In this document: positions 1-64,000 of the stretch, in pieces | Numbering within the stretch: position 1 is the first letter of the stretch | Layout: every line of letters starts with the position of its first letter | Assembly (NCBI GenBank): GCA_001029295.1 | Contig: LDXJ01000061.1 | Span: 1-64,000, forward strand | DNA length: 64,000 nucleotides | Origin: Peptococcaceae bacterium CEB3 | GTDB lineage: Bacteria; Bacillota; Desulfitobacteriia; Desulfitobacteriales; Desulfitobacteriaceae | Direction of reading: 5' to 3' | Made by a program: the position numbers and the translations under genes | The notes under the pieces: generated by a model | Seen by the model: only the letters and a program-made list of their open reading frames with translations | Databases searched by the model: none | What the model was told of the DNA's origin: nothing

Positions 1-1
1 A

Positions 2-508
2 CTCATTGCCCGCTACCACTACCTCGGCTATACGCGCCTGCCCGGAGCCCAAATCCGCTACCTCATCTATGCCGGGTCAGGAACTCTCCTGGGGGCCATC
101 GGTTTTTCAGCGGCTGCTTGGGCCTTGCGGCCCCGCGACGAACTCATCGGCTGGGACAAGGAACAACGCGTGAAGCGCTTAAACTTAGTGGTTAATAATT
201 CGCGCTTCCTCATCCTACCCTGGGTACGAGTCAAGAACCTTGCCTCCAAAATCCTATCCCTTACCGCCAAACGTCTCCCTCAAGAATGGCAAGCGATCTA
301 TGGCTACACCCCCGTGTTGCTCGAAACATTCGTCGATCAAGAGCGCTATCGCGGAACGTGTTACAAAGCGGCGAATTGGTCCTATGTCGGTGAAACCAAA
401 GGACGGGGTAAATGGGACCGGCTGAACGAGTACAAACTTCCCGTCAAGGATATTTACCTCTATCCACTTCGTAAAAACTTTTGTGAAATCCTCACTGGAT
501 CGGATTGA
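2..508 (+). CDS. DUF4338 / DruA-type protein, C-terminal part (5' end outside window)
   Basis: The reading frame is open from base 2 and enters the window already coding, so the true start lies upstream. It contains motifs I associate with DUF4338, the family that includes DruA of the Druantia anti-phage system: RYHYLGY, LGAIGFSAAAWALRPRD, LVVNNSRFLILPWV, LLETFVD and the closing RGTCYKAANWSYVGETKGRG. The family's biochemical role is unsettled; members also occur as free-standing genes and inside mobile DNA. No other Druantia gene is visible here, and the next gene is convergent, so a working Druantia system is not shown. A hairpin terminator follows directly. The family call is fairly secure; a defence role is inference. 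Confidence 0.75.
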   Translation, partial: LIARYHYLGYTRLPGAQIRYLIYAGSGTLLGAIGFSAAAWALRPRDELIGWDKEQRVKRLNLVVNNSRFLILPWVRVKNLASKILSLTAKRLPQEWQAIYGYTPVLLETFVDQERYRGTCYKAANWSYVGETKGRGKWDRLNEYKLPVKDIYLYPLRKNFCEILTGSD

Positions 509-523
509 GTCCGATCTTTTTTT
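498..523 (+). terminator. Intrinsic terminator of the DUF4338 gene
   Basis: A 7-bp stem (GATCGGA / TCCGATC) with a 5-base loop is followed by seven T. The stem overlaps the stop codon of the DUF4338 gene. The convergent gene on the other strand stops only a few bases beyond. Confidence 0.8.
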
Positions 524-527
524 AACT

Positions 528-1805
528 TTACTTTTTGACCGAAGGGTTTACTGAACATTTACATACTTTGTAATCAACTGGCCCACGACCATTGTTGACT
601 TCACGATTTACGTCCATTTCACTAGCATACCAAACAAGCCTATACATAATTTGCAAATCGCTTTCTCGCTTTATTGGTTTGCCATCAAGATAAAATATCT
701 TGTATCCGTCTTGGTCTTCGATAACATTTTTAAGATACCCCACTCTCTTTCGCGCTTCTTCTAAAGAATCAGGAATAACTTTATAGAAAATTGTACTACC
801 ACGCAGTAGTGAAACAAGTTCCTGTAATTGAACATTGAAAAGCTGCTGTACTTCCTGAACCATCTGCTTGCTCACTGATGTTGCTTCCTGCTCGTTATCC
901 TCTTTGTACTTCAAATAGTAATCAATAAGTTCGGGATGATTCCGGATGAGCGATACTGCAGCATATTCCTTTTCGGTTTTGGACATCTTTTTCTTCTTTT
1001 TAGACAAGATTGATCTAAAATAATTGTCTAGTTCGAAGCGCAATGCTGTATCTCCAATGGAAGGAGCAATGCTCTGCAAATTGTCTATCATATCGCTTCG
1101 ATTAATAAAAGTATCATCTCTTGTAAGCATGGATTTAGGAGTAAGTAAAACGTAATCATCGTTAAAGCATGGTAATGTATATGCCTTCGGGCTCCAACTC
1201 ATCGTATTGTAATTGAATTCTACTTTGGGAACAGAAAATGTTTTGCAATGTTCAGGCTCTAAGTATGTTTTTGCAAAGGCTTCTGTGTATTCTAGAAGAA
1301 ACTTCTTAGCGAAATTAGTGGCAAAGTCGCTTATTTTATCCCGACCGACATTAGGACTAACAAGGCATAACTTTTCCATATGAGGGCTTTTCGGTACAGT
1401 TTCTTTGCCGAAATCTTCAAAGATCGTATTGAGTCCCAAATGAAGGTTTTTGGCAAAGTCAGCGCCTAACCCCCGTCCGGAATTTCCGTCAAGACTAAAC
1501 CCAAGCCATGTTTGCTTTACTTCGGAGAACAAATACCACGATTTCATCATACCTTGGGACAATATCGGATGCAGCTCAGCTTGTTCCTGTAAAAATAAAA
1601 GGTATTTTATTATGTCGTCATGGATTTGACAGAACTGTCCATTATCGCTGTTAAACAGTAAAAAGGGATCGATAAACAAGGGGAGATCATTAATCAATGA
1701 AATATTAACAGCCCCGAACTCTTCGATTATTTCCTCATCTACATCAAAAAAGTCTGAGAAATATAATTTTACTTCATCCAGTTTTATCGCCTCTTTTATC
1801 AGCAT
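528..1805 (-). CDS. Nuclease-like protein truncated just after a PD-(D/E)XK-like motif
   Basis: This 425-residue protein has no family I can name. Its last 40 residues contain LVWYASEMDVNREVNNGRGP followed by VDY, which resembles the first half of a PD-(D/E)XK nuclease core, where a GRGPVD-type motif supplies the metal-binding Asp. In such proteins an E-x-K strand follows. Here the frame ends 12 residues after VDY with an unrelated-looking tail (KCSVNPSVKK), so the catalytic E-x-K is missing. The gene overlaps the preceding HEPN-like gene by 7 bases, so the two are translationally coupled. Its 3' end abuts the terminator of the DUF4338 gene, which suggests a deletion or insertion boundary there. 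The nuclease assignment is inference from one motif. Confidence 0.5.
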   Translation of the reverse strand: MLIKEAIKLDEVKLYFSDFFDVDEEIIEEFGAVNISLINDLPLFIDPFLLFNSDNGQFCQIHDDIIKYLLFLQEQAELHPILSQGMMKSWYLFSEVKQTWLGFSLDGNSGRGLGADFAKNLHLGLNTIFEDFGKETVPKSPHMEKLCLVSPNVGRDKISDFATNFAKKFLLEYTEAFAKTYLEPEHCKTFSVPKVEFNYNTMSWSPKAYTLPCFNDDYVLLTPKSMLTRDDTFINRSDMIDNLQSIAPSIGDTALRFELDNYFRSILSKKKKKMSKTEKEYAAVSLIRNHPELIDYYLKYKEDNEQEATSVSKQMVQEVQQLFNVQLQELVSLLRGSTIFYKVIPDSLEEARKRVGYLKNVIEDQDGYKIFYLDGKPIKRESDLQIMYRLVWYASEMDVNREVNNGRGPVDYKVCKCSVNPSVKK

Positions 1806-2578
1806 GAGTAATAGCGAGCAAGCTCTGCCTCATACGCAAGTATTTCATCACAATTAGGTGCCATGGATTGTAAATCAAGCAATAACGTGCAATAGAATCG
1901 CAATGCGTCGATTAGCTGTTCCCAATTACCGATATCTCTTGGTATAAAGGAATGTATACAGTTTCGATATTCTCTTATCTCGTTGAGTTTATTTATCTTA
2001 TCTTGCTCCCATTTTACTTCTGTACGATAAAAATCGATTAAATCAAAGAGCATTGCCTTACCAAGCGAAGGAATTTTTCTACGTGCCTTTAATTCATTCT
2101 TAACAAGTTCTTTGAGAGATTTTGCATATTTTCCATCTATATAACCATTTTGTGTTAGTTCATTAATCACAGTCACGATCTCTTGTTTTACTTTTTCTTC
2201 ATTGTAATTGACCCACTTATGCCAATCGGAATTCTTATAATCTTCAAGATAAATAGCTAAAAACATCTGTAACGCTGCTTCGATCGCTGAGCCTAATGTG
2301 ATCCATGTCTGCATCAATCGACTCTGTTCTTCAAGAGAATCCTCAAAGCCAAATAATGTTGCGATATCATAATTCACATCTTTAAGGGGTAAGCCGATAG
2401 CATCAGAAATAGCCAAGAATTGTCTCAGGCTATTCTCTTGCAACAAATCTTGAACGTCAGAATTGCAAGAGCAGTGAGCGCAGTTTTTAGCTATCCTCAC
2501 ATACTCTCTTGCTTCTTTTCTTATTATCGCAATTAGTTCTGGGAAATCAGCCTCTTCAATCTGAATTGGATACCTCAT
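1799..2578 (-). CDS. HEPN-like protein, putative RNase of a defence cassette
   Basis: This is a helical 259-residue protein. Near residues 205-215 it carries EIREYRNCIHSF, matching the R-x(4-6)-H signature of HEPN domains (R, polar residue, H), which in many toxins and defence proteins forms an RNase site. A CAHCSCNSD cluster near residue 35 adds a possible metal site. A GGGAGG ribosome binding site lies about 10 bases before the ATG. The upstream methylase fragment ends 4 bases before the start, and the downstream truncated gene overlaps by 7 bases, so the three form one operon. The exact family is unknown to me. RNA cleavage and abortive-infection behaviour are inferences. Confidence 0.5.
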   Translation of the reverse strand: MRYPIQIEEADFPELIAIIRKEAREYVRIAKNCAHCSCNSDVQDLLQENSLRQFLAISDAIGLPLKDVNYDIATLFGFEDSLEEQSRLMQTWITLGSAIEAALQMFLAIYLEDYKNSDWHKWVNYNEEKVKQEIVTVINELTQNGYIDGKYAKSLKELVKNELKARRKIPSLGKAMLFDLIDFYRTEVKWEQDKINKLNEIREYRNCIHSFIPRDIGNWEQLIDALRFYCTLLLDLQSMAPNCDEILAYEAELARYYSC

Positions 2579-2582
2579 AAAA

Positions 2583-3326
2583 CTAAATCCTCCCTAAGCT
2601 GATATCGTAATACATTAACAGCTTATCGTCCTCTTGGATGACACTTTCCGGCAACCGGTCCGCAGTTTCTACGATCAGTTTATAGTTCTTATCAGCCCAA
2701 AGCTTCGAAAAGCCAACCCTAACTGCTTCTGTACGAAATAGTTTGAGCTTGCCTTTTGTAGCCAAATAACCTTCAAACTCTTTAAGTAGCTTCTTTTCCC
2801 GAAGTTTAGTAACATCCGCAGACTTTGTAACATCAGGTATATACCACTTGCCATTATTATCTTGAAGAAAGTTGTCCTCAAGTAAAACAGAAAGCTCAGG
2901 AATTAGTTCAAACTTGTCAATGGTCTTGATTTCCTGCATGAACTTAGGTTGAATTTCTGCATAAGTCTGAGGCTTTTCAAGTTGCTGGTAAAGCCAAGCA
3001 ATAGCCGATTTCTCGTTAGTCACAAAAAACTCAAACTGTACAAGCTCCACATCATTTATGATACGGGCAGTATCGTATTCATTAACTTGATCTGCAAGGA
3101 AATACATGCCATCACGTTTCATAAATCTCTCATCTAAACCTTTATAGAAATCACTTGCATCAATAGGGACTGTAAAACCATTCATAATGTGATAAGCAAT
3201 CATTCGATCATATAACAAAAAGGCCTGGCGCTCAGCAATTACCTCAATCTTATTATTCGGCCGGAATCTTTCTTTCCCTTCCCGAACACAGTATATCAGA
3301 CCCGCCGGACAATTTGTTGCACACAA
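2583..3326 (-). pseudogene. C-terminal fragment of a large adenine-specific DNA methylase
   Basis: About 247 residues resemble the C-terminal third of large N6-adenine DNA methylases (over 800 residues) found in phage-defence loci. Recognisable stretches are FLLYDRMIAYHI, VPIDASDFYKGL, ERFMKRDGMYFLADQV, FFVTNEKSAIAWL, KPQTYAEIQPKFMQEI and the closing RLPESVIQEDDKLLMYYD. The catalytic N-terminal part (NPP/Y and AdoMet motifs) is absent. The frame begins inside a sequence of about 50 bp (3261-3314) that occurs again at 4051-4100, on the far side of a long repeat, so the gene seems to have been cut there. It heads an operon with the HEPN-like gene. It cannot be an active methylase as it stands. 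Confidence 0.65.
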
Positions 3327-3348
3327 GTGAGTTGCCTCAATGATTCAT

Positions 3349-4045
3349 TTCAAAGATCAAAAGAGTGCATTGGCGGCTACATTATAAACGCCATTCGTAC
3401 GTTCCGTCCACCAGCCAGGCATGCGGGTTTTCACCCACTGGCTCCTCGATGCTTCCTCGACATTCTCTTCCATATTCCTGCAAGTATCCCAGGAAAATTT
3501 GCACCTTCGACAGGACCTTTCCACCATGAGCCTGGTCCCTCGTAAGCCACGATCGGGTCCGGTGCGGCCCTCTTCTTTAATCATATAACACATCTCGCAG
3601 ACAAATCATTGAGACCGGCTTCATTTCTTCTCGGGCATTCGTTTGAGCGCCGCCCTTCCCCCCAGCCAGGTCACGTCGTGGGAGATGCAAAACGGCCACA
3701 AGCCGCCCTTTCTTTGAGCGACCGCGTGTTTGCCAATGCCGCCATCATCCCTGAGCCAGGAGACCCGCTAACCTCAGTATATCCCTTACGCGCCGGGTTT
3801 GGGGAGATTGAGGCACGGCTCAGCCTAACCATCGGAACGGTCCGGTGCTCGCCAACGGTCTATCGCTCCACACACAACGCTCCCCACGGTAGAAGTTCCA
3901 CCATCCAGCGACCCCACCCCCAGCAAATTTCTCGCACCGGGCTCTCGGTACCGCCTTCCGGCTAGGCTTCATCAAGGCGAATTCTCGAACTTACCAAGGC
4001 GCAAGCGGTGGGGTGATTTACCTCCGTGTGCCCCCAGATATGACA
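3349..4045. repeat. Long intergenic repeat family 1, copy A (most complete)
   Basis: About 700 bp without a convincing gene. The segment matches 18110-18734, 21090-21447, 16079-16375 and 5300-5405 in the same orientation, copies A and B together spanning the whole unit. Shared landmarks include CAAAGATCAAAAGAG, ACGTTCCGTCCACCAGCC, TTTGAGCGCCGCCCTTCC, GAGACCCGCTAACCTCAG and CAAGGCGCAAGCGGTGGG. No terminal inverted repeats or transposase were found. It could be a decayed insertion sequence, a decayed intron or a non-autonomous element. Confidence 0.75.
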
Positions 4046-4050
4046 CCATG

Positions 4051-4100
4051 CCGGAATCTTTCCCTTCCCGAACACAGTATATCACACCCACCGGACAATT
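4051..4100 (-). repeat. Second copy of a 50-bp methylase-derived segment
   Basis: This segment is nearly identical to 3261-3314 (same strand, a 4-base difference in length and three substitutions). The first copy encodes the start of the methylase fragment (VREGKERFRP region). Family-1 repeat copy A lies exactly between the two copies. The arrangement looks like a long target duplication or a recombination scar; no methylase coding continues beyond this copy. Confidence 0.7.
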
Positions 4101-4179
4101 CATTCATTCGTCGTGCTTCCTGCATTTGAAAGATTCATGACCCCGAAAAGAATACGGAGGCCCCTCTCATCTGCCCACT

Positions 4180-4500
4180 CACCACTACCACAAGTTACCT
4201 CAACCGAGGTTACTGAGTTACACGGGGGTGCACATTGGAGCATGTTTTTCCGCGCATCTCGCCCAATTTTATCCATAAACATGTTCCCCCGTGCGAGGAA
4301 CATGTTCGCACAGGCCGCGAGGTTATGCGAAAAAGGCACAAAATCGTCCCATATCTTTCCTTAAAACCACATCTCGCGGTCGTCACAGGAACATCTTGTG
4401 TGATGAAACACCCCTTAAAAACCCTGAGACCCGCTCTATGAGCGGGTCTCAGCTGTTCTTATTTACGAAACATGTTACCATTTCTACGTGCGTGGAGTGT
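4180..4500 (-). repeat. Repeat family 2, copy 1: decayed 3' gene end, terminator and palindrome-rich tail
   Basis: About 300 bp match 22290-22610. Reading on the minus strand, the element begins with a coding 3' end (ARRNGNMFRK then stop, 4459-4491), continues through a strong hairpin terminator, and ends with about 240 bp holding AACATGTTC palindromes at the AAACATGTTCC and GGAACATGTTCG sites. In this copy the small gene is interrupted upstream by an in-frame TGA, so only its end survives. Conservation of a non-coding tail this long is unexplained. Confidence 0.65.
4424..4452 (-). terminator. Terminator hairpin in repeat family 2, copy 1
   Basis: A perfect 13-bp stem (CTGAGACCCGCTC / GAGCGGGTCTCAG) with a 3-base loop is followed on the minus strand by GGTTTTTAAG. 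It stands just after the stop codon of the decayed small gene end. Confidence 0.75.
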
Positions 4501-4595
4501 TCAATATGGCCTAATAAGGCTCGTTAGACAACACCCTGGCCCCCTGATATTGCATTATCCTCACCCGCTATTGGAACTCACGAATTCTGAAATAT

Positions 4596-4976
4596 TTACG
4601 CTTTCCCCGCATGCCATTTGTGCCCACAACTTAAGCAAGTTATCATTACTTTTTTACTTCCCACTAGACCACCTAATAAACCTACCGGTCCAAGTAAAAA
4701 CCCACCCGCAGCCGCCTTACCTAGCCCAAAACCCTTATTTCCGGCTGCAATCTGGGTACACCCACATTTTGGACATTTCAAAGTCGCTTTGACTTCAAGT
4801 TTGGAAGTTATTCTCAGATAAGTTGTGCCACAGAAACACTTTATACCTGGGGGATTTAGATCATAGCCGTGACTTGTTTCCTTCGCATATTCACGTCTGA
4901 TTTTTAGAACCCTGCCGCATTCTGAACACTCGCCCTTGATAAAGTTATCGTCCTCTCCAAAGTATGTTAGCGACAT
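4596..4976 (-). CDS. Zinc-ribbon protein with a glycine-rich hydrophobic segment
   Basis: The 126-residue protein has three Cys pairs: CSEC near residue 17, CPKC near 68 and CLSC near 113. Between the last two is a glycine-rich hydrophobic stretch (GFGLGKAAAGGFLLGPVGLL) like the small membrane-linked zinc-ribbon proteins found widely in Firmicutes. The C-terminal ITCLSCGHKWHAG forms half of a ribbon. A purine-rich AAGGGGGG stands 8 bases before the ATG. It is alone between repeat copies. The domain layout is clear; the function is unknown. Confidence 0.75.
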   Translation of the reverse strand: MSLTYFGEDDNFIKGECSECGRVLKIRREYAKETSHGYDLNPPGIKCFCGTTYLRITSKLEVKATLKCPKCGCTQIAAGNKGFGLGKAAAGGFLLGPVGLLGGLVGSKKVMITCLSCGHKWHAGKA

Positions 4977-5299
4977 ACTCGACCCCCCTTAATATCGTTC
5001 GAAAATTCAATACGTCATCATAAATACTCTTTCTCGATAACTTCTCAACTCCCTCCCGCATCCCACAACGCAAGGGGCACTTTGGTAAAGCCATCACGTC
5101 CTGCAAGTAGAAAAGATATTCCGTCGGCGATTTGTTGCCTCTTCCAATTCACATGACCATCCTACCATGGTCAAACGACAAAACTTTGATTAGAGCTGCC
5201 TATCGCTTTGCAGGGATTGTATCTGTTAACGGCTAGTAGCGATAAAAACAAACTCGCTTTCGACAGTTCCTAGACACGGAAAGTGCCTCAAAACCTTAT
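4977..5299. other. Intergenic stretch without recognised features
   Basis: No gene, hairpin or repeat was recognised between the zinc-ribbon gene start and the partial family-1 repeat, apart from the ribosome binding site of the zinc-ribbon gene at the left edge. Confidence 0.5.
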
Positions 5300-5405
5300 G
5301 CCATCTGGGTTTGACCACTGGCTGGGGGTTTATCAAGACGGCTTCTTGAACTTAGCAAGACGCAAGCGTTGGGATGATTCACCTCCATGTGCCCCCAGAT
5401 ATGTC
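5300..5405. repeat. Family 1 repeat, copy E (3' end only)
   Basis: This matches the last 100 bp of copy A: a GCTTCTTGAACTTAGCAAG-type stretch followed by GCAAGCG-TGGGATGATT and the closing TGCCCCCAGATATG. Only the right end of the family-1 unit is present. Confidence 0.65.
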
Positions 5406-5553
5406 ACGAGTTTGCGGCCCGCATGCTTGTGCCGAAAAATCTTCTCCTGCAGTGTAACTGTGTAACTTTATAAAAGACATTACCGTTGAGTTTTTGGTGA
5501 CAAGTCAGGCATTTTTCACGAGAGTAAACAACCTCAAACGTCTTGACCTCCAT
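5404..5553 (-). CDS. Possible small Cys-containing protein or gene fragment
   Basis: A 49-residue frame (MEVKTFEVVYSREKCLTCHQ...) contains one CLTC pair and a further Cys. A zinc ribbon would need a second pair, which is missing. The frame runs into repeat copy E, so it may be a truncated gene. No strong ribosome binding site is seen. It may not be expressed. Confidence 0.25.
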   Translation of the reverse strand: MEVKTFEVVYSREKCLTCHQKLNGNVFYKVTQLHCRRRFFGTSMRAANS

Positions 5554-5759
5554 AAGCGTAAACCCGTCCCCACCTGTAAGACCTGTGGGAACACCCATTT
5601 CTCACCATGTGCAGAACACTGTAAAATTCGCGGTAGTGAGGTCAGTGTCGCCAACACTAAAGGGATACTATAACGCGGTTACTATAAAGCCCCCATATGT
5701 ATGGGCGCATGCTGACTCCCTTATGTGGGCATAACACCCTTAGAAGATGGAGGGTAAAT

Positions 5760-6371
5760 ATGCCACGATACTCTTATCGAAAATTTAACGCAGCCAGAAA
5801 ACGCTACGGTTTAAGGTTTAGAAGCAAACAAGGCCACCAATTCCTTATAGTCGTCGGCGGCCTTGTGGCACTGGACTATACCATCAATCATCCCTACGTG
5901 ATACTTGCTCTGGGCAGCTTTGTCCTTTTCGTCTCCTCTTTCCGGAAGTGGTCAACCCTGCAAGCCATTAGAAAATCCGGCATTGAGCAAATTGACCGTA
6001 TGTCGGGTACCGAATTTGAAAAGCGCTTGGCCGTGTTGTTTTGCGATTTAGGTTATAGCGTAAAACTCACGCCCAACAATGATTTCGGCGCAGATGTAGT
6101 GGTCGAGAATTACAGGGGCGGACGCACAGTCGTCCAAGCTAAAAGGTATAGCAAGCCAGTGGGCATTAAAGCGATTCAGGAAGTGGTTGGTTCCATGGGC
6201 TATTATGAGGCAATAAACGCACTTGTCATCACCAATAAGAGTTTTACCCCACAGGCCGAAAAGTTGGCCACAAAAAACGGCGTCGAATTATGGGACCGCC
6301 AACAGCTAATCCACAAAATAAACTCTGCTGCACGAGGCATGGCTCGACTCATAAAATTGCGCACTCCGTGA
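5760..6371 (+). CDS. Mrr-like restriction endonuclease with N-terminal membrane segments
   Basis: The 203-residue protein begins with a basic stretch and two hydrophobic segments (about residues 25-65), then an Mrr_cat domain. Visible PD-(D/E)XK elements are MSGTEFEKRLAVLF, the Asp of NNDFGADVVV and the Q-x-K of VVQAKRYSKPVGIKAIQEV, which replaces E-x-K as is usual in Mrr proteins. The closing ALVITNKSFTPQAEKLA and ELWD match the family. The ATG at 5760 is chosen because GATGGAGGG lies 5-8 bases before it; an upstream in-frame start has no such site. The gene stands alone. Membrane-linked Mrr-type nucleases are thought to cut foreign DNA; that role is inferred. Confidence 0.85.
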   Translation: MPRYSYRKFNAARKRYGLRFRSKQGHQFLIVVGGLVALDYTINHPYVILALGSFVLFVSSFRKWSTLQAIRKSGIEQIDRMSGTEFEKRLAVLFCDLGYSVKLTPNNDFGADVVVENYRGGRTVVQAKRYSKPVGIKAIQEVVGSMGYYEAINALVITNKSFTPQAEKLATKNGVELWDRQQLIHKINSAARGMARLIKLRTP

Positions 6372-6754
6372 CACGTACCCGATTACTATTTCGCCGGGTG
6401 TCCACTGGGGTGGACTCGTTTTGGGGAACGCTCGGGAGTGATCCGCCGAGTCACTGCCCCTATTGACCCGTTCGGGCTCACCGCCGAACTCACCGTGCAC
6501 CCTAAGGGACTCCGCTGTCCTTTCGGGGCACCAATGTCCACAACCATTCTCTATGGAATGAGTTATTCCCACCACACCGGACACTCCAATCCACCAACAC
6601 ACCATTCAAGACGCCACCGGGGGTTCCCAGGAGGACTGGTATATATGTTACGTGAGAACAAATCTACAAACTCCGATTCCCCACCTCACCTGAGACACCC
6701 CAATCCACCAACATCCCTTTCAACAAGCCGCTGGGTGTGCCCGGAGGACATGTT
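6372..6754. repeat. Intergenic stretch with an imperfect direct repeat
   Basis: No gene was recognised. Two related segments of about 60 bp, near 6578-6640 and 6693-6752, share CCAATCCACCAACA, a CATTCAA/CTTTCAA stretch and GCCCGGAGGACAT-like ends. The right copy touches the 3' end of the Ntn-hydrolase-like gene. Confidence 0.45.
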
Positions 6755-7945
6755 CTATGATTCGGGTATCTTAAGGTTAGTGTAAAAAAGATGATACCAT
6801 TCAAAACGCAAAGCTAACCAATTGTGATTAAACATTTTAGTCTGCATGTCTTGTTCAAACGAGCACTGAGCCTCATTATTAATTATAAAGTAATGCTTTT
6901 GGAGGTTCGTATAGTGCCCTAACTCTTCTGCCGATAAGCCATTCTCGGTGAAACCTACAATTCTTCTTCGATCTGGATGTAAAATCGGTTTATCCTTAAA
7001 TTTGCAACAAGTGATTGCGTCAATGGATCTCCGAACAGCATTTATCTCAGGAATTAGCCATTGTTCAAATAAATATACTACTTCTGCACTGGAAAAGAGT
7101 TCAGAAGCATCATTCCCTTTTGTTAAATTCTGTGGGTCGAAAATTTCTCCAGGCAGATTCTCATTCATTTTACTGATATCATTAATAATTTGTGTTCTTT
7201 CTTCAACTTGATCTTCTAAAACGACTTCGCCGATGTCATTCTTATGAAACTCAAAATGATAAAAATGAGAACTTTGCTGTGAAACCATACAACCATCTAC
7301 TTCTTCTCCCCAAATTACAAAACTAGATTTGGTTAATGTAGATATAGCCATACAAGGTGATATTCCTAATTTCGAAAAGGATGAAGAACCGCAAAGTTTG
7401 AGAGTCTCAAGCATTTCATTTCTCATACTAGTTCCAACTTTGTAAAGATCGTTACCGTGAATATTAATATCCTTTTCCACTCTTGTCTTAATGCGATTTT
7501 CAATATTTGGTATACTTGCACCTGAACCGATAATTACGCATGTTCCGATTGGTATTGGTTCAACAATACATCCTAGACCTGGTGACACATCTATTCTAAA
7601 CTGTACATTTTGGTTGTTCTCACCGTCTACCAAAAATCCTATTGCCCCTGTCTTGCCATAACTATCAGAGGGGCATTTTTCAGCCTCTATTTGAATTGCT
7701 TCATGAAATGGACCATCTGCTTTTAGTACATTGTCAAGATTAATACTAGATACTGTTCTCTCAATAAAAGGTAATAGTAACTTCCATAAATATATATCGC
7801 CTGCTAGTAACAGGCCCATCCTATTATCAAAAGATTGGAACTTGAATGACGCATCTAACTGTCTGTCGGGGTTTTTTATCGTCAGTCTGAAATCATTCAG
7901 ATACACCGCCCTGTCGTCTAAGCGATAAGTTGCTACCAATGTCAT
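6755..7945 (-). CDS. Proteasome-like Ntn-hydrolase domain protein in a defence island
   Basis: The 396-residue protein starts Met-Thr. With Met removed, numbering from that Thr gives T1, D17 and R19 in YLNDFR, a Lys at 34 in the DASFKF stretch, and G48 in LLLAGD. Proteasome beta subunits and HslV use T1, D17, K33 and G47, so the match holds with a one-residue shift. A later SYGKTGAIGFLVDG segment fits a following strand-turn. The last 200 residues are helical and of no known family. An AAGGAAGGGG site precedes the ATG. The closest family could be proteasome/HslV/Anbu-like or another Ntn hydrolase. Peptidase activity is inference; the residue pattern is directly visible. Confidence 0.6.
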   Translation of the reverse strand: MTLVATYRLDDRAVYLNDFRLTIKNPDRQLDASFKFQSFDNRMGLLLAGDIYLWKLLLPFIERTVSSINLDNVLKADGPFHEAIQIEAEKCPSDSYGKTGAIGFLVDGENNQNVQFRIDVSPGLGCIVEPIPIGTCVIIGSGASIPNIENRIKTRVEKDINIHGNDLYKVGTSMRNEMLETLKLCGSSSFSKLGISPCMAISTLTKSSFVIWGEEVDGCMVSQQSSHFYHFEFHKNDIGEVVLEDQVEERTQIINDISKMNENLPGEIFDPQNLTKGNDASELFSSAEVVYLFEQWLIPEINAVRRSIDAITCCKFKDKPILHPDRRRIVGFTENGLSAEELGHYTNLQKHYFIINNEAQCSFEQDMQTKMFNHNWLALRFEWYHLFYTNLKIPES

Positions 7946-8417
7946 TTAGTATAAGTCCCCTTCCTTTGCAATTTGGGCGAACGCTATTTTTTATAAAACA
8001 AGATTTACCCACATCCCTCAACTTCCACAGTCCTACTTTACCAAGCCGGTACACTCTTCCCCGATCTTAGAATGAGCGGGCGACCAATTCACGCTAACCT
8101 CGAAAAATTCCATTTAGCGTTTCCTTACCTATGGCTCACTTTTATTGTAGCACCCATAGCATTTCCCATATATTCATCTCAGCCCTGATGTGACTGAATA
8201 GCTCTGGATTAACCTGTCGGTTTAACGGCAGATCCTCTGCCTGAATTGAGCGGACTACGCATAGCCCTGGAATGGTTATTTTATATTTTAAAGTCCAGCT
8301 CACAGGGGGGCGGAGAGTTTTTTATTTAACATAGTGTGCAGACGAGCAACCTTTTCGAAGGTCTAAAGAAACTTTTAGTGTCAATTTGTGGGCTTATGCA
8401 GTGGAATCATGAGGTAG
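7946..8417. other. Leader/intergenic region of the Ntn-hydrolase-like gene
   Basis: No gene was recognised. A stretch near 8066-8101 (CTTCCCCGATCTTAGAATGA then GCGGGCGACCA) resembles one near 9532-9566 in front of the PIN-domain gene (CTTCCCCATCTTCGAATGAT then TCGGCGACCA). Both genes are on the minus strand, so this may be a shared upstream element. Confidence 0.4.
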
Positions 8418-9518
8418 TTACTCTAAGACACCACAGACCACCCCAAGTATCCACTTGTGGGCATCGACCTGTGAAAAGGTCGATTCGGATCTCAATATTC
8501 TTGGTACGTACTTCGCAAAACCCTGGTTGGTGGTAACATATCCTTCATTCTTTACCCTCTGTGCAATTTGGTCTACGCTCAATGGTACAGCACTCTTGCT
8601 TAAAACTGCGAAAATATAATCCTTTGCGGTTCGCGGGTCGGTTGTAGGATTGCTCCTGTGGTACTTTTGAAGTTTTTCCATACCCTCTAGTTTCAAGGTC
8701 TTCCCAGTTTCTAGATAGTCGAAAATTGGTAAGAGTATGGGGACTAACCCATCCCGAACCTCCTTGATACGCATAGGCAGTGCTGTTAGGCAAATACCTT
8801 TTATAAATTCGCGGCTTTTTGGCAACATAAATGTAGCAATAATAATTACCACACCCAAGAGTCTGACCATGTTTGGCAGGTTTTTTATGAGATGGTACAG
8901 AGCCCTAATCGCATCATAAAATGCGCTAATAGCTACTAAACCAGTAAGGGTTATAACAGTCTCGCAGGCTGAAAAGGTATACATGATACTTTGACCTGCG
9001 TGATAACCTCTTAGGTCTAATGAGAGGTCAACATAGTTTTCGTTTCCCATTCCCAAAGCAAGTAGATCTTTATCTTGAGTCAGAAACCATTCATGCGACA
9101 TAAACGAAACCAGACGTAAGAAGGGTATGTCCTTCGGGTCTCTTAGATCGTTTTCCAGAGGAGCTGTTACACGAGGTTTTAAGTCGGGTACCAGCCTTAT
9201 TAATCGAGCGTACGTGTGATTCCATTTTTCACGAACTTCATTGACAGTGGTGCGTGATTCCCTTGCCATTTTAGAAAAATGGTCTTCAATCTCATGAATA
9301 CTTTCAGCCGGGAAAAAGATCACAACACGCTTAGCTTCTGCCAGCTTAAACAGGGTCGTTAGTTTTCCGGTTAGGAGCATACGGCGCAGATCGCCGAGCA
9401 GAATGTTGGAGTCGACAACGACTGCAGTCACAGCATATGGGATAAGTTCATGAAAAATGGGCAAGGAGTTTAGGAGTTTATCGAAATCCAGCTCCTGGTT
9501 GCTTTCGTTTAACATCAT
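8418..9518 (-). CDS. PIN-domain protein with membrane segments and C-terminal winged-helix domain
   Basis: Three parts are visible. Residues 30-180 form a PIN-like domain: VVVDSNILL (D36, N38), an acidic HEIEDH, DLRDPKDIPFL and FLTQDKDLL supply the acidic residues of the RNase site. Two hydrophobic segments follow (VITLTGLVAISAF, LLGVVIIIATFML). The last 80 residues (SVDQIAQRVKNEGYVTTNQG to the end) look like a winged-helix domain. The start is the ATG at 9518 because GTGAGGAG lies 7 bases before it; the longer frame to 9578 has no site. It lies upstream of the Ntn-hydrolase-like gene, same strand, 472 bp away. PIN RNase activity is inference. Confidence 0.65.
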   Translation of the reverse strand: MMLNESNQELDFDKLLNSLPIFHELIPYAVTAVVVDSNILLGDLRRMLLTGKLTTLFKLAEAKRVVIFFPAESIHEIEDHFSKMARESRTTVNEVREKWNHTYARLIRLVPDLKPRVTAPLENDLRDPKDIPFLRLVSFMSHEWFLTQDKDLLALGMGNENYVDLSLDLRGYHAGQSIMYTFSACETVITLTGLVAISAFYDAIRALYHLIKNLPNMVRLLGVVIIIATFMLPKSREFIKGICLTALPMRIKEVRDGLVPILLPIFDYLETGKTLKLEGMEKLQKYHRSNPTTDPRTAKDYIFAVLSKSAVPLSVDQIAQRVKNEGYVTTNQGFAKYVPRILRSESTFSQVDAHKWILGVVCGVLE

Positions 9519-9628
9519 AATATATCTCCTCACCCTTCCCCATCTTCGAATGATTCGGCGACCATTTATGAATGTCATACTTCGCTTTTTATCATTCCAA
9601 CTAACAAGGCTCAGTTCTTAAGTCAAGT

Positions 9629-12600
9629 TTAGCCCACTATCTTTACCGCATTCTCCTTTATGCTCGTTACTAGCTCCACCATCCGTTTCTGTTTTGAGCC
9701 ATCAAACAGCTTAATAAAGCTCTGAGGTTTATCAAAAGGCGGCCGCGTGAGTTCGGACACGTTTTCTATATAACCGTTCTGAACGACATAGTCGATGACT
9801 TTCTTAACAAATACAATTTGCGCTTGACTGAGCGACTGATCATTGATAAAATCAGAGAACGCTACAACCGCTGCTGCATATTCCATCTTGGCAATTTTAC
9901 GCACAAGCAAACCGAATGGCGTATCCTGGAACTCGCGCTTATAATCCTCTACGGTGCCAAGTTCCCCCGTGAAGACATGCTCCAGGCTTTCGTAGTCGAA
10001 CGCAGTAAGCGGCATATTGTTACGAAGCTTATAAATGGCGAGATGATCGCGGTGTTTCTCAATATAGCGGTTTACCTTGAGCCTATAATCCTCAAAGTCG
10101 TAGGCAGGACCTATTCCTTGTCCCTCCCTGACTTCGAGAATTTCATCGGCCAAGTTGGTGTAGATCGGATTTCTTCCACCTTCGTCAATAATGAACTTTA
10201 TAAGGCTGCGCAGCTCCACGCGCACTCTCTCAAAGTTCAAAATATCGGAACCCTGCCAAAACTCGTCCGTGCCAATCATATTGATTAGCTCCAATTTTTC
10301 TCTTATCTGCGGAATTGTAGCACGCTGCGAAAGACTGGCGCACACGCCTATAAGTTGCTTTTTCCCCTTTTTGAACTGTGCCAGCCCTTCAATCTGAGAG
10401 AGCATAAGGCCGTACATAAAATTGTCAAATCGTTTGGCAAATTCGTCCGTGTCATCCATGTAGACAATCGGCGCTAGGAAAGCGATGAGATTGTGTTTAT
10501 CCAAAGCCGTGAGGTAGATAAACGCCCTCGCCCGTTTATACTTTTCAATGTATTGCAACTGGAGCTTGACAGATACCAGCTCGATATTCAGCTCGTTGAT
10601 CTGCGGTAATACCGCTTCAATCAGCCCGGTCCGGATGGACTGATAGGACTCACCGGTATAGGCTGACGTCTGGAGGTGACATATCAAGCGAACCCGCTTC
10701 GCAAAGATGGCTTCCGTTATGCTCTGGGCTTCACTGTTTTGTAAGCCCTCTTTGTTGGCACGGAAGAATTCAAAATTGCCAAGATAGTCAAAGATAACAA
10801 AATGGGTCTTATCCTGTCCTTCTCCGAACAGATTTTTGCAAAGCCGGGTACCCCGCCCGATCATCTGCCAGAATTTTATTTTGGAGCGCACACGCTTAAA
10901 GAACACCAGATTAACAATCTCCGGGACATCAATGCCGGTATCTAGCATGTCGACGGATACGGCAATATGGGGTTCCTTTTCTGCGATCTTAAAATCCGTA
11001 ATGAGCGTTTGTGCATAGCTGTCATCACAAACCACCCGCTTGGCAAAGTTGCCGTGGTACTGCGGATACAGCTTATCAAAGCGATCAAGGATGTACTGAG
11101 CGTGTTTTTTGTTTTGGGCGAAGATAATGGTTTTACCCAGACGATCCCCCCCGGCAACCCGGATCCCTTTTGTCATGAGATCTTCTAACACTGTGTCAAC
11201 CGTAGCCTGGTTGAAGATGAATGTGTTTATTTCAGGGGGGGCAATAAAATCAGGCATCTCGCCGTCTTCGTCGGTGAAATCTTCTTCGTAGCGTTCCTTG
11301 TCTTCTGCAGAAAGGTCATCGTAGGTGATACCTTGCTCCAAGAACCTCGTTCTGACCTCCATATTATGGTAGCGAACTAAGACGTGGTCAATGTCCGCAG
11401 CGGTTTCATAATCGTAGGCATACGTGGGCACTCCGCTTTCCATCTCGAAAAATCGGTAGGTATTATGATCAACTTCGATCCGGGGGGTGGCCGTCAAGCC
11501 GACCAGCAGGCCATCGAAGTATTCAAAAATCGCGCCATATTTTTTAAAGATGCTTCTGTGAGCTTCGTCCACCACGATCAGGTCAAAATGGGCTGGGGTA
11601 AATAGAGGCCGACCGTCCTCGCTCTTGACCGTGTCGATGGCGTTAAGCATCGTCGGATAGGTTGAAAAGACAATGCGAGCATTTTTCTCATCCTTGTTGC
11701 TGAGCAGGTTACACAGGGACATATCCGGCAAAAAGTTCTTAAAGTCGTCTTTGGCTTGCTTTACCAAAGCCGTTCTGTCGGCTAAAAATAAGATGTTCGT
11801 AATGTATCCTCCACGGGACAATACATCCGTTAAACTGGAGGCCGTCCTTGTTTTGCCTGAGCCGGTCGCCATCACGAGCAAGGATCTTCTGTGCCCGGTT
11901 GTGATATTCTCACAGACCGCACGGATGGCTTCTTTCTGGTAGTAACGATCAGTGATTTTATCGTCAATCGGAACTTCATCCAAAGCTTTGCGTTCGCTGC
12001 GGCGATTCATCAGCTTTTGTAAGTCGTCTTTGGAAAAAATACCGCTTACCTTGCGTTGTGGAGAGGTAACGTCATCCCATAGATTCGTTTCAAAGCCATT
12101 TGTGGTGAACATTATGGGCCGCCTGCCGGTCATTTTCTCCAAACAGTCGGCATAGAGCTTAGCCTGCTGGGTGCCAATCTTGGGGTCTTTGGACGTGCGC
12201 TTGGCTTCGATGATGGCAAGGGGAAGACCGTCTTTGCCGTACAGTACATAATCGGCATAGCCTTTCCCCTCGGGATTCGGCATCCCATAAAGTGGTACCT
12301 CTTCCTTAACATCGTCACCGAATACCCAACCCAAAAGTTTCAAGTCCACATCAATATATTTCTTCCGGGTGAGAAATTCTGAAATATCCCCTGGGGTGAA
12401 ATGGCGTTCTTCCTTATGCTGCTCTTTTCCAGAGGTAAACTGTTCACTCATGGCCGCGATTTTAGCACGAAGAGCCTCAATTTCGGAATCCTTTTGCTCG
12501 ATCAGACTGTCTTTTTCCTTGAGGATCACCTTTTCAGAAGGGATATTTCCTTCATCAAAACGTCGTTCTATGTAATTTGCACCATAGCAATAGTCAACCC

Positions 12601-12961
12601 ATTGTACGAATTCAAATAAGGAAGAAAGGGACAAAACCGCATCACTGCGGTTGATGGCTTTTCCGGTATGTACCGCAAGGTTGCCCAGATTGATGATATA
12701 GGGCAGCTTGTTCCAGGTCTGGTTTTCCATGGCGAATTTGAAAGAAGGTTCGTGAATTAATGCCTGCAAATTGTTCTTATAGGGCACAGTGATGGTATTA
12801 TCAGCTGAATATACCCATTTCACGGCGAGCTCGAAGGCCTTGCGACTACCCACTGCTGCCATTGCGGGAGAGGTGGCAAGCACACGCTCCGCTTCGATGC
12901 AAGCTGCGGAAAATAAAGCATATTCAGTTTGACCCTGTAGGAAATCAAAGTTTGCAAGCAT
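9629..12961 (-). CDS. hsdR: Type I restriction enzyme, R subunit
   Basis: The 1110-residue motor/endonuclease subunit of a type I restriction-modification system. In order: an N-terminal DUF4145-like region, a coiled linker (about 150-190), a PD-(D/E)XK nuclease core (YADYVLYGKDGLPLAIIEAK), a superfamily 2 helicase with Walker A MATGSGKTRT, VVDEAHRS, GLTATPR and the late motif IGRGTRLC, and an EcoEI-type C-terminal domain. All catalytic motifs are present. The ATG at 12961 is preferred over the GTG nine bases earlier because GAGG lies 8 bases before it. The gene starts about 14 bases after the hsdS stop. Confidence 0.93.
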   Translation of the reverse strand: MLANFDFLQGQTEYALFSAACIEAERVLATSPAMAAVGSRKAFELAVKWVYSADNTITVPYKNNLQALIHEPSFKFAMENQTWNKLPYIINLGNLAVHTGKAINRSDAVLSLSSLFEFVQWVDYCYGANYIERRFDEGNIPSEKVILKEKDSLIEQKDSEIEALRAKIAAMSEQFTSGKEQHKEERHFTPGDISEFLTRKKYIDVDLKLLGWVFGDDVKEEVPLYGMPNPEGKGYADYVLYGKDGLPLAIIEAKRTSKDPKIGTQQAKLYADCLEKMTGRRPIMFTTNGFETNLWDDVTSPQRKVSGIFSKDDLQKLMNRRSERKALDEVPIDDKITDRYYQKEAIRAVCENITTGHRRSLLVMATGSGKTRTASSLTDVLSRGGYITNILFLADRTALVKQAKDDFKNFLPDMSLCNLLSNKDEKNARIVFSTYPTMLNAIDTVKSEDGRPLFTPAHFDLIVVDEAHRSIFKKYGAIFEYFDGLLVGLTATPRIEVDHNTYRFFEMESGVPTYAYDYETAADIDHVLVRYHNMEVRTRFLEQGITYDDLSAEDKERYEEDFTDEDGEMPDFIAPPEINTFIFNQATVDTVLEDLMTKGIRVAGGDRLGKTIIFAQNKKHAQYILDRFDKLYPQYHGNFAKRVVCDDSYAQTLITDFKIAEKEPHIAVSVDMLDTGIDVPEIVNLVFFKRVRSKIKFWQMIGRGTRLCKNLFGEGQDKTHFVIFDYLGNFEFFRANKEGLQNSEAQSITEAIFAKRVRLICHLQTSAYTGESYQSIRTGLIEAVLPQINELNIELVSVKLQLQYIEKYKRARAFIYLTALDKHNLIAFLAPIVYMDDTDEFAKRFDNFMYGLMLSQIEGLAQFKKGKKQLIGVCASLSQRATIPQIREKLELINMIGTDEFWQGSDILNFERVRVELRSLIKFIIDEGGRNPIYTNLADEILEVREGQGIGPAYDFEDYRLKVNRYIEKHRDHLAIYKLRNNMPLTAFDYESLEHVFTGELGTVEDYKREFQDTPFGLLVRKIAKMEYAAAVVAFSDFINDQSLSQAQIVFVKKVIDYVVQNGYIENVSELTRPPFDKPQSFIKLFDGSKQKRMVELVTSIKENAVKIVG

Positions 12962-12974
12962 TAATTTCACCTCA

Positions 12975-14138
12975 CTAGCATTCGAAATACTCGCTCATTA
13001 GGCTGTCAAACAAGTATTGTGTTTCGTCGATTGCCTTTTTTACTAGGGCTTTTTGTTCTTCGATTTTGGTGACGATTTCGGCGAATTTGGTTTGAAGGTT
13101 AATTGGAGGGACCGGAATAATCAAATTCTTAATCAAGCTGAATTCAACATTATCTGCGGTAACAGCTCTAACATTTTTCAAAATGTTGTTTTGCATTAAC
13201 ATAAAAAAATATAACAGATACTCTGCTTCAACTTTTTCACTAGTAATAAAGGCCTTCATATCTTGGTTAATAGCAATATCAACTGTATTGATTGCAAGCG
13301 GTAGTGATCTTTTTAATATGCCACTTCTAATAACCATTAAAATAGAGCCAGAAGGTATTAGGTTAGCTGAACTATTTTTAACTGCATTTTCGTTTATGTG
13401 GTCAATGCTGTCCTTGATACAAATAGTCTTCATATCTTTAGGTGTAACCCAAGGAATGGCACCGATAAAATACTCACTGTGACTTTTTGACGGAGTGCCA
13501 CCGCCCATTATCGTAGAACACACCCTATCAACTGTGCTAACTACCCACCCCTTCTCATTCGTCACAGGATCGCCGAACATATCGTAAAAGATGGACTTGA
13601 TAAGGTTGTCCAGCTCTGCAAGCAGTTGTTTGCGCATGGCAAGAAGGTCTGCGGCGGTGTCTAAGTTTTTGGCAATTTGTTTTTGGGTTTCGAGGGGTGG
13701 GAGAGGAATTTGTATTTTTTCCACGATAGCCTTAGAAATTTCTTTAAATGTAGCACCTCTTCCAAGTGAATTTAAAAACTCTGTTTTCCCTTTCAAAAAC
13801 CAAAACAAATATTTATTGAATATCTTTTCCGAACAAATTAAATTTTTAAATCCCTGATTGCAGTACATTTCCGCTCCTGCAATGGCTACCTTTCCAATCG
13901 GAGCTCTCGATGAAAGCAAAACCGTTCCTATTGGTAGTGACCTCAAACTTGTATCTTTGATTGCTTTTTCTGTAATTTTACGTTCTGTATTGTTGATAAC
14001 GAAAATTGTATCCTTTAGTTCAGCCGGTGTAACCCAATTATACTCACCGTTCCAATATTCATCTACTCCTGTTTTGGGAGTAGAACCGACAACAACAGTT
14101 GTAACATCACTTAACGTTGTTACACTCCACTTACTCAC
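12975..14138 (-). CDS. hsdS: Type I restriction-modification specificity subunit
   Basis: The 387-residue DNA-recognition subunit. It has two target-recognition domains (residues 1-150 and 200-350), each ending in a long helix after the motif pattern PLPPLETQKQIAKNLD (first repeat) and PVPPINLQTKFAEIV (second repeat). Each domain opens with an S-x-x-P-x-T-G/S-like motif (GSTPKTGVDEYWNG; GGTPSKSHSEYFIG). Both halves look intact. It overlaps hsdM by 8 bases. The recognition sequence cannot be predicted from what is visible. Confidence 0.92.
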   Translation of the reverse strand: MSKWSVTTLSDVTTVVVGSTPKTGVDEYWNGEYNWVTPAELKDTIFVINNTERKITEKAIKDTSLRSLPIGTVLLSSRAPIGKVAIAGAEMYCNQGFKNLICSEKIFNKYLFWFLKGKTEFLNSLGRGATFKEISKAIVEKIQIPLPPLETQKQIAKNLDTAADLLAMRKQLLAELDNLIKSIFYDMFGDPVTNEKGWVVSTVDRVCSTIMGGGTPSKSHSEYFIGAIPWVTPKDMKTICIKDSIDHINENAVKNSSANLIPSGSILMVIRSGILKRSLPLAINTVDIAINQDMKAFITSEKVEAEYLLYFFMLMQNNILKNVRAVTADNVEFSLIKNLIIPVPPINLQTKFAEIVTKIEEQKALVKKAIDETQYLFDSLMSEYFEC

Positions 14139-15648
14139 CGATAAGCCCCCTCAATTCCTCCATTTTTGAAGAAATATCCAGGCTCAGCTCGTCAAGGCGT
14201 GTCATAATCTCCATGGGGGAATCGTATTCCACCTTTTCATAAACAACCTCTTTATAACGGTTGATAGATAAATCATAGTCGTTAGCTCCAATGGCCGACT
14301 TATCTACGAAGAAGCTCTGTTCAGTAGGCTTGCGGTTAGCTTCACCATAAAGGTTATGGAAGCGGGCAAGGATATCCGGAATATCATTGGCCTCAATGGA
14401 AGAACGTTTATCGTCCAATGAAAAGCCATCGGCTTTCATATCGTAAAACCAAACCTTATCAGTACCGCCTGCACCTGTTTTTGTAAATACAAGAACAGCA
14501 GTGCTAACCCCTGCGTAGGGTTTAAACACACCGCTGGGCATGGAGATAACCGCCTGAAGTTGATGGTTTTCTACCAACTCTTTGCGCAAGGCTTTGTGGG
14601 CCTTGGTTGAGCCAAACAAAACGCCATCTGGTACAATACAAGAACAACGACCACCCTTGCGAAGCATCCTCAAAAAGAGTGCAACAAACAAAAGCTCCGT
14701 CTTTTTTGTGTCGCAGACTACCTTCAAGTTATCGTTAATACTCTCGGCGTCCACTGTACCGGTAAACGGTGGATTGGCAAGGACAATATCATAAGCGGAA
14801 GAAATACTGTTTTGCTTGGAAACGCTGTCCACATAGTTAATACTGGGCTGGGTAATTGAATGGAGCATGAGATTCATGGCGGAAATACGCAACATCGTTC
14901 TGTCGGTGTCAAAACCTGTGAACATATCACCCTCAAAATGCCCCCACTGTTCGGTTGTCATCTCAGACTCATAGTTTTCTCTGATATATTCAGCGGATGA
15001 AACGAGGAAACCCGCTGTACCACAGGCCGGATCACAAATCTTATCTTTTGGCGTGGGTGCAAGCAACCGCACCATCATATCACGAATATGCTTCGGTGTC
15101 CGAAACTGCCCGTTCTGCCCTGCTGTAGCCAGTTTGCCCAGCATATATTCATAAAGGTCGCCTTGCATATCAATATCTTTAATGTCGTGTTCATATAGCT
15201 CATCTAATCCTGTAATTATCTTTTGCAATACCTGTGGGGTTGGAATTAAGAACATCGCGTCCTGCATATAGCGAGAAAAAGCAGATGCATTTTCTCCGTT
15301 CATAGCCTTGATAAAGGGGAATACCTTTGTGCCGACTATATCATAAATCTCGCGGGAGTCTTTTGTCTTAAAATTGCTCCAACGCATAGCCAGTCCCCCC
15401 TCGTCCTGAGGGAAGATCTTGGACGGTGCTTCACCGGTTAGGGCTTCGATGCTCTCAATTTCTAGTTCCTTTTCATCTAATGAACGGATAAACATCAGAT
15501 AGGTAAGTTGTTCTATAACGGTTATAGGGTTAGAAATACCGCCAGCCCAGATATCCGACCATATTCTATCAACCTTGTTGCGAATTTCTCCTGTCAGCAC
15601 TGCTTTTGCTCCTATCGCTATTTTAGTACTCGGGGTAGGATTTTGCAT
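14131..15648 (-). CDS. hsdM: Type I restriction-modification methyltransferase subunit
   Basis: The 505-residue N6-adenine methyltransferase. An N-terminal HsdM_N helical domain (KVDRIWSDIWAGGISNPITV) is followed by the AdoMet site (PTPKDKICDPACGTAGFLVS), the catalytic NPPF (VLANPPFTGT) and the late motif GGRCSCIVPDGVLFGS. The start is taken at 15648: a TAAGG site lies 6 bases upstream and an extended -10 promoter 31 bases upstream, while a longer frame to 15774 would begin before the promoter. It is the first gene of the hsdM-hsdS-hsdR operon. Confidence 0.93.
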   Translation of the reverse strand: MQNPTPSTKIAIGAKAVLTGEIRNKVDRIWSDIWAGGISNPITVIEQLTYLMFIRSLDEKELEIESIEALTGEAPSKIFPQDEGGLAMRWSNFKTKDSREIYDIVGTKVFPFIKAMNGENASAFSRYMQDAMFLIPTPQVLQKIITGLDELYEHDIKDIDMQGDLYEYMLGKLATAGQNGQFRTPKHIRDMMVRLLAPTPKDKICDPACGTAGFLVSSAEYIRENYESEMTTEQWGHFEGDMFTGFDTDRTMLRISAMNLMLHSITQPSINYVDSVSKQNSISSAYDIVLANPPFTGTVDAESINDNLKVVCDTKKTELLFVALFLRMLRKGGRCSCIVPDGVLFGSTKAHKALRKELVENHQLQAVISMPSGVFKPYAGVSTAVLVFTKTGAGGTDKVWFYDMKADGFSLDDKRSSIEANDIPDILARFHNLYGEANRKPTEQSFFVDKSAIGANDYDLSINRYKEVVYEKVEYDSPMEIMTRLDELSLDISSKMEELRGLIGE

Positions 15649-15678
15649 TTTGAACCTTACGCTTACCCCCTGACTTTG

Positions 15679-15687
15679 ATTATACCA
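15679..15687 (-). promoter_or_regulatory. Extended -10 promoter of the hsd operon
   Basis: On the minus strand TGGTATAAT fits the TGnTATAAT extended -10 consensus; no good -35 box is seen, as is common for this class. A start site about 7 bases downstream would leave a short leader before the hsdM ribosome binding site. Confidence 0.6.
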
Positions 15688-16078
15688 TTTCGTCTGGACA
15701 AATTGTTGAGGAGCGAGTGAAACGGCAGAAAGCGCTGGTTCTGTACGAATTGCCAACATGCACACCACTCCCATCCACCACGGGCCGAGTCAAGTAGGGA
15801 GGTTTCACCCCTACCTGCTCACGGTGTTCGAGGTGCCTTCCCTCCCACGCCCCCAACGCTCCCGGCGGGTAATTTACCCTCGATGATGTTGTCCGAAATA
15901 GGCCAACAAAGCAACCTTCGGTTGAGTTCGAGATGCCCTTTTTCCAAAGCGCGCAACCGGAACCCAAATGCCACCATCGACAGCGCGCTCCACGTCGGGG
16001 TTGGCCCCATATGTAGCATTTCTACGCGTTGAGGCATATTCCTTCCAGTGTGGCAAATAAAAGCAGCCCCGCCTCCTT
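15688..16078. other. Intergenic stretch without recognised gene
   Basis: No gene of a known family or strong hairpin was recognised. Short frames here lack ribosome binding sites. The right end runs into family-1 repeat copy D. Confidence 0.45.
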
Positions 16079-16375
16079 TGTGCTAATGCCGCCATCGTCC
16101 CTGAGTTGGGAGACCCGCTACCCTCAGTATATCCCTCACGTGCCGGGTTGGGGAGATTGGGGCACGGCTCAGCCTAACCATCGGAGCGGTCCGATGCTCG
16201 CCAACGGTCTATCGCTCCACACACAACGCTCCGCACGGTAGAAGTTCCACCATCCGGCGGCCCGTGCAAATTTTTCGCACCGGGCTCTTCGGTTCTTGAC
16301 TTCTGGCTAGGCTTTATCGAGGCGGATTCTTGAACTTAGCAAGGCGCAACCGGTGGGATGATTGGCTATCGGGGA
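16079..16375. repeat. Family 1 repeat, copy D (3' half)
   Basis: It matches the second half of copy A, from GCTAATGCCGCCATC to GCGCAACCGGTGGGATGATT. In its left part (CCCGCTACCCTCAG, ACGTGCCGGGTTGGGG) it is closer to copy C than to A or B, so at least two sublineages exist in the window. Confidence 0.7.
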
Positions 16376-16424
16376 TATAAGCCGGAATATAGCCTGTATT
16401 GGTTTAGCCTGTTCGGCCCAACTT

Positions 16425-16775
16425 CTACGCTTTAACCTCATCTTTCTTGGACTTTGCTCCAATAGTTGCAAATATCCCACCGATTAATGAAAGCACCATA
16501 AATACTGCAACCAGTGTACCGCCAAGGACTACCCCTAAAAGCGAGGCTATTATTAGAAGTATTCCCGGTACTTTATTTTTGGCTCCTATTGCGATTGCCC
16601 CGAAAATGATAACAAGAAACGAGAATAATACGCCACCCCAACCAAGTCCAACTACAGTACTAGATCCACTTGCATGAAATGCGGAGGCGGCACCGCCGAT
16701 AAACAGAGTAGCCATTGCTGATAAGATACCAAAGATTCCTGCGATTAAAGAAATGATTGCGCCTGCTTTTTTCAT
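16425..16775 (-). CDS. DUF4064-like four-helix membrane protein
   Basis: The 116-residue protein has four hydrophobic segments (about 5-28, 42-62, 68-85, 88-108) rich in Gly, Ala and Ile, and a short Lys-rich tail, matching the DUF4064 type of small membrane proteins. It follows the DUF4352-like gene by 14 bases on the same strand, so they are probably co-transcribed. No function is known. Confidence 0.65.
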   Translation of the reverse strand: MKKAGAIISLIAGIFGILSAMATLFIGGAASAFHASGSSTVVGLGWGGVLFSFLVIIFGAIAIGAKNKVPGILLIIASLLGVVLGGTLVAVFMVLSLIGGIFATIGAKSKKDEVKA

Positions 16776-16789
16776 TATAAACTCCTCCT

Positions 16790-17425
16790 CTATTGCACAG
16801 CTAATGTAATTTCTTGGCCAGTCATTCCGCCACGTGCCTTTAGTGTCAATCCCTTGACATCCTGCGGAACATCAAAGGCAACTTTTCCTGTAATTGTCAT
16901 ACCGGGATTAACCTGAGTGAGCATAAACCCTTCTTTTGGGTTCGAGACGGATGACATGAATGCCATGGTAGCATCAGATGATGGAGAGAAAATCCTGCCC
17001 CGACCATCTACAAGTTTAAAACTGTTAGCATCTACAGTAATAGCATCCGTTTGGTTATTGGTAATGCTCAAAGTTACTATTTTAAAAATTCCTTGTGCCT
17101 TGGCGGTAGCGAATTGATTATCGCCAATTGTACTCGCAGAATCAAAACCTTTCACGGCGATCTTTACGTTACTTGATACGCCTTCTTTCGATAATTGAGG
17201 CTTAGGAGGGGCAGGTGTAGGAGTAGGAGCGGGTGTACTTTTTGCAGGCTGGGCTGAAGACGCAGTTGAAGTTTCCTGCTTAGCCGGTATAGAGGTAGTT
17301 TGGGAGCTAGAATTTTTTTTACTTGTTAAAATACTTATAACGATAAGAATGATAAAAATATACCCGATAGTAGCAACGATTTTCTTCCATAGCTTTCCTG
17401 AACGGAATCCTGGAATTTTACTCAT
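16790..17425 (-). CDS. Membrane-anchored DUF4352-like protein
   Basis: The 211-residue protein has one N-terminal membrane segment (residues 14-35), a Ser/Thr/Pro/Lys-rich linker (40-80) with PAPTPTPAPPKP, and a C-terminal Ig-like beta domain (FKIVTLSITNNQTDAITVDA, FKLVDGRGRIFSPSSDA, VNPGMTITGKVAFDVP). This is the usual DUF4352 layout, displayed outside the membrane. Its neighbour is the DUF4064-like gene. It could sense or bind something at the cell surface; nothing visible shows what. Confidence 0.7.
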   Translation of the reverse strand: MSKIPGFRSGKLWKKIVATIGYIFIILIVISILTSKKNSSSQTTSIPAKQETSTASSAQPAKSTPAPTPTPAPPKPQLSKEGVSSNVKIAVKGFDSASTIGDNQFATAKAQGIFKIVTLSITNNQTDAITVDANSFKLVDGRGRIFSPSSDATMAFMSSVSNPKEGFMLTQVNPGMTITGKVAFDVPQDVKGLTLKARGGMTGQEITLAVQ

Positions 17426-18008
17426 CTCTCACAGCATCTCCTTTTCTTTTTATGTGGTGGTAGTTTTCTATTCTATAAAGAAACTTCACTTCCTACTTTG
17501 TTGGAAAATTATCCTGATATACCGTGCAAATTGTTGACTCGTCCCGTATAATTAGCGGCAATTAATGGTTAACCGACTTTCACTCTACACAATAAGGCAG
17601 TAGGCATTCGCGTACCATTATCTCGGTAAGTACAGAAACAGACCACTCCGCCGCGCGACCGCCCGTTTTGTGGTATCCAGAAAGGGAACCAGTTGGCCTG
17701 GCAAACGGGTCCTACATTTCTTCCGGAAATCTAACTGTACCAATGACTTTATATACCCTTCTCTTTCCGCCTACCAAGCGGAGAGAACCTCTTTACCCAA
17801 TGTTGGCTTTCCACAGAACTCGCAGTAAAGGGTATTGCGGTCGTTCTCATGGCAGGATTCGTAGGTATTCCTGCCGCACGAAGGTGCGACAAAATCTTCA
17901 GCGGAAAAACTCTGGGGATAATGTGGATAGTGTGATAACGTTGGTTGATGCCAACGGAAGCGAACAGAGCGGCAGCTGAAATCCCCACTTTTTGTCAATT
18001 GCTATTAA

Positions 18009-18194
18009 TCGCGCTATCTAACGGCAAATTTGGACCCGAAAGTGACGGGACGCATCACCGCCAGTGTCGGTGCTTTTACCACAGGCTTGACATGGGGTCA
18101 GGAGACGAAAGATAAACGACTCATGGGCTTTCGGAAAACCCCCAACCAGATCGCTATTTATCTTTCAAAGATCAAAAGAGCGGCTACATTATAA
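18009..18194 (+). pseudogene. Possible decayed reading-frame end joined to family-1 repeat
   Basis: A stretch open for 62 codons ends with RLMGFRKTPNQIAIYLSKI just inside repeat copy B; the same end is encoded in copy C (GFWKTPNQIAIYLSKIKRA). It has no start codon with a ribosome binding site. It may be the C-terminus of a lost gene, perhaps of the mobile element itself. Between 17426 and 18009 nothing else was recognised. Confidence 0.3.
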
Positions 18195-18734
18195 ACGCCT
18201 TTCGCACGTTCCGTCCACCAGCCTGGCATGCGGGATTTCACCCATTGGCTCCTCAATGCTTCTTCGACATTCTCTTCCATACTCCTGCAAGTGACCCAGG
18301 AAAATTTGCACCTTCAATAGGACCTTCGCACCACTGTCGATCCGTACCACGGGAGCCCAGTCCCACGCAAGCCGCCGGTTTGTACCGTCGATCGGGTGTG
18401 TCCGAAATACGTTTGCTCGGTGCGGCTCTCTTTTTTGATCATAACACATCTCGCAGACAAATAATTGAGACCGGCTTCATTCCTTCTCGGGCATTCGTTT
18501 GAGCGCCGCCCTTCCCCCCAGCCAGGTCACGTCGTGGGAGATGCAAAACGGCCACAAGCCGCCCTTTCTTTGAGCGACCGCACGTTTGCCAATGCCGCCA
18601 TCATCCCTGAGCCGGGAGACCCGCTAACCTTGGTATATCCCTTACGCGCCGGGTTGGGGAGATTGGGGCTCAGCCTAACCATCGGAACGGTCCAGTACTC
18701 GCCAACGCCCTATCGCTCCACACACCGCGTCAAT
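18110..18734. repeat. Family 1 repeat, copy B
   Basis: It is co-linear with copy A from CAAAGATCAAAAGAG through GCCCTATCGCTCCACACA, with a left extension (ACTCATGGGCTTTCGGAAAA) shared with copy C. Relative to A it contains an extra stretch near 18330-18415. Its right end cuts into the 3' end of the AlbA_2 pseudogene. Confidence 0.75.
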
Positions 18735-18736
18735 TG

Positions 18737-19214
18737 CTAGACTTGGCCTCTGCCTCCGTCCAAAGCTATCAGCAAGTAAATGATGTTCCATCATCATGAA
18801 ACTATCTCCGGATCTCGTAAATTACTGATCAACTTTTAGAAGAGCCCTATGGGGTAGTAAGCTACTCTCTGGCACATATGTAACCGCAAAACCTTTATCT
18901 TCTTCGTCAGGTAACAGTATCAGGTAATTTTCAATACCAAGGTTTAAAGGAATTATTGCGTGGCTTGTCAGACTATTTAAATCTGTAAGGAACCTTTTCA
19001 CGAAAAAAATGGGGATTTCCTCACATGCAGCATCCGGTGAGTCATCATTTTCCTTTCTTGCATTGATTCCCCATATTAATACTCCACCATTAGAGTTAGA
19101 AAAACCCGAAAGAGCCTTTGCATAGTTGCTCTTATCATCATTTTGAACACCTGGTACAGATGGGTCTCTTTTTTGTTTGAAATCTATAAATAAATTTTCC
19201 TCCTGTTTAACCAT
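18737..19214 (-). pseudogene. AlbA_2 (Schlafen-type) domain gene broken by one stop codon
   Basis: The frame starts MVKQEENLFIDFKQKRDPS and contains KALSGFSNSNGGVLIWGIN, the hallmark of the AlbA_2 domain, then VTYVPESSLLPHRALLKVDQ. A TAA at 18822-18824 stops it. In the same frame, directly after the stop, comes FTRSGDSFMMMEHHLLADSF followed by GRR, which is the conserved closing motif of the family (Y-x-x-RSGDSF ... FGRR). The stop stands where Tyr is expected, so a single TAT/TAC to TAA change explains it. The 3' end then runs into repeat copy B. It lies 57 bases after the kinase gene. A sequencing error at this base is possible. Confidence 0.7.
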
Positions 19215-19271
19215 CTCCTGTATACGGAAAAATATTAAGGACGTTGCTCAACAACTAAACCTCCTAAATTG

Positions 19272-20294
19272 TTATAGCGATTCAGTTAGCAATTTATGTA
19301 AGTGCTTTTTCATCTCTTTTTCTGTTAACCTTTCTACTGAATACTTCGTTATCCTCATCAACCTGTCTCGCCCTTTCTTAACCACAATGTTGTATGTTGA
19401 GCCAATTATATTCTTTGAAGCAATAATTTGATACTTGAAATCTAAGTCTACGCCTACCCAAACTTGTTTACGTCCAGTAATTGTAACTGGACTCCAATCT
19501 ATTGGAATTGAAACTTTACCTAATTCGCTTCTCATTGTATGGGCATTGGGGTATCTTGAACTAGGATCGACGCTCAATGCCTTATTAATTATGGCCTTTA
19601 GCTTTTTAGGAACGTCAGGCGAGTATATATCCCTAGGTGGAAACTTTCCTGTTACAATTTCATATGACAACTTACCCCTATTTATAGAACTCAAAAACCC
19701 ATCACCATTTACCATTCGATATAATGTAAGACCTAATGAGTAAATATCAGCTTCGCGAGTATATTCGCCTAATGTAAAAACCTCGGGAGCCTTATGAAAA
19801 GAATATCCAAAGGAAGACTGGTACTTACCATCTTCATCTAATTCCGAGGTTAATCCGAAATCCGATAATTTTGAAACCTTCGAGTCGTCAAGAAGAAGAT
19901 TATTCGGTTTAATATCCCGGTGAATAAAGTTATTATTGTGAATAAATTGGAGCCCATGCAATGCATCTATGGCTATCCTTATTGCTTGTTTTATGGAAAG
20001 CTTTCTTCCGTCCTTCATCAGCTCCGAAACAGCACCGTTCTCAAGAAACTCCATTAAAATGTATAATTTATCATTTCTGACAAAAGCATCATATATTTCA
20101 ACCACATTCCTATGTTGCACCTTATGTTGTACTTTTGCTTCGACAGTTCCTTTGGGGCCTAGTCTTGAAACATTCTCTATAATTTTTACTGCCTCGATTC
20201 GACCTACTACCTTATTATATGCCTTATAGACAGAACCAAAGTAACCGTTACCTCGGTTTCCTAAGTTATCATACTTTTCCGCAATGTCATGCAC
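19272..20294 (-). CDS. Hanks-type Ser/Thr protein kinase
   Basis: The 340-residue protein has all kinase motifs: a Gly loop variant (RGNGYFGSVYKAY), the Lys of EAVKII, HRDIKPNNLL, LSDFGLTSEL, KAPEVF (APE) and a late Arg in PSSRYPNAHTM. It has no membrane segment or PASTA repeats, so it is cytosolic, unlike PrkC. About 85 residues after the kinase domain are of unknown type. The start is a GTG directly after the TAG of the DUF3010-like gene, so the two are translationally coupled. Kinases in this kind of setting can act as defence or stress effectors; its target is unknown. Confidence 0.88.
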   Translation of the reverse strand: MHDIAEKYDNLGNRGNGYFGSVYKAYNKVVGRIEAVKIIENVSRLGPKGTVEAKVQHKVQHRNVVEIYDAFVRNDKLYILMEFLENGAVSELMKDGRKLSIKQAIRIAIDALHGLQFIHNNNFIHRDIKPNNLLLDDSKVSKLSDFGLTSELDEDGKYQSSFGYSFHKAPEVFTLGEYTREADIYSLGLTLYRMVNGDGFLSSINRGKLSYEIVTGKFPPRDIYSPDVPKKLKAIINKALSVDPSSRYPNAHTMRSELGKVSIPIDWSPVTITGRKQVWVGVDLDFKYQIIASKNIIGSTYNIVVKKGRDRLMRITKYSVERLTEKEMKKHLHKLLTESL

Positions 20295-20768
20295 CTACAG
20301 CACCGCCCATGCACATAAAATTGCCTCTTTTACATATTCATCTCTAATCGATAAGCCGAAAGTATTTTCTACATGCTCGATTTGAGCCGCTTTTGCCTTT
20401 TTGGTTAACCCCAAAATAGTTTTTGTTTGGGAGTATTGGAGTTTCCTAACTGGGATATTTTGCTCACAACATAATTCAAGCAATACTCCTTCAACCTCTC
20501 CCCTTTGAGCAACCGAATGAATGAGTATTCTATGCTGGCTATTTTCCTCATCTTTAATACCAACCGCAGTAGGCTGATACTTAAAAATCAGTTGCGAAAA
20601 CTCTCTTCTTAAGTATGATAACTGCTCCGCTCTTGATTCAGCCGTCTTAGGAGGCGTTAGGATAACCTTTACTCTTGCCTCGTCAGTGATTGCAGGATTG
20701 GTTTTCGTTCCCTCTAGAACCGCAACATGAATTTCTTCCTTGGTACATCTAACGCCCAAAGTAGCCAT
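20295..20768 (-). CDS. DUF3010-like protein, RuvC/RNase H-type fold
   Basis: The 157-residue protein begins with ATLGVRCTKEEIHVAVLEG, a first-strand pattern like RuvC/RNase H folds, followed by QPTAVGIKDE, RGEVEGVLLELCCEQNIPV and a C-terminal EAILCAWAVL resembling the last acidic helix. The Asp normally found in the first strand of RuvC nucleases is replaced here (LGVRC), so catalysis is doubtful. The kinase gene begins at the very next base. A GAGAGGA site precedes the ATG. The DUF3010 name is from recall of the pattern; a structural search would settle it. Confidence 0.55.
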   Translation of the reverse strand: MATLGVRCTKEEIHVAVLEGTKTNPAITDEARVKVILTPPKTAESRAEQLSYLRREFSQLIFKYQPTAVGIKDEENSQHRILIHSVAQRGEVEGVLLELCCEQNIPVRKLQYSQTKTILGLTKKAKAAQIEHVENTFGLSIRDEYVKEAILCAWAVL

Positions 20769-21089
20769 TGTTCAGCATCCTCTCTTAACAACATACCCGG
20801 TAGGGCTTCTGATCCCCAAGTACAGGCATTCCACACCCTTCCTTCATATCCTCCCAAGATAGCCAATAAAAAGCAAAAAAGGCCAAACCGTCCAATAAAA
20901 AGACGACCTGGCCAATCTTTTCCCCCATACACCGCTGACCCCAAAGGGCTATACCCCTCTCAAACCCCCTGATAGCAAGGGTTTCAGCGTATAGCTCAAT
21001 TGACGTCTCGGGGTGAGGTGTCCATGGAAACATATTCATGCACCCGTGCACAGTGTACAACTACCCAGTGGTCTCTTGTAAAACCTCCC
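20769..21089. other. Intergenic region upstream of the kinase cassette
   Basis: No gene was recognised. It must contain the promoter of the DUF3010-kinase operon, but no clear -35/-10 pair was identified. It runs into family-1 repeat copy C. Confidence 0.4.
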
Positions 21090-21447
21090 ACGACTCATGG
21101 GCTTCTGGAAAACCCCCAACCAGATCGCTATTTATCTTTCAAAGATCAAAAGAGCGGCTACATTATAAACGCCTTTCGTACGTTCCGTCCACCAGCCTGG
21201 CATGCGGGATTTCACCCATTGGCTCCTCAATGCTTCTTCGACATTCTCTTCCATATTCCTGCAAGTGTCCTAGGAAAATCTGTACTTTCACTAGGACCTT
21301 GGCACCACGGGAGCCCGGTCCCACACAAGCCGCCCTTTCTTTGAGCTACCATGTTTGCTAATGCCGCCATCGCCCCTGCGTTGTGAGACCCGCTACCCTC
21401 AGTATATCCCCTACGTGCCGGGTTGGGGAGATCGAGACACGGCGGGG
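21090..21447. repeat. Family 1 repeat, copy C (internally deleted)
   Basis: It is co-linear with copy B from CGACTCATGGGCTTC to GGGAGCCCGGTCCCACACAA, then jumps to the later GCCGCCCTTTCTTTGAG block. In copy B both junction points carry CAAGCCGCC, so the missing 200 bp fit a deletion between these short direct repeats. Copies B and C flank the kinase cassette in the same orientation. Confidence 0.7.
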
Positions 21448-21523
21448 TTCGCCACGGTAAATGCATCCACCACGGTTGAGTGGCAAGGATTCGGCATGTG
21501 CCTAGGTACGTCTAATAGCGTGT

Positions 21524-22072
21524 CTACCTCGTTACTTTATGTGACATGATTAACTCCCAATCACTCCTGAGCATCGAATAATGCAATTGATCGTATCTTC
21601 TCCCTCTAATCCAAAAGTGTTCACGAAGCCGGCCATCAAGCGTAAATCCATTCCTCTCCAACAGCCTGGTTGAAGGCTCGTTGTTCGAAGCAGTGGTAGC
21701 ATAAATCTTGTTTAGACGATTTTCTTGCCCAAATACCCTCTCCAACAACAATCCCATCATACTCCGACCTATCCCCTTGCCCCGTAGTTCAGCCGGTATG
21801 TAATATCCAAATTCAGCACTGTGATTTCTTGGGTTAAAATCGAAAAGGGTGATTCGCCCTAATGGCTTACTCGGTGCTTGCTCCATTACCATTACAAAGA
21901 TCTGCCGAACTTCCTGAACAATGTCTTGCTTTAACTTTCCAATGAATTCGGACTCGTCTGGCAAAGCCTGCACGGGGCGGCATGTGTATAAATCATAGTT
22001 TCGCTCATCTGACCTCCATTCATAAAGAACATGCATCTGACCACTGGATAATGGACAAAGCAAATATGACAC
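21524..22072 (-). CDS. GNAT-family N-acetyltransferase (RimJ/RimL type)
   Basis: The 182-residue protein contains the acetyl-CoA-binding motif A (AEFGYYIPAELRGKGIGRSM) and motif B (NKIYATTASNNEPSTRLLER then NGF), with the closing HFWIRGRRYDQLHYSML typical of RimJ/RimL-like enzymes. The GTG start is chosen because AGGAGGGGGAGG lies just upstream; an ATG 12 codons later has no good site. The substrate is unknown; it may acetylate a protein N-terminus or a small amine. It stands alone between repeats. Confidence 0.85.
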   Translation of the reverse strand: MSYLLCPLSSGQMHVLYEWRSDERNYDLYTCRPVQALPDESEFIGKLKQDIVQEVRQIFVMVMEQAPSKPLGRITLFDFNPRNHSAEFGYYIPAELRGKGIGRSMMGLLLERVFGQENRLNKIYATTASNNEPSTRLLERNGFTLDGRLREHFWIRGRRYDQLHYSMLRSDWELIMSHKVTR

Positions 22073-22289
22073 AGCACCCTCCCCCTCCTATCGATATGTA
22101 GCCAAGTTCTGTGGCAGGATACCAGCACAACCAAAGAAAACACGTTCCAGATGTCGGCGTGGAGCCTTATCCCTAAACCTCTTTTAGTCAATAAAGCTTC
22201 CAGATATCTAAAATATTCCACACGTTTCCCTCACTTCCTTCTAATTGCAAAAAAGAAAGACCGTTCCAAACGATCTGGCTCTTTCGCCT

Positions 22290-22610
22290 GCCATAACTTA
22301 CTAACTCCCCTTCCACAAATTACCTCACCCGACGTTACTCAGTCACACGGATGGTTGCACACCGGAACATGTTTTTCAGCGTATATCACCTAATTTTACC
22401 CATAAACATGTTCCCCTGTGCGAGGAACATGTTCCTGCGGACGAGGTTATACGACAAAAACATAAAATCGTCCCACATCTTTCCTTAAAACCACATCTCG
22501 CAGTCGTCACTGGAACATCTTGTGACACCCCTTAAAACCCTGAAACCCGCTCGTAGAGCGGGTTTCATCTGTTCCTATTTACGAGGCAACTGACCGTCTC
22601 GACGTGCCTG
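22290..22610 (-). repeat. Repeat family 2, copy 2
   Basis: It matches copy 1 at 4180-4500 along about 300 bp: TAAACATGTTCCCC, GCGAGGAACATGTTC, ATCGTCCCACATCTTTCC, AAAACCACATCTCGC and a terminator hairpin. On the minus strand it is the 3' end of a 42-codon gene, its terminator and a palindrome-rich tail. The rest of 22073-22290 holds nothing recognised. Confidence 0.65.
22541..22567 (-). terminator. Terminator of the 42-residue gene
   Basis: A perfect 12-bp stem (TGAAACCCGCTC / GAGCGGGTTTCA) with loop GTA is followed on the minus strand by GGGTTTTAAG. It starts 8 bases after the small gene's stop codon. Confidence 0.75.
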
Positions 22611-22703
22611 GTCCACGGCAACATGTTCGCCATCTAGCTCCGTGCCGTCTACACGATAGCAGTCGTTGATCTTTAGGTTGCGTCTGGATTCTTCGACCGC
22701 CAT
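22575..22703 (-). CDS. Small basic/acidic protein (42 residues), repeat-linked
   Basis: The frame begins MAVEESRRNLKINDCYRVDG and ends QARRDGQLPRK with a TAG. GTGGAG lies 6 bases before the ATG and a strong terminator follows, so it looks like a complete transcription unit. Its last ten residues are conserved in the decayed copy 1 of repeat family 2 (ARRNGNMFRK). No family was recognised. It may be a remnant of a longer gene or a true small protein. Confidence 0.45.
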   Translation of the reverse strand: MAVEESRRNLKINDCYRVDGTELDGEHVAVDQARRDGQLPRK

Positions 22704-22877
22704 AATCACTCCACTTGTAAGAATCCTATGCCGGCTATATGGTAGTTTGTCAAGTAGGTCGCTGTCAAGTAGGTCGCATGGCGTGTTTCACTGCGACTGT
22801 TCATGGCCATATTTTACCGCAAATGAAGGACAATGCGAGGACAATGTTATGAAATTCTTTCCTGTCGCTGAGCAATT

Positions 22878-24725
22878 TCAAAGCATAATGTGCAGCCGTT
22901 CCGGAGGTAAATAGAGCTGTACCTTGACACCCTTTTCTAGCCTTAAGCCTTGCACCTGCTGCTTGAGAACTAAGGCTGTCAATCTAGTAGGGTCGACAAA
23001 TTGAAGTTTACATAAGATACCCCAAGGCAATATTTCCTCAACCACTGCCAGGATGTGATTCGCTTCGCCCCGAACATGCACCTTCCCATCATACGCGTCA
23101 TCCGGAGCTTTGCGTCTTGACTCATCGTCCAACAGAATCTCAGGTTCCGCGTTTAGATTTGGACCATCGGGAGCCTCTTGGTCGGTCTTGAGAGCTTCTA
23201 CCAAGATATCCTCCGGGCGGATACCGAGATAGATTTCTTCGTTTCCGTCGATATCCTCCATGTTTCCGTAAATACCCTTGTTTCCTTGAATACCTTTCTT
23301 TCTATGAATGTTCTTATCTCCTTGAATAGCCTTATCTCCGTGAATACCCTTATCTCCGTGAATACCCCTATCCCGTTGAATACCCTTGTACCCCTGACTA
23401 CCCTTGCTTTGATGAATGTCCTTGTCTCCATGGATGCCCCTGTTTTTATCAATATCCTGGTTTTCATCCTGGTTTTCATGAATCTTTTCGCCTTCCTGAA
23501 CCTGACCAACTTCCCGGAATCCGTACCCTGCCTGAGCCTCCTTCGCTTCTCCGGTTCCTCCCCGGGGTCGACTTGTCAGAGGGAACGAACTATAGGTAAA
23601 AAGACGTCCCAGACCGGGCACTTCGACCTCCCAGAACCAATTCTCCGCCTGGGCTTGGACTGTATCTGTGACTTTCTCCCCACCCTGCCCTGACCTATAG
23701 TCAAGCGTCGGGGATCCACCGGCAGCGGAGATGTCCTCTTTAATCATCTTTTTCACCTGGGAAACGGTCCCTTTCAAGATGTTATCCATCCCAATAAACC
23801 TGGCGGTCGCCACGTCCGCGGGACGACTGAAGACTTCTTCCATCTTTCCGGTCTGAACCACTCTGCCCTCCCGGAGAATGCACACTCCATCGGCCAGGGA
23901 CCAAGCCTCCGCCTGATCATGGGTGACATAGACCGCCGTTAGGTTAAGCGTCCTGAGAATCCTGCCCAATTCCGCCCGCAGTTCCTCCCGCGTGCGGGCA
24001 TCCAGGGCTGACATGGGTTCATCAAACAAGAAAAGCTTGGGCTGCTGGATGAGAACCCTGGCTAAGGCCACACGCTGTTTTTCTCCCCCGCTCAATTGTC
24101 CGGGATATCGTTCCAGGAGATGTCCTATCCTCAGTGTTTCGACAATCCTGGCCAAACTAAACGGCCCGGCGTTTTCCGATCCCGGCCGTTCGTTCAATCG
24201 GCTTTTCTCCGCCGGCACCCCTTCACCTCGTTCGTTCACCTCCGGACATGGGACAACAATGGATCCGGACGGCTTCCCGGGCAAGTCCCTTTCGGCCTGT
24301 CCGGATCCCGGGTCAGAATTTGCCTCTTGCCACACCGGCACCTGGGTCAAGCGCCGGGCCAACCGTGAGCCAAGAGAACCCAGACGATGCGTACTCTGAA
24401 ATCTTTGCGAGAAAAGAATATTGGCCCGCACGCTGAGATGGGGAAAGAGGGCATAATCCTGAAACATGAAACCCATCTGTCGCAGTTCGGGGGGATAGTG
24501 GGTAACTTCCTGGCCGTCAAGCACGATTCGCCCCCCCAAGGGCCGGTTAAAACCTGCCACACTCTCCAAGAGGACAGATTTGCCGGAGCCACTGGCGCCC
24601 AGAACCACAAGAACCTGCCCACGCTGAAGGCGAAGCGTGATATTCCGCAGTCGAAACGTCCCCACCTGGACAGACAAATTCTCTACTGCCAGGAAATCGT
24701 CCGTACCGGATGAAACTGCCATCAT
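22878..24725 (-). CDS. Molybdate/tungstate ABC transporter ATPase with unusual insertions
   Basis: This is the ATPase of the WtpABC-like importer; a normal one has about 350 residues, this one 615. Walker A GASGSGKS (43-50), Q-loop FMFQDYALFPH (88-96), signature LSGGE (211-215), Walker B LFLFDEP and switch THD are intact. Two inserts stand out: about 75 residues at 115-190 between Q-loop and signature, and a 418-497 stretch of hexapeptide repeats (GIHGDK type) inside the C-terminal regulatory domain, which then resumes with LGIRPEDILVE. The start is set at 24725 (ATGATG after CGGGGG); an upstream in-frame TTG-type start at 24770 has no site. It is the last gene of the uptake operon. Confidence 0.8.
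   Translation of the reverse strand: MMAVSSGTDDFLAVENLSVQVGTFRLRNITLRLQRGQVLVVLGASGSGKSVLLESVAGFNRPLGGRIVLDGQEVTHYPPELRQMGFMFQDYALFPHLSVRANILFSQRFQSTHRLGSLGSRLARRLTQVPVWQEANSDPGSGQAERDLPGKPSGSIVVPCPEVNERGEGVPAEKSRLNERPGSENAGPFSLARIVETLRIGHLLERYPGQLSGGEKQRVALARVLIQQPKLFLFDEPMSALDARTREELRAELGRILRTLNLTAVYVTHDQAEAWSLADGVCILREGRVVQTGKMEEVFSRPADVATARFIGMDNILKGTVSQVKKMIKEDISAAGGSPTLDYRSGQGGEKVTDTVQAQAENWFWEVEVPGLGRLFTYSSFPLTSRPRGGTGEAKEAQAGYGFREVGQVQEGEKIHENQDENQDIDKNRGIHGDKDIHQSKGSQGYKGIQRDRGIHGDKGIHGDKAIQGDKNIHRKKGIQGNKGIYGNMEDIDGNEEIYLGIRPEDILVEALKTDQEAPDGPNLNAEPEILLDDESRRKAPDDAYDGKVHVRGEANHILAVVEEILPWGILCKLQFVDPTRLTALVLKQQVQGLRLEKGVKVQLYLPPERLHIML
23235..23470 (-). repeat. Coding tandem repeat, 18-bp unit, in the ATPase gene
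   Basis: About twelve imperfect 18-bp units encode hexapeptides close to GIHGDK (variants AIQGDK, NIHRKK, GIQGNK, GIYGNM). The unit length keeps the frame. The opposite strand is also open across the array, which is a by-product of the periodicity. Confidence 0.85.
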
Positions 24726-24804
24726 TATGTCCCCCGTTCCCAAGAAGCGCAAAAGCTGAGTCAAAACCATTGTCTTATGAAACTGCCATCACTATCGCCC
24801 CCGT
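24711..24804 (-). repeat. Short direct duplication at the permease-ATPase junction
   Basis: A 27-base stretch (CGGGGG, then a variable part, then GATGGCAGTTTCAT) occurs at 24777-24803 around the permease stop and again at 24711-24737 around the ATPase start. It suggests that the start region of the ATPase gene was duplicated, separating it from the permease stop by about 66 bases. Confidence 0.65.
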
Positions 24805-25607
24805 TTCCAGGCTCGTCCGTAGACCAAGCGGCGAAAGAGCAAAAACGTTGACAAAGTGATTAGGAGAAGAAGAAGTGCCGCCGCCGCTGACTGTCCTAAG
24901 TTGCCGGCTAAGAAGAGCTCATAAATTTTAACCGGCGCCGTTTGCGGATAATAGGCCAGAATAATGACCGCTCCGAACTCTGCCACTGAACGGGCATAGG
25001 TGAGCACGGTCCCGCTTAAGATACTGCGCCCCGCGAGGGGAAGGGAAACCTGCCAAAAAACCTGGCTGGGCGAAGCCCCCAAGGTCCGGGCCGCCTTTTC
25101 CAAGCGAACGTCAACTCCTTGAAAACCCTCCCGGGCCGAATTAACCATATACGGTAAACTGACAAAAAGCATTCCGACCACGACTCCGGCCAGCGTTCCC
25201 CAGAACTTGAGGCCGACTTGAGCCGCCAGCTGCCCCAGAAGGGCTGTGCGGCCAAAGGCATACAAAAGTGCGATGCCGGCCACAGTATGCGGAACCGCCA
25301 AGGGCAAATCCACAACCCCTTCCACCAGCGATTTTAGCGGAAAATCCCGTCGGGCAAGAAGATATGCCAAGGGAGTCCCCAACAGGGCCGCTATGCCGGC
25401 GGAGAGCACGGCCGCCTCCAGACTCAAAAGAATGGAAGCACGCACATCGGGCATGGCGGCCACCCGGGCCACGGTTTGGCCAGACTCTTGACTAAACATC
25501 GCAACCAGTGGAAAAAGAATAAAGATGAGCAGGACGCTCCCCAAAAACCAAAAGAGAAGAAAGAGGACGCGCCCCCTAACCGGTTGGCTTTCTGGCATCG
25601 TTCCCAC
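24792..25607 (-). CDS. Molybdate/tungstate ABC transporter permease
   Basis: The 271-residue inner-membrane permease has about six hydrophobic segments and the binding-protein-dependent transport motif EKAARTLGASPSQVFWQVSL followed by P. The region VDLPLAVPHTVAGIALLYAFG is characteristic of ModB/WtpB/TupB proteins. The GTG start has GGGAG six bases upstream. It lies between the binding-protein gene (about 120 bp upstream) and the ATPase gene, forming a three-gene importer. Whether tungstate or molybdate is preferred cannot be read from this subunit; the AOR neighbour favours tungstate. Confidence 0.9.
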   Translation of the reverse strand: MGTMPESQPVRGRVLFLLFWFLGSVLLIFILFPLVAMFSQESGQTVARVAAMPDVRASILLSLEAAVLSAGIAALLGTPLAYLLARRDFPLKSLVEGVVDLPLAVPHTVAGIALLYAFGRTALLGQLAAQVGLKFWGTLAGVVVGMLFVSLPYMVNSAREGFQGVDVRLEKAARTLGASPSQVFWQVSLPLAGRSILSGTVLTYARSVAEFGAVIILAYYPQTAPVKIYELFLAGNLGQSAAAALLLLLITLSTFLLFRRLVYGRAWKRGR

Positions 25608-25726
25608 AGGTTTCTCCCACTCATCCCTTCTACAAGTTTGTGATCACTAAGGTCCCCGGTTTATAGAATTATAGAACATGCGCGAGAAAACCTCGGACTT
25701 CGACTCCGGGGATGAGAACACATCTT

Positions 25727-26887
25727 CTACTTGGGCCAGGCCTCCACCAGACTTTTTATGTCCGTGGGCACTTTGTCCATCGCGTAAGCATACGGTTTGG
25801 GCAAGAGGCCGAATCCGTCCTTTTTTAAAACCGCCTGTCCTTCGGGTCCCAAGAGAAAAGCGACATATTTTCGGGCCCAGGCGGCATTAGGCGCGTTATT
25901 CGGAATGGTGAGAGCGTAAACGATCGGTTTCCCGGTCAACTCGCCGTTTTTCGTCTTGGCCACCGCCCCTTTGTATTCCTTGCTATAGACCGGATCACTC
26001 AAATCGATCTGAGGCGGCAGTTTAAGGTATTTCAAATGATTCTGTTTCGCGTCGGATTTGTAGATGGCCAAATAATCAATCTGGCCGGTTTTCAGGGCGC
26101 TGAGAAGTTCGGTTTCCGTATCCCGCATATTGGTCTGAGGGGCGTTAGCCAAGATCTTCTCTTCTAAACCCGGGGCTTTATAGTATTTCTCCGCCAAGCT
26201 TAACATTTGCAATGTCTGGTATCCCGACGGGTCGGTGTCAGGGTTGGAGCGGCCAATCTGAACGCCTTTTTCGGCCAAGACTTGATACCAGTTGTCAGGA
26301 GTGATCTTGTCCTGTCCTTTGCTCTTATCCGTGTAGACAAAGGTAATCGCGTTACTGGCAAAGCCGACATACCAATCCGCGTATTTCTTTTGGCCGCCGG
26401 CACCCAACATGTACTTGGGAATCACACTGTAGTCGGCCACCGCCACCACGTCCGCCAGTTGTTTAAGATCCGTAACCTGCTTGACCATTTTGACACTGCC
26501 GCCAAATTGGGGTTGAACTGTAACATTGGGGTATTGGGCCTGGAACTTGGCATCCAGCTCCTTGAAGGGTTTGGCCAGGGTCCCCGCGGCGTAGACCGGC
26601 AGCGTCACTTTGGCCCCGGAAGCGGTCTGTCCCCCTGAACTGGCCGTATTCCCCCCGGCGGCTCCCTGTGTTGCGCCGCAGCCGGAAAGCACAAGCGCCC
26701 CCGCCAAAACCACAGGCAGAAGTCTCTTTCCTCTCCCCTGCTTGGTCCCACCGCCGAGCCTCTGCTTTGTCTCACCGCTGAGTTCCGACTTTGTCCCACT
26801 GCCGATCCCCTTCTTTGTCCCACTGCCGAGTTCCGACTTTGTCCCACTGCCGAGTCCATGAAAAATCCTCTCTTTGGTCTCAAACAT
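25727..26887 (-). CDS. Tungstate/molybdate-binding lipoprotein (WtpA-like) with repeat-bearing N-terminus
   Basis: The 386-residue protein has an unusual N-terminus: residues 11-50 are five octapeptide repeats (GSGTKSEL type), then KRLLPVVLAGALVLSGC gives a lipoprotein signal with Cys70. The mature part matches WtpA-like oxyanion-binding proteins: YAAGTLAKPFKELDAKFQ, FGGSVKMVKQVTDLKQLADV, ADYSVIPKYM, WYVGFASNAITFVY and IYKSDAKQNHLKYLKLPP. The ATG at 26887 has GGAGG 8 bases upstream, so the repeats are probably translated. A start right before KRLL would be the normal length. The anion-binding fold is clear; the ligand is inferred from context. Confidence 0.85.
   Translation of the reverse strand: MFETKERIFHGLGSGTKSELGSGTKKGIGSGTKSELSGETKQRLGGGTKQGRGKRLLPVVLAGALVLSGCGATQGAAGGNTASSGGQTASGAKVTLPVYAAGTLAKPFKELDAKFQAQYPNVTVQPQFGGSVKMVKQVTDLKQLADVVAVADYSVIPKYMLGAGGQKKYADWYVGFASNAITFVYTDKSKGQDKITPDNWYQVLAEKGVQIGRSNPDTDPSGYQTLQMLSLAEKYYKAPGLEEKILANAPQTNMRDTETELLSALKTGQIDYLAIYKSDAKQNHLKYLKLPPQIDLSDPVYSKEYKGAVAKTKNGELTGKPIVYALTIPNNAPNAAWARKYVAFLLGPEGQAVLKKDGFGLLPKPYAYAMDKVPTDIKSLVEAWPK
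26738..26857 (-). repeat. Coding tandem repeat, 24-bp unit, in the binding-protein gene
   Basis: Five imperfect 24-bp units encode GSGTKSEL, GSGTKKGI, GSGTKSEL, SGETKQRL and GGGTKQGR. They lie before the signal peptide, in a position normally only a few residues long. Confidence 0.8.
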
Positions 26888-27054
26888 TCCTGCATCCTCC
26901 CTTAAAATATCGTTTTATATGTCTATATCCGCCCGCTCGTTCTGCGGCCAACACGGCGAGACATTTTTATGGCTTGAACGGCCGCACATTTCAGGGCGGA
27001 AAAATACAGATCCTCCTCCAGGGCACCCCTGAACCGTTCGCCCAGTGCCTCGGT

Positions 27055-28986
27055 TCACTCTGCCTGCGTTGGCCACGGCCCGTTCATGAATTTTCCCGCA
27101 TCCCGCAAGTCATATCCCCCCATGGCTCGAACCTCAGCCTGAAAATCAGGGCTGGCGATGACCGCTAAAAGTGTCTCCATCCGGTGATCGGCCAGATATT
27201 CTTGCGGAATAGCCAAGTCATAGCGTTCCTCCCCGATGGGAATGAAATCAAGCCCAAGAGAGAGTGCGGCACTCTGGATACCCAAGCCCGCATCTGCGCT
27301 GCCCGAAGCAATGGCCACCGCCACTCCCAGGTGGGTGAATTCTTCCCGGTCGTAACCGAGAATTTGCTCTTTATCTACTCCCTCTTGCGCCAGGAGGTAG
27401 TCCAGAAGAACCCGTGTCCCCGATCCCCCCTGCCGATTGACAAAACGAATTCTGCCATCCGCCAGGTCCGCCAGCGTCCGCAGCTTGAAAGGATTGCCCC
27501 GCGCTACCAACAGCCCTTGGGTGCGGTAGACCAGATTGACCAAGGCGACCCGGCGTTGCGGCAGAAGGCGTTCTAAATAAGGCCGGTTATATTCTCCGCT
27601 TTCAGGATCCAAAAGGTGGACCCCGGCCAAATGGGCTTCTCTTTTGCGCAAAGCCATGAGTCCTGCCATGCTGCCGACATGGGCCGAAGCCAACGCTCCG
27701 TGACGCCCGTTCATTTTGAGATAGCTGTCCATCAGGTCGAGTGTGAGGTCATGCGAACCGATGCAGATCAAGGTCTCTTCCAGTTCTTCCAGAGGACGCA
27801 ATAACTCCACCTGTACGGGCTCACCCTCATGGAAGCCTTCTTGCAGGCGGGGTACCCTCAAAATACCATCAGCTCGAACAAGACTCATCGTAACCCCGGC
27901 TCCCCGGTTGATCGGGGCGGCAACCCAGCGCTCCCCTACCTGCCCCAGCTTAACCCGGATGAACTCCTCACTTCCCAAGCCGGAGAACACCTTTTTGTTC
28001 AAGAAGGCCCGCAGCACAGGAAGCGTGCCGTCGGGCAAACCCTGTTCGTGTTTGATCCAAGCCTGCAGGAAAAGCCGGGCCGTTAAAAAGGCAGAAACCG
28101 GGTATCCAGGGATACCAATCACCGGTTTTCCTTTAATTTCCCCCAGCATCGCCGGTTTGCCCGGCTTAATAGCCATCCCGTGGGCATAAATCCGGCCGAA
28201 CTTTTCAATCAGGGGAACGGTGTAGTCATCCCTGCCTTGGGAGGACCCGGCAATGATGACTAAGATATCCTGGCTAGCCTCCATTTCCAGAACGGACCTT
28301 TCTAATTGTTCCCAGTCGTCAGCCACAATTGGCCAGACTTTCGCCTCTCCGCCCCACTCGGAGATCAAAGCGGAGAGAACAGTGGAATTGCTGTCGACAA
28401 TCTCACCCACACTTAAAGGTTGACCCGGCGCCCGAATCTCGTCCCCAGTGGGTAAAATGCCCACCCGCGGCTTGCGCCGCACGGCAAGTTCCGTCACGCC
28501 TCCCGCCAACAGGGCTCCCAGGTCCTGGGGGCGAAGGCGGTGGTGAATGGGCAGCAGAATTTCTCCTTCCACAATATCTTCGCCGACTGACCGTACGTTG
28601 CTCCAGGGAACGACGGCTCGTTGCAATAAGACCGCTTCCTCCGTCTTATTCAAGACTTCTTCTAACATCACGACGGAATCCATTCCTTCCGGCATGGGAT
28701 CCCCCGTATCCACGGGAAGTGCCTCACTACCGAGTTGAAACCAGCGCGGCCGGCGTTCATTCAGGCCAAATGTCTCTCTGGCCCTCACGGCATAGCCGTC
28801 CATGGCCGCCGCCGGATATTGGGGAGAGCTGCGCCGGGCCCGCACCGTTTCACCGGTGATTCTGCCCAAAGCATCGCTTACCCCGACGCGCTCGTTTTGA
28901 GGCTGACAACGCGGCCCGAGTTCTTTCATCATCAAGGCCAAGGCCTCTTCCCAAGCCTGGTTTTTCAAATAAATCTTCTGGTCCAT
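27055..28986 (-). CDS. MoeA-like molybdopterin molybdenumtransferase fused to a PBP-like domain
   Basis: The 643-residue fusion has an N-terminal MoeA part (residues 1-400: AMDGYAVRA, DTGDPMPEGMDSVVMLEE, GILPTGDEI, VIIAGSSQGRDDYT, KPGKPAMLGEIKGKPVIGIP followed by GYPVSA) that inserts metal into molybdopterin. The C-terminal 200 residues form a periplasmic-binding-like domain (FVNRQGGSGTRVLLDYLL, HLGVAVAIASGSADAGLGIQ) known from a family of MoeA fusions in anaerobes. The ATG at 28986 is chosen for its GAGGGGA site. It follows moeA by 35 bases. Two MoeA proteins side by side suggest separate metals or cofactor forms. Confidence 0.88.
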   Translation of the reverse strand: MDQKIYLKNQAWEEALALMMKELGPRCQPQNERVGVSDALGRITGETVRARRSSPQYPAAAMDGYAVRARETFGLNERRPRWFQLGSEALPVDTGDPMPEGMDSVVMLEEVLNKTEEAVLLQRAVVPWSNVRSVGEDIVEGEILLPIHHRLRPQDLGALLAGGVTELAVRRKPRVGILPTGDEIRAPGQPLSVGEIVDSNSTVLSALISEWGGEAKVWPIVADDWEQLERSVLEMEASQDILVIIAGSSQGRDDYTVPLIEKFGRIYAHGMAIKPGKPAMLGEIKGKPVIGIPGYPVSAFLTARLFLQAWIKHEQGLPDGTLPVLRAFLNKKVFSGLGSEEFIRVKLGQVGERWVAAPINRGAGVTMSLVRADGILRVPRLQEGFHEGEPVQVELLRPLEELEETLICIGSHDLTLDLMDSYLKMNGRHGALASAHVGSMAGLMALRKREAHLAGVHLLDPESGEYNRPYLERLLPQRRVALVNLVYRTQGLLVARGNPFKLRTLADLADGRIRFVNRQGGSGTRVLLDYLLAQEGVDKEQILGYDREEFTHLGVAVAIASGSADAGLGIQSAALSLGLDFIPIGEERYDLAIPQEYLADHRMETLLAVIASPDFQAEVRAMGGYDLRDAGKFMNGPWPTQAE

Positions 28987-29021
28987 ACTCGCTCCCCTCG
29001 TTTTAACACCGCCCTCAGCTC

Positions 29022-30266
29022 TCAATATCGTCTCAAAGGCCGTACTTTCACCTTTTCGCCGGCCTGGATTCCCTCAACATTTAAAGGGATATGCACCAAC
29101 CCATTAGCCAAAACCATGGTCCGGATGAGACCTGATTTCCCACGGACGGGTTCGGCCAGCCAATTCCCATCTTCCTGTTCGAGGCGCACCCGGACAAATT
29201 CTTCGCGCCCTGTACCGGAATAAACGTTTTGGCTGAGCTTTACCTCCGGCCAGGGGAACTCCGAGCGCCGGCGGGAACCGTCTAAGAGGGGCCTGACCAG
29301 AGTGTCGAACACGACCATCGCGGAAGCGGGATGCCCCGGCAAACCGATGATGATCTTATCTCCCACCACTCCCCCGATAGTCGGCTTGCCGGGTCTCAAG
29401 GCCAGACCGTGAAAAAGAAGTCCCGGCTGCCCCAATTCACCCATCATCTGAGCGGTCAAATCCCTCGCCCCCACCGAGCTCCCTCCGGATAGGATAACAA
29501 CATCATTTTCCGCCAGCATGTGCTCCAAAATACTCCGCAGCTCTGCGGGTTCATCCGCGGCAATACCGTAGTAATGCGCTTCAAATCCGGCCTCGATAGC
29601 TTGGCCCAAAAGGGTATAGCCGTTAATATCCCGCGCTTGGGCGGGCAGCGGCTCCGACTCGGGGGATACGATTTCATCTCCGGTGGAGAGAATTCCCACT
29701 CGCACTCGGGTCAGAACCGGAACGCTCAGGATACCTTGGGAAGCGAGGAGCCCCATCTCCTGAGCCCGAATGACAGTATATTGAGGCAGGATAACCTCGC
29801 CGGCCTGCAAATCCTCGCCGATATCAATGACATTTTCCCCGGGCGCCACAGCTTTCGTTACTCCGTAAAGCCCTTCGCCGAAATCCTCCAGGTGTTCCAA
29901 CATGACCACAGCGTCGGCCTCCGCCGGCAGCATTCCGCCTGTCGGGATGAGAAGACCTTGCCCTAAGTCCAGAGTTTCCCGCGGGGCCCGCCCCATCATG
30001 ACTTCACCCCGCACTTGGACCAGGGCCGGCAGACTTTCACTTGCACCAAAGGTGTCCTGGGCCCGAACGGCCAAACCGTCCACCGTCGACTTGCGGAAAT
30101 GCGGCAACGGGCCTCTTGCGGGAACATCAACCGCCACGACCCGCCCCAAAGACGTGCTCAGGGAAACTTCTTCTTTCCTCTCATATAAGGGCTGAACGTA
30201 AGGTTCCAGTACCTCTAAAGCTTCAGCCAAAGTGATTACGGAAAAAAGTTCCTTACCCCACCCCAT
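29022..30266 (-). CDS. moeA: Molybdopterin molybdenumtransferase
   Basis: The 414-residue enzyme joins metal (molybdenum or tungsten) to adenylylated molybdopterin. Landmarks are STVDGLAVRAQDTFGAS, LIPTGGMLPAEADAVVMLEH, GILSTGDEIVSPE, VILSGGSSVGARDLT, RPGKPTIGGVVGDKIIIGLP followed by GHPASA. The ATG at 30266 has GGGAGG seven bases upstream; a TTG two codons earlier is too close to that site. The gene sits in the minus-strand cofactor operon between the thiF-like gene and the MoeA-PBP gene. Confidence 0.92.
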   Translation of the reverse strand: MGWGKELFSVITLAEALEVLEPYVQPLYERKEEVSLSTSLGRVVAVDVPARGPLPHFRKSTVDGLAVRAQDTFGASESLPALVQVRGEVMMGRAPRETLDLGQGLLIPTGGMLPAEADAVVMLEHLEDFGEGLYGVTKAVAPGENVIDIGEDLQAGEVILPQYTVIRAQEMGLLASQGILSVPVLTRVRVGILSTGDEIVSPESEPLPAQARDINGYTLLGQAIEAGFEAHYYGIAADEPAELRSILEHMLAENDVVILSGGSSVGARDLTAQMMGELGQPGLLFHGLALRPGKPTIGGVVGDKIIIGLPGHPASAMVVFDTLVRPLLDGSRRRSEFPWPEVKLSQNVYSGTGREEFVRVRLEQEDGNWLAEPVRGKSGLIRTMVLANGLVHIPLNVEGIQAGEKVKVRPLRRY

Positions 30267-30351
30267 GCTCAAACCTCCCCCACCACGTTCTTTTCACAAA
30301 CTTCCTCTCTCAACCTTCCTCCGGAAGCAACCGGAAATCCTCTGACTTTAG

Positions 30352-31053
30352 TCAGAGAAAGGGCAAGAGCTCAAACTCCATCGCCAATAAATCGATCTGC
30401 AGCCAGGAGCTACGCAGACTGAGGGGTTTTCCCGTCAGGACCTTGACCCCTTCCGCCACCGCCAAACTGGCCACAACAGCGGGGGTAAAAACCGGGTTGC
30501 CCCAAATCGCCTCAATCCCCTTATCCGCTCCTTTGAATAAGCGGGCGACACAATTCTCCCCCGGGAAACTAAGACCCAGAATCCCAAACCAGCCGCCGAT
30601 GCCGGCATAGAGCAGAGGGATTCCCAGCGCGTGGCAGGAACGTTCCAAGGCCAAACGGGCAGAAAGGGAATCCAACCCATCGCAAACCAGATCTGCGCCC
30701 GCCAAAAGTTGCGCGGAATCTTCTTCCCTGAACCAAGCGCGAACGGCATCCACTTTCGTGCCGGAATTGATCCGCAGAATTCGCTCCCGTCCCGCTTCGA
30801 CCTTCCACTCACCGATATTGTCTTCAGTGGCCAAAATCTGACGGTTCAAATTGGTCACATCGACTCGGTCCCCATCGATCAGGACCAGGTGGCCGACTCC
30901 CACTTGGGCCATCTCTTCACAGATATATCCCCCCAGACCCCCGCAGCCGGTCACAACTACCTTCGCTCCCTCAAGCTTTGCCTGCTCAGCCTGAGAAATC
31001 GCTTTCTGATTGCGCAGGTAGCGGTCGGCGAATTTTCCCGCTTCCATATCCAT
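30352..31053 (-). CDS. ThiF/MoeB-like adenylyltransferase for the MoaD-type protein
   Basis: The 233-residue protein of the E1-like superfamily has the nucleotide site GCGGLGGYICEEMAQVGVGH, the acidic LVLIDGDRVDVTNLNRQIL and DLVCDGLDSLSARLALE. The zinc-binding CxxC pairs of E. coli MoeB are absent. It probably adenylates the C-terminal Gly-Gly of the MoaD-like protein encoded 200 bp upstream for sulfur transfer in molybdopterin synthesis. The ATG at 31053 is chosen for its AAAGGA site. A longer frame to 31251 includes a duplicated non-coding stretch and is rejected. Confidence 0.85.
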   Translation of the reverse strand: MDMEAGKFADRYLRNQKAISQAEQAKLEGAKVVVTGCGGLGGYICEEMAQVGVGHLVLIDGDRVDVTNLNRQILATEDNIGEWKVEAGRERILRINSGTKVDAVRAWFREEDSAQLLAGADLVCDGLDSLSARLALERSCHALGIPLLYAGIGGWFGILGLSFPGENCVARLFKGADKGIEAIWGNPVFTPAVVASLAVAEGVKVLTGKPLSLRSSWLQIDLLAMEFELLPFL

Positions 31054-31165
31054 AAGCCATTCCTTTCGCTCAGCCACTTGTTTCGCTGCGCTCCATCTCA
31101 GCCCAAGATGTCTGAAACCGTCCCCAAGCCTTGACCATCTCTCCGGACCTATTCTTCCTTTCCGG

Positions 31166-31250
31166 CTCCACGGGAACCGACCCAACCTTTTTGGGCCCCA
31201 GCCGGGACGGGGAGGATTCCTTCTCACAGGGCTCCACGGGAACCAACCCA
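31166..31250. repeat. Direct repeat between moaD and the thiF-like gene
   Basis: GGCTCCACGGGAACC followed by a CAACCCAAC-like tail occurs twice, at about 31166-31190 and 31218-31245. The segment separates the two genes by about 200 bp in an otherwise compact operon. Confidence 0.55.
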
Positions 31251-31256
31251 ACGCTT

Positions 31257-31481
31257 CTATCCGCCTCCGATCGGGGGGAAAGCGGAGACTGCGTCACCTT
31301 CACTCAGGACCTGACAGACCTTGGCCTCCCGCCCATTGACCAACAAGATAGACACCTCCTCCTGCTTAATGTTCAGACGCCTGAGGATCTCACCGACCTC
31401 GGTCCCTTCGGGCAAATCCCAGGTGACAGCCTTAAATCGCCCCTCCCGGAGTGTGGCAAAGAGTTTAACGGTAACCCTCAT
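31257..31481 (-). CDS. moaD: MoaD-like sulfur carrier protein
   Basis: The 74-residue beta-grasp protein begins MRVTVKLFATLREGRFKAV and ends VSAFPPIGGG with the C-terminal Gly-Gly that is adenylated and thiocarboxylated in molybdopterin synthase. The ATG at 31481 has GGGGAG six bases upstream; it overlaps the end of the activator gene by 17 bases, so the two are co-transcribed. MoaE was not found in the window. Confidence 0.88.
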   Translation of the reverse strand: MRVTVKLFATLREGRFKAVTWDLPEGTEVGEILRRLNIKQEEVSILLVNGREAKVCQVLSEGDAVSAFPPIGGG

Positions 31482-33249
31482 AGAAATCTCCCCTCCCAAT
31501 TTCTAACTCCTTCAGCTTTCGATAGAGGGTGTTGCGTCCGATGCCCAGCAAGCGGGCTGCCGGAGCAATCCTGCCTCCCGAACGGCTGAGAGCCTCCAGA
31601 ATTGTTTCCCGCGTCTGGATTCGTAATAGCCCCGGCGTTGTTCCGCTGGACGACAACGGGGATTGGCTGTGGGGTTGTACCTCTTCCGGTGCTTTTACTC
31701 CCTGAGAACCAAGGTCCGCTGTCGGGCGCAGAATTTCGGGTGGAAGATCAGTGGCCGTGATGCTGGGCCCATCCGCCAAGGCACAGATGCTTGCTATACA
31801 GTTTTCCAACTCACGGACATTGCCGGGCCAGGAATACCCGAGAAAGGCTGAGTAAACTTCGGGAGCGATGTGATAGATATCACCGGCAGGCCAGAACTTG
31901 GCCATAAAATGGGGAACTAAGTCGTACACGTCGTCAATGCGTTCCCGCAAGGGGGACAGATTGATCGTAATGACTTTCAACCGGTAATAAAGATCAAGCC
32001 GAAACTTGCCTTGATGTACCAATTTAGCCAGATTGCGGTGGGTCGCCGCGATAACGCGCACATTCAAGGGCTGCGCCTTGCCCGAGCCGATGCGGTAGAT
32101 TTCTTTATCCTGGAGCACCCTGAGGAGAGCCAACTGTACATTGACGGAGACATCTCCGATTTCGTCCAAAAAAATGGTTCCCCCGTTGGCCAATTCAAAC
32201 TTGCCTGATTTACCTCCGCGTTTTGCCCCCGTAAAAGCCCCTTCCGCGTAGCCAAAGAGCTCGCTTTCCACCAAGGAATCCGGCAGAGCGGAACAATTGA
32301 GTGCGACAAAAGGCCCGTCCCTGCGGGGGCTGAGAAGGTGAATGTGCCGAGCGATGATTTCTTTGCCCGTGCCGCTCTCTCCCAGGAGGAGGATAGATGT
32401 CTGTGTCGCCGCGACTTTGGCTGCGCGCTGCAAGATCCGGCGGCTCGCCTCGCCGGACCCAACCCAAAGGGGAGATGTCAAGGGTTGAGGATAGTCGGGA
32501 ACCGACAATGGAGGGAGGGGTGCGGTTGAATGGAGGGGTGCGGTCAAACCGGCGGCTGCAGTTGAACCAGCGGTTGCAGTTTCAGTTTCAGTTTCAGTTT
32601 CAGGGTCAGGGACAGAACCCGGGATTGGGACGGATTCTCCGCGTTCATAGTTCATAAGGCGAAGATTAGCTTCGGTCAGGCAGGCAGCCAGAATGGCTAA
32701 CTCGAGGAGGCGGGCTTTACAGAGGGCGGCAGGACCGCTGATGCCCAAGACGCCAACGATACTGGCGCCCGGATCGAGGATGGGGGCTGCCCAGCCGCAG
32801 AGAAAGTGATTCTCACGGACAAAGTGTTCCGGGCCGAGCACGCGTACAGGCATTGTTTCAACCAAAGCCGTGCCGATAGCGTTTGTTCCTTTCACAGCCT
32901 CACGCCAAGAAACACCCGGTGTTAAGTAAACGGCCTGGGACAGCCTTAAAAAGGCAGGATCTCCGAGCAAATCAAGGATATACCCGTCCCGATCGCTCAA
33001 GAGAATCACGTGACTGCATCCTTTAAGAACATTGGCAAGTAGGGCAAGAACGGGGCGGGCGGCACGCAACAAGGGCTCCGCCAAGTGCAAACGCTCCTCC
33101 AGCAAAGACGTCGGCAGAATGTCATTGTCCTCAATGCGTTCGGGATTGATCTTGTGGTTACGGCTGCGCTGCCAAGAGCGCAAAATAACCGGTTCGACCG
33201 CGGTAGGCTCTTCACCATGGACAAAAGCAAACCAGGCGCTTTTTTTCAT
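31465..33249 (-). CDS. Sigma-54-dependent activator (AcoR-like) of the AOR/cofactor locus
   Basis: The 594-residue enhancer-binding protein has an N-terminal AcoR-type sensor with a GAF-like core (residues 60-200; SDRDGYILDLLGDPAF, GTNAIGTALVE, FLCGWAAPILDP), a variable linker (205-260) with TETETETATAG repeats, an AAA+ domain with Walker A GESGTGKE (290-297), ESELFGYAEGAFTGAKRGG with the GAFTGA sigma-54 contact loop, and a C-terminal Fis-type helix-turn-helix (ARLLGIGRNTLYRKLKEL). It is divergent from aor, which has a -24/-12 promoter, so it very likely activates aor. The effector may be an aldehyde or related small molecule; this is inference. Confidence 0.9.
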   Translation of the reverse strand: MKKSAWFAFVHGEEPTAVEPVILRSWQRSRNHKINPERIEDNDILPTSLLEERLHLAEPLLRAARPVLALLANVLKGCSHVILLSDRDGYILDLLGDPAFLRLSQAVYLTPGVSWREAVKGTNAIGTALVETMPVRVLGPEHFVRENHFLCGWAAPILDPGASIVGVLGISGPAALCKARLLELAILAACLTEANLRLMNYERGESVPIPGSVPDPETETETETATAGSTAAAGLTAPLHSTAPLPPLSVPDYPQPLTSPLWVGSGEASRRILQRAAKVAATQTSILLLGESGTGKEIIARHIHLLSPRRDGPFVALNCSALPDSLVESELFGYAEGAFTGAKRGGKSGKFELANGGTIFLDEIGDVSVNVQLALLRVLQDKEIYRIGSGKAQPLNVRVIAATHRNLAKLVHQGKFRLDLYYRLKVITINLSPLRERIDDVYDLVPHFMAKFWPAGDIYHIAPEVYSAFLGYSWPGNVRELENCIASICALADGPSITATDLPPEILRPTADLGSQGVKAPEEVQPHSQSPLSSSGTTPGLLRIQTRETILEALSRSGGRIAPAARLLGIGRNTLYRKLKELEIGRGDFYEGYR

Positions 33250-33298
33250 ACCCGTCTCCCCCTGAAGTCAAAGGAGTTTATAATATTTTAAAAATAAA

Positions 33299-33328
33299 CT
33301 GTTTTAAAAATACATTGTTTTAAAACAG
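33299..33328. promoter_or_regulatory. Perfect inverted repeat upstream of the sigma-54 activator gene
   Basis: CTGTTTTAAAA and TTTTAAAACAG are separated by 8 bases. A further TTTTAAAAATAAACTG lies directly to the left, giving a phased AT-rich direct repeat of about 16 bp. It lies 50-80 bases before the activator gene and could be its operator or part of the aor enhancer. Confidence 0.5.
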
Positions 33329-33338
33329 GATAGCATAC

Positions 33339-33362
33339 GAGTCCATGTTGTACAAGGACCTC
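33339..33362. promoter_or_regulatory. Candidate enhancer dyad for the aor promoter
   Basis: An imperfect dyad, GAGTCC with TTGTACAA in the centre and GGACCTC on the right, lies about 180 bp upstream of the -24/-12 promoter, a usual distance for a sigma-54 activator site. A TGTTCC-N5-GGAGCA dyad nearby (33382-33398) is an alternative. Confidence 0.4.
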
Positions 33363-33537
33363 AAGAGTGTTTCGCACTCGATATGTTCCGTTTTGGAGCA
33401 GAATCTGGAGCAGAAGTGTACTATCCTAGAGCGATTCAGTCGGGCTCATCGCACCCGAACCCAGCTGTCAATGCGCGAAGAAACCCGAAAGCCGCGTGGC
33501 AGGCGGGATTGGGGAAAAGCCAAGCAACGGAGATGTA

Positions 33538-33554
33538 TTGGCACAGTCCTTGCA
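33538..33554 (+). promoter_or_regulatory. Sigma-54 (-24/-12) promoter of aor
   Basis: TTGGCACAGTCCTTGCA matches the consensus TGGCAC-N5-TTGC(A/T) with correct GG-to-GC spacing of 12. The predicted start near 33565 gives a leader of about 170 bases containing two tandem repeat blocks before the aor ribosome binding site. Confidence 0.85.
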
Positions 33555-33578
33555 ACACTGGATCACAGACTGACCCGC

Positions 33579-33695
33579 GTTTTTAACCAGACTAACCCAC
33601 ATTTTAACCAGACTAACCCGCTTTTTAACCGGAAGCGGACTCCATGATGGGTCCTATGACGGGCCTTATGACAGGCCCTATGGCGGGCCCTATGA
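33579..33695 (+). repeat. Two short tandem repeats in the aor leader
   Basis: First block (33579-33633): a 21-bp unit close to TTTTAACCAGACTAACCC, two full copies and a partial. Second block (33648-33695): four 12-bp units of the type GGCCCTATGACG. An in-frame run of ATG codons in the second block could make a Met-rich leader peptide, but it has no ribosome binding site. Confidence 0.75.
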
Positions 33696-33734
33696 TCCGG
33701 ACGGCCAAGGATTCTAAGCAGAGGGAGGGGCAGT

Positions 33735-35456
33735 ATGAAAATTCACCGTATCAACCTAACCCGTTTAACGGCAAGTACAGAAGAGGTTCCGCCGGAATGG
33801 AGGGCTCTCGGCGGTCGGGCTTTGTCCTCGGCCATCGTGGCTAAGGAAGTTGACCCATTGTGTCACCCCTTAGGACCCAACAACAAATTGATCTTGGCGC
33901 CGGGACTCTTGTCCGCGACTACTGCGCCTAATTCCGGACGTCTTTCAGTCGGTGCGAAGAGCCCGCTCACCGGGGGGATCAAAGAAAGCAACGCGGGGGG
34001 CAGTGCGGCTCAGAAATTGACGCGGCTGGGCATCAAGGCAGTCATCATTGAAGGCAAGCCGCCGGGGAATGCCTTTTACAGCATCCACATCAGCGGCCAG
34101 GGCGTGACGATCGCGGAAGAGAGCGAGCTTGTCGGCCAAGGGAACTATGAGGTCGTTCGCAAGGTAAGTGAAAAATACGGCGATGATGTGGGCGTGCTCA
34201 CAATTGGCCAGGCGGGCGAATATCGGATGACAGCCGCCAACATCTCGGTCAAAGATCCGGACGGCAACCTGCGCAGCGCCGGGCGGGGCGGCATGGGCGC
34301 TGTTATGGGTTCGAAACAGATCAAATACATTTCCATTGATGACAGCAACTCCTCCGGGCCGGAGCTGGTCAATGCCGAGAAGTTTCGCGCAGCGGCCAAG
34401 GCCTTTGCCCAAGCACTGACCGAACACCCGGTGACAGGGCAGGGGCTGCCCCAATATGGGACTGACATACTCATCAACATCATGAATGAAGCGGGCGGCC
34501 TGCCAACCCAGAACTTCCGGCGCGGCAATTTCTTCGGTGCCGACAAAATCAGCGGGGAAACCATGTATGACACGATCCTGGCCCGCAAAGGCAAGCCGAC
34601 TCATGCCTGTCATCAGGGTTGTATCATCCGTTGTTCTCAAATCTATAACGACCAAGAGGGAAATTATGTTACCTCCGGCTTTGAGTATGAGACGATTTGG
34701 GGCTTCGGCGCCGGCTGCCTGATCGACGATTTGGATGTCGTCGCCCAAGCGGACAGAATTTGTGATGACATCGGGCTGGACAGCATTGAAGCAGCGGTCA
34801 CAGTAGGCGTGGCCATGGAAGGCGGCGTCATTCCCTTCGGCGACGGCCAAGGCCTTTTAAATCTGCTCGGTGAAGTGCGGAAAGGCAGCTACTTAGGCCG
34901 TATCCTGGGCAATGGGGCTGCTTTTACCGGCAAAGCCCTGGGGGTGACACGCGTCCCGGTCGTCAAAGGACAGGGGATTCCGGCCTATGACCCGCGGGTC
35001 GTCAAAGGACAGGGCCTGACGTTTGCCACCTCGCCCATGGGGGCGGACCATACGGCAGGGTATGCTGTGACAGCCAACATTCTCAAAGTCGGAGGCTCTG
35101 TCGATCCCTTGCAGAAGCAAGGACAAGTGGAACTGTCACGTAACCTGCAGATCGCCACGGCCGCCGTCGACAGTGCGGGCCTATGCCTCTTCGTCGCCTT
35201 TGCCGTCCTCGACATTCCTGCGGCCTTTGACGCCATCGTAGATATGCTCAATGCCCAATATGGTTTGAGCTTGACGGGTGACGACATTTCGGAATTGGGT
35301 AAAACCGTCCTCCGTACCGAACGCGCTTTCAACAAAGCAGCCGGCTTTACGAACAAAGATGATCGTCTGCCTGAATTCTTCAAAGAGGAGTGCCCACCCC
35401 ACAATGCCACCTGGGACTTCACGGAGGAAGAAATCGATGAGGTGTTCAACTTCTAA
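33735..35456 (+). CDS. aor: Aldehyde:ferredoxin oxidoreductase (tungsten/molybdenum pterin enzyme)
   Basis: The 573-residue enzyme oxidises aldehydes to acids (or the reverse) with ferredoxin, using a bis-pterin tungsten or molybdenum site and one 4Fe-4S cluster. N-terminal AOR domain: GGRALSSAIVAKEVDPL, LILAPGLLSATTAPNSGRLS, AKSPLTGGIKESNAGGSAAQ, GRGGMGAVMGSKQIK. Cluster ligands are Cys292, 296 and 300 (ACHQGCIIRCSQIY) and the Cys of DSAGLCLF. GFEYETIWGFGAGC and SPMGADHTAGYA match pterin-domain motifs. AGGGAGGGGC lies just before the ATG. The cofactor and transport genes lie divergent, and a sigma-54 promoter precedes it. Whether W or Mo is used cannot be read directly. Confidence 0.93.
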   Translation: MKIHRINLTRLTASTEEVPPEWRALGGRALSSAIVAKEVDPLCHPLGPNNKLILAPGLLSATTAPNSGRLSVGAKSPLTGGIKESNAGGSAAQKLTRLGIKAVIIEGKPPGNAFYSIHISGQGVTIAEESELVGQGNYEVVRKVSEKYGDDVGVLTIGQAGEYRMTAANISVKDPDGNLRSAGRGGMGAVMGSKQIKYISIDDSNSSGPELVNAEKFRAAAKAFAQALTEHPVTGQGLPQYGTDILINIMNEAGGLPTQNFRRGNFFGADKISGETMYDTILARKGKPTHACHQGCIIRCSQIYNDQEGNYVTSGFEYETIWGFGAGCLIDDLDVVAQADRICDDIGLDSIEAAVTVGVAMEGGVIPFGDGQGLLNLLGEVRKGSYLGRILGNGAAFTGKALGVTRVPVVKGQGIPAYDPRVVKGQGLTFATSPMGADHTAGYAVTANILKVGGSVDPLQKQGQVELSRNLQIATAAVDSAGLCLFVAFAVLDIPAAFDAIVDMLNAQYGLSLTGDDISELGKTVLRTERAFNKAAGFTNKDDRLPEFFKEECPPHNATWDFTEEEIDEVFNF

Positions 35457-35475
35457 AAAAGTTAAAGCAAGACTC

Positions 35476-35601
35476 ATGCCAACGACCGGACCTAAGCCTC
35501 GAATGCCGGGTCCTCGGCGGCCAATTTTGCATGACTCGAGAATGAACGGTCATAAATCGCCCGCCAAAGATCGGCAGCAGCCGCAGCCTGCACAACAATA
35601 A
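35476..35601 (+). CDS. Small Pro/Arg-rich frame after aor
   Basis: A 41-codon frame (MPTTGPKPRMPGPRRPILHD...) lies between the aor stop and the terminator, so it is on the aor transcript. It has no convincing ribosome binding site and an unusual composition (Pro, Arg, Gln). It may be untranslated 3' sequence. Confidence 0.25.
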   Translation: MPTTGPKPRMPGPRRPILHDSRMNGHKSPAKDRQQPQPAQQ

Positions 35602-35615
35602 AGTTGCGAGCAAAG

Positions 35616-35652
35616 GACCGCCACTGCACAAATGCAGTGGCGGTCTCTTTTC
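35616..35652 (+). terminator. Terminator of aor
   Basis: A perfect 13-bp stem (GACCGCCACTGCA / TGCAGTGGCGGTC) with a 4-base loop is followed by TCTTTTCT. Confidence 0.9.
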
Positions 35653-35693
35653 TAAAGCTGCCGTGATTCAGAATATACAACCTCCGTCCACCA

Positions 35694-35918
35694 TTAACCC
35701 TCGCGGTAAAATCTGTTTCCCGTTTTCGGATCGTAATAAACCCTGAATTTCTTACCGTTAACCGGGTCAATGAAGACCTCTGCGGTAGCCACATACCCCT
35801 CGGGGACATCCGTTCCCTGATTCTTTCGGTAGCGTCTGTCCCAAGCGAACCACGAGAGTAAAGCAAGAATGATCAACCCAGCAAAAATCAGCAAATCAAC
35901 CCTTAGTGCTATCCCCAT
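35694..35918 (-). CDS. Small single-pass membrane protein
   Basis: The 74-residue protein has one membrane segment (about residues 6-25, LLIFAGLIILALLSWFAW) and a soluble tail with PEGYVATAEVFIDPVNGKKF and YYDPKTGNRFY, a pattern of small Firmicutes proteins of unknown role. The ATG at 35918 has AAGGG seven bases upstream. It follows the YbjQ-like gene by one base, so they share an operon. Confidence 0.7.
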   Translation of the reverse strand: MGIALRVDLLIFAGLIILALLSWFAWDRRYRKNQGTDVPEGYVATAEVFIDPVNGKKFRVYYDPKTGNRFYREG

Positions 35919-35919
35919 C

Positions 35920-36243
35920 TTAGCCCTTCTTTTCCACGACCACCGCGGTCCCGTAGGCCACAATTTCACTCATGGTCTGCCCTATTTCACTGGAGTCAAA
36001 TCTCATCATGACGACCGCGTTGGCACCCATGGCTTGCGCATTGCCGACCAAACGGTCGACCGCTTGTTTTCGGGTATCTTCGAGCAAGGCTGTGTATTCA
36101 TGGATTTCCCCACCGACCAGACTGCGTAACCCTGCCACTACATTTCCGCCCAAACCCCGGCTGCGAACCACCACGCCGAATACCTGGCCTTTCACATCAG
36201 TCACTTCATAGCCGTTTATGTTCTCAGTGGTAACGACTAACAT
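35920..36243 (-). CDS. YbjQ/UPF0145-family protein
   Basis: The 107-residue protein has the family's marks: TTENINGYEVTDVKGQVFGV, RSRGLGGNVVAGLRSLVGGE, EYTALLEDTRKQAVDRL and ANAVVMMRFDSSEIG. The family forms pentamers; heavy-metal binding has been proposed by fold but is not established. The ATG at 36243 has a G-rich site upstream. It is the first gene of a two-gene operon. Confidence 0.88.
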   Translation of the reverse strand: MLVVTTENINGYEVTDVKGQVFGVVVRSRGLGGNVVAGLRSLVGGEIHEYTALLEDTRKQAVDRLVGNAQAMGANAVVMMRFDSSEIGQTMSEIVAYGTAVVVEKKG

Positions 36244-36532
36244 GCCATCGCCCCCCTTCTCAAATTGGCTCCCATCCCATTTTACTCTGTTATTGTGCTC
36301 CACGACAACCTCCGGAATGTATAAAAGTGTTCAACATTTTTGGCCATCAATCTGTACAAGGCGTCTTATGAATACGAATTGACAAACCGGGCCCTAACAC
36401 CTACAATCACAGACAGACCGGGAGAAATTTACGCTTTTGGGGCCCGAGCGAGACGTGGTGCGGATAATTGTAAGGCTCCCGCCTTCATAAACGCCCTTTC
36501 AATTGATTAGGGGTAACGACATGATCCTGAGT

Positions 36533-36562
36533 AATCCCTCTTGAAACAATCCCTCTTGAAAC
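36533..36562 (+). repeat. Perfect 15-bp tandem duplication before an ABC transporter operon
   Basis: AATCCCTCTTGAAAC occurs twice in a row directly before the GGAGG site of the ABC-2 ATPase gene. The rest of 36244-36532 holds no recognised feature. Confidence 0.75.
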
Positions 36563-36574
36563 GGAGGAATGCGC

Positions 36575-37558
36575 GTGCTAATACAAGACATGGACAAGGA
36601 CACCCCGGTTCGAGCCGGACACGCCGTCGCGGTAACTGATCTGACCAAAGAATTCGGTTCCTTTACCGCCCTCTCCGAACTGAATTTCCACATTGATAAC
36701 GGCGAAATCTTTGGGCTTCTCGGTCCAAACGGCTCCGGAAAAACCACCACCCTAAACATAATTGCCGGACTCAGTGTGCCGACAACAGGAAAAGTGGCTG
36801 TGTATGGACTGAACCCGCGCGAACAGTCCGCCGCGGCCCGTCGCCTTATGGGTGTCGTTCCGCAAGAGACCGCCCTCTACGAAGAACTCACGGCCGAAAA
36901 GAACCTGACCTTCCACGCGGAGTTGTTCGGGATTCCCCGCCGAGAACGCGCGGAACAGGTGAAGCGGATGCTGGAGCTGGCACAGTTGAGCGACCGGGCC
37001 AAGTCACGTGTCAGCTCCTTTTCAGGGGGCATGAAGAGGCGTCTGGCCATTGCCCGGGCTTTGCTGCACGACCCGAAGCTCGTCTTCCTCGACGAACCGA
37101 CTCTGGGGGTCGATGTGCATTCCCGCAACATGATCTGGGATTACATCCGTAAAACGAGAGACGAAGGGCGCTCCATCCTGCTCACCACAAATTACCTTGA
37201 GGAAGCGAATGCCCTTTGCGATCGGATCGCCATCATCGACCACGGCAGGCTGGTGGTTCTTGATACGCCAACATCACTTAAGACAAAGTACGGCAAGAGT
37301 GTCATTGAAATAACCTTACATACGGATGTTACAGAAGGCCTAGACCGCACAATGCAAACTGTCCCAGGCGTACAGTCTGTGGATAGGCAGGGCCCGACGC
37401 TCCGACTCTCCCTCGGAGACGTGGATTCAGGGGCGGTTTTACCCCACTTGCTTCAGCTTTTGGATCAGGAAGGGTCCAAAACCCAACGCCTGAGCCTGCG
37501 GGAACCCTCGTTGGAAGAAGTGTTCCTGGCGCTTACCGGAAGGGGGTTGCGAGATTGA
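36575..37558 (+). CDS. ABC-2 type transporter ATPase
   Basis: The 327-residue ATPase has Walker A GPNGSGKTT, Q-loop VVPQETALYEELT, signature SSFSGGMKRRLAIARALL, Walker B LVFLDEPTLGVD and an H-loop-position TTNYLEEANALCD (Asn where His is common in importers; variants occur in exporters). The GTG at 36575 is chosen because GGAGG lies 7 bases before it; the ATG at 36569 is only one base from that site. The first of two permease genes overlaps its stop by 4 bases. It powers an exporter; the cargo is unknown. Confidence 0.92.
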   Translation: MLIQDMDKDTPVRAGHAVAVTDLTKEFGSFTALSELNFHIDNGEIFGLLGPNGSGKTTTLNIIAGLSVPTTGKVAVYGLNPREQSAAARRLMGVVPQETALYEELTAEKNLTFHAELFGIPRRERAEQVKRMLELAQLSDRAKSRVSSFSGGMKRRLAIARALLHDPKLVFLDEPTLGVDVHSRNMIWDYIRKTRDEGRSILLTTNYLEEANALCDRIAIIDHGRLVVLDTPTSLKTKYGKSVIEITLHTDVTEGLDRTMQTVPGVQSVDRQGPTLRLSLGDVDSGAVLPHLLQLLDQEGSKTQRLSLREPSLEEVFLALTGRGLRD

Positions 37559-38655
37559 ACGGGCTCAAGGCCGCGTGGGCCATCATGAAGAACGATTTGG
37601 CCCTGAACCGGGCTCAACCCTTTGCCAGCATCATTACCATCGTGCTGCCCGTCAATTTTCTTATTTTCTTTGTTCTCTTTGCCCTCAGCGGCGGCAAAGC
37701 CCCGGTCACAGTCTATCCGGCTGACACACAACCCTATGCTCAATCTATGGTTCAAGCGCTCGATCACTCGCTCACTTTCCGCGTCCATTCGGTAAAGACA
37801 GAGGCAGAAGGCCAAGCCTACCTTGCGGCTGACAGATCGGTGGCTTCCATCGGGATACCGTCTGGATTCTCAGGCGCTGTGGCGACCGGAAAGCCCAGTG
37901 ATCTTCAGGTGACGATCGACAACAAAAACAAGGATTTCGCCGATGATATCCGCCGCGGCCTGCCCTTAGACATCTTGGATTTTTACCGGCGCTCGAAACC
38001 GGAGGCTTTGCCTCTGCAATGGCGGGAAAAAGACGCTTATCCCTTTAACGTTAGTTTCTTGGGGTATCTTTCCGTGAGCGTCCTGACGGTCGCTCTGCTT
38101 GTCGGAGGATTGCTTTTGGGCGGTCGCGGCGTAGCCAGAGAATGGGAAACCGGCACCATGAAAGAGTTAATGCTGGCGCCGGTTCCCGGTTGGAGTGTGG
38201 TCGCCGGAAAACTCGGTGCGGGGCTTGTTAATGGGTTGGCCGCGGCACTCCTGATTGTGTTTGGTTTAATCCTTCTGGGCGTCAAGCCCGGGGATCCGGC
38301 CCAGTTTATCCTTGTTGTCGTTCTTTTACTGTTGGTCTTTGTGAGCCTGGGAGTGGCCGCCGGAAGCCTTTTGCGCTCCCAGTCCACCGTCACCCCCTTG
38401 GCCTTTGCCCTTGGCCTGCCGCTGTTTTTCATCAGCGGAGCCTTCAGCCCTATTTCCTGGTCTACGCCGGCCAGCGCAGACATCGCCAGGATATTTCCGG
38501 TCGTTTACGCCAATGCCGTGCTTCAACACTCAGTTCACGGTTACTGGCCCATTGATGTCAGCGGTCCGGTTCTCTGGCTCATCCTGATCCTGTGGACTGT
38601 CGGCGCTTTGAGTGTAAGCGTCTGGATCTACCGGCGTTCGACGGCAACACATTAA
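37555..38655 (+). CDS. ABC-2 type permease, first of two
   Basis: The 366-residue membrane protein has the ABC-2 layout: one N-terminal membrane segment, a large extracellular loop (residues 45-160) and five more segments. RGVAREWETGTMKELMLAPV is the conserved ABC-2 motif. It starts with TTG overlapping the ATPase stop (TTGA), so translation is coupled. Together with the next permease and the ATPase it forms a heterodimeric exporter of the YhhJ/YbhR type. Confidence 0.88.
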   Translation: MNGLKAAWAIMKNDLALNRAQPFASIITIVLPVNFLIFFVLFALSGGKAPVTVYPADTQPYAQSMVQALDHSLTFRVHSVKTEAEGQAYLAADRSVASIGIPSGFSGAVATGKPSDLQVTIDNKNKDFADDIRRGLPLDILDFYRRSKPEALPLQWREKDAYPFNVSFLGYLSVSVLTVALLVGGLLLGGRGVAREWETGTMKELMLAPVPGWSVVAGKLGAGLVNGLAAALLIVFGLILLGVKPGDPAQFILVVVLLLLVFVSLGVAAGSLLRSQSTVTPLAFALGLPLFFISGAFSPISWSTPASADIARIFPVVYANAVLQHSVHGYWPIDVSGPVLWLILILWTVGALSVSVWIYRRSTATH

Positions 38656-38674
38656 GAGGCGGAGGGCGAAGCAA

Positions 38675-39784
38675 ATGAACTTCCCCATGATCTGGGCGCT
38701 TGTCAAAAAGGATCTGGCCATTTGGAGCCGCAGTGTGGCGACCATTGTTGTAACCATCGTTCCGGCCCTGGTGCTCCTTCTTGTCCTTGTGCTGGGAGCG
38801 GCTGCCGTCTCCGGTAATCCAGTGGCCATCGTGAACGAGGACAGCGGCGGAATGGCGGCCCACAAGTTCGTACAAATGGCGCAGGCTTATTCCGGATTCA
38901 ATGGAGCAGCGGTCATGACAGCCCAGGAGGCAACCCTGAATTACGAAAAGCTGCGTGTGGCCGCCATCTTGACAATACCGGCGGATTTCTCGGCCGCTCT
39001 CGCCAATGGCCGCCGGCCGGTCATCGAATGGCAGGTACGCAATTTCAACGATGATGTCGCTAACGACCTGCGCCGGGCCCTACCGGACATTGTGGACGAA
39101 TTCGTCAAAAGCGGGGCTGCGGGCGTCAATCCAATCCATATCAACGTCGAAGAACACGACTTGCACGGGACCGACGCGGGTTTTGTCGCCTTCAACCTGG
39201 TCTCTATCCTGGTCGTTCTAATCCTCCAATCGGGCATCGTCAACGCCGGCTTGGCCTCAGTGCGCGAGTGGGAATCAAAAACCGTCAAGGAGCTCCTGAT
39301 GTCTCCGGCCTCCTCGCTAACCCTGATCGCGGGTAAAGTCCTTGCCGGTGTCATTACCAGCAACGCCGCCAGTTGTATCGCTTTAGCCTTTGCTTACCTT
39401 CTCGGAGTGATTACGAACGTGTCTTGGCCTTTACTGGGTTTATCCTTGCTCATGATGACCCTCATCGGAGTATTCGGGTCCGGTGTGGGACTTCTCCTGG
39501 CGGCCGTTCTGCGCAAGACCGAAAGGGTCAGTGCCGTGTCCATCATTGCGGCGTTTTATTTATTTTTCTTAGCCGGTGGGCTCGCCGACGTTGCCTATTT
39601 GCCTCCCTGGCTTCAAGCCCTGGCCCGCTTTATCCCCAACACCTACGCTGTGAGCGCGTTGAGAGACACCCTCCTGTACAACTCGACAGTGGGATTGGGC
39701 AAAGATTTTGTCGTGCTGGGTCTGTCCTCTTTGCTGGCGCTGGCGCTGGGCGTACCGATGCTTCGACGGGGTCTCGAGAATTAA
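38675..39784 (+). CDS. ABC-2 type permease, second of two
   Basis: The 369-residue membrane protein is built like its upstream neighbour: N-terminal segment, extracellular loop (50-170), five further segments, and the motif ASVREWESKTVKELLMSPAS. GGCGGAGGGC lies about 8 bases before the ATG. The two permeases probably pair over the shared ATPase. The 3' end overlaps the convergent inositol-monophosphatase-like gene by 4 bases. Confidence 0.88.
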   Translation: MNFPMIWALVKKDLAIWSRSVATIVVTIVPALVLLLVLVLGAAAVSGNPVAIVNEDSGGMAAHKFVQMAQAYSGFNGAAVMTAQEATLNYEKLRVAAILTIPADFSAALANGRRPVIEWQVRNFNDDVANDLRRALPDIVDEFVKSGAAGVNPIHINVEEHDLHGTDAGFVAFNLVSILVVLILQSGIVNAGLASVREWESKTVKELLMSPASSLTLIAGKVLAGVITSNAASCIALAFAYLLGVITNVSWPLLGLSLLMMTLIGVFGSGVGLLLAAVLRKTERVSAVSIIAAFYLFFLAGGLADVAYLPPWLQALARFIPNTYAVSALRDTLLYNSTVGLGKDFVVLGLSSLLALALGVPMLRRGLEN

Positions 39785-40650
39785 ACTTCGCCGCACCCAG
39801 GGCTCGTCTTCAGTGCCCCGAGTAGTTCGCCGTGAATCGATCCATTACTGGCCACCAAGACATCCCGGCCGAAGCGGAACGGTTGTCCCTCCAAATCCGT
39901 CACTTTTCCCCCGGCCTCCTGCACGAACAGAACACCGGCTGCGATATCCCAGGGCGCCAAGCGCCAATGCCAAAACCCGTCAATCCGCCCCGCCGACAAA
40001 TATGCCAAATCCAGCGCGGACGAACCGGAAATCCGCACACTTTGGCACCGTTTGTACATTTGACTCAATTCCGGGCGAACCATGTTGTCGCCGAATAAGT
40101 CTTGAGCGGAAAACCCGGTATTGATCAGGCTGTCCCGCAACTCTCTCTCCTCTGATACCACCAGCTTACGGTCATTCACCGTTGCTCCCATACCCCGTAC
40201 CGCACTAAACAGCTCATTGCGGTTAGGATCGTAAACCACCCCGACCAACGGCTCGCCGCCCTTAACAATCCCTATAGAAACGGCAAAGTGCGGAATACCG
40301 TGCACAAAATTTGTTGTTCCGTCCAAGGGGTCGATCACCCAACAATATCTTTCCTCCTGGGTCATCTTGGCCAGATCGACCAGACGGTCAGCCGTCCCCT
40401 CTTCCGCCAGGATTAAATGTTCGGGGAAGCGACTTTCGACCCATTCCGTAAGCATTCTTTCGCAACCTAAATCAAACTCCGTCACCAAATCGACGTAATA
40501 CTTCTTCCTTTGGCATTGCACTTCGGTCAAACTGCTGCGTTTCTGCGCCAGCCAGCGCCCGGCCATGACAGCATATTGTTGGGCATGTACCAACAGCAGA
40601 ATACTTCCGCTATCCAATTCCCCGCTTTTATATATTTCTTCCTCCAGCAC
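39781..40650 (-). CDS. Inositol-monophosphatase-family phosphatase
   Basis: The 289-residue metal-dependent phosphatase has EEGTADRLVDL with the first metal-binding acids, WVIDPLDGTTNFVHGIPHFA (DPLDGT motif) and LAPWDIAAGVLFVQEAGGKV (WD motif), all intact. It is the last gene of the sugar ABC operon, 10 bases after the GntR gene, so it may dephosphorylate a sugar or polyol phosphate imported or formed by that pathway. Members can act on inositol, glycerol or fructose bisphosphates; the substrate is not shown. The start is a GTG with AGGTG upstream. Confidence 0.88.
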   Translation of the reverse strand: MLEEEIYKSGELDSGSILLLVHAQQYAVMAGRWLAQKRSSLTEVQCQRKKYYVDLVTEFDLGCERMLTEWVESRFPEHLILAEEGTADRLVDLAKMTQEERYCWVIDPLDGTTNFVHGIPHFAVSIGIVKGGEPLVGVVYDPNRNELFSAVRGMGATVNDRKLVVSEERELRDSLINTGFSAQDLFGDNMVRPELSQMYKRCQSVRISGSSALDLAYLSAGRIDGFWHWRLAPWDIAAGVLFVQEAGGKVTDLEGQPFRFGRDVLVASNGSIHGELLGALKTSPGCGEV

Positions 40651-40660
40651 GGTTGAACAC

Positions 40661-41383
40661 CTACTCCCTCTTTCTCCTCACCCAAAAATGAAAGATGTCA
40701 TTTCTTAAATAATCAAAGGAATACAACACGGGCCTGTTTGTCTCGTCATAATAAAGCTGCTTCATCAGCAACACCGTGCTATTAGGATTGGGATTCAAGA
40801 GCAGCTTTTGGCAAAAGCGGTCGTTTGACGGGGGCACACTGATTTCCGTATCCGCCCGTACTAAAGCGATTTGGCATTCCCGCTCCAGAAAAGCGAAGAG
40901 AGAGTCGGGAACTTCCTTTCCGAGCAAACGATCCCCCACGTAACTTTGCGGCAGAACGTTCCAAGATAAGGCCACCGGTTCACTGTTCGCCGTGCGCAAT
41001 TGTTCCAGGATAACGACGTCCGTTCCCTCTTCAATGTCCAGGATAGCCGCCCATTCAGGCGAACAGGGGCTGATCCGCGTCTCCTCCTGACGTTCTCCCT
41101 CAATGAGTCCGGCCAGCCGAATCATGTCGCCCAGGCTCTCCAACTTCTCCAAACTGCTCGGAATCACCGGCAACTGATTGACCACAAAAGTCCCAAGGCC
41201 GTGTTTAACCAACAATTTCCCTTCATCGACCAATAATTTAATGGCGGCGCGTATAGTGACACGGCTCACTCCGTAATACTTGGCCAACTCAGATTCAGGC
41301 GGCAGGCGCTCACCGATCTTATAGTGACCGGTCTGAATCTTCATTTCGAGGGCCTGCTTTATTTCCTGATATCCGAATTTCAT
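40661..41383 (-). CDS. GntR/HutC-family transcription regulator
   Basis: The 240-residue protein has an N-terminal winged helix (IGERLPPESELAKYYGVSRV followed by TIRAAIKLL) and a C-terminal UTRA ligand domain (LEQLRTANSEPVALSWNVLP, PVLYSFDYLRNDIFHFW). It is encoded within the sugar ABC operon, between the HAD fragment and the phosphatase. A GTCTAGAC palindrome in the operon promoter resembles operators of this family, so autoregulation by an imported sugar or its phosphate is likely. Confidence 0.9.
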   Translation of the reverse strand: MKFGYQEIKQALEMKIQTGHYKIGERLPPESELAKYYGVSRVTIRAAIKLLVDEGKLLVKHGLGTFVVNQLPVIPSSLEKLESLGDMIRLAGLIEGERQEETRISPCSPEWAAILDIEEGTDVVILEQLRTANSEPVALSWNVLPQSYVGDRLLGKEVPDSLFAFLERECQIALVRADTEISVPPSNDRFCQKLLLNPNPNSTVLLMKQLYYDETNRPVLYSFDYLRNDIFHFWVRRKRE

Positions 41384-41810
41384 CCTTGCTTTCTCCCGTA
41401 ATCATGTGTGCCACGTTTTGTTCAATCCAGTTCACCACCTCGGCCACCGCGTGTTGGTCATGGCACACTGAACAAAAACCGGCCACTTTTTTCAGCTCAC
41501 GATGGGCGTTGCCGACCGCAACTCCGAAACCTGCCGCCTCCAGCATTTCCTTATCGTTGGGGTTATCCCCCACCGCCACAACCCTCGAAGAGGGTATGCT
41601 CAAGTGCTTGCGCAGAAGACGCAAGGCCGCGCCCTTACTCGTGTCGGGCGGTAAAATCTCCAGAAAATACGGCTCAGAACGCACAAACGTAAAGGGCAGC
41701 CGCTCCCGTCGCAGAAAAGACAGCACTTGATCGATTTCCGGAGGCTCCCCCGCCAGCAGTACTTTTTGCCAAGGCCCCGGGATGTCGCTCGGAGCTGAAG
41801 CATCTACCAA
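41319..41810 (-). pseudogene. C-terminal half of a Cof-type HAD phosphatase
   Basis: The frame contains the cap end and the second half of a Cof-type HAD hydrolase: RSEPYFLEILPPDTSKGAAL, VVAVGDNPNDKEMLEAAGFG then VAVGNAHRELK. The first 110 residues, including the catalytic DxDGT, are absent. The best start is a TTG at 41810 overlapping the permease stop, without a ribosome binding site. Without the nucleophile it cannot be a phosphatase. Its end overlaps the GntR gene by 65 bases. It looks like a deletion remnant kept in the operon. Confidence 0.7.
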
Positions 41811-42589
41811 TTGAAGGTGGCGACAAAAGCGGCGAGAATTCTTCGGGTAGACAAAGCGAAGACGACGAGCAATGGCAGGACCACGATTGCGGTGGCGGCC
41901 GCGAGCAGGTTCCATTGCATAGCCGCCTCACTGGAAAGGCCGATCATCGCCAAGCCGACGACCACCGGGCGCGAGGAAGCCGTATTAGTAACGATCAGCG
42001 GCCACAGGAAATCAGTCCAGTGATAGGTGACGGAGATAACCGCAAAGGCAATGGCCGCGGGCAGCGATTGGGGCAGGTAAACGCGGCGGAAAACTCCCAG
42101 CGTATTGTAGCCGTCTAAGCGCGCGGCTTCTTCCAGTTCCCTCGGTACCGAGCGAAACGCCTGGCGAAAAGACAACACCGCAATGCCGGAAACCGCGTAC
42201 GGCAGCATGATACCCGCTTTGGTATCCAAGAGGTGGAACGATCTCAAAAGTTGGTAATCTTGAATCATCACGGCATAGATCGGGATCACGATCTGCATAA
42301 TAAACACGGCCGTGATAAGCGATTTGAGAGGAAAGTCATAGCGAGCCAGAATAAACCCAACCACGGCACCGAAGATTAGTTGCACCAGCAAAAGGCCCAG
42401 AACTATAACCAGGGTATTCATAAAGTATTGGGCAAAAGGGGCCGCAGAGAAGGCCTCACGGAAATTCTCCCAAGTGAAACCAACCCCTCGGTTCCGCATA
42501 AAGAAGGCCTCGTACAACACCCAAAGGGTGGGAAATCCCCAGAGCAAGGCCACCAAACTGACCAGAAACGCCCGTACCTTCTTCTTCAT
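41804..42589 (-). CDS. Sugar-type ABC importer permease (MalG/UgpE-like)
   Basis: The 261-residue permease has six membrane segments and the EAA motif (EEAARLDGYNTLGVFRRVYL then P). The start ATG overlaps the stop of the upstream permease gene (ATGA). It belongs to the carbohydrate uptake CUT1 type. With its partner permease it forms the membrane channel. Confidence 0.92.
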   Translation of the reverse strand: MKKKVRAFLVSLVALLWGFPTLWVLYEAFFMRNRGVGFTWENFREAFSAAPFAQYFMNTLVIVLGLLLVQLIFGAVVGFILARYDFPLKSLITAVFIMQIVIPIYAVMIQDYQLLRSFHLLDTKAGIMLPYAVSGIAVLSFRQAFRSVPRELEEAARLDGYNTLGVFRRVYLPQSLPAAIAFAVISVTYHWTDFLWPLIVTNTASSRPVVVGLAMIGLSSEAAMQWNLLAAATAIVVLPLLVVFALSTRRILAAFVATFNW

Positions 42590-43536
42590 TGCCAATGAAA
42601 AGTCCTTCTTTCCAAAGTGATCAAAGCAAAAGCCGACAGGGCGGAAAGACCCGCCATGAGAAGGGTGGACAAGGCCGCCGCCATCCCCCACGAAAAGTAG
42701 TTGAAGCCCAGATTGTACAGGTAGTACATGATCAGGTTGGTTCCGTTGTTTGGTCCTCCCTGGGTTAACACGTAGACAGGGTCAACCGTTTCTAGGGCAT
42801 ATACCACCGACATCACGGTCACGAAAGAAATCATGGGCGCAATGACCGGCAGGATCACCTTACGGAAAGAGTAGAGATGGTGCGGATCTTCGGTTCTCAA
42901 GGCCTCCCTGACCTCGGGGGGAATGGACTGCAGACCGGCCAGGAGAAAGAGGGTAAAATACGGGGCGTACTTCCAAACAAAGAGGAGGACAAGGACCCCC
43001 AGAGCCGTTCCGGGGTGTCCCAGCCAGTTCTCATGGCCTAAGCCGAGAAAGCTTAACATCCTGTCCACCAGGCCAAAACGAGGAGCCAAGAAATACTGCC
43101 AGACGCTGGCGGCGGCGATCATGGGTATCACGGTCGGGGAAAACAAGCCGATGAGCAGAGGACGGGAAGAAAAGTTTCGCTTTTGGTTCAGGAGCAGAGA
43201 GAGGAAAAAGGCTATCACTAGGCACAAGATTACGGAAAGCACCGCGTAAAGCAGAGTGTTTCTCAGCACGAGGCGAAAAAGATGTGAGGCAAACAACTCC
43301 CGGTAATTTTTCAGCCCCGCGGGGCCTGTCGCCAGGCCCCGCGCATTTATAGCCAGAAAACTTTCCCACACCGTGCGCACCAGCGGGATCACAATAAACG
43401 TCAGGACCACGCTCAGAGGCAGAAGAAGCAATCCATAGCGGACCAGGTGAGGAAAAGCCGCTTGCAGCTTGGTCCTGACCATTGACCCGCGGGTATAGGC
43501 AGACCCTTCTTCTTTCGCGACCCACGAATCTTCCAT
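42586..43536 (-). CDS. Sugar-type ABC importer permease (MalF/UgpA-like)
   Basis: The 316-residue permease has six membrane segments and an EAA-like loop (REALRTEDPHHLYSFRKVIL then P); the usual E-A-A-x-x-D-G is changed to E-A-L-R-T-E-D, yet the glycine position is lost. ALETVDPVYVLTQGGPNNGT is typical of CUT1 permeases. It begins 5 bases after the binding-protein gene. Confidence 0.92.
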   Translation of the reverse strand: MEDSWVAKEEGSAYTRGSMVRTKLQAAFPHLVRYGLLLLPLSVVLTFIVIPLVRTVWESFLAINARGLATGPAGLKNYRELFASHLFRLVLRNTLLYAVLSVILCLVIAFFLSLLLNQKRNFSSRPLLIGLFSPTVIPMIAAASVWQYFLAPRFGLVDRMLSFLGLGHENWLGHPGTALGVLVLLFVWKYAPYFTLFLLAGLQSIPPEVREALRTEDPHHLYSFRKVILPVIAPMISFVTVMSVVYALETVDPVYVLTQGGPNNGTNLIMYYLYNLGFNYFSWGMAAALSTLLMAGLSALSAFALITLERRTFHWQ

Positions 43537-43541
43537 TTCCC

Positions 43542-44837
43542 TTACCCTTTCTGAACGCCCGCCAGAATTTTCTCGGCACTGGCCTGGGCGTTGTCCAAGG
43601 CTTGGTCTGCCGTGGCATGGCCGTCCAGGGCTGACTGGAGAGCGGCATCGATCACATCGTAAATCTGGTTAAGCTGATAAGTAGAGAGCTCCGGTTGGGC
43701 ATATCGAAGCTGCTCGGGGGCTACCAAGGCTTGCGGGTTTTTCGACACATAAGCCTTCATTTCAGGCAAATCATAAGCTTTGGGCGTTGACGCGATATAT
43801 CCTGTGTTCATACTCCAAGAAGCCTGCTGTTCCGGAGCGGTCATCCACTTGATGAAAGTCAGGGCAGCATCGTGGCGATCCTTCGGCAAACCTTTCATCA
43901 GGTAGATATCGCCTCCGCCCATACTGGTCAGATATTGGCTTTTATCCTTGGGCAGGAAGGAGACCCCGACCGAGAAATCGGCCTTCTTGAGGATAGTGCC
44001 CAAACTGCCGCTGGAATGAATGATCATGCCCGTCTTACCCTTCTCAAAATCATCCGGCAGTGTGTTCCAGGGCAAGATGCCCGTGGGTTCTATTTTGTAC
44101 TTATGAGACAGGTCCACCCAGAAATTCAGGGCGGTTTTCGCCGCCGGCGAATTGAAGTTGACATGAATGCCATCATTGCTCGCCAAATTCTGTCCGGCCT
44201 CGGTGGCGAAGGGCCCAAACTGCCAGTAGGTTGTGCCGTCCGAAGGGATTTCGATTCCGGTAAGACCTGCTTTCTCCAGGGCCTGGCCGTCGCTGACAAG
44301 TTCAGCCCAGGTGCGCGGGCCGTGGCTGGGGTCGAGGCCGGCTTTCTTAAAGGCATCTTTGTTATAATAAAGCACTACGGTCGAGCGCTGGAAGGGAACC
44401 CCCCAGAAATGATCTTGGACCTTGGGCTCGGTAAACTGAGGATAGTAGTCCCCTTCGGTCACCACATCGTCCAACGGTTCGATCGCGTCCAGTCGCAGCA
44501 AATCAAAAATAGCCGTATGATTGAGCACTGCCACATCCGGCGGATTGCCTCCTTGAATGGATGTTTCCACCTTGGCCAGAGTCTGCGGGTAGGTGCCTGA
44601 GAAAACAGGGTTGACATGAATATCGGGATGAGACTGGTTGAACTGGTTGACCATATTGGTCATGATCGTAGCCAACGGACCCGAAACACCCACGGGATAG
44701 TAGTACGTCAGTTGAACGCTCTTAGCGGACGTTGCCGCAGCCTTTCCTGCGTTGGCAGACGTCGCAGCCGTTCCGCAGCCGGTCAGAGCGGTAAGAAGAA
44801 AGACACCCGCCAGCAGGGAAGAGAAAATCCTTTTCAT
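43542..44837 (-). CDS. Sugar-type ABC substrate-binding lipoprotein (UgpB-like)
   Basis: The 431-residue protein has a lipoprotein signal (KRIFSSLLAGVFLLTALTGC) and a family 1 extracellular solute-binding fold: NQFNQSHPDIHVNPVFSGTY, GNPPDVAVLNHTAIFDLL, PFQRSTVVLYYNKDAFKKAG and FIKWMTAPEQQASWSMNTGY. This pattern is closest to glycerol-3-phosphate or oligosaccharide binders. The ATG at 44837 has AGAGGTG six bases upstream. The presence of a phosphatase in the operon would fit a phosphorylated polyol or a sugar; this is inference. Confidence 0.9.
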   Translation of the reverse strand: MKRIFSSLLAGVFLLTALTGCGTAATSANAGKAAATSAKSVQLTYYYPVGVSGPLATIMTNMVNQFNQSHPDIHVNPVFSGTYPQTLAKVETSIQGGNPPDVAVLNHTAIFDLLRLDAIEPLDDVVTEGDYYPQFTEPKVQDHFWGVPFQRSTVVLYYNKDAFKKAGLDPSHGPRTWAELVSDGQALEKAGLTGIEIPSDGTTYWQFGPFATEAGQNLASNDGIHVNFNSPAAKTALNFWVDLSHKYKIEPTGILPWNTLPDDFEKGKTGMIIHSSGSLGTILKKADFSVGVSFLPKDKSQYLTSMGGGDIYLMKGLPKDRHDAALTFIKWMTAPEQQASWSMNTGYIASTPKAYDLPEMKAYVSKNPQALVAPEQLRYAQPELSTYQLNQIYDVIDAALQSALDGHATADQALDNAQASAEKILAGVQKG

Positions 44838-44874
44838 TTTAACACCTCTTTCATTCAACTCAGTCAGAATCAGG

Positions 44875-45984
44875 CTAGCCGCTTTTTGTCATAAGATCAT
44901 GTAAAGTTCCCCTCAGGTCCCGGGTCTTGGGCGAATAAAGGCAAATGTTCCGCGGCGGTACCTTCACGTGCAACATATCGTTGAGTCTGAAGCTCCGCCT
45001 GTCACCCGCTTTGACCGTGAATTCCCCTGCCTCTGACCGCAAGGTCAGCACCGTTTCCGAACCCAGGTATTCTGCCAGGTCGATGCGCCCCGCCAGCATC
45101 GCATCTTGTTCATCTGTAATCTGGAAATCCTCCGGCCGTACGCCCATAATGACTTCCTCTTCCCCTTTCAGACCCCCCGCCTCCCCGACGGGCACGTCCA
45201 AGCGGGATCCCTGCAGGCGCATGCGGCCGCCCCCGTCAACAGGGACCAAGCTCACCTTGATCAGGTTCATACCCGGGGAACCGATGAACCCCGCGACAAA
45301 TGTGTTGGCGGGTCGGCGATAGACTTCCTCCGGTCTCCCTATCTGCTGAATTTTCCCGTCTTTGAGAACCGTGATGCGGTCACTCATGGTGATGGCTTCA
45401 ACCTGGTCATGCGTCACAAAGAGGGTAGTAACCCCCAGTTGGCGCTGGAGGCGTACTATTTCCGTGCGCATCTGACGTCGCAGCTCGGCATCCAAATTCG
45501 ACAGAGGCTCGTCCATCAGAAAGGATGAGGGATTTCGGACGATAGCCCTGGCGATGGCGACCCGCTGCCGTTCTCCGCCCGAAAGTTGGCGGGGCTTGCG
45601 CGACAGGTGATGAAACAGTCCCAACCGAGTCGCAACTCCCTCCACCTTTTGCTTGATCTCGGCTTGCGGTATCCTGATGGCGCGCAACGGAAAGGCGATG
45701 TTCTCAAAGACCGAAAGGTTGGGATAAAGGGCATAACTCTGGAATACCATAGCCACATTGCGCTTGTGGGGAGGCAGGGAATTGACCTTCCGATCACCAA
45801 TGTAAATATCCCCGCCGTCGATTTCCTCCAGCCCGGCGATGGAACGCAGCAAGGTGCTTTTGCCGCAGCCGGAGGGCCCCACTACAGTCATCAATTCCCC
45901 TTCGCCGACAGTAAGGTCGACACCTGACAAAGCCTCGCGCTCACCATAGCGCTTGGTAACGTTGATAAGCTTGATCGACGCAAT
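44875..45984 (-). CDS. Sugar-type ABC importer ATPase (UgpC/MalK-like) with unclear start codon
   Basis: Walker [11 protein letters not shown]-loop [20 protein letters not shown], signature [16 protein letters not shown], Walker [14 protein letters not shown] and THDQVEA are intact, followed by the MalK-type regulatory domain ([10 protein letters not shown]). The conserved N-terminus [18 protein letters not shown] is in frame upstream of the first TTG (45930), but between an in-frame stop at 46017 and that TTG there is no ATG, GTG or TTG. An ATT at 45984 stands exactly where Met is expected. Either ATT is the start, or the start codon or frame has mutated (a run of six A lies just upstream). 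It is the first gene of the importer operon. Confidence 0.85.
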
Positions 45985-46066
45985 GGTTTGTTCCGTTTTT
46001 TCACCCTCTTTCCGTTATTTTCCCGAAAAACCGGACACATCTTTTATCAGATGTCCCGTATAAGAT

Positions 46067-46106
46067 GTCTAGACCTCTTGAGGCCAAGCATAACATACGT
46101 ATGTTA
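46067..46106 (-). promoter_or_regulatory. Promoter and operators of the sugar ABC operon
   Basis: On the minus strand TTGGCC (-35) and TTATAC (-10) are about 17-18 bases apart. A GTCTAGAC palindrome (46067-46074), like GntR/HutC operators, lies between them, and a perfect 16-bp palindrome (TAACATACGTATGTTA, 46091-46106) lies just upstream. An ACATCT-N6-AGATGT repeat lies downstream of the start. Repression by the operon's GntR protein is the simplest reading. Confidence 0.5.
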
Positions 46107-46250
46107 GCGGCCGCTCAAGTTCGATTATGATTCTTGTAAAATACAGTTAAAATCTTGGTTTGCGTTTTTCGGTTAAACGGTTCGCTTGGCCTACAGCCAT
46201 AAGGGACTTTCACCGTCCAGCTAATCGCCATGCGCAGCGCACGCCAAAAC

Positions 46251-46274
46251 GGAGCCATCCGATCAGATGGCTCC
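46251..46274 (-). terminator. Terminator downstream of the CYTH gene
   Basis: A 9-bp stem (GGAGCCATC / GATGGCTCC) with a 6-base loop is followed on the minus strand by GTTTTGG. It separates the CYTH gene from the ABC operon. Confidence 0.65.
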
Positions 46275-46332
46275 CAGGGCATGCGTCGTATGACACGGAG
46301 TAGTCTCTAATCAAGGTCCTTTTCCTAAATCC

Positions 46333-46812
46333 TCAACCCTCCCGCCAACACTTGAAAGGCCTCTGAGCCAAGTTATAGTTAAAATAGCGTGGATCCCGCG
46401 TGATCTCCGCCTCCGCGTTCACCCACTCCGGAAATTTCAGCGGATAGTCCAGCCTGGGCATCTCCACATCTACCGTAACCAGACCCGCATTTTCTCCCGC
46501 ATAGACATCGACTTCCCAAATGAGGGAACCGTAGGGAAAGGAATAACGGGTTTTTTCGATTGGGGGAACAATAGCCAGCTCGCACAATGTCCGGCGTTCT
46601 TCAGTGGAAGCCAAGGATTTTTCCGCTTCGAACTCGAAGCGGCTGCCATCTGGCTTAAGCGTCTTGACCGCCAGCACGACCCGTTCGCCGCTGAAGCGAA
46701 AACGAATTTGCGGCTCGCGCTGCAGATACCCCTGGACGAAGTGCTGCCCCCCTTTGAGCTCAGGCAGTTTTTCTTTAAACACGAGGAACTTGCGCTCTAT
46801 TTCTGTACTCAT
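46333..46812 (-). CDS. CYTH-domain protein (triphosphate-processing)
   Basis: The 159-residue protein begins with the CYTH signature EIERKFLV and continues with the alternating charged strands of a triphosphate tunnel enzyme (YLQREPQIRFRFSGERVVLA, FEFEAEKSL, WEVDVYAGENAGLVTVDVEM). Such proteins hydrolyse tripolyphosphate or, less often, make cAMP. GGAGG lies seven bases before the ATG. It stands alone with its own terminator. Confidence 0.9.
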   Translation of the reverse strand: MSTEIERKFLVFKEKLPELKGGQHFVQGYLQREPQIRFRFSGERVVLAVKTLKPDGSRFEFEAEKSLASTEERRTLCELAIVPPIEKTRYSFPYGSLIWEVDVYAGENAGLVTVDVEMPRLDYPLKFPEWVNAEAEITRDPRYFNYNLAQRPFKCWREG

Positions 46813-46974
46813 GGCCTAGCCTCCATCGCCTTCACAATCGTACTCATCCTATATCCTGCCCTTGTCAACCTTATGCCAACGACTTTCCAGAGCAGAAAAA
46901 TCTATCCGCCGCAGTAACATCTTATCCTCAGTGCGCCCTATGCTTAGACAAGTCTTAGACAAGTCAGCGCAGTT

Positions 46975-47949
46975 TCATCCCCCGCCGCCCGGAAGGTCCG
47001 TTGTGCTTCCTTTTGGCCGTGCGCTCGCTCCAGGCTTCCGGGCCACGACAGACAAAATCAAAGCCTCGACCGATTCCTCGACCGACCAGTTCCATGCTTT
47101 GACGTCGTCCCGATCGAACCGCAGAAAAGACCCTGCCTCGGCCCGCAGCACCAGCGGGTTCGCTCCGTAGATCGGAACCCTCCGCCAACGCACATCGGAA
47201 TTGACCAATACAATACCTCCCGGCCGCACCGTCCGGGTAAGCCAGGATAAATGGGAAAGCGCCAAGCGGCGCAGGACCTGCCCTAAAAGGGAGTAAGGAA
47301 ACTCTTTTGCCTCGGCTGCCAAGCGTCTCTGACCTTCCTGCCACGCTATTCCGGTCACTTGCCAGACCTTCTCCGTTACAGGCCAGACTAATTGCGACAG
47401 AAGGCACTGGCTTACGGCAACGTCCACGGAGTCCTGCCCGGGGTAGCCCGACCCGGGCACACCCCGCCCCGGAGCCCCTCGCGGCAGTCCTTCCGGCCAA
47501 GAGACTTGGGCAAGTTCGGACAGCGCCCGAGCCAGATCCCCGGGATTTGTCTCCATCTGTGTCAGGAACAGGTCAATCCCGTCGGCGAGTCCGCCCGCGT
47601 CTCCAACCCAAGTCTTTATCTTGGCCGGTGTACTGTGCACCTCATTTCGGCCCCGGGTGACTGTGTTTAAAGCTCGTCCCAAGGCGTCTCCATCAATGTC
47701 GACCAACCACAGTTCAGACGCCAGACCCACCAGTTCGGGCAAATCTAAGTCGTTCGCGTTCCCGGCCCCCGCCACAAGTATGCGACTCCGGCCCGTCTCT
47801 CTCCGGGTCATCCTCATCCTGTCTGCCCTTTCCAAGTCTGCCGCTTCGCGGATACGCCGCATGGTTTGCTCACGGTGCGAGTCGTAACTCGCCCAAGCAT
47901 CCGCAGTCGTACGGTTTGCCAGTCCCTGGATCCTGCGGTAATCCAGCAT
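46975..47949 (-). CDS. Putative SAM-dependent methyltransferase-like protein
   Basis: The 324-residue protein has a Rossmann-like segment RSRILVAGAGNANDLDLPEL followed by LWLVDIDGDALGRAL, as in AdoMet-binding proteins (glycine loop, then acidic residue), and a later LTRTVRPGGIVLVNSDV resembling strand 5. No catalytic motif identifies the substrate. The middle has a Gly/Pro-rich insert (GLPRGAPGRGVPGSGYPGQD). The ATG at 47949 is chosen for its AAAGGA site; an earlier TTG is too close to its site. Confidence 0.6.
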   Translation of the reverse strand: MLDYRRIQGLANRTTADAWASYDSHREQTMRRIREAADLERADRMRMTRRETGRSRILVAGAGNANDLDLPELVGLASELWLVDIDGDALGRALNTVTRGRNEVHSTPAKIKTWVGDAGGLADGIDLFLTQMETNPGDLARALSELAQVSWPEGLPRGAPGRGVPGSGYPGQDSVDVAVSQCLLSQLVWPVTEKVWQVTGIAWQEGQRRLAAEAKEFPYSLLGQVLRRLALSHLSWLTRTVRPGGIVLVNSDVRWRRVPIYGANPLVLRAEAGSFLRFDRDDVKAWNWSVEESVEALILSVVARKPGASARPKGSTTDLPGGGG

Positions 47950-48014
47950 ACCATCCTGTCCTTTCGCCAAATCTCCTCACGGCTGGTGCCATGCCACGCT
48001 TATGTGTTTCTATC

Positions 48015-48296
48015 TCATAGCTCATATTTTTCACGTAATTTCTTCCATACGCCATCATGCTTAAGCCATTTCGTGTTTGGATCATTTGCCTGAGCCTCTG
48101 CCTCGGCTAATTTTTCTTCAATATAACGGTAGTGCAAAAATTCTTCGTATTCTTTGAAATCATCAAAGCTAATAAGCACAGACTCGCTTTTCCCGTTATT
48201 TGTGATAATTACATGATCATGTTGCTTAATGATATTGGCTAATTCAGGATAATTATTTCTCAAATCGCGCACAGGTCTGACATGAGTATTCAGCAT
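48015..48296 (-). CDS. Phd/YefM-type antitoxin without adjacent toxin
   Basis: The 93-residue protein begins MLNTHVRPVRDLRNNYPELA, with VIITNNGKSESVLISFDDFK, the Phd/YefM DNA-binding fold, then a helical tail that would bind a toxin. AGGAGGTG lies seven bases before the ATG. A perfect palindrome overlaps the promoter region. No RelE/ParE/Doc-type gene follows: the next gene downstream is the methyltransferase-like one. It may be an orphan, may act on a distant toxin, or may be a plain repressor. Confidence 0.85.
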   Translation of the reverse strand: MLNTHVRPVRDLRNNYPELANIIKQHDHVIITNNGKSESVLISFDDFKEYEEFLHYRYIEEKLAEAEAQANDPNTKWLKHDGVWKKLREKYEL

Positions 48297-48312
48297 ATAA
48301 AGCACCTCCTCT

Positions 48313-48333
48313 TGTGATACATATTGTATCACA
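48313..48333. promoter_or_regulatory. Perfect palindromic operator of the antitoxin gene
   Basis: Arms TGTGATACA and TGTATCACA are separated by three bases. The site begins 17 bases upstream of the antitoxin ATG and covers a -10-like TACAAT on the minus strand, as expected for autorepression. Confidence 0.75.
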
Positions 48334-48640
48334 CTGCGCGATAGCTATTAAGATTTTCTTTACTATACCTTGCATTGTCTGCTAAGCCGACTTTGCAAAA
48401 AATAGCAAACTCTATTATCTCAGTCAGTTGATCAAGTGTAAAGCATAGGCACCGATTCCCCAAACAAGCAAACCCTAGGGGAAACGATGACGGGCCTTCC
48501 CTAGATGTAGTTCGTGTTGTATAATCAGAACAGAGGTTCTACGCAAAAGTTCTATGGTGGTTTCAAGCTGTTTGGTCTTCTTACCCGCCCTCATCTCCTC
48601 GCTTCATAAATTCGTTGTTTCCTTTTCCGTAATTCCTTAG

Positions 48641-48730
48641 TTCTCGATAATTGTTTGGTTCTCGATAATTGTTTGGTTCTCGATAGTTGTTCGGTTATCG
48701 ATAGTTGTTCGGTTGTCGATCAATCTTTGG
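48641..48730 (+). repeat. Five 18-bp tandem units upstream of thiD
   Basis: The units read TTCTCGATAATTGTTTGG (twice, identical), then three variants ending TTCGG, TTCGG and TTTGG. They end 54 bases before the thiD start. The rest of 48334-48640 holds nothing recognised. Confidence 0.9.
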
Positions 48731-48783
48731 CGTCGATATGGCGATCTATAACCGGCCGGAAACTCACCGAGGGGAGGTCCTAA

Positions 48784-49590
48784 ATCATCAAGAAGGTACT
48801 GACGATCGCCGGCTCCGACGGCAGCGGCGGAGCGGGAATTCAAGCGGACTTAAAGACTTTTGCCGCCCATGGGGTATTCGGCCTGAGCGTGATCACCGCC
48901 GTGACCGCCCAGAATACCCAGGGAGTGCGGGCCGTACAAGACATTGACCGGGACATGGTCTTTAAACAGATAGAAGCCATCTTTGACGATATCGAGGTGG
49001 ACGCCGTGAAAATCGGTATGGTTTCCCAGCCCGCCACCATCGAAACGATCGCCGCGGCTCTCGAAAAGTACGCCCCCGAACATATTGTGCTGGATCCGGT
49101 CATGGTATCCAAAAATGGCTACCACCTGCTGAAAAAGGAGGCAGAAACTCTGTTGATTAAGGAGTTGTTCCCTCTGGCTGAAATTGTGACTCCCAACATT
49201 CCGGAGGCGGAAGCCATCACCGGCTTAAGGGTCGACGACTTGCAGCAGATGGAAGAGGCAGCCGCCGCCATTTTCCGTCTGGGCGCCAGAAATGTCCTCT
49301 TAAAAGGGGGACACCTTGAGGGGAAGCCCATAGATATTCTCTACAAAGGCCACGAGTTTCTGCATTTTACTAAAGCCCGCGTTGACACCAAGAACACCCA
49401 CGGAACAGGCTGCACCTTGTCCTCGGCCATCGCCGCCAACCTTGCCCTCGGCCGGAAGGTGGAAGAAGCGATCACCCTAGCCAAGGACTACACCACAGTT
49501 GCCATCGAGCACTCTCTGCCGCTCGGCCGGGGAGCCGGTCCGACCCATCACTTCTATACGCTCTACCAAAAGGCGGGTTTGATTCCCTGA
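48784..49590 (+). CDS. thiD: Hydroxymethylpyrimidine (phosphate) kinase with an ATC at the start position
   Basis: The 268-residue enzyme phosphorylates the pyrimidine precursor of thiamine. The conserved start is IKKVLTIAGSDGSGGAGIQA followed by DLKTF; further motifs are VLDPVMVSKNGYHLL, IVTPNIPEAEAITGL and DTKNTHGTGCTLSSAIAANL. A TAA lies directly before the coding stretch. The first ATG/GTG/TTG in frame is a GTG at 48889, deep inside the conserved fold. An ATC at 48784 lies six bases after AGGGGAGG, so it is the best start. A CTG five codons later is the alternative. No TPP riboswitch was recognised upstream. Confidence 0.88.
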   Translation: MIKKVLTIAGSDGSGGAGIQADLKTFAAHGVFGLSVITAVTAQNTQGVRAVQDIDRDMVFKQIEAIFDDIEVDAVKIGMVSQPATIETIAAALEKYAPEHIVLDPVMVSKNGYHLLKKEAETLLIKELFPLAEIVTPNIPEAEAITGLRVDDLQQMEEAAAAIFRLGARNVLLKGGHLEGKPIDILYKGHEFLHFTKARVDTKNTHGTGCTLSSAIAANLALGRKVEEAITLAKDYTTVAIEHSLPLGRGAGPTHHFYTLYQKAGLIP

Positions 49591-49803
49591 GCATATCGGG
49601 TGTGACAGGCTAACCAGCAAGGATCTCGAATCAAACCATACTCTTTGGCAAGACAAAAAGGGCCCGGGGAATATCCCCCGAACCCTCTGTCTGTTGGCTT
49701 GTTTTTGTGCCACTTGGCCCAATTTTTTTGACGGTCGCCTTTGGCAACTGTCACCTTACTACATTTCGTAAAGGTACTGTAACCCGTTTTTGCAGTCGCT
49801 GGC

Positions 49804-50427
49804 TTATTTCGCCGCCGTACCCGACTTGATCACAATCCTTTGGCGCGGGCCGGTGGGTAAAACCGTCCTGCCGTAAATTGGGTTAATGATTCCGGCCGCC
49901 GAGGTGTACCAGGCACAGATAGCCGTGATAATGCCGAAGATACCCCCTGGCACCGATGACACCAAGCCGAAATTCGCCAGGTCAAGCAGGATGAACGTGA
50001 TCTCCAAGAAGGTAAACACCGCCAGCAAAGCGTTGTTAAGTCTGAAGGTGGCAATCCACATATACGTGTTGAATACAGTAAAACCGACAAGGAATAAACC
50101 GATGGCAATCGGTTCGGAGCTGCCGAAACTGATAAGTTTCAGACCTCCTAAGATAATGATGGAGGCCAAGGACAGCCAAAATGCTCCATACGTGGTAAAG
50201 GCAGCCGCCCCAAACGTATTGTTTTTCTTAAATTCCCACATCCCCGCTAGGATCTGGGCAATCCCGCCATAGAAGAGAGCGACCGGGACAAAGAGAGCGC
50301 CTAATGCGGCTGGTACCAGCTGAGCATTTGACATGCTCAGGATAAAAGTTGTCAAAGCAAAACCAGCTAGGCCCAGAGGGCCGGGATCGCCAATCGAGCT
50401 TTCGCGGATTTCCGTAACTTCTGCCAT
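49804..50427 (-). CDS. Acetate/succinate uptake transporter (GPR1/FUN34/YaaH family, SatP-like)
   Basis: The 207-residue protein has six membrane segments and the family signature GDPGPLGLAGFALTTFILS (NPxPLGL with Asp in place of Asn). GGGAGGT lies nine bases before the ATG. The acetyl-CoA synthetase gene is upstream on the same strand, so imported acetate can be activated at once. The family transports short carboxylic acids as hexamers. Confidence 0.92.
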   Translation of the reverse strand: MAEVTEIRESSIGDPGPLGLAGFALTTFILSMSNAQLVPAALGALFVPVALFYGGIAQILAGMWEFKKNNTFGAAAFTTYGAFWLSLASIIILGGLKLISFGSSEPIAIGLFLVGFTVFNTYMWIATFRLNNALLAVFTFLEITFILLDLANFGLVSSVPGGIFGIITAICAWYTSAAGIINPIYGRTVLPTGPRQRIVIKSGTAAK

Positions 50428-50485
50428 CTCAATTCTACCTCCCTATTATTTCCCATTCACATGGCTATCGCCAAGGGAGCTTTTC

Positions 50486-50505
50486 AGACCTTTTTGACAA
50501 GGTCT
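50486..50505 (-). promoter_or_regulatory. Hairpin in the leader of the acetate transporter gene
   Basis: AGACCTT and AAGGTCT form a 7-bp stem 60-80 bases before the transporter start. On the plus strand it is followed by CCTTTTTA, so it could equally be a weak terminator for plus-strand transcription. Confidence 0.35.
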
Positions 50506-50572
50506 CCTTTTTAAAATCAGATCAGGCCTTCCTTAACTAAAATTCACAAGATTTTCTTCCAGCCTTACTTAG

Positions 50573-50720
50573 GTCAGTTCTTGTTTTGCTCAGCTCTTGT
50601 TTTGCTTAGGTCGGATTTTGTCTTGCTTGAATCAAATCTTACTTGGGTCGAATCTTACTTGGGTCAGATCTTACTTAATCAGATCTTACTTAATCAGATC
50701 TTGCTTAAGCCAGATCTACT
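50573..50720. repeat. Degenerate 15-20 bp tandem array upstream of the acetate transporter gene
   Basis: About nine units of the type TCAGATCTTACTTAA / TCGAATCTTACTTGGG lie in a row, with more diverged units (TCAGTTCTTGTTTTGC) at the left. It fills much of the space between the transporter and acs genes. A 19-bp duplication (GAGCCGTTACGCTGCCACA type) lies at 51010-51047. The remaining bases hold nothing recognised. Confidence 0.85.
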
Positions 50721-51052
50721 TTAACCACGACCTCTCTCACCGTACGTTTTTCATTGTTTTTTTCACCGGGGCTATTTGCTCAACCCTTGGGATCCAGGGA
50801 ACCTTATCGCGAATCGGTCCCTTGAACCCGTCGGGTTAATGCCTGTATGCCTGAACAGTCTGAATATTGCTAGCGGGATGGTTCCGGGAAAAGATCTTCG
50901 TTACCTCTTTCCCCGGAGCCCACTGTTTAGAACCAGGGCTTCACCGTTTTTACACAGTGTATACAGCCGAATACGGAATTATGCTGTCCTTGGCACTTTT
51001 AACTACTTTGAGCCGTTACGCTGCCACAGAGCCGTTACACTGCCGCTGATAC

Positions 51053-52996
51053 TTACGCTTCGTCTTTGTACTGTTCCTTCAAGGAGTTAACCACCGATGC
51101 GTCGGCCAGCGTGGTCGTGTCCCCCAGAGCGCGTCCCTCGGCGATGTCACGCAGGAGACGGCGCATGATTTTGCCGCTGCGGGTTTTCGGCAGCTCGGCC
51201 GTAAAGAAAATGTCATCCGGCCGGGCCAAAGCACCGATCTTCTTGGCGACGTGGGCCTTCAACTCGTCCACCAGCCCGTCCGTCACTTCTACACTCTCTT
51301 TCAAGGTGACGAAGGCCGAGACTGCTTGGCCTTTTACCTCATGGGTCTTCCCAATGCAGGCAGCCTCCGCGACCGAGGGATGATCCACGAGAGCGCTTTC
51401 CACTTCCATGGTGCCAATGCGGTGCCCTGATACGTTAATCACGTCATCAACTCTGCCCAAGACCCAGAAGTAACCGTCCTCATCCCATTTGGCCCCGTCT
51501 CCGGTGAAGTACACTCCCGGCCAGGTGCCGTAATAGGTGTTGGCATAGCGGTCAGGATCCCCATAGATGGTGCGCAGCATCGCCGGCCAAGGCTCACGCA
51601 CGGTCAGATATCCTCCGCTGCCTTTCGGAACCGGATGTCCGCCTTTATCCACAACCTGTACTTCGATCCCGGGGAAGGGAACCGTGCAGGAACCCGGTTT
51701 TAAAGCGGTAATACCGGGCAAGGGGGTCATCATGATCATGCCGGTCTCGGTTTGCCACCAGGTATCCACAATCGGACATTTCTCGCCGCCGATATACTTA
51801 TAATACCACATCCAAGCTTCCGGATTGATAGGCTCGCCGACCGTTCCCAACAGCCTCAGGCTGGATAGATCTCTCTTTTGCGGGTAACTCGGACCCCACT
51901 TCATGAACGTCCGGATCGAAGTAGGCGCGGTGTAAAGAATGCTCACCCGATATTTCTCTATGATCTGCCAAAAACGATCTTTGGCTGGGAAATCCGGAGC
52001 CCCCTCATACATGACGACGGTCGACCCGTTCGCCAGAGGCCCGTAGACAATGTAACTGTGTCCTGTGACCCAGCCGACATCGGCTGTGCACCAGAAGACA
52101 TCCTCTTCTTTAATGTCGAAGATCATACTGTGAGTCGACGACACACCGACCATGTAGCCGCCGGTCGTGTGCACGACCCCTTTCGGTTTTCCGGTTGTGC
52201 CGCTGGTATAGAGGATGTAGAGCATATCCTCGGCATCCATGCTTTCCGCTTCACATTTCGCGGAAGCCTTTTGCATGGCTTCGTGGTACCAGACATCCCG
52301 GTCTTCCACCATGTCGACCTCTGTCCCGGTTCTCTTTACCACGACCACATGCTCTATGCTGTCGGTTCCTTGCAAGGCCGCATCAGCGTTAGCCTTGAGA
52401 GGAACTACGTTGCCCCGGCGATAGCTGCCGTCCGATGTGACCAGGATTTTGGCCTGAGCATCGTTAATCCGGTCCCGCAAGGACTCGGCGCTGAACCCGC
52501 CGAAGACGACGCTGTGCGGAGCGCCGATCCGGGCGCAGGCCAACATAGCGATGGCAGCCTCCGGAATCATGGGCAGATATATTGTCACCCGATCCCCTTT
52601 GCTCACTCCCAGGGACTTCAGCACGTTGGCAAACTGCGAAACCTCCCGCTGCAGGTCTTGATAGGTGAGCACTCGACTGTCTCCGGGCTCTCCCTCAAAG
52701 ATTATAGCAGCCTTGTTGCGGCGCCAGCCGCTGAGGTGGCGGTCCAGGCAGTTATAAGAAGCGTTGAGCTTACCGTCCACAAACCATTTGGCGAAAGGAG
52801 GCTGCCAATCAAGCACTTCTTTCCAGGGTTCGAACCAGGTGATCCGTTCGGCTTGTTTCGCCCAAAAGTCCAAACGGTCTTTCTCCGCTTCTTGATACAC
52901 GTCCGTGCTGGCCACATTAGCCTGGGCCTTGAATTCCTCCGGTGGTTGAAAGAGCCGAGTTTCTTCCAGTAAAGCTTCAAAACGTTCTTCTGACAT
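51053..52996 (-). CDS. acsA: Acetyl-CoA synthetase (AMP-forming)
   Basis: The 647-residue enzyme makes acetyl-CoA from acetate and ATP. Motifs: [20 protein letters not shown] (P-loop), [70 protein letters not shown], and the C-terminal acetylation Lys in [15 protein letters not shown]. The N-terminal [18 protein letters not shown] is typical. GGAGGAG lies before the ATG. An extended -10 promoter and an IclR-like palindrome lie 200-330 bases upstream. It works with the SatP-like transporter gene downstream. Confidence 0.95.
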
Positions 52997-53199
52997 AGTC
53001 TAACTCCTCCATTTTTAAAAATTCCCATTTTTCTAACCCCTGGCCGGCTACACCGGCTGTGCCGCCACCCAAGCCCGGCAGCGCTGAACGCCCTGAATGA
53101 AGCGGGTTTCTCCACGCCCGGGCATCCCCTTGTTCTCCCAACTCGCCCCCTTTCGGATTTCCCGGGATGTCTCGTATCCTGGAACTCTGTTCTTAGCTA

Positions 53200-53208
53200 A
53201 TTATAGCA
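53200..53208 (-). promoter_or_regulatory. Extended -10 promoter candidate of acsA
   Basis: On the minus strand TGCTATAAT fits the extended -10 consensus. It would give a leader of about 195 bases before the acsA start. Confidence 0.5.
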
Positions 53209-53299
53209 CAGAAAATTGTGAAAGTTACTTTTTTCCGTCCGAAAAGTCCAGCTAGAACCCTTAATGGTCGTATTTGGGCATGAACGGTCGAAGATGAAC

Positions 53300-53326
53300 G
53301 TTTCGCGAAACACTGTTTCACGGAAC
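53300..53326. promoter_or_regulatory. Overlapping palindromes, candidate IclR-family operator
   Basis: GTTTCGCGAAAC (53300-53311) is a perfect palindrome; overlapping it, GAAACACTGTTTC (53307-53319) has the GAAAC-N3-GTTTC form of IclR-family sites such as KdgR. It lies about 100 bases upstream of the acsA -10 box and directly after the second synthetase gene, which is in an operon with an IclR gene. Confidence 0.45.
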
Positions 53327-53330
53327 ACTT

Positions 53331-55043
53331 TCAATCGTCACCGTCGGAAACATCGCTCACCGGGAACCCCAGTTCCATCGCTTTGAGCACACGGCGCATA
53401 AGCTTGCCGCTGGTGGTGCGCGGAAGCTTGGCACACACCTCTATGTCCCGGGGAACGAAACGCGGCCCCAGCCGGCTTTCCACAAACCTGCGAATTTCAT
53501 CCCGCAACTCCGCAGACCAGGAATATTCGGGTCGAAGAACGACGAAGGCTTTGATCACTTCCCCCCATAAAGGATCGGGCCTGCCGACCACTCCCGCTTC
53601 CAGCACAGCCGGATGCTCGCTCAATTTATTCTCGATTTCGATGGGCCCTATCCGTTCCCCGGCTTTCTTAATGACGTCATCCGCCCTGCCTTGGAACCAG
53701 AAATACCCGTCCGCGTCTTTGTAGGCCAGGTCCCCTGTTAAATACCAGGGGGGCATCCGGAAGTAGTCCCGGTATTTCTCCTCATCTTTCCATATCCCGC
53801 CCATCATGGCGGGCCACCCGGCCCGAATGGCCAGCTGCCCCACCTCCGGGGCGGGAACTTCCCGCCCTTCCTCGTCCACGATCGAAGCCTCTATGCCGGG
53901 CAGGGGACGTCCCATGGAACCGGGTTTCAGCGGCACGGAGCGGAAATTAGCGATCATCTGCCCGCCTGTTTCCGTCATCCACCAAGTGTCGTAAACCTTG
54001 AGGCCGAAGGCCTTTTCACTCCAGCGGATGACCGCGGGATTGAGGGGCTCGCCGACGGTAAGAATGTGGCGCAGATCTTTAATCCCGTAACGGGCCTGAG
54101 GATTGTCCGGGCCAAAATTCATCAGCCGCCTCAGTGCGGTCGGAGTCGTATACCACACGGTCACTTTAAACCGGGTCAAAATCTCGTACCAACGCGCCGC
54201 CGCAAAGTCGCCTGAATAAATAATGCTGGTCACACCGTGCAAGAGAGGCGCCCAAATTCCGTAAGAAATCCCGGGGACCCAGCTCGGCCCGCTCGTACAC
54301 CAATAGACATCCTGTTCACGGAAATCCAGGACCCATTTGCCGCTCTGGTAATAATGGGCAATACCCCCCTGGACATGGATAACACCTTTGGGTTTAGCCG
54401 TAGACCCCGAAGTATACAAGAGCATGATGGGAGCTTCCCTGGCCGCGGGAACCGCCGTGAAACTCTCCGCCGCCTCCGCCATCACCGAGCCGTACCCCAC
54501 CCATTCCCCGGCAGGGGAAGATTCGCTTCCGACGACGATCAGCCGCCGCATCGCCGGCAGTTTGCCCCGTTCGATCCGGTTCAGGAGTTCTCCCAAGGTC
54601 ACAACCACCGACGCCTCGCTGTCCCGCAGCATCTCTGTCAGAGCATCATTCATGAAAACCGGAGATAAAGGCACAACGATGGCACCCAGCTTGATCACAC
54701 CGAGAAAGGCAACGTAGAACTCCGGCAACGGCGGGAGGAAAAGAGCGACGCGTTCCCCGGGGGCTACCCCTAAAGCGCGCAGAGCATTGGCGAAACGGTT
54801 GGTCAAAAGTTTGAGCTGATGATAAGTCACAGTAACGCTGCTTAAGCCGTCAAAAAAGCGGAAAGCAGCTTTCTGCCTGTGTCGCCCCTCGGCCTGGCGG
54901 TCAACCGCCTCCACCGCCATATTCCATCCGACCTCAGGATCGAGCCCCATTTCCCGTTCGGCATCGGCCCACCTGAACGTACTGTAGACCTTCTCGTAAT
55001 CGTCCAGATTTGCCGCGGCCGGCATACGGCCTTTCGAATTCAT
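53331..55043 (-). CDS. AMP-forming acyl-CoA synthetase, acetyl-CoA synthetase-like
   Basis: The 570-residue enzyme has the ANL-family motifs: LLYTSGSTAKPKGVIHVQGG, WVPGISYGIWAPLLHG, DTWWMTETGGQMIANF, YLTGDLAYKDADGYFWFQGR, DDVIKKAGERIGP and the C-terminal PRTTSGKLMRRVL. It is shorter at the N-terminus than AcsA and lacks the WFVDGKLN entry motif, so the acid may be propionate or another short acid. It follows the IclR gene by 23 bases, which marks it as that regulator's probable target. Confidence 0.9.
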   Translation of the reverse strand: MNSKGRMPAAANLDDYEKVYSTFRWADAEREMGLDPEVGWNMAVEAVDRQAEGRHRQKAAFRFFDGLSSVTVTYHQLKLLTNRFANALRALGVAPGERVALFLPPLPEFYVAFLGVIKLGAIVVPLSPVFMNDALTEMLRDSEASVVVTLGELLNRIERGKLPAMRRLIVVGSESSPAGEWVGYGSVMAEAAESFTAVPAAREAPIMLLYTSGSTAKPKGVIHVQGGIAHYYQSGKWVLDFREQDVYWCTSGPSWVPGISYGIWAPLLHGVTSIIYSGDFAAARWYEILTRFKVTVWYTTPTALRRLMNFGPDNPQARYGIKDLRHILTVGEPLNPAVIRWSEKAFGLKVYDTWWMTETGGQMIANFRSVPLKPGSMGRPLPGIEASIVDEEGREVPAPEVGQLAIRAGWPAMMGGIWKDEEKYRDYFRMPPWYLTGDLAYKDADGYFWFQGRADDVIKKAGERIGPIEIENKLSEHPAVLEAGVVGRPDPLWGEVIKAFVVLRPEYSWSAELRDEIRRFVESRLGPRFVPRDIEVCAKLPRTTSGKLMRRVLKAMELGFPVSDVSDGDD

Positions 55044-55066
55044 TTCGCTTTTCCCCCCGTCTCGTC

Positions 55067-55855
55067 CTAGCGATCATCAACAACCTGGGGCCGATAACCC
55101 AAACGTGCGGAGACCGAACCGCAGGCCTCTTTGAGAACAGTCACCAGCCGGGCCAGCCTTTCCAGGGTCAAACGCGATGTGGGACCCGAAATGCTGATGG
55201 ACGCGATCACCCGCCCCGTGTGGTCAAAGACCGGCGCCGCCACCGATCTCAAGCCCTCAGCCAACTCCTCCGCGTTGATGGCGTAGCCTTGACTCCGCAC
55301 CTTCGCCAAGTGAGCCAATAGGTTGTTAACATCTGTGATGGTATTCACCGTATATTGGGCCATGGGATGTTTGGCCAAGAGACGGTTGATCTGCTCAGGG
55401 GCCAAAAAAGCGATCAAGGCCTTGCCCTCCGCCGTACAATGAACCGCACCACGTAAACCCATGTTGACAATGATCGTCTCGGGAGAATGATCCCGCTCAA
55501 CCACAACCATTTCCCCGTCATCAAGCACCGCCAACTGTACGGTCTCCCGCGAAATCTCCACCAGTTCTTTCATGTAGGGAATTGCCTCTTTGCGAAAATC
55601 GAGGTTATTGAGCACTTCAAGCCCCAGACCCAGAACCTTTATGCCGGGCCGGTAGCGTTCCGTATCTTTATCCTGTTCGACATAGCCGATAGCCGTAAGC
55701 GTGCTGAGCAGACGGTGCACCGTACTCTTGTGCAAACCGACGCAGTGGGCAAGTTCTGTCACTCCGATGCCCTGCGGGTTCCGGCCGAGAGTCTCCAAAA
55801 TCGCCAGGGCCCTTTCAATCGACTGTACGGCTTGATCGGTCGTGCGTTCTGCCAA
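55067..55855 (-). CDS. IclR-family transcription regulator
   Basis: The protein has an N-terminal helix-turn-helix (SIERALAILETLGRNPQGIG, then ELAHCVGLHKSTVHRLLSTL) and a C-terminal ligand domain (GLRGAVHCTAEGKALIAFL, GYAINAEELAEGLRSVAAPV). The TTG at 55855 is chosen because AAGGAGG lies 11 bases before it; another TTG at 55906 abuts its site directly. The gene leads an operon with the acyl-CoA synthetase. It probably responds to a carboxylic acid or CoA-pathway metabolite. Confidence 0.9.
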   Translation of the reverse strand: MAERTTDQAVQSIERALAILETLGRNPQGIGVTELAHCVGLHKSTVHRLLSTLTAIGYVEQDKDTERYRPGIKVLGLGLEVLNNLDFRKEAIPYMKELVEISRETVQLAVLDDGEMVVVERDHSPETIIVNMGLRGAVHCTAEGKALIAFLAPEQINRLLAKHPMAQYTVNTITDVNNLLAHLAKVRSQGYAINAEELAEGLRSVAAPVFDHTGRVIASISISGPTSRLTLERLARLVTVLKEACGSVSARLGYRPQVVDDR

Positions 55856-55943
55856 TGCGCTTGATACCTCCTTGGCCGCTGAAGCAGAAAGGTCCAAGTC
55901 CGCCAACCTCTCCCGCGCTTTTCATACTGAAACCGGTGCCCTC

Positions 55944-55973
55944 AGTATAGTCTCTTAACCTGCCGCAAGGCAA
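55944..55973 (-). promoter_or_regulatory. Promoter of the iclR-synthetase operon
   Basis: On the minus strand TTGCCT and TATACT are separated by 18 bases, about 40 bases upstream of the longest possible coding start. Confidence 0.5.
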
Positions 55974-56069
55974 CTGTTTTATTTTAATATTCAGATATCA
56001 CTCTCGCCTTTCGATTCTACCCCCCTTGCCGGGAACCCGGCTCTAGCCTGCGGGGCCATTCGGACAAGC

Positions 56070-56150
56070 GAAACAGGCAGCGTACGTTCCACTGCCTGTT
56101 TCTGCCACCTCGTCCACCTATCTCCCAGGAAGGTTCCCCTACCTTCCAGG
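56070..56150. promoter_or_regulatory. Two hairpins in the iclR-pheA divergent region
   Basis: A perfect 11-bp stem (GAAACAGGCAG / CTGCCTGTTTC, 56070-56102) and a second 10-bp stem with one mismatch (CCAGGAAGGT / ACCTTCCAGG, 56125-56150) lie upstream of the pheA promoter. Neither has a T run, so they are not classical terminators. No T-box specifier or TGG motif was seen. Confidence 0.4.
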
Positions 56151-56242
56151 TAATATTTTACTAAATATTTTCCGTTCTGGCAAGTTAATGTTTAAAATTT
56201 TTTTCATCCTAAGTGACATTTTTGGGGCAGTGAGAAAAACAG

Positions 56243-56271
56243 TTGTGAGAAAACTTTGGGTCATATATAAT
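56243..56271 (+). promoter_or_regulatory. Promoter of pheA
   Basis: TTGTGA and TATAAT are separated by exactly 17 bases. The predicted start near 56278 leaves a short leader before AGAGGGGG and the GTG start. Confidence 0.7.
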
Positions 56272-56310
56272 AAGCCTGCCAAACCGATTTTCGCAGAGGG
56301 GGAATTCACG

Positions 56311-57165
56311 GTGAAGCGTATGGGTTATCTCGGCCCGAAAGGAAGTTTCTCCGAGGAAGCTTTGCACTACTTTGTCCAAGCCCATCAAGACCTCTTGCCC
56401 CTGGATTATCTGCCTTTTTCCACCATTCCCAGACTCCTTCTGGCCTGCGACCACCAAGAGATCGACTGGGCTTTCGTCCCTTTGGAAAACTCGACCGAAG
56501 GCCAGATGGGCGTTACCATGGATACGTTGGGGCAGACACAAGAACTTTACATCGTCCGGGAATTTGTCCACCCCGTGGACCACTGTTTATTAACCCCGGA
56601 ACCCCTGTCGCTCCCTGAAATCCAACGGGTCTACTCCCACGAGCAGGCCCTGGCTCAATGCCGAGAATTTCTCGACACCCGTCTTACCCAGGCGGAGCAA
56701 ATTCCCTGCTTCAGTACTGCCGAAGCGGCCGGAAAAATCTCTTCCGTGCGCGAGCCCTGGGCGGCCATCGGCCCCCGCAGGGCGGCCCAACTTTACCACC
56801 TTCATCTCCAGGAAGAGCGGATCCAGGACGGGGTGCTCAACGCCACCCGTTTCGTTCTGGTCGGCCCTCAGTTGGCGGAAATAAGCGGTGATGACAAAAC
56901 CTCTTTTCTTGTGACCACCGAAAATTCACCCGGCTCCCTTTACCGGATCTTGCATGAACTGGCCGTGCGCCGGATCAACATGACCCGAATAGAATCCCGG
57001 CCCTCGAAACAAAAATTGGGGGAATACGTCTTTTTCATTGACGTCGACGGTTACGTTTTCTCTCCGACCATACAGGAAGTACTGGAAGCTTTCAGAGAAA
57101 AATCCGTCTTTGCCAAACTTCTGGGCTCCTATGCCAAAGCTCACCCGGACGAGAGCGTCTTTTAG
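56311..57165 (+). CDS. pheA: Prephenate dehydratase
   Basis: The 284-residue enzyme turns prephenate into phenylpyruvate for phenylalanine. The dehydratase part holds GYLGPKGSFSEEALHYF, AFVPLENSTEGQMGVTMDTL, YSHEQALAQCREFL and DGVLNATRFVLVG (the NxTRF motif). The C-terminal ACT domain (TENSPGSLYRILHELAVRRI then NMTRIESRP) gives feedback inhibition by phenylalanine. The GTG start has AGAGGGGG eight bases upstream; the longer frame to 56188 begins before the promoter. No chorismate mutase domain is fused. Confidence 0.94.
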   Translation: MKRMGYLGPKGSFSEEALHYFVQAHQDLLPLDYLPFSTIPRLLLACDHQEIDWAFVPLENSTEGQMGVTMDTLGQTQELYIVREFVHPVDHCLLTPEPLSLPEIQRVYSHEQALAQCREFLDTRLTQAEQIPCFSTAEAAGKISSVREPWAAIGPRRAAQLYHLHLQEERIQDGVLNATRFVLVGPQLAEISGDDKTSFLVTTENSPGSLYRILHELAVRRINMTRIESRPSKQKLGEYVFFIDVDGYVFSPTIQEVLEAFREKSVFAKLLGSYAKAHPDESVF

Positions 57166-57231
57166 GGCGTGGGATAGGCCCGTGGGCGCCGGATGAGTCC
57201 ATGGGCATGCACTTGCCACGGCCGACGCCCT

Positions 57232-58707
57232 TCAAAGAGCCAGTTCCTGAAGCAAAACAGCGGACATCTCTTCCGGACGGCAGTGCCAAACTCTTCGCTC
57301 CGCCCGGGCCTCGAGTCCCCTCAAACCCGGTGGGATCTCCCAGCCGCTTTTCTGCCGTAAAAGCTCAAGATCCTGCCATTCGTTTCCGGATCCCTGTTTC
57401 CCTTCGATGCTGTTGAGCACACTGGTCGCGAACTTAAAAGGACTGGCGGTCGAGAGGATTACGGTAAAGGTCGGATCCCCGGTCTTCAACCGGTAATCCT
57501 CATACACCCGGACCGCAACCGCCGTATGCGGGTCCAGGACATAGCCGTGCGCCTTGTACGTATGTTGGATTTGCTTTCTGACCGCGGTTTCATCCGCCCA
57601 GCCGGCAAAAATGTTGCCGCGGCTTTGTGCCAGTGTCTCCGCGTCTACTTGAAAAGACCCTGTTTGCGCGAGCGAGTCATACCATTGCCGGGTACTTTGC
57701 GCCTGCCGCCCGGACATTTCGTAGAGAAACCGTTCGAAATTGCTGGAAACCAGAATATCCATCGACGGTGACATGGTCAGGAAAAACGGCCGCCGGCTCC
57801 GATAAACTCCTGTCTCGAAGAAATCACTCAAGACCTTGTTTTCGTTCGAGGCGCAGATCAACCGTCCCAAAGGAACACCCATGCGTTTGGCATAATAGCC
57901 GGCCAGGATATTTCCGAAGTTTCCCGTCGGCACCGCAACATTCATCAGAGCGCCGGCTTTGATCTGACCTTGTTCAACCGCCTGTAGGTAGGCCCAGTAA
58001 TAATAGACAATTTGGGGTAAAAGCCGGCCCCAGTTGATGGAATTGGCGGAGGAAAAAAACATCCTCTTGGAGCGAAGCCGTTCTGCCAGCGCGGTCGAGG
58101 CAAAGATTTCTTTCACGGCGCTTTGACAGCGGTCAAAGTTTCCCTCAACCGCCGCCACATAGGTGTTCTGTCCGCCTGTGGTCGTCATCTGACGTTCCTG
58201 GACGGCGCTCACCCCTCCGGACGGATAAAAAACGACGATCCGAGTTCCAGGCACATCTTTAAAACCTTCCAGGGCTGCTTTGCCCGTGTCGCCCGAAGTA
58301 GCCGTGAGGATCAATACCTCCGCGCCCGGCTCCAGGTCCTTCATTGCAGCCCGCAGAAAGTGAGGAAGAACCTGCAGGGCCATGTCTTTGAAGGCGGCGG
58401 TGGGCCCGTGCCAGAGTTCAAGAATGCCAAAGCCGTCCGGCCGGAGCAAGGGGGCCGGATTGACCCCGGCGAAGACCTCCTGCTGGTAAACTCCGACGGC
58501 CTGTTCAAGGACCTCCTCTTCCATATCCGGAAGATAGAGAGCCATTACCTTTTTGGCCAAGGAGGAGTAGTCAAGACCGCGCAACTCGCTCCAGGGAAGA
58601 TCCGGAACCCGGGACGGAACAAACAACCCTCCTCCGGGTACCATTCCCAAAGCGATAACGCTTTTGGCACTCCTGGCCGAACTGTTTCCCCGAGTGCTTT
58701 CGTACAA
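57232..58707 (-). CDS. thrC: Threonine synthase
   Basis: The 491-residue PLP enzyme makes threonine from O-phosphohomoserine. It opens with YESTRGNSSARSAKSVIALG and has ELWHGPTAAFKDMALQVLPH, with the PLP-binding Lys in FKD, then ILTATSGDTGKAALEGF, VAVPTGNFGNILAGYYAKRM and LDPHTAVAVRVYEDY. The length matches the long fungal/enterobacterial class. The start is a TTG with GGGAG about ten bases upstream; no better start is seen. Confidence 0.93.
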   Translation of the reverse strand: MYESTRGNSSARSAKSVIALGMVPGGGLFVPSRVPDLPWSELRGLDYSSLAKKVMALYLPDMEEEVLEQAVGVYQQEVFAGVNPAPLLRPDGFGILELWHGPTAAFKDMALQVLPHFLRAAMKDLEPGAEVLILTATSGDTGKAALEGFKDVPGTRIVVFYPSGGVSAVQERQMTTTGGQNTYVAAVEGNFDRCQSAVKEIFASTALAERLRSKRMFFSSANSINWGRLLPQIVYYYWAYLQAVEQGQIKAGALMNVAVPTGNFGNILAGYYAKRMGVPLGRLICASNENKVLSDFFETGVYRSRRPFFLTMSPSMDILVSSNFERFLYEMSGRQAQSTRQWYDSLAQTGSFQVDAETLAQSRGNIFAGWADETAVRKQIQHTYKAHGYVLDPHTAVAVRVYEDYRLKTGDPTFTVILSTASPFKFATSVLNSIEGKQGSGNEWQDLELLRQKSGWEIPPGLRGLEARAERRVWHCRPEEMSAVLLQELAL

Positions 58708-58858
58708 AGTTCATTCACTCCCAGTCTTTGGTCTATATTGCCCGCGTCGAGGACGTTATAGCAGCGCCGCGGGACTCTCTGCCATCGCCACAAGTATTCT
58801 GCGCCCGCCGACCGGAATCCTGTCGGCCACAAATTTCTTTTGAGCAGGGGTGAACAGA

Positions 58859-60247
58859 ATGTCAGAAAATACACTGCGTCAATACCGCCAAACCGCAATC
58901 CTGGGCCTGATCATTACGGTCGAAAAACTCTTTCCCGCCGAACAACTTAAAATAGCTCACTCTATCCTCAACGGCATCTATTGTGAACTGGAAGGCTCTC
59001 TGCTTTCTTCCCGCGAAGTTCGGAACATCGAAGAAAAACTGCGGGAATGGGCCGAGAGGGATACTCCGATCACGTGCACCCCCGGAGATGACGGATTTTT
59101 TCATTGTGAATTAAACGGGCGGCAGATTGACTCTCTCTATCCTTCCCGCTCCCATTCCGGCAGTTTGCGCGATTTCCGGCTGGTCCACTATCCTCCCGGA
59201 TTCATCCTTCTTTTCCCCGACCCCGAGGACGACGAGGCATCCTCTCCTTTTGTTTTGCCGGAAAAACTGTCCGCGACCTTTTCGGAATCGCAACGCTGGG
59301 TTGAAAACCTGAACCTGGATGAAGTCTCCGATGTCAACCGGATCATTGCCGATCAACGTTCCTATGAGATCACGGCTCTGGCGGAAGCCTTGCACGAAAA
59401 GAAGATTTCCCTCATCGCCGACCGGATTCTCGAACAAAAGCGACACACCCGCATCGTCCTGATCTCCGGCCCCTCCTCATCCGGCAAGACCACCTTCGCC
59501 CAGCGTCTGTCAACCCAACTGCGGGTGAACGGCCTGAAGCCCGTCCCTCTTTCCCTGGACAACTATTTTCTGGCCCGGGAAGATACACCCAGAGACGCCA
59601 GCGGCCAACCGGACTTCGAAGCTCTGGAAGCTTTGGACCTGAGCCTCCTGGATAGGCAGTTGGACATCCTGAGCCGGGGAGATGAGGCGGAAGTTCCCAT
59701 CTTTGACTTCGTTCAGGGAAGAAGGCGCCCCGCGGGCGAGACTTTGACCCTTAAGCCCGACGAAATCCTGGTAATCGAGGGAATCCACGGTTTGAATCCC
59801 CGGCTGGCTCCATCCCTCGGGCACAGCCAAACTTTCAAGATTTACGTCAGCGCCCTCTTCCAACTCAATGTCGATCCGCTAAACCGCATCCCGACCACAG
59901 AAGTGCGTTTGATCCGCCGTTTGGTGCGCGATGATCAGTTTCGCGGCATCGACCCCATTAGGACTTTGAGCCAATGGCCCAGTGTGCGCCGAGGGGAGAA
60001 CAACGCCATTTTCCCCTATCAGGAAGAAGCCGATGTGATGTTCAATTCCAGCCTTCTCTATGAACTCAACGCCTTAAGGCCGTACGCCGAACCCCTCTTA
60101 GTCAATATTCCCGCCGGCGATCCCCATTACGAAACCGCCGAAAGACTTCTGCGCCTTCTCTCGTTCTTCTCTCCCCTGGTACCGGATAAGGTTCCCCCCC
60201 ACTCAATCCTGCGCGAATTTATCGGGGGCAGCATTTACCCGGTCTGA
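58859..60247 (+). CDS. Uridine kinase-like nucleoside kinase
   Basis: The 462-residue protein has a C-terminal P-loop kinase domain like uridine kinase: Walker A LISGPSSSGKTTFAQRL (about residue 205), LSLDNYFLAREDTPRD, PIFDFVQGRRR and ILVIEGIHGLNPRL. The N-terminal half is shorter than in the usual 550-residue relatives, which carry TGS- and tRNA-synthetase-like domains; here the TGS part is missing. The ATG at 58859 has AGGGG eight bases upstream. It probably phosphorylates a nucleoside; the partner substrate is unknown. Confidence 0.85.
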   Translation: MSENTLRQYRQTAILGLIITVEKLFPAEQLKIAHSILNGIYCELEGSLLSSREVRNIEEKLREWAERDTPITCTPGDDGFFHCELNGRQIDSLYPSRSHSGSLRDFRLVHYPPGFILLFPDPEDDEASSPFVLPEKLSATFSESQRWVENLNLDEVSDVNRIIADQRSYEITALAEALHEKKISLIADRILEQKRHTRIVLISGPSSSGKTTFAQRLSTQLRVNGLKPVPLSLDNYFLAREDTPRDASGQPDFEALEALDLSLLDRQLDILSRGDEAEVPIFDFVQGRRRPAGETLTLKPDEILVIEGIHGLNPRLAPSLGHSQTFKIYVSALFQLNVDPLNRIPTTEVRLIRRLVRDDQFRGIDPIRTLSQWPSVRRGENNAIFPYQEEADVMFNSSLLYELNALRPYAEPLLVNIPAGDPHYETAERLLRLLSFFSPLVPDKVPPHSILREFIGGSIYPV

Positions 60248-60522
60248 GGGAAGGGGAATCCAAGGGACCGGACGCTATCCGCACTCCTTATCAACTCTTC
60301 CTTTTTCTTGCGGCTGCATTTTTTAATACCCGCTTCCAAACGCAAAGCCTCGCTCCGGGAGTTGACGCGCCAAGCCCGGGCCAGAGAGACGGGAACACGT
60401 CCGGAGGTATATTTCGCTCCCCGCCCTTGATTGTGCTCCCGCAGGCGGCGTGCCAAGTCTGTGGTGACGCCGCAATACAAACTGTCGTCCCTGCACCTGA
60501 GCAAGTAAACCCAATATTCCAT
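60235..60522 (-). CDS. GIY-YIG nuclease-domain protein (UPF0213/YhbQ type)
   Basis: The 95-residue protein is a single GIY-YIG domain: WVYLLRCRDDSLYCGVTTDL (with Y-C-G-V in place of Y-I-G), the Arg of ARRLREHNQGRGAKYTSGR, and EALRLEAGIKKCSRKKKEEL with the metal-binding Glu. Free-standing proteins of this family are common and linked to DNA repair or structure-specific cleavage. The 3' end overlaps that of the kinase gene. Confidence 0.9.
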   Translation of the reverse strand: MEYWVYLLRCRDDSLYCGVTTDLARRLREHNQGRGAKYTSGRVPVSLARAWRVNSRSEALRLEAGIKKCSRKKKEELIRSADSVRSLGFPFPQTG

Positions 60523-60603
60523 AGCTCTGTACCCCTGACCACGTTAACCATTTACTTCCTCCCCGCACAGGAAAACCTATCCCGGCCCAAGGCCCTCGGC
60601 GGA

Positions 60604-61428
60604 TTAAACCAGAGGACCGGGCCAAAGATTCAACTGCGCCCGACTCGGCAAAAGTCCCTGTTCGAAACATAGAGCATAGTATCTCTCCAAACCGGCAATA
60701 ATCTCTTCGTCCAAAGTGTAATGGAACTGGGCAAAATAATCAAACCAAAAATCCGCAGCCCCGCCCAGCATCTCCACGCAGCTTTGAACGACAGCGGACA
60801 TATCACTTAAAGCTTGTTGCTTAGCCCGGAGGAGAAGTCTGTGCACCTCAACGATCTCCCGCGGGCGCTTGAGAATCAGATCCCGCGGATAGGCCCAGAC
60901 CGCAAAAGACATAGCGCATCCTGTCCATTTCCGCCACTCTTCACCCAGATCAAAGATGTGGCAAGCCGGTTGTTTCAAGGCCTCCTCCAAGGCCATATCC
61001 GCGATGAGCAAGGCCGCGTCCGCCCGGGCAAACATCTCCTCCAACCCGCCTGCCATGGCCTCATAAAAGGGCCTGACCCCGTAAAACCGTTCCAGGAGGA
61101 TTTTGGTCAAGTTAACCGAAGTCGCCGAATTCACGGTCAAAGCGACTCGTTTCCCGTCCAGCGCCTCCAGCGGCACTTTGGAAAAGAGTAAAATGGAACC
61201 GACCCTGCCTTTGGTTGAAACAGACAACCCCGGCAAGATCGCGTAGTCACGCCAGTGCTGCCCGTAAGAAAAACTACTGATCGGCGCCAAGTCAATACGG
61301 CCGTCCCTGAGCATGGCATTATGCCCGGCCGGCTCAGCCGTAACCCATGCCAGCAGAGGATGGTTACGCGGTAAATAGTAAAACATAGGTAACATATTCG
61401 TATTGGGATTATGTCCGACGCGAATCAT
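60604..61428 (-). CDS. mqnA: Chorismate dehydratase of the futalosine menaquinone pathway
   Basis: The 274-residue protein is of the MqnA/MqnD periplasmic-binding-like enzyme family: RVGHNPNTNMLPMFYYL, GRIDLAPISSFSYGQHW, LFSKVPLEALDGKRVALTVN then SATSVNLTKILL, and DLGEEWRKWTGCAMSFAVWA. It fits MqnA (chorismate to 3-enolpyruvylbenzoate) better than MqnD by the opening motif. The ATG at 61428 has AAGGTG upstream. It implies menaquinone-based respiration. The other mqn genes are not in the window. Confidence 0.8.
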   Translation of the reverse strand: MIRVGHNPNTNMLPMFYYLPRNHPLLAWVTAEPAGHNAMLRDGRIDLAPISSFSYGQHWRDYAILPGLSVSTKGRVGSILLFSKVPLEALDGKRVALTVNSATSVNLTKILLERFYGVRPFYEAMAGGLEEMFARADAALLIADMALEEALKQPACHIFDLGEEWRKWTGCAMSFAVWAYPRDLILKRPREIVEVHRLLLRAKQQALSDMSAVVQSCVEMLGGAADFWFDYFAQFHYTLDEEIIAGLERYYALCFEQGLLPSRAQLNLWPGPLV

Positions 61429-61435
61429 TCTTACA

Positions 61436-61500
61436 CCTTCATCTAATATCTGACATCTAATATCCGACAAAATCTATTTTATATCCGACAAAGTCTATTT
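61436..61500. repeat. Short tandem duplications between mqnA and a HAD gene
   Basis: On the minus strand a 14-bp unit GTCGGATATTAGAT / GTCAGATATTAGAT is repeated, preceded by two TTTGTCGGATAT units. It fills nearly the whole gap between the two divergent genes. Confidence 0.75.
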
Positions 61501-61520
61501 CGAAACCGCGGGAGGAGAAA

Positions 61521-62237
61521 ATGTCCCAGCCATTTGACCAAATACGGGTGATCTTTTTTGACCTTGATGACACCTTGTGGGATCACCGCCGTAACCAAGA
61601 AGCCGCTCTGGCCGTCGTCCACCGTGAACTGAGACTGCCGGGGGACTTCTCGGAATTTCACCGGATTTATCACCGGGAAAATGAAAAGGCCTGGGCCAAA
61701 TACCGTTCGGGCGAATTCGATGCCAAAAGCGTCCGTTTCCAGCGCTATTACCGCACTCTGTTGCATTTCGGCCTGGACGATCCCGCTTTCGCCCGGGAAG
61801 CCGACCGTCTGTACCGGGACATCTATCCGCGTCAGCCTCATCTTCGGGCAGGGGCACATGAGACCCTGACCTTGCTCAGCCAATCTTACCCGCTCGGCCT
61901 CATTACCAATGGGTTTTGCGCTTCCCAGAACACCAAGCTGGAGACGACCGGTCTGAAGGGTTATTTCCGTTATCTTGTATTCTCGGAAAGTGCCGGTTCG
62001 CCCAAACCCCAGCCTGAGATTTTTCACTATGCTCTGAGCCTGGCGGGCTGCCGGGCCGATGAAGCCGTTTACATCGGCGACGATCCGGTAAATGACGTTC
62101 GGGCCGCCCAGGTCTTGGGCTGGCGCACCATCTTCTACAATCCGGCGGATGAGCGGCAGGCTTGTTTTTCCGCGCCGCCGGACGCTGTCGTCAGGCATTT
62201 AAGAGAAATTGCCCGCCTACTGCCGGATTTCACTTGA
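61521..62237 (+). CDS. HAD-superfamily hydrolase (YjjG-like)
   Basis: The 238-residue phosphatase has motif I VIFFDLDDTLWDHRRNQEAA, motif II GLITNGF, the Lys of SAGSPKPQPEIF and motif IV YIGDDPVNDVRAAQVLGWRT. The layout is that of YjjG-type pyrimidine 5'-nucleotidases. GGGAGGAG lies seven bases before the ATG. The stop overlaps that of the convergent fumarylacetoacetate-hydrolase-family gene. Confidence 0.9.
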   Translation: MSQPFDQIRVIFFDLDDTLWDHRRNQEAALAVVHRELRLPGDFSEFHRIYHRENEKAWAKYRSGEFDAKSVRFQRYYRTLLHFGLDDPAFAREADRLYRDIYPRQPHLRAGAHETLTLLSQSYPLGLITNGFCASQNTKLETTGLKGYFRYLVFSESAGSPKPQPEIFHYALSLAGCRADEAVYIGDDPVNDVRAAQVLGWRTIFYNPADERQACFSAPPDAVVRHLREIARLLPDFT

Positions 62238-62985
62238 CCCGGTTCCGCAGCTCACCGATCCCCTCGATTTGAACGATCACCTGATCGCCTGAACGCATGG
62301 GACCGACCCCTTCCGGCGTACCGGTCATAACAATATCTCCCGGGCTCAGCGTCATGACCTGGGAAATAAAGCTCAGCAGTTTGGGCAGGGGATTGAGAAA
62401 GTGTCGCGTATTAGAGGACTGCTTGACTTCTCCGTTGAGTAGGGTCCGAATCGCGGCCGCCTTCGGATCAAAATCCGTGACCACCCAGGGACCGATGGGG
62501 CAGAAGGTGTCAAAAGATTTGGCCCGAGTCCACTGCCCGTCTTTTTGCTGCAAATCGCGGGCGGTCACATCGTTTCCGCAGGTATACCCGAAAACGGCCG
62601 CCATAGCCTCTTCTTCCGCAGCCTTGCTCACTTTCCTGCCCATGACCACGACGAGTTCCCCCTCGTAATCCACCCGTCGGCTCATAGCCGGACGCTCAAT
62701 CTCGCCTTCCGGGTTCAGCAGGGCCGAAGGCGGCTTCAAGAAAAGCACCGGGTCTTCCGGAAGATCGTGGTTCATCTCCCGCGCATGCTGAGCGTAATTC
62801 ACACCCACGCACACCACTTTGCCGGGCACTACCGGAGCCAAGAGAGAAACCCTGTCCAGGGCCGTAACTTCACCATTCGGCTTGCTGCTCGGGTCAAGGA
62901 AAGGCCCGTTCAAAACCCGGATTTGATCCCCCGCCACCACTCCGTATTTCACCTGTTCTTCCTGCCAAAAGCGCACATACTTCAC
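62230..62985 (-). CDS. Fumarylacetoacetate hydrolase-family protein
   Basis: The 251-residue protein has VVCVGVNYAQHAREMNHDLP, PVLFLKPPSALLNPEGEIER, RVDYEGELVVVMGR (metal-binding E-x-E), VFGYTCGNDVTARDLQ, KSFDTFCPIGPWVV and PGDIVMTGTPEGVGPM. Members hydrolyse or decarboxylate 2-oxo acids (FAH, HpcE, FahD1 types). The GTG at 62985 gives the usual VKYVRFWQEEQVKYG start; a longer frame to 63087 has no better site. Confidence 0.9.
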   Translation of the reverse strand: MKYVRFWQEEQVKYGVVAGDQIRVLNGPFLDPSSKPNGEVTALDRVSLLAPVVPGKVVCVGVNYAQHAREMNHDLPEDPVLFLKPPSALLNPEGEIERPAMSRRVDYEGELVVVMGRKVSKAAEEEAMAAVFGYTCGNDVTARDLQQKDGQWTRAKSFDTFCPIGPWVVTDFDPKAAAIRTLLNGEVKQSSNTRHFLNPLPKLLSFISQVMTLSPGDIVMTGTPEGVGPMRSGDQVIVQIEGIGELRNRVK

Positions 62986-63061
62986 GACATCATTCCATCC
63001 CTTCTGCACATTTTGCAACCAGCCTACCCAAGAAAAGAAAACTCTTAAAGAGGCGATCATC

Positions 63062-63721
63062 ATCAAAAACCCGTCAGAGGTAGCCACAATTCTGGAACTT
63101 CTTGGTCAAGCCTATCCCCAAGCACATTGCGAACTAAACTTTACCACTCCGTTCGAACTCCTGTTGGCGACAGTGCTGAGCGCTCAGTCAACCGATCAAA
63201 GAGTCAATAAGGTGACGGCAAGGCTCTTCGCCCAATATCGGTCTCCCGCAGAATTTCTGCGCTTGAGCCAGGCGGACTTGGAGACGGAAATCAAAGAAAT
63301 TGGCCTCTTCCGCAGCAAAGCCAAGAATATTTTAGCGGCCTGCCGGGTCTTGGAGGAAGAATTCGGCGGAGACGTTCCCCGCACTTTGTCCGAACTTACG
63401 ACCTTGCCCGGCGTCGGACGGAAAACCGCCAAGGTCGTACTCAGTAATGCTTTCGGCATACCCGCTTTGGCCGTCGATACCCACGTTTTCAGAGTGGCGA
63501 ACCGTCTGGGCCTGGCCCACTCGACCCGGGTCGAAGAGGTGGAGCGGCAGCTTGAGGATGTGATCCCGCGCGAAGAATGGATCCGGACGCATCACCGGCT
63601 GATCTGGCACGGCCGGCGCCGCTGCGGCGCGCGCAAACCGGCTTGCGAAAGTTGCACCCTGCGGGCTCACTGTGAATATTTCTATGACGCAACAGGTGCT
63701 ATAATATTAAAGGTTAATTAA
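63062..63721 (+). CDS. nth: Endonuclease III, DNA glycosylase/AP lyase (start codon unclear)
   Basis: The 219-residue repair enzyme removes oxidised pyrimidines. It has ILELLGQAYPQAHCELNFTT followed by PFELLLATVLSAQSTD, the helix-hairpin-helix LPGVGRKTAKVVLSNAFG with the catalytic Lys, VDTHVFRVANRLGL with the catalytic Asp, and the C-terminal 4Fe-4S ligands CGARKPACESCTLRAHC. The first in-frame ATG/GTG/TTG is a TTG at 63164, inside the fold. An ATC at 63062 lies eight bases after AAGAGG; a CTG at 63092 with AGAGG 11 bases upstream is the alternative. Confidence 0.9.
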   Translation: MKNPSEVATILELLGQAYPQAHCELNFTTPFELLLATVLSAQSTDQRVNKVTARLFAQYRSPAEFLRLSQADLETEIKEIGLFRSKAKNILAACRVLEEEFGGDVPRTLSELTTLPGVGRKTAKVVLSNAFGIPALAVDTHVFRVANRLGLAHSTRVEEVERQLEDVIPREEWIRTHHRLIWHGRRRCGARKPACESCTLRAHCEYFYDATGAIILKVN

Positions 63722-63753
63722 TTACCCGGAAGGGTAACAAAGGGGCAACCGCC

Positions 63754-64000
63754 ATGGTCCTGACTCTTATCACTGTTTGTCTGGCCGGTTTTCTGGCCGC
63801 TACCGTCGACGCCATCGCCGGTGGTGGCGGACTGATCAGCCTGCCGGCACTTTTGCTGGTTGGCATACCGCCGCAACTGGCCTTGGGCACCAATAAATTC
63901 GCGTCCACGACCGCTTCTTTCAACAGTTCCTTTACATACTCGCGTTCGGGCAAAGTCTACTTTCCCTTGGTTAAACGACAAGTTTTTTTTACGTTCCTTG
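63754..64000 (+). CDS. TauE/SafE (TSUP)-family permease, N-terminal part
   Basis: The first 82 residues are visible: a hydrophobic segment with FLAATVDAIAGGGGLISLPA, LLLVGIPPQLALGTNKFAS and TTASFNSSFTY, which are the family's opening motifs. AAAGGGG lies eight bases before the ATG. The gene continues past the window. Family members export sulfite or sulfonate-type anions; the substrate is unknown here. Confidence 0.9.
   Translation, partial: MVLTLITVCLAGFLAATVDAIAGGGGLISLPALLLVGIPPQLALGTNKFASTTASFNSSFTYSRSGKVYFPLVKRQVFFTFL

What the first reader, a model, noticed from the sequence alone, without database searches (positions are those of the whole stretch)
6755..7945. Proteasome-type Ntn-hydrolase active site in a defence-island protein
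Numbered from the Thr after the initiator Met, the protein has T1, D17, R19, K34 and G48, against T1, D17, R19, K33 and G47 in proteasome beta/HslV subunits. The C-terminal 200 residues match nothing I know. A self-maturing threonine hydrolase beside a PIN-type RNase in a restriction island would be a new combination.
Basis: partly seen in the sequence, partly recalled or inferred. Interest (0 to 1): 0.75.

Follow-up and report, generated by a model that had tools for sequence, protein, structure and literature searches.

The report
Proteasome-like enzyme in defence islands
This gene encodes a distant, uncharacterised cousin of the proteasome's cutting subunit, with the full catalytic set intact, and its few relatives lie on mobile DNA, mostly beside known anti-virus genes, so it may be an unrecognised protein-cutting part of bacterial defence.

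Summary
The 396-aa ORF (6755-7945, minus strand) starts M-T and carries T1, D17, R19, T21, K34, G48 and, unnoticed before, a GSG motif where the proteasome has G128-S129-G130. No Pfam, NCBIfam, PADLOC or PDB sequence match exists, but three full relatives (23-37% identity) keep every one of these residues. Profile-profile alignment of the four N-terminal domains against an HslV + proteasome-beta + phage-homologue profile gives probability 92%, E 6e-7, score 50 versus at most 18.7 in 300 column shuffles, with T1 aligned to T1. Scored singly, the four proteins rank 1-4 among 74 ORFs. AlphaFold without an alignment failed (pLDDT 31-35), so the fold is inferred.

Corrections: there is no propeptide, so Met aminopeptidase, not self-cleavage, should expose T1. 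The PIN gene is 472 nt away and was not seen beside relatives. Only about 150 C-terminal residues are unexplained, and they are optional.

Such homologues are a known kind (Fuchs, Alva and Lupas 2021, PMC8665760, including five Firmicute clusters). New here is the context: a type I RM island, a type II RM/Mrr plasmid cluster, a CBASS operon, and a truncated copy between Lamassu and Gabija. Activity and a defence role are inferred, not shown.

The parts
6755..7945 (-). proteasome-like threonine-hydrolase homologue gene, 396 aa
   Evidence: ORF; homologues; profile-profile
7271..7945 (-). Ntn-type domain, about residues 1-225 (mature numbering starts at the Thr codon)
   Evidence: hhalign to HslV/proteasome beta/phage homologue, Prob 92.3, E 5.6e-7; the confident part is mature residues 1-143
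7940..7942 (-). codon of T1, presumed nucleophile, directly after the initiator Met
   Evidence: invariant in 4/4 full-length members
7886..7894 (-). codons of D17-F18-R19 (with T21 at 7880-7882)
   Evidence: D17, R19 and T21 invariant in 4/4
7841..7843 (-). codon of K34 (K33 of proteasome beta)
   Evidence: invariant in 4/4; aligned to K33 by hhalign
7799..7801 (-). codon of G48 (oxyanion-hole G47 of proteasome beta), in an invariant AG pair
7520..7528 (-). codons of the GSG motif (mature 139-141), equivalent of G128-S129-G130 of proteasome beta
   Evidence: invariant in 4/4; aligned to GSG of HslV and beta
7358..7366 (-). codons of the GIS motif (mature 193-195), family-specific, near the position of D166-S169-G170 of the proteasome
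   Evidence: invariant in 4/4 and in two truncated copies; register to the proteasome uncertain
6758..7210 (-). C-terminal region, residues 246-396, unknown domain, with a conserved FDP motif; absent from the short member L010
   Evidence: no family or PDB match
7957..7966 (-). ribosome-binding site AAGGAAGGGG
   Evidence: read directly
8418..9578 (-). context: PIN-domain protein, 472 nt upstream of the Ntn gene and 50 nt behind hsdR
   Evidence: PF10130 E 6e-7; ORF
9629..15774 (-). context: type I restriction-modification operon hsdM-hsdS-hsdR
   Evidence: Pfam; PADLOC REase_I E 1.5e-159
5697..6371 (+). context: Mrr-type restriction endonuclease, convergent with the Ntn gene
   Evidence: PF04471 E 7e-29
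2583..3326 (-). context: fragment of a PglX/type II methyltransferase-like protein
   Evidence: PADLOC PglXI E 5.5e-85 over a partial match

Best explanation
The gene encodes a highly diverged member of the proteasome-like branch of Ntn hydrolases. Methionine aminopeptidase removes the initiator Met and exposes Thr1, whose hydroxyl is the nucleophile; D17/K34 tune the N-terminal amine and G48 forms the oxyanion hole. It most likely cuts a peptide (or other amide) bond in a protein that is chosen with the help of the optional C-terminal region. It is carried as a stand-alone cargo gene of mobile defence islands, without a fixed partner, probably as an accessory or autonomous defence enzyme. Shown here: homology, the intact catalytic set in every full-length relative, absence of a propeptide, and the island contexts. 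Inferred: fold, Met removal, catalytic activity, substrate, and the role in defence.
For: T1, D17, R19, T21, K34, G48 and GSG are invariant in four full-length proteins, the relatives being 23-37% identical to the window protein. Profile-profile scores rise as members are added: 36.7 (3 sequences vs HslV + beta; 400 shuffles max 24.3), 44.1 (target plus a phage homologue; 200 shuffles max 24.1), 50.2 (4 sequences; Prob 92.3, E 5.6e-7; 300 shuffles max 18.7), colinear from T1 to GSG. As single sequences the four rank 1-4 of 74 ORFs. L010 alone matches PF00227 weakly (E 0.14). Contexts: type I RM + PIN + Mrr; type II RM cluster with Mrr 9 nt upstream; CBASS cyclase + 4TM effector; truncated copy between Lamassu and Gabija. 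M-T start with an in-frame stop directly upstream.
Against: No confident structure: pLDDT 31 and 35. The window protein itself matches no PF00227 model. The D166/S169 equivalents of the proteasome are not evident, and the alignment past residue 143 is weak. The neighbours differ in every locus and the gene is operonic only in L009, so the island context could be passive hitch-hiking. L063 lies in a mobile element without a recognised defence system. Defence enrichment was not quantified against a background.
Confidence: 0.7

Rival explanations
1. Same fold and catalytic set, but the enzyme is not a protease: it works as an amidase or a specific protein ligase, like connectase, the monomeric archaeal proteasome homologue.
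For: Fuchs et al. [quoted passage not shown] The C-terminal extension could fix substrate specificity.
Against: No connectase-type insertion between S3 and S4 is seen: the spacing from K34 to G48 equals that from K33 to G47. Nothing positive points to ligation.
Confidence: 0.2
2. A passenger gene of plasmids and islands with a housekeeping-like or element-maintenance role, not a defence gene.
For: No conserved partner and mostly non-operonic placement; L063 lies in a mobile element with a phage-repressor-type HTH and a SprT-like gene. Defence islands collect unrelated cargo.
Against: In four of six loci the gene lies within a few kb of an established defence system.
Confidence: 0.35
3. A functional unit with the neighbouring PIN nuclease.
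For: The PIN gene is the next gene upstream on the same strand.
Against: The gap is 472 nt, while the PIN gene is 50 nt behind hsdR and so looks like part of the RM operon. No PIN gene was recognised among the relatives' neighbours that were annotated or scanned.
Confidence: 0.04
4. Chance resemblance: not an Ntn hydrolase.
For: No family-library hit and no confident model.
Against: Conservation in four diverged proteins and profile scores about 20 standard deviations above column shuffles.
Confidence: 0.05

Closest known systems
Proteasome-like homologues of Fuchs, Alva and Lupas 2021, in particular the Firmicute clusters FC1-FC5
   Same: Firmicute origin, catalytic set T1/D17/K33/G47, no propeptide, extreme divergence; some clusters (FC4, DAH, RPC) also have extra C-terminal domains (PMC8665760)
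   Different: Assignment to a cluster could not be tested (their alignments are not held). The authors reported no telling genomic context; here defence loci recur
20S proteasome beta subunit
   Same: T1, D17, R19, T21, K33, G47, GSG colinear
   Different: No propeptide, no alpha subunit seen nearby, D166-x-x-S169-G170 not evident and a GIS motif near there instead, extra C-terminal region
HslV
   Same: N-terminal Thr, Asp17, Lys, Gly; GSG
   Different: The host has its own separate HslV; HslV has Q19 and ends where the C-terminal region begins; no HslU beside this gene
Phage-borne proteasome-like protein seen in G177 and IMG/VR (L057:7093-7761, L058:3001-3648)
   Same: MTL- start, D17, R19, Lys, AG/SG motif
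   Different: 222 aa, over the PF00227 cut-off in G177, next to a ParB-like gene; only weakly alignable to this family directly

Membership tests
Proteasome-like family (sense of Fuchs et al. 2021) | Thr1/Ser1, Asp17, Lys33 catalytic triad and Gly47 oxyanion hole in order and spacing | tested here: met
   T1, D17, K34, G48 invariant in 4/4
Proteasome-like family (sense of Fuchs et al. 2021) | Profile-level sequence homology to proteasome/HslV | tested here: met
   hhalign Prob 92.3, E 5.6e-7, score 50.2 vs shuffle max 18.7; rank 1-4 of 74 ORFs
Proteasome-like family (sense of Fuchs et al. 2021) | Alpha-beta-beta-alpha Ntn sandwich fold | tested here: inconclusive
   AlphaFold2 without alignment, pLDDT 31 and 35
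Pfam PF00227 (Proteasome) | Score above the gathering cut-off | tested here: not met
   No hit for window, L009 or L063; L010 12.2 bits vs cut-off 22.4
HslV | TT N-terminus, GDGQ motif, about 175 aa | tested here: not met
   T1-L2, DFR instead of DGQ, 396 aa
HslV | HslU partner gene beside it | tested here: not met
   No AAA+ unfoldase gene directly beside it in the window, L009 or L010; the host HslV lies elsewhere, on contig C25
20S proteasome beta subunit | Propeptide removed autocatalytically | tested here: not met
   ATG-ACA start with in-frame TAA directly upstream
Firmicute clusters FC1-FC5 | Clustering with the published FC sequences | not testable with these tools
   Published alignments (Mendeley t48yhff7hs) and the WP_ records are not held
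Known anti-phage system protein | Match to a PADLOC model | tested here: not met
   None for window, L010 or L063

The most novel reading that the evidence does not exclude
A previously unrecognised antiphage gene family whose effector is a proteasome-like threonine hydrolase, active without ATPase or ring partner, targeted by its own C-terminal region, and shuffled among RM, CBASS, Lamassu and Gabija islands.
Probability: 0.25. Interest if true: 0.85.

Novelty: new variant of a known kind. Interest (0 to 1): 0.55.

Why it matters
More than twenty proteasome-like families in prokaryotes have no known function, and the 2021 survey found no telling gene context. A branch that recurs beside defence systems gives a concrete hypothesis that can be tested with one gene and one point mutant (T1A) in a plaque assay. 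If it holds, the proteasome fold would join caspase-like and other proteases as an immune effector in bacteria.

Tried and rejected
Family libraries gave nothing for the window protein (Pfam, NCBIfam, PADLOC, PHROGs, PDB). Single-sequence and pattern searches of GTDB contigs, viral contigs and phages found no relative; the relatives came from plasmids and profile searches of whole genomes. Rejected: 'self-maturing' (no propeptide), PIN partnership (not conserved), an Mrr partner as a rule (operonic in L009 only; in the window convergent and only distantly related). The weak genome hits L002-L008 and L014-L017 were not taken as homologues (E 0.004-0.4 over short stretches).

Full report
What is there. 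The ORF at 6755-7945 (minus strand) is 396 codons long, starts ATG-ACA and is preceded by an in-frame TAA and a strong ribosome-binding site. Counting from the residue after Met it has T1, D17, R19, T21, K34, G48 and a GSG at 139-141. R19 fits proteasome beta rather than HslV (the host HslV reads GDGQ).

Is it more than chance? No curated library matches the window protein. Relatives are rare: two Priestia plasmids (L009 37%, L010 26%), one full-length copy in a genome of the same phylum (L063, 23%), and two truncated copies (L018 in G437; L064 in G831). All four full-length proteins begin M-T and keep D17, R19, T21, the Lys, the AG pair and GSG. A loose pattern of the signature occurs in 4 of 5334 open starts, all in proteasome-like proteins; this set is not independent, since it includes loci fetched as homologues.

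Homology to the proteasome. I built a profile from about thirty HslV sequences of the phylum, proteasome subunits (1PMA, 1J2Q, plasmid-borne archaeal and actinobacterial ones) and a phage-borne proteasome-like pair found on the way. hhalign of the N-terminal 245 residues gave score 36.7 with three family members against HslV plus beta (400 column shuffles: mean 12.9, max 24.3), 44.1 with the phage pair added to the target (200 shuffles, max 24.1), and 50.2, Prob 92.3, E 5.6e-7 with four members (300 shuffles: mean 12.2, s.d. 1.9, max 18.7). The alignment starts at T1-T1 and runs through D17, R19, T21, K34-K33, G48-G47 to GSG, with a single one-residue insertion after T21 in the first 50 residues. 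As a control on real proteins, each of 74 ORFs of at least 230 aa from the window and the loci was scored alone against the same profile: the four family members rank 1 to 4, although single-sequence scores are low (21.4-24.3) and close to the next protein (21.2). Against HslV alone the first test was weaker, one of 400 shuffles exceeding it.

What could not be shown. AlphaFold2 could be run only without an alignment and gave pLDDT 31 for the whole protein and 35 for the N-terminal part; no fold search was made on such models. Their strand-helix order (four strands, helix at 51-64, later helix at 164-186 and strands at 198-213) is compatible with the Ntn order but carries little weight. Past residue 143 the register is unsure: the proteasome's D166-x-x-S169-G170 is not evident; an invariant GIS motif stands near there.

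Anatomy. About 225 residues form the Ntn-type domain; the remaining C-terminal part (246-396) has a conserved FDP motif and is shared by the window protein, L009, L063 and the G437 remnant, but L010 and the G831 remnant stop soon after the first domain. So there are long and short forms, and the C-terminal region is optional.

Maturation. Nothing precedes T1 except the initiator Met. By established knowledge Met-Thr ends are trimmed by methionine aminopeptidase, and Fuchs et al. [quoted passage not shown] 'Self-maturing' is therefore not supported.

Neighbourhood. In the window: hsdM-hsdS-hsdR with a PIN gene 50 nt behind hsdR, then 472 nt, then the Ntn gene; an Mrr endonuclease gene converges on it; a PglX-like fragment, a candidate defence protein (PDC-M36A), a protein kinase and a Schlafen AlbA_2 fragment lie within 15 kb. 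L009: BglII-type, HNH, Mrr and Sau3AI-type nuclease genes, the Mrr gene 9 nt upstream of the Ntn gene. L010: CBASS cyclase (E 6e-111) and 4TM effector (E 1e-93), then a 240-aa unknown, then the Ntn gene. L064: LmuA-LmuB, the truncated Ntn copy, then GajA-GajB. L018: remnant near PemK-like, nucleotidyltransferase and Fic genes. L063: mobile element with NERD nuclease, SprT-like protease and HTH, no recognised defence system. No partner is constant, and no PIN gene was recognised near any relative. The association with defence is suggestive (four of six loci beside established systems) but was not measured against a background.

Relation to the known. Fuchs, Alva and Lupas (2021) described 22 new proteasome-like families in prokaryotes, five of them in Firmicutes (FC1-FC5), marked by T1/S1, D17, K33, G47 and the fold; they found no telling gene contexts. 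This protein is of that kind. Whether it belongs to one of their clusters could not be tested, because neither their alignments nor the WP_ records are held. I filed it as a new variant because of the optional C-terminal region and the recurrent defence context; if it proves to be FC1 or another cluster, 'new member' would be the right word. Searches of the paper library found no report that links a proteasome-like protein to phage defence.

Mechanism, with steps marked. Exposed Thr1 as nucleophile (inferred from conservation); Met removal by aminopeptidase (inferred); cleavage of a protein substrate chosen with help of the C-terminal region (inferred, weakest step); stand-alone cargo of mobile defence islands (shown for six loci as position only). 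The most useful test is T1A against wild type in a plaque assay and with Thr-directed probes.

Noticed in passing
window 3309-4376, 16081-16391, 18116-18725, 21090-22500: Dispersed long non-coding repeats (pieces of 59-242 nt at up to 97% identity) lie between the genes of the island; a 219-nt piece has 9 matches in the genome, 5 of them on other contigs. They could be a mobile or recombination element around the island.
   Followed up: partly
L057:7093-7761 and L058:3001-3648: A second, phage-borne proteasome-like protein (222 aa, MTLI...GDSRTS) beside a ParB-like gene, in G177 and one IMG/VR contig.
   Followed up: partly
L010:7120-7842: A 240-aa unknown protein lies between the CBASS effector and the Ntn gene; only a weak PHROG match (E 2e-4).
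   Followed up: no
window 18822-20768: A Schlafen AlbA_2 fragment, a protein kinase (best PADLOC matches mad6 and PD-T4-6) and a RuvC-like ORF sit together, a possible second defence group.
   Followed up: no
window 8418-9578: The PIN protein seems to combine a PIN domain, a hydrophobic middle and a weak winged-helix/HARE-HTH match at the C-terminus, and follows hsdR by 50 nt.
   Followed up: no
window 528-1805: A 425-aa protein matches the candidate defence family PDC-M36A (E 1e-18) without any Pfam match.
   Followed up: no

What the first reader, a model, noticed from the sequence alone, without database searches (positions are those of the whole stretch)
22878..24725. Tungstate/molybdate ATPase expanded by hexapeptide repeats and a second insert
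The ATPase is nearly twice the usual length: about twelve GIHGDK-type hexapeptides lie in the regulatory domain and about 75 extra residues between Q-loop and signature, with all catalytic motifs intact. Such repeats in an ABC importer ATPase are very unusual.
Basis: seen in the sequence. Interest (0 to 1): 0.7.

Follow-up and report, generated by a model that had tools for sequence, protein, structure and literature searches.

The report
Transporter ATPase lengthened by young repeats
An ordinary tungstate/molybdate import ATPase has been lengthened by floppy loops, one carrying a young six-residue repeat, and this is one case of a genus-wide excess of short tandem repeats that keep appearing in genes of these acid-loving sulfate reducers.

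Summary
The gene (22878-24722, minus strand, 614 aa; homologues usually 350-400 aa) encodes the ATPase of a WtpABC-like tungstate/molybdate importer, next to moeA genes. It carries four insertions. About 10 contiguous plus 2-3 degenerate hexapeptide units (18 bp) lie in the regulatory domain, and an 84-residue segment lies between Q-loop and signature. Catalytic motifs are intact. In the predicted structure both domains fold confidently and all four inserts are disordered. The sister species Acididesulfobacillus acetoxydans (independent PacBio genome) has the same insertion sites, but its hexapeptide array is unrelated (EDPRAA type). Core dN/dS is 0.09-0.16, so the gene is under selection.

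The repeat is not special to this gene. In sampled sequence this genus has 56-64 tandem arrays per Mb (at least 3 copies, unit 12-60 bp), against about 3 per Mb in twelve relatives. Arrays are nearly all species-specific, can be traced to single-copy seeds (WtpA in the same operon: one unit in the sister, five here), and preserve frame inside genes. CarA shows the same pattern.

Best explanation: DNA-level tandem duplication tolerated in flexible loops, not a repeat evolved for this transporter. The genus-wide process appears unreported; its cause is unknown (mutS and mutL are present).

The parts
22878..24722 (-). wtpC/modC-like ABC importer ATPase, 614 aa
   Evidence: Pfam ABC_tran 104.5 bits; best NCBIfam hit WtpC 261.5 bits, below its cut-off of 440; best PDB match 3D31 ModBC
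24147..24398 (-). insert 1 (residues 109-192) between Q-loop and signature; not repetitive; shared with A. acetoxydans at 49% identity
   Evidence: dN/dS 0.49; pLDDT below 50 at 118-185
23646..23738 (-). insert 2a (residues 329-359), loop after the first regulatory-domain strand
23238..23591 (-). insert 2b (residues 378-495), loop before the conserved YLGIRPED strand; holds the hexapeptide repeats
   Evidence: pLDDT below 50 at 381-487
23265..23405 (-). 18-bp tandem array, consensus GGTATTCATGGAGACAAG = GIHGDK, 7.8 copies by TRF (about 10-12 by eye in the protein)
   Evidence: no inverted repeat; no second copy in the sampled genomes
23067..23186 (-). insert 3 (residues 513-552), loop in the regulatory domain, 13% identity to the sister species
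24792..25607 (-). wtpB-like permease
   Evidence: NCBIfam WtpB 267 bits, below its cut-off of 340; Pfam BPD_transp_1
25727..26887 (-). wtpA tungstate-binding lipoprotein
   Evidence: TIGR03730 268.1 bits, above its cut-off of 242.75
26741..26855 (-). 24-bp array, five octapeptide units (LGSGTKSE type) before the signal peptide of WtpA; one unit in A. acetoxydans
27055..30272 (-). two moeA genes, the first (27055-29025) with a C-terminal PBP-like domain; molybdopterin metabolism context

Best explanation
This is a functional WtpC/ModC-like ATPase whose core is unchanged. The extra ~250 residues are four intrinsically disordered loops. The insertion sites predate the split of the two Acididesulfobacillus species. 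The GIHGDK array is a young minisatellite: a short seed inside a loop that was already long was tandemly duplicated in steps of 18 bp (slipped-strand synthesis or unequal recombination), survived because 18 is a multiple of 3 and the loop tolerates length, and is now decaying by point mutation. The same process runs across the genus, independently in each species. Shown: inserts, predicted disorder, core under selection, species-specific arrays, genus-wide excess, frame preservation. Inferred: the duplication mechanism, tolerance of the loop, and that transport still works.
For: Same sites but unrelated arrays in the sister species. Core dN/dS 0.09-0.16, insert 1 0.49, insert 3 0.68, repeat loop not alignable. 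Core pLDDT about 90, all four inserts below 50. Single seed to five copies in WtpA of the same operon; seed to ~150-bp array at a carboxyltransferase gene. Arrays: 48 in 864 kb (G000) and 51 in 800 kb (G001) against 4 in 1.2 Mb of twelve relatives. Nearly all arrays in syntenic stretches are species-specific. Unit divisible by 3 in 29 of 32 arrays in long ORFs against 35 of 67 elsewhere. CarA shows the same shared-insert, private-array pattern.
Against: Inserts 1, 2a and 3 show no residual periodicity, so they need not be old arrays. Substitutions between the hexapeptide units lean to third codon positions (10, 8, 19 by position), a hint of some constraint on the peptide. Most proteins of the genus are not lengthened: in 127 orthologue comparisons 9 are longer and 7 shorter by 15 residues or more. 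Only 16-18% of each genome was surveyed, and one genome per species.
Confidence: 0.75

Rival explanations
1. The repeat loop is a selected functional module, for example a His/Lys/Asp-rich segment that senses metal or oxyanion or tunes feedback inhibition of the importer through the regulatory domain.
For: It sits in the domain that in M. acetivorans ModBC binds molybdate/tungstate and inhibits transport (PMC10710835; structural match 3D31). Third-position bias among units. Both species have a long loop there.
Against: The sister's array shares no residue pattern with this one. The same kind of array occurs in unrelated enzymes and between genes. Normal-length relatives manage without it.
Confidence: 0.12
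2. The inserts come from a mobile or palindromic repeat family inserted in frame, as Rickettsia palindromic elements are.
For: In-frame additions in many unrelated genes. One 51-bp unit occurs at two places in A. acetoxydans.
Against: No inverted repeat in the repeat region. No other copy of this array in 1.66 Mb. Only 14 pairs among 99 arrays resemble each other.
Confidence: 0.04
3. Assembly artefact.
For: The window genome is a 64-contig draft, and tandem repeats are error-prone in assemblies.
Against: Units are imperfect (76% matches) and the array is only 141 bp; the frame stays open; the independent PacBio genome of A. acetoxydans has the same insert layout and the same excess of arrays.
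Confidence: 0.02

Closest known systems
WtpABC / ModABC tungstate-molybdate importers (M. acetivorans ModBC, PDB 3D31; A. fulgidus ModBC, 2ONK)
   Same: Catalytic motifs, NBD fold, C-terminal regulatory domain, operon with binding protein and permease, molybdopterin genes adjacent
   Different: Four disordered inserts totalling about 250 residues; scores below the WtpC and WtpB cut-offs
Coding minisatellites / VNTRs in bacteria
   Same: Unit over 10 bp, tandem, in frame, divergent between close relatives
   Different: Reported coding minisatellites are mostly in cell-surface proteins (PMC3899988); here they sit in cytosolic enzymes and at high genome-wide density
Rickettsia palindromic elements
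   Same: Added in frame into conserved, unrelated genes (PMC10969869)
   Different: No palindrome and no dispersed family here; each array looks built from a local seed

Membership tests
ABC transporter ATPase (PF00005) | Pfam score above cut-off and intact Walker A, Q-loop, signature, Walker B, H-loop | tested here: met
   104.5 bits against 25; motifs read in sequence and alignment
Type I importer ATPase with OB/TOBE regulatory domain | C-terminal OB-fold domain | tested here: met
   By fold: confident strands and matches along the whole chain to 3D31 and MalK. By sequence alone Pfam TOBE_2 is below cut-off, 14 against 21
WtpC equivalog (NF040840) | Score above 440 bits | tested here: not met
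   261.5 bits, best hit; the normal-length Desulfosporosinus orthologue also fails at 291.4
WtpABC importer | WtpA binding protein (TIGR03730) in the operon | tested here: met
   268.1 bits against 242.75
WtpABC importer | Tungstate preference over molybdate | not testable with these tools
   Needs binding assays
Minisatellite | Tandem unit over 10 bp, at least 3 copies | tested here: met
   18 bp, 7.8 copies
VNTR | Copy number varies between strains of one species | not testable with these tools
   Only one genome per species was held; the sister species differs in motif
Rickettsia palindromic element-like insertion | Palindromic sequence belonging to a dispersed family | tested here: not met

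The most novel reading that the evidence does not exclude
Acididesulfobacillus has a lineage-specific mutational process that keeps creating minisatellites and so keeps writing new disordered loops into cytosolic enzymes (WtpC, CarA, HypF and others) although mutS and mutL are present: a natural system for watching disordered protein segments being born.
Probability: 0.5. Interest if true: 0.7.

Novelty: new variant of a known kind. Interest (0 to 1): 0.5.

Why it matters
Two related species (mostly 85-92% nucleotide identity in syntenic genes) show repeat arrays from single seed to long array in unrelated cytosolic enzymes. That makes the origin of disordered insertions in conserved bacterial proteins directly testable. 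It also warns that an odd repeat in one gene can be a genome-wide mutational signature rather than an adaptation of that gene. For the transporter itself, the loops offer a clean test of whether the regulatory domain tolerates more than 100 inserted residues.

Tried and rejected
Loss of mismatch repair as the cause: full-length MutS and MutL are present in both species. Decayed arrays as the source of inserts 1, 2a and 3: no residual periodicity. Mobile or palindromic origin. High GC as the cause of the excess: G062 at 57% GC has none in 100 kb, and mostly GC-rich unrelated loci have 3 in 199 kb. General protein lengthening in the genus: not seen; of 127 orthologue comparisons with relatives 9 are longer and 7 shorter by 15 residues or more (controls 0 and 1 of 37; some proteins counted more than once). 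Papers on this genus that were found do not mention such repeats in their main text, and general literature searches gave nothing specific.

Full report
What is there. The gene at 22878-24722 on the minus strand encodes a 614-residue ABC ATPase (frame open from 24770; start chosen from the A. acetoxydans orthologue). Upstream of it in the same direction lie a permease (24792-25607), a substrate-binding lipoprotein (25727-26887) and two moeA genes (27055-30272). WtpA passes its family cut-off; WtpB and WtpC are best hits of the tungstate models but below the cut-offs, as are the normal-length Desulfosporosinus orthologues. The importer is therefore WtpABC-like, and the choice between tungstate and molybdate is open.

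The repeat. TRF finds an 18-bp array of 7.8 copies at 23265-23405. In frame there are ten clear hexapeptide units and two or three degenerate ones in front. The self-match at period 18 scores 81, against at most 20 in 300 codon shuffles.

The inserts. Among the aligned homologues, only this protein and the A. acetoxydans orthologue (606 aa) carry the long insertions between Q-loop and signature and in the regulatory domain. In a 299-genome sample of the phylum, 19 strong homologues have frames of 349-429 aa. AlphaFold2 on a 14-sequence alignment of the window protein and fetched loci gives pLDDT around 90 for both domains and below 50 at residues 118-185, 329-359, 381-487 and 514-552. The model also shows that the regulatory insert is split by a folded hairpin (about 362-376), so there are four inserts, not two. 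The best structural match is ModBC of M. acetivorans, 3D31, then MalK-type ATPases; 3D31 is also the best sequence match in the PDB.

Selection. Between the two species dN/dS is 0.15 and 0.09 in the two halves of the NBD, 0.49 in insert 1, 0.68 in insert 3 and 0.16 in the C-terminal part; the repeat loop cannot be aligned meaningfully. The core is under purifying selection, so the gene very likely works. Insert 1 has kept its length and about half its residues.

Sister comparison. A. acetoxydans has a hexapeptide array in the same loop (TRF 7174-7273 in L013, unit ATCCGCGGGCCGAAGAAG), but the sequence is unrelated (EDPRAAEDPRAA). In WtpA the window has five octapeptide units in front of the signal peptide where A. 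acetoxydans has one. This is the clearest seed-to-array step. Another is at a carboxyltransferase gene: A. acetoxydans has CAAAAACAAGGGCAAGAAGAA where the window genome has about 160 bp of GAACAA-type repeat.

Genus-wide. The window genome (G000) is in the same genus as G001, whose contig length (4,520,225) equals that of A. acetoxydans NZ_LR746496.1. The 64 contigs match the published draft of Peptococcaceae strain CEB3 in number (PMC4541261) but its stated size is 5.04 Mb against 5.31 Mb here, so that identity is only a guess. With the same TRF settings, arrays of at least 3 copies and unit 12-60 bp number 48 in 864 kb of G000 and 51 in 800 kb of G001. Twelve relatives, three of them in the genus that contains Desulfosporosinus sp. 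FKB and one at 57% GC, have 4 in 1.2 Mb in all. A test with the control size set a little lower, at 1.14 Mb, gives p below 1e-12 for each species. A first-order Markov sequence gives none in 400 kb.

Turnover and frame. In about 90 kb of syntenic sequence, nearly every array is confined to one species; the SQGYP array is the clear exception. Among 99 arrays only 14 pairs resemble each other. Arrays inside long ORFs have a unit divisible by three in 29 of 32 cases, against 35 of 67 elsewhere (Fisher p 0.017 and 0.013 in the two species). ORFs carrying or adjoining arrays include HypF, a large UvrD-family helicase (AddA-like by length), a glycosyltransferase, a sugar transferase, SpoIIR, CarA, a 2-hydroxyglutaryl-CoA dehydratase component and a mechanosensitive channel. 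CarA repeats the WtpC pattern: frames of 492 and 532 aa here against 373-379 in Desulfosporosinus, with a domain-linker insert shared by both species and an array only in A. acetoxydans. HypF (847/849 against 766-777) and the helicase (1537/1551 against 1345-1360) are also long in the genus, though G062 has a longer HypF (892).

Interpretation. The simplest account is DNA-level tandem duplication that survives where the protein tolerates it. The mechanism of duplication is inferred; slippage and recombination are both proposed for minisatellites (PMC3899988). Mismatch repair genes are present, so their loss is not the cause. A role of the loop in feedback inhibition is possible but has only positional support. 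Two caveats: the genus shows no general lengthening of proteins (9 longer and 7 shorter among 127 comparisons), and inserts 1, 2a and 3 show no trace of periodicity, so their origin is not explained by the evidence here.

Limits. Only about 16% of the window genome and 18% of the sister genome were surveyed, controls were 60-200 kb each, and there is one genome per species. ORFs were called mechanically. The literature library holds only open-licence papers.

Noticed in passing
window 36321-46313: About 10 kb absent from the syntenic place in A. acetoxydans (0.3 kb there): an ABC-2 export system, an inositol monophosphatase, a GntR-type regulator and a solute-binding-protein ABC importer, so a species-specific gene cluster.
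   Followed up: partly
G000 and G001 genomes: The three Desulfosporosinus-genus controls and G024 show two extra MutS-family proteins (about 600-670 aa) that neither Acididesulfobacillus genome shows. Whether this bears on repeat instability is unknown.
   Followed up: no
L056:13890-14104 and L069:4751-5016: A 51-bp unit repeated 4-5 times occurs at two distant places of A. acetoxydans at 96% identity, unlike most arrays, which are unrelated to each other.
   Followed up: no
window 48640-48720, 50621-50721, 33566-33695: Further tandem arrays of 12-21 bp in the window that have no counterpart array at the syntenic place in A. acetoxydans.
   Followed up: partly
window 19272-20294: A Ser/Thr protein kinase (Pkinase 175 bits) beside short ORFs; context not studied.
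   Followed up: no
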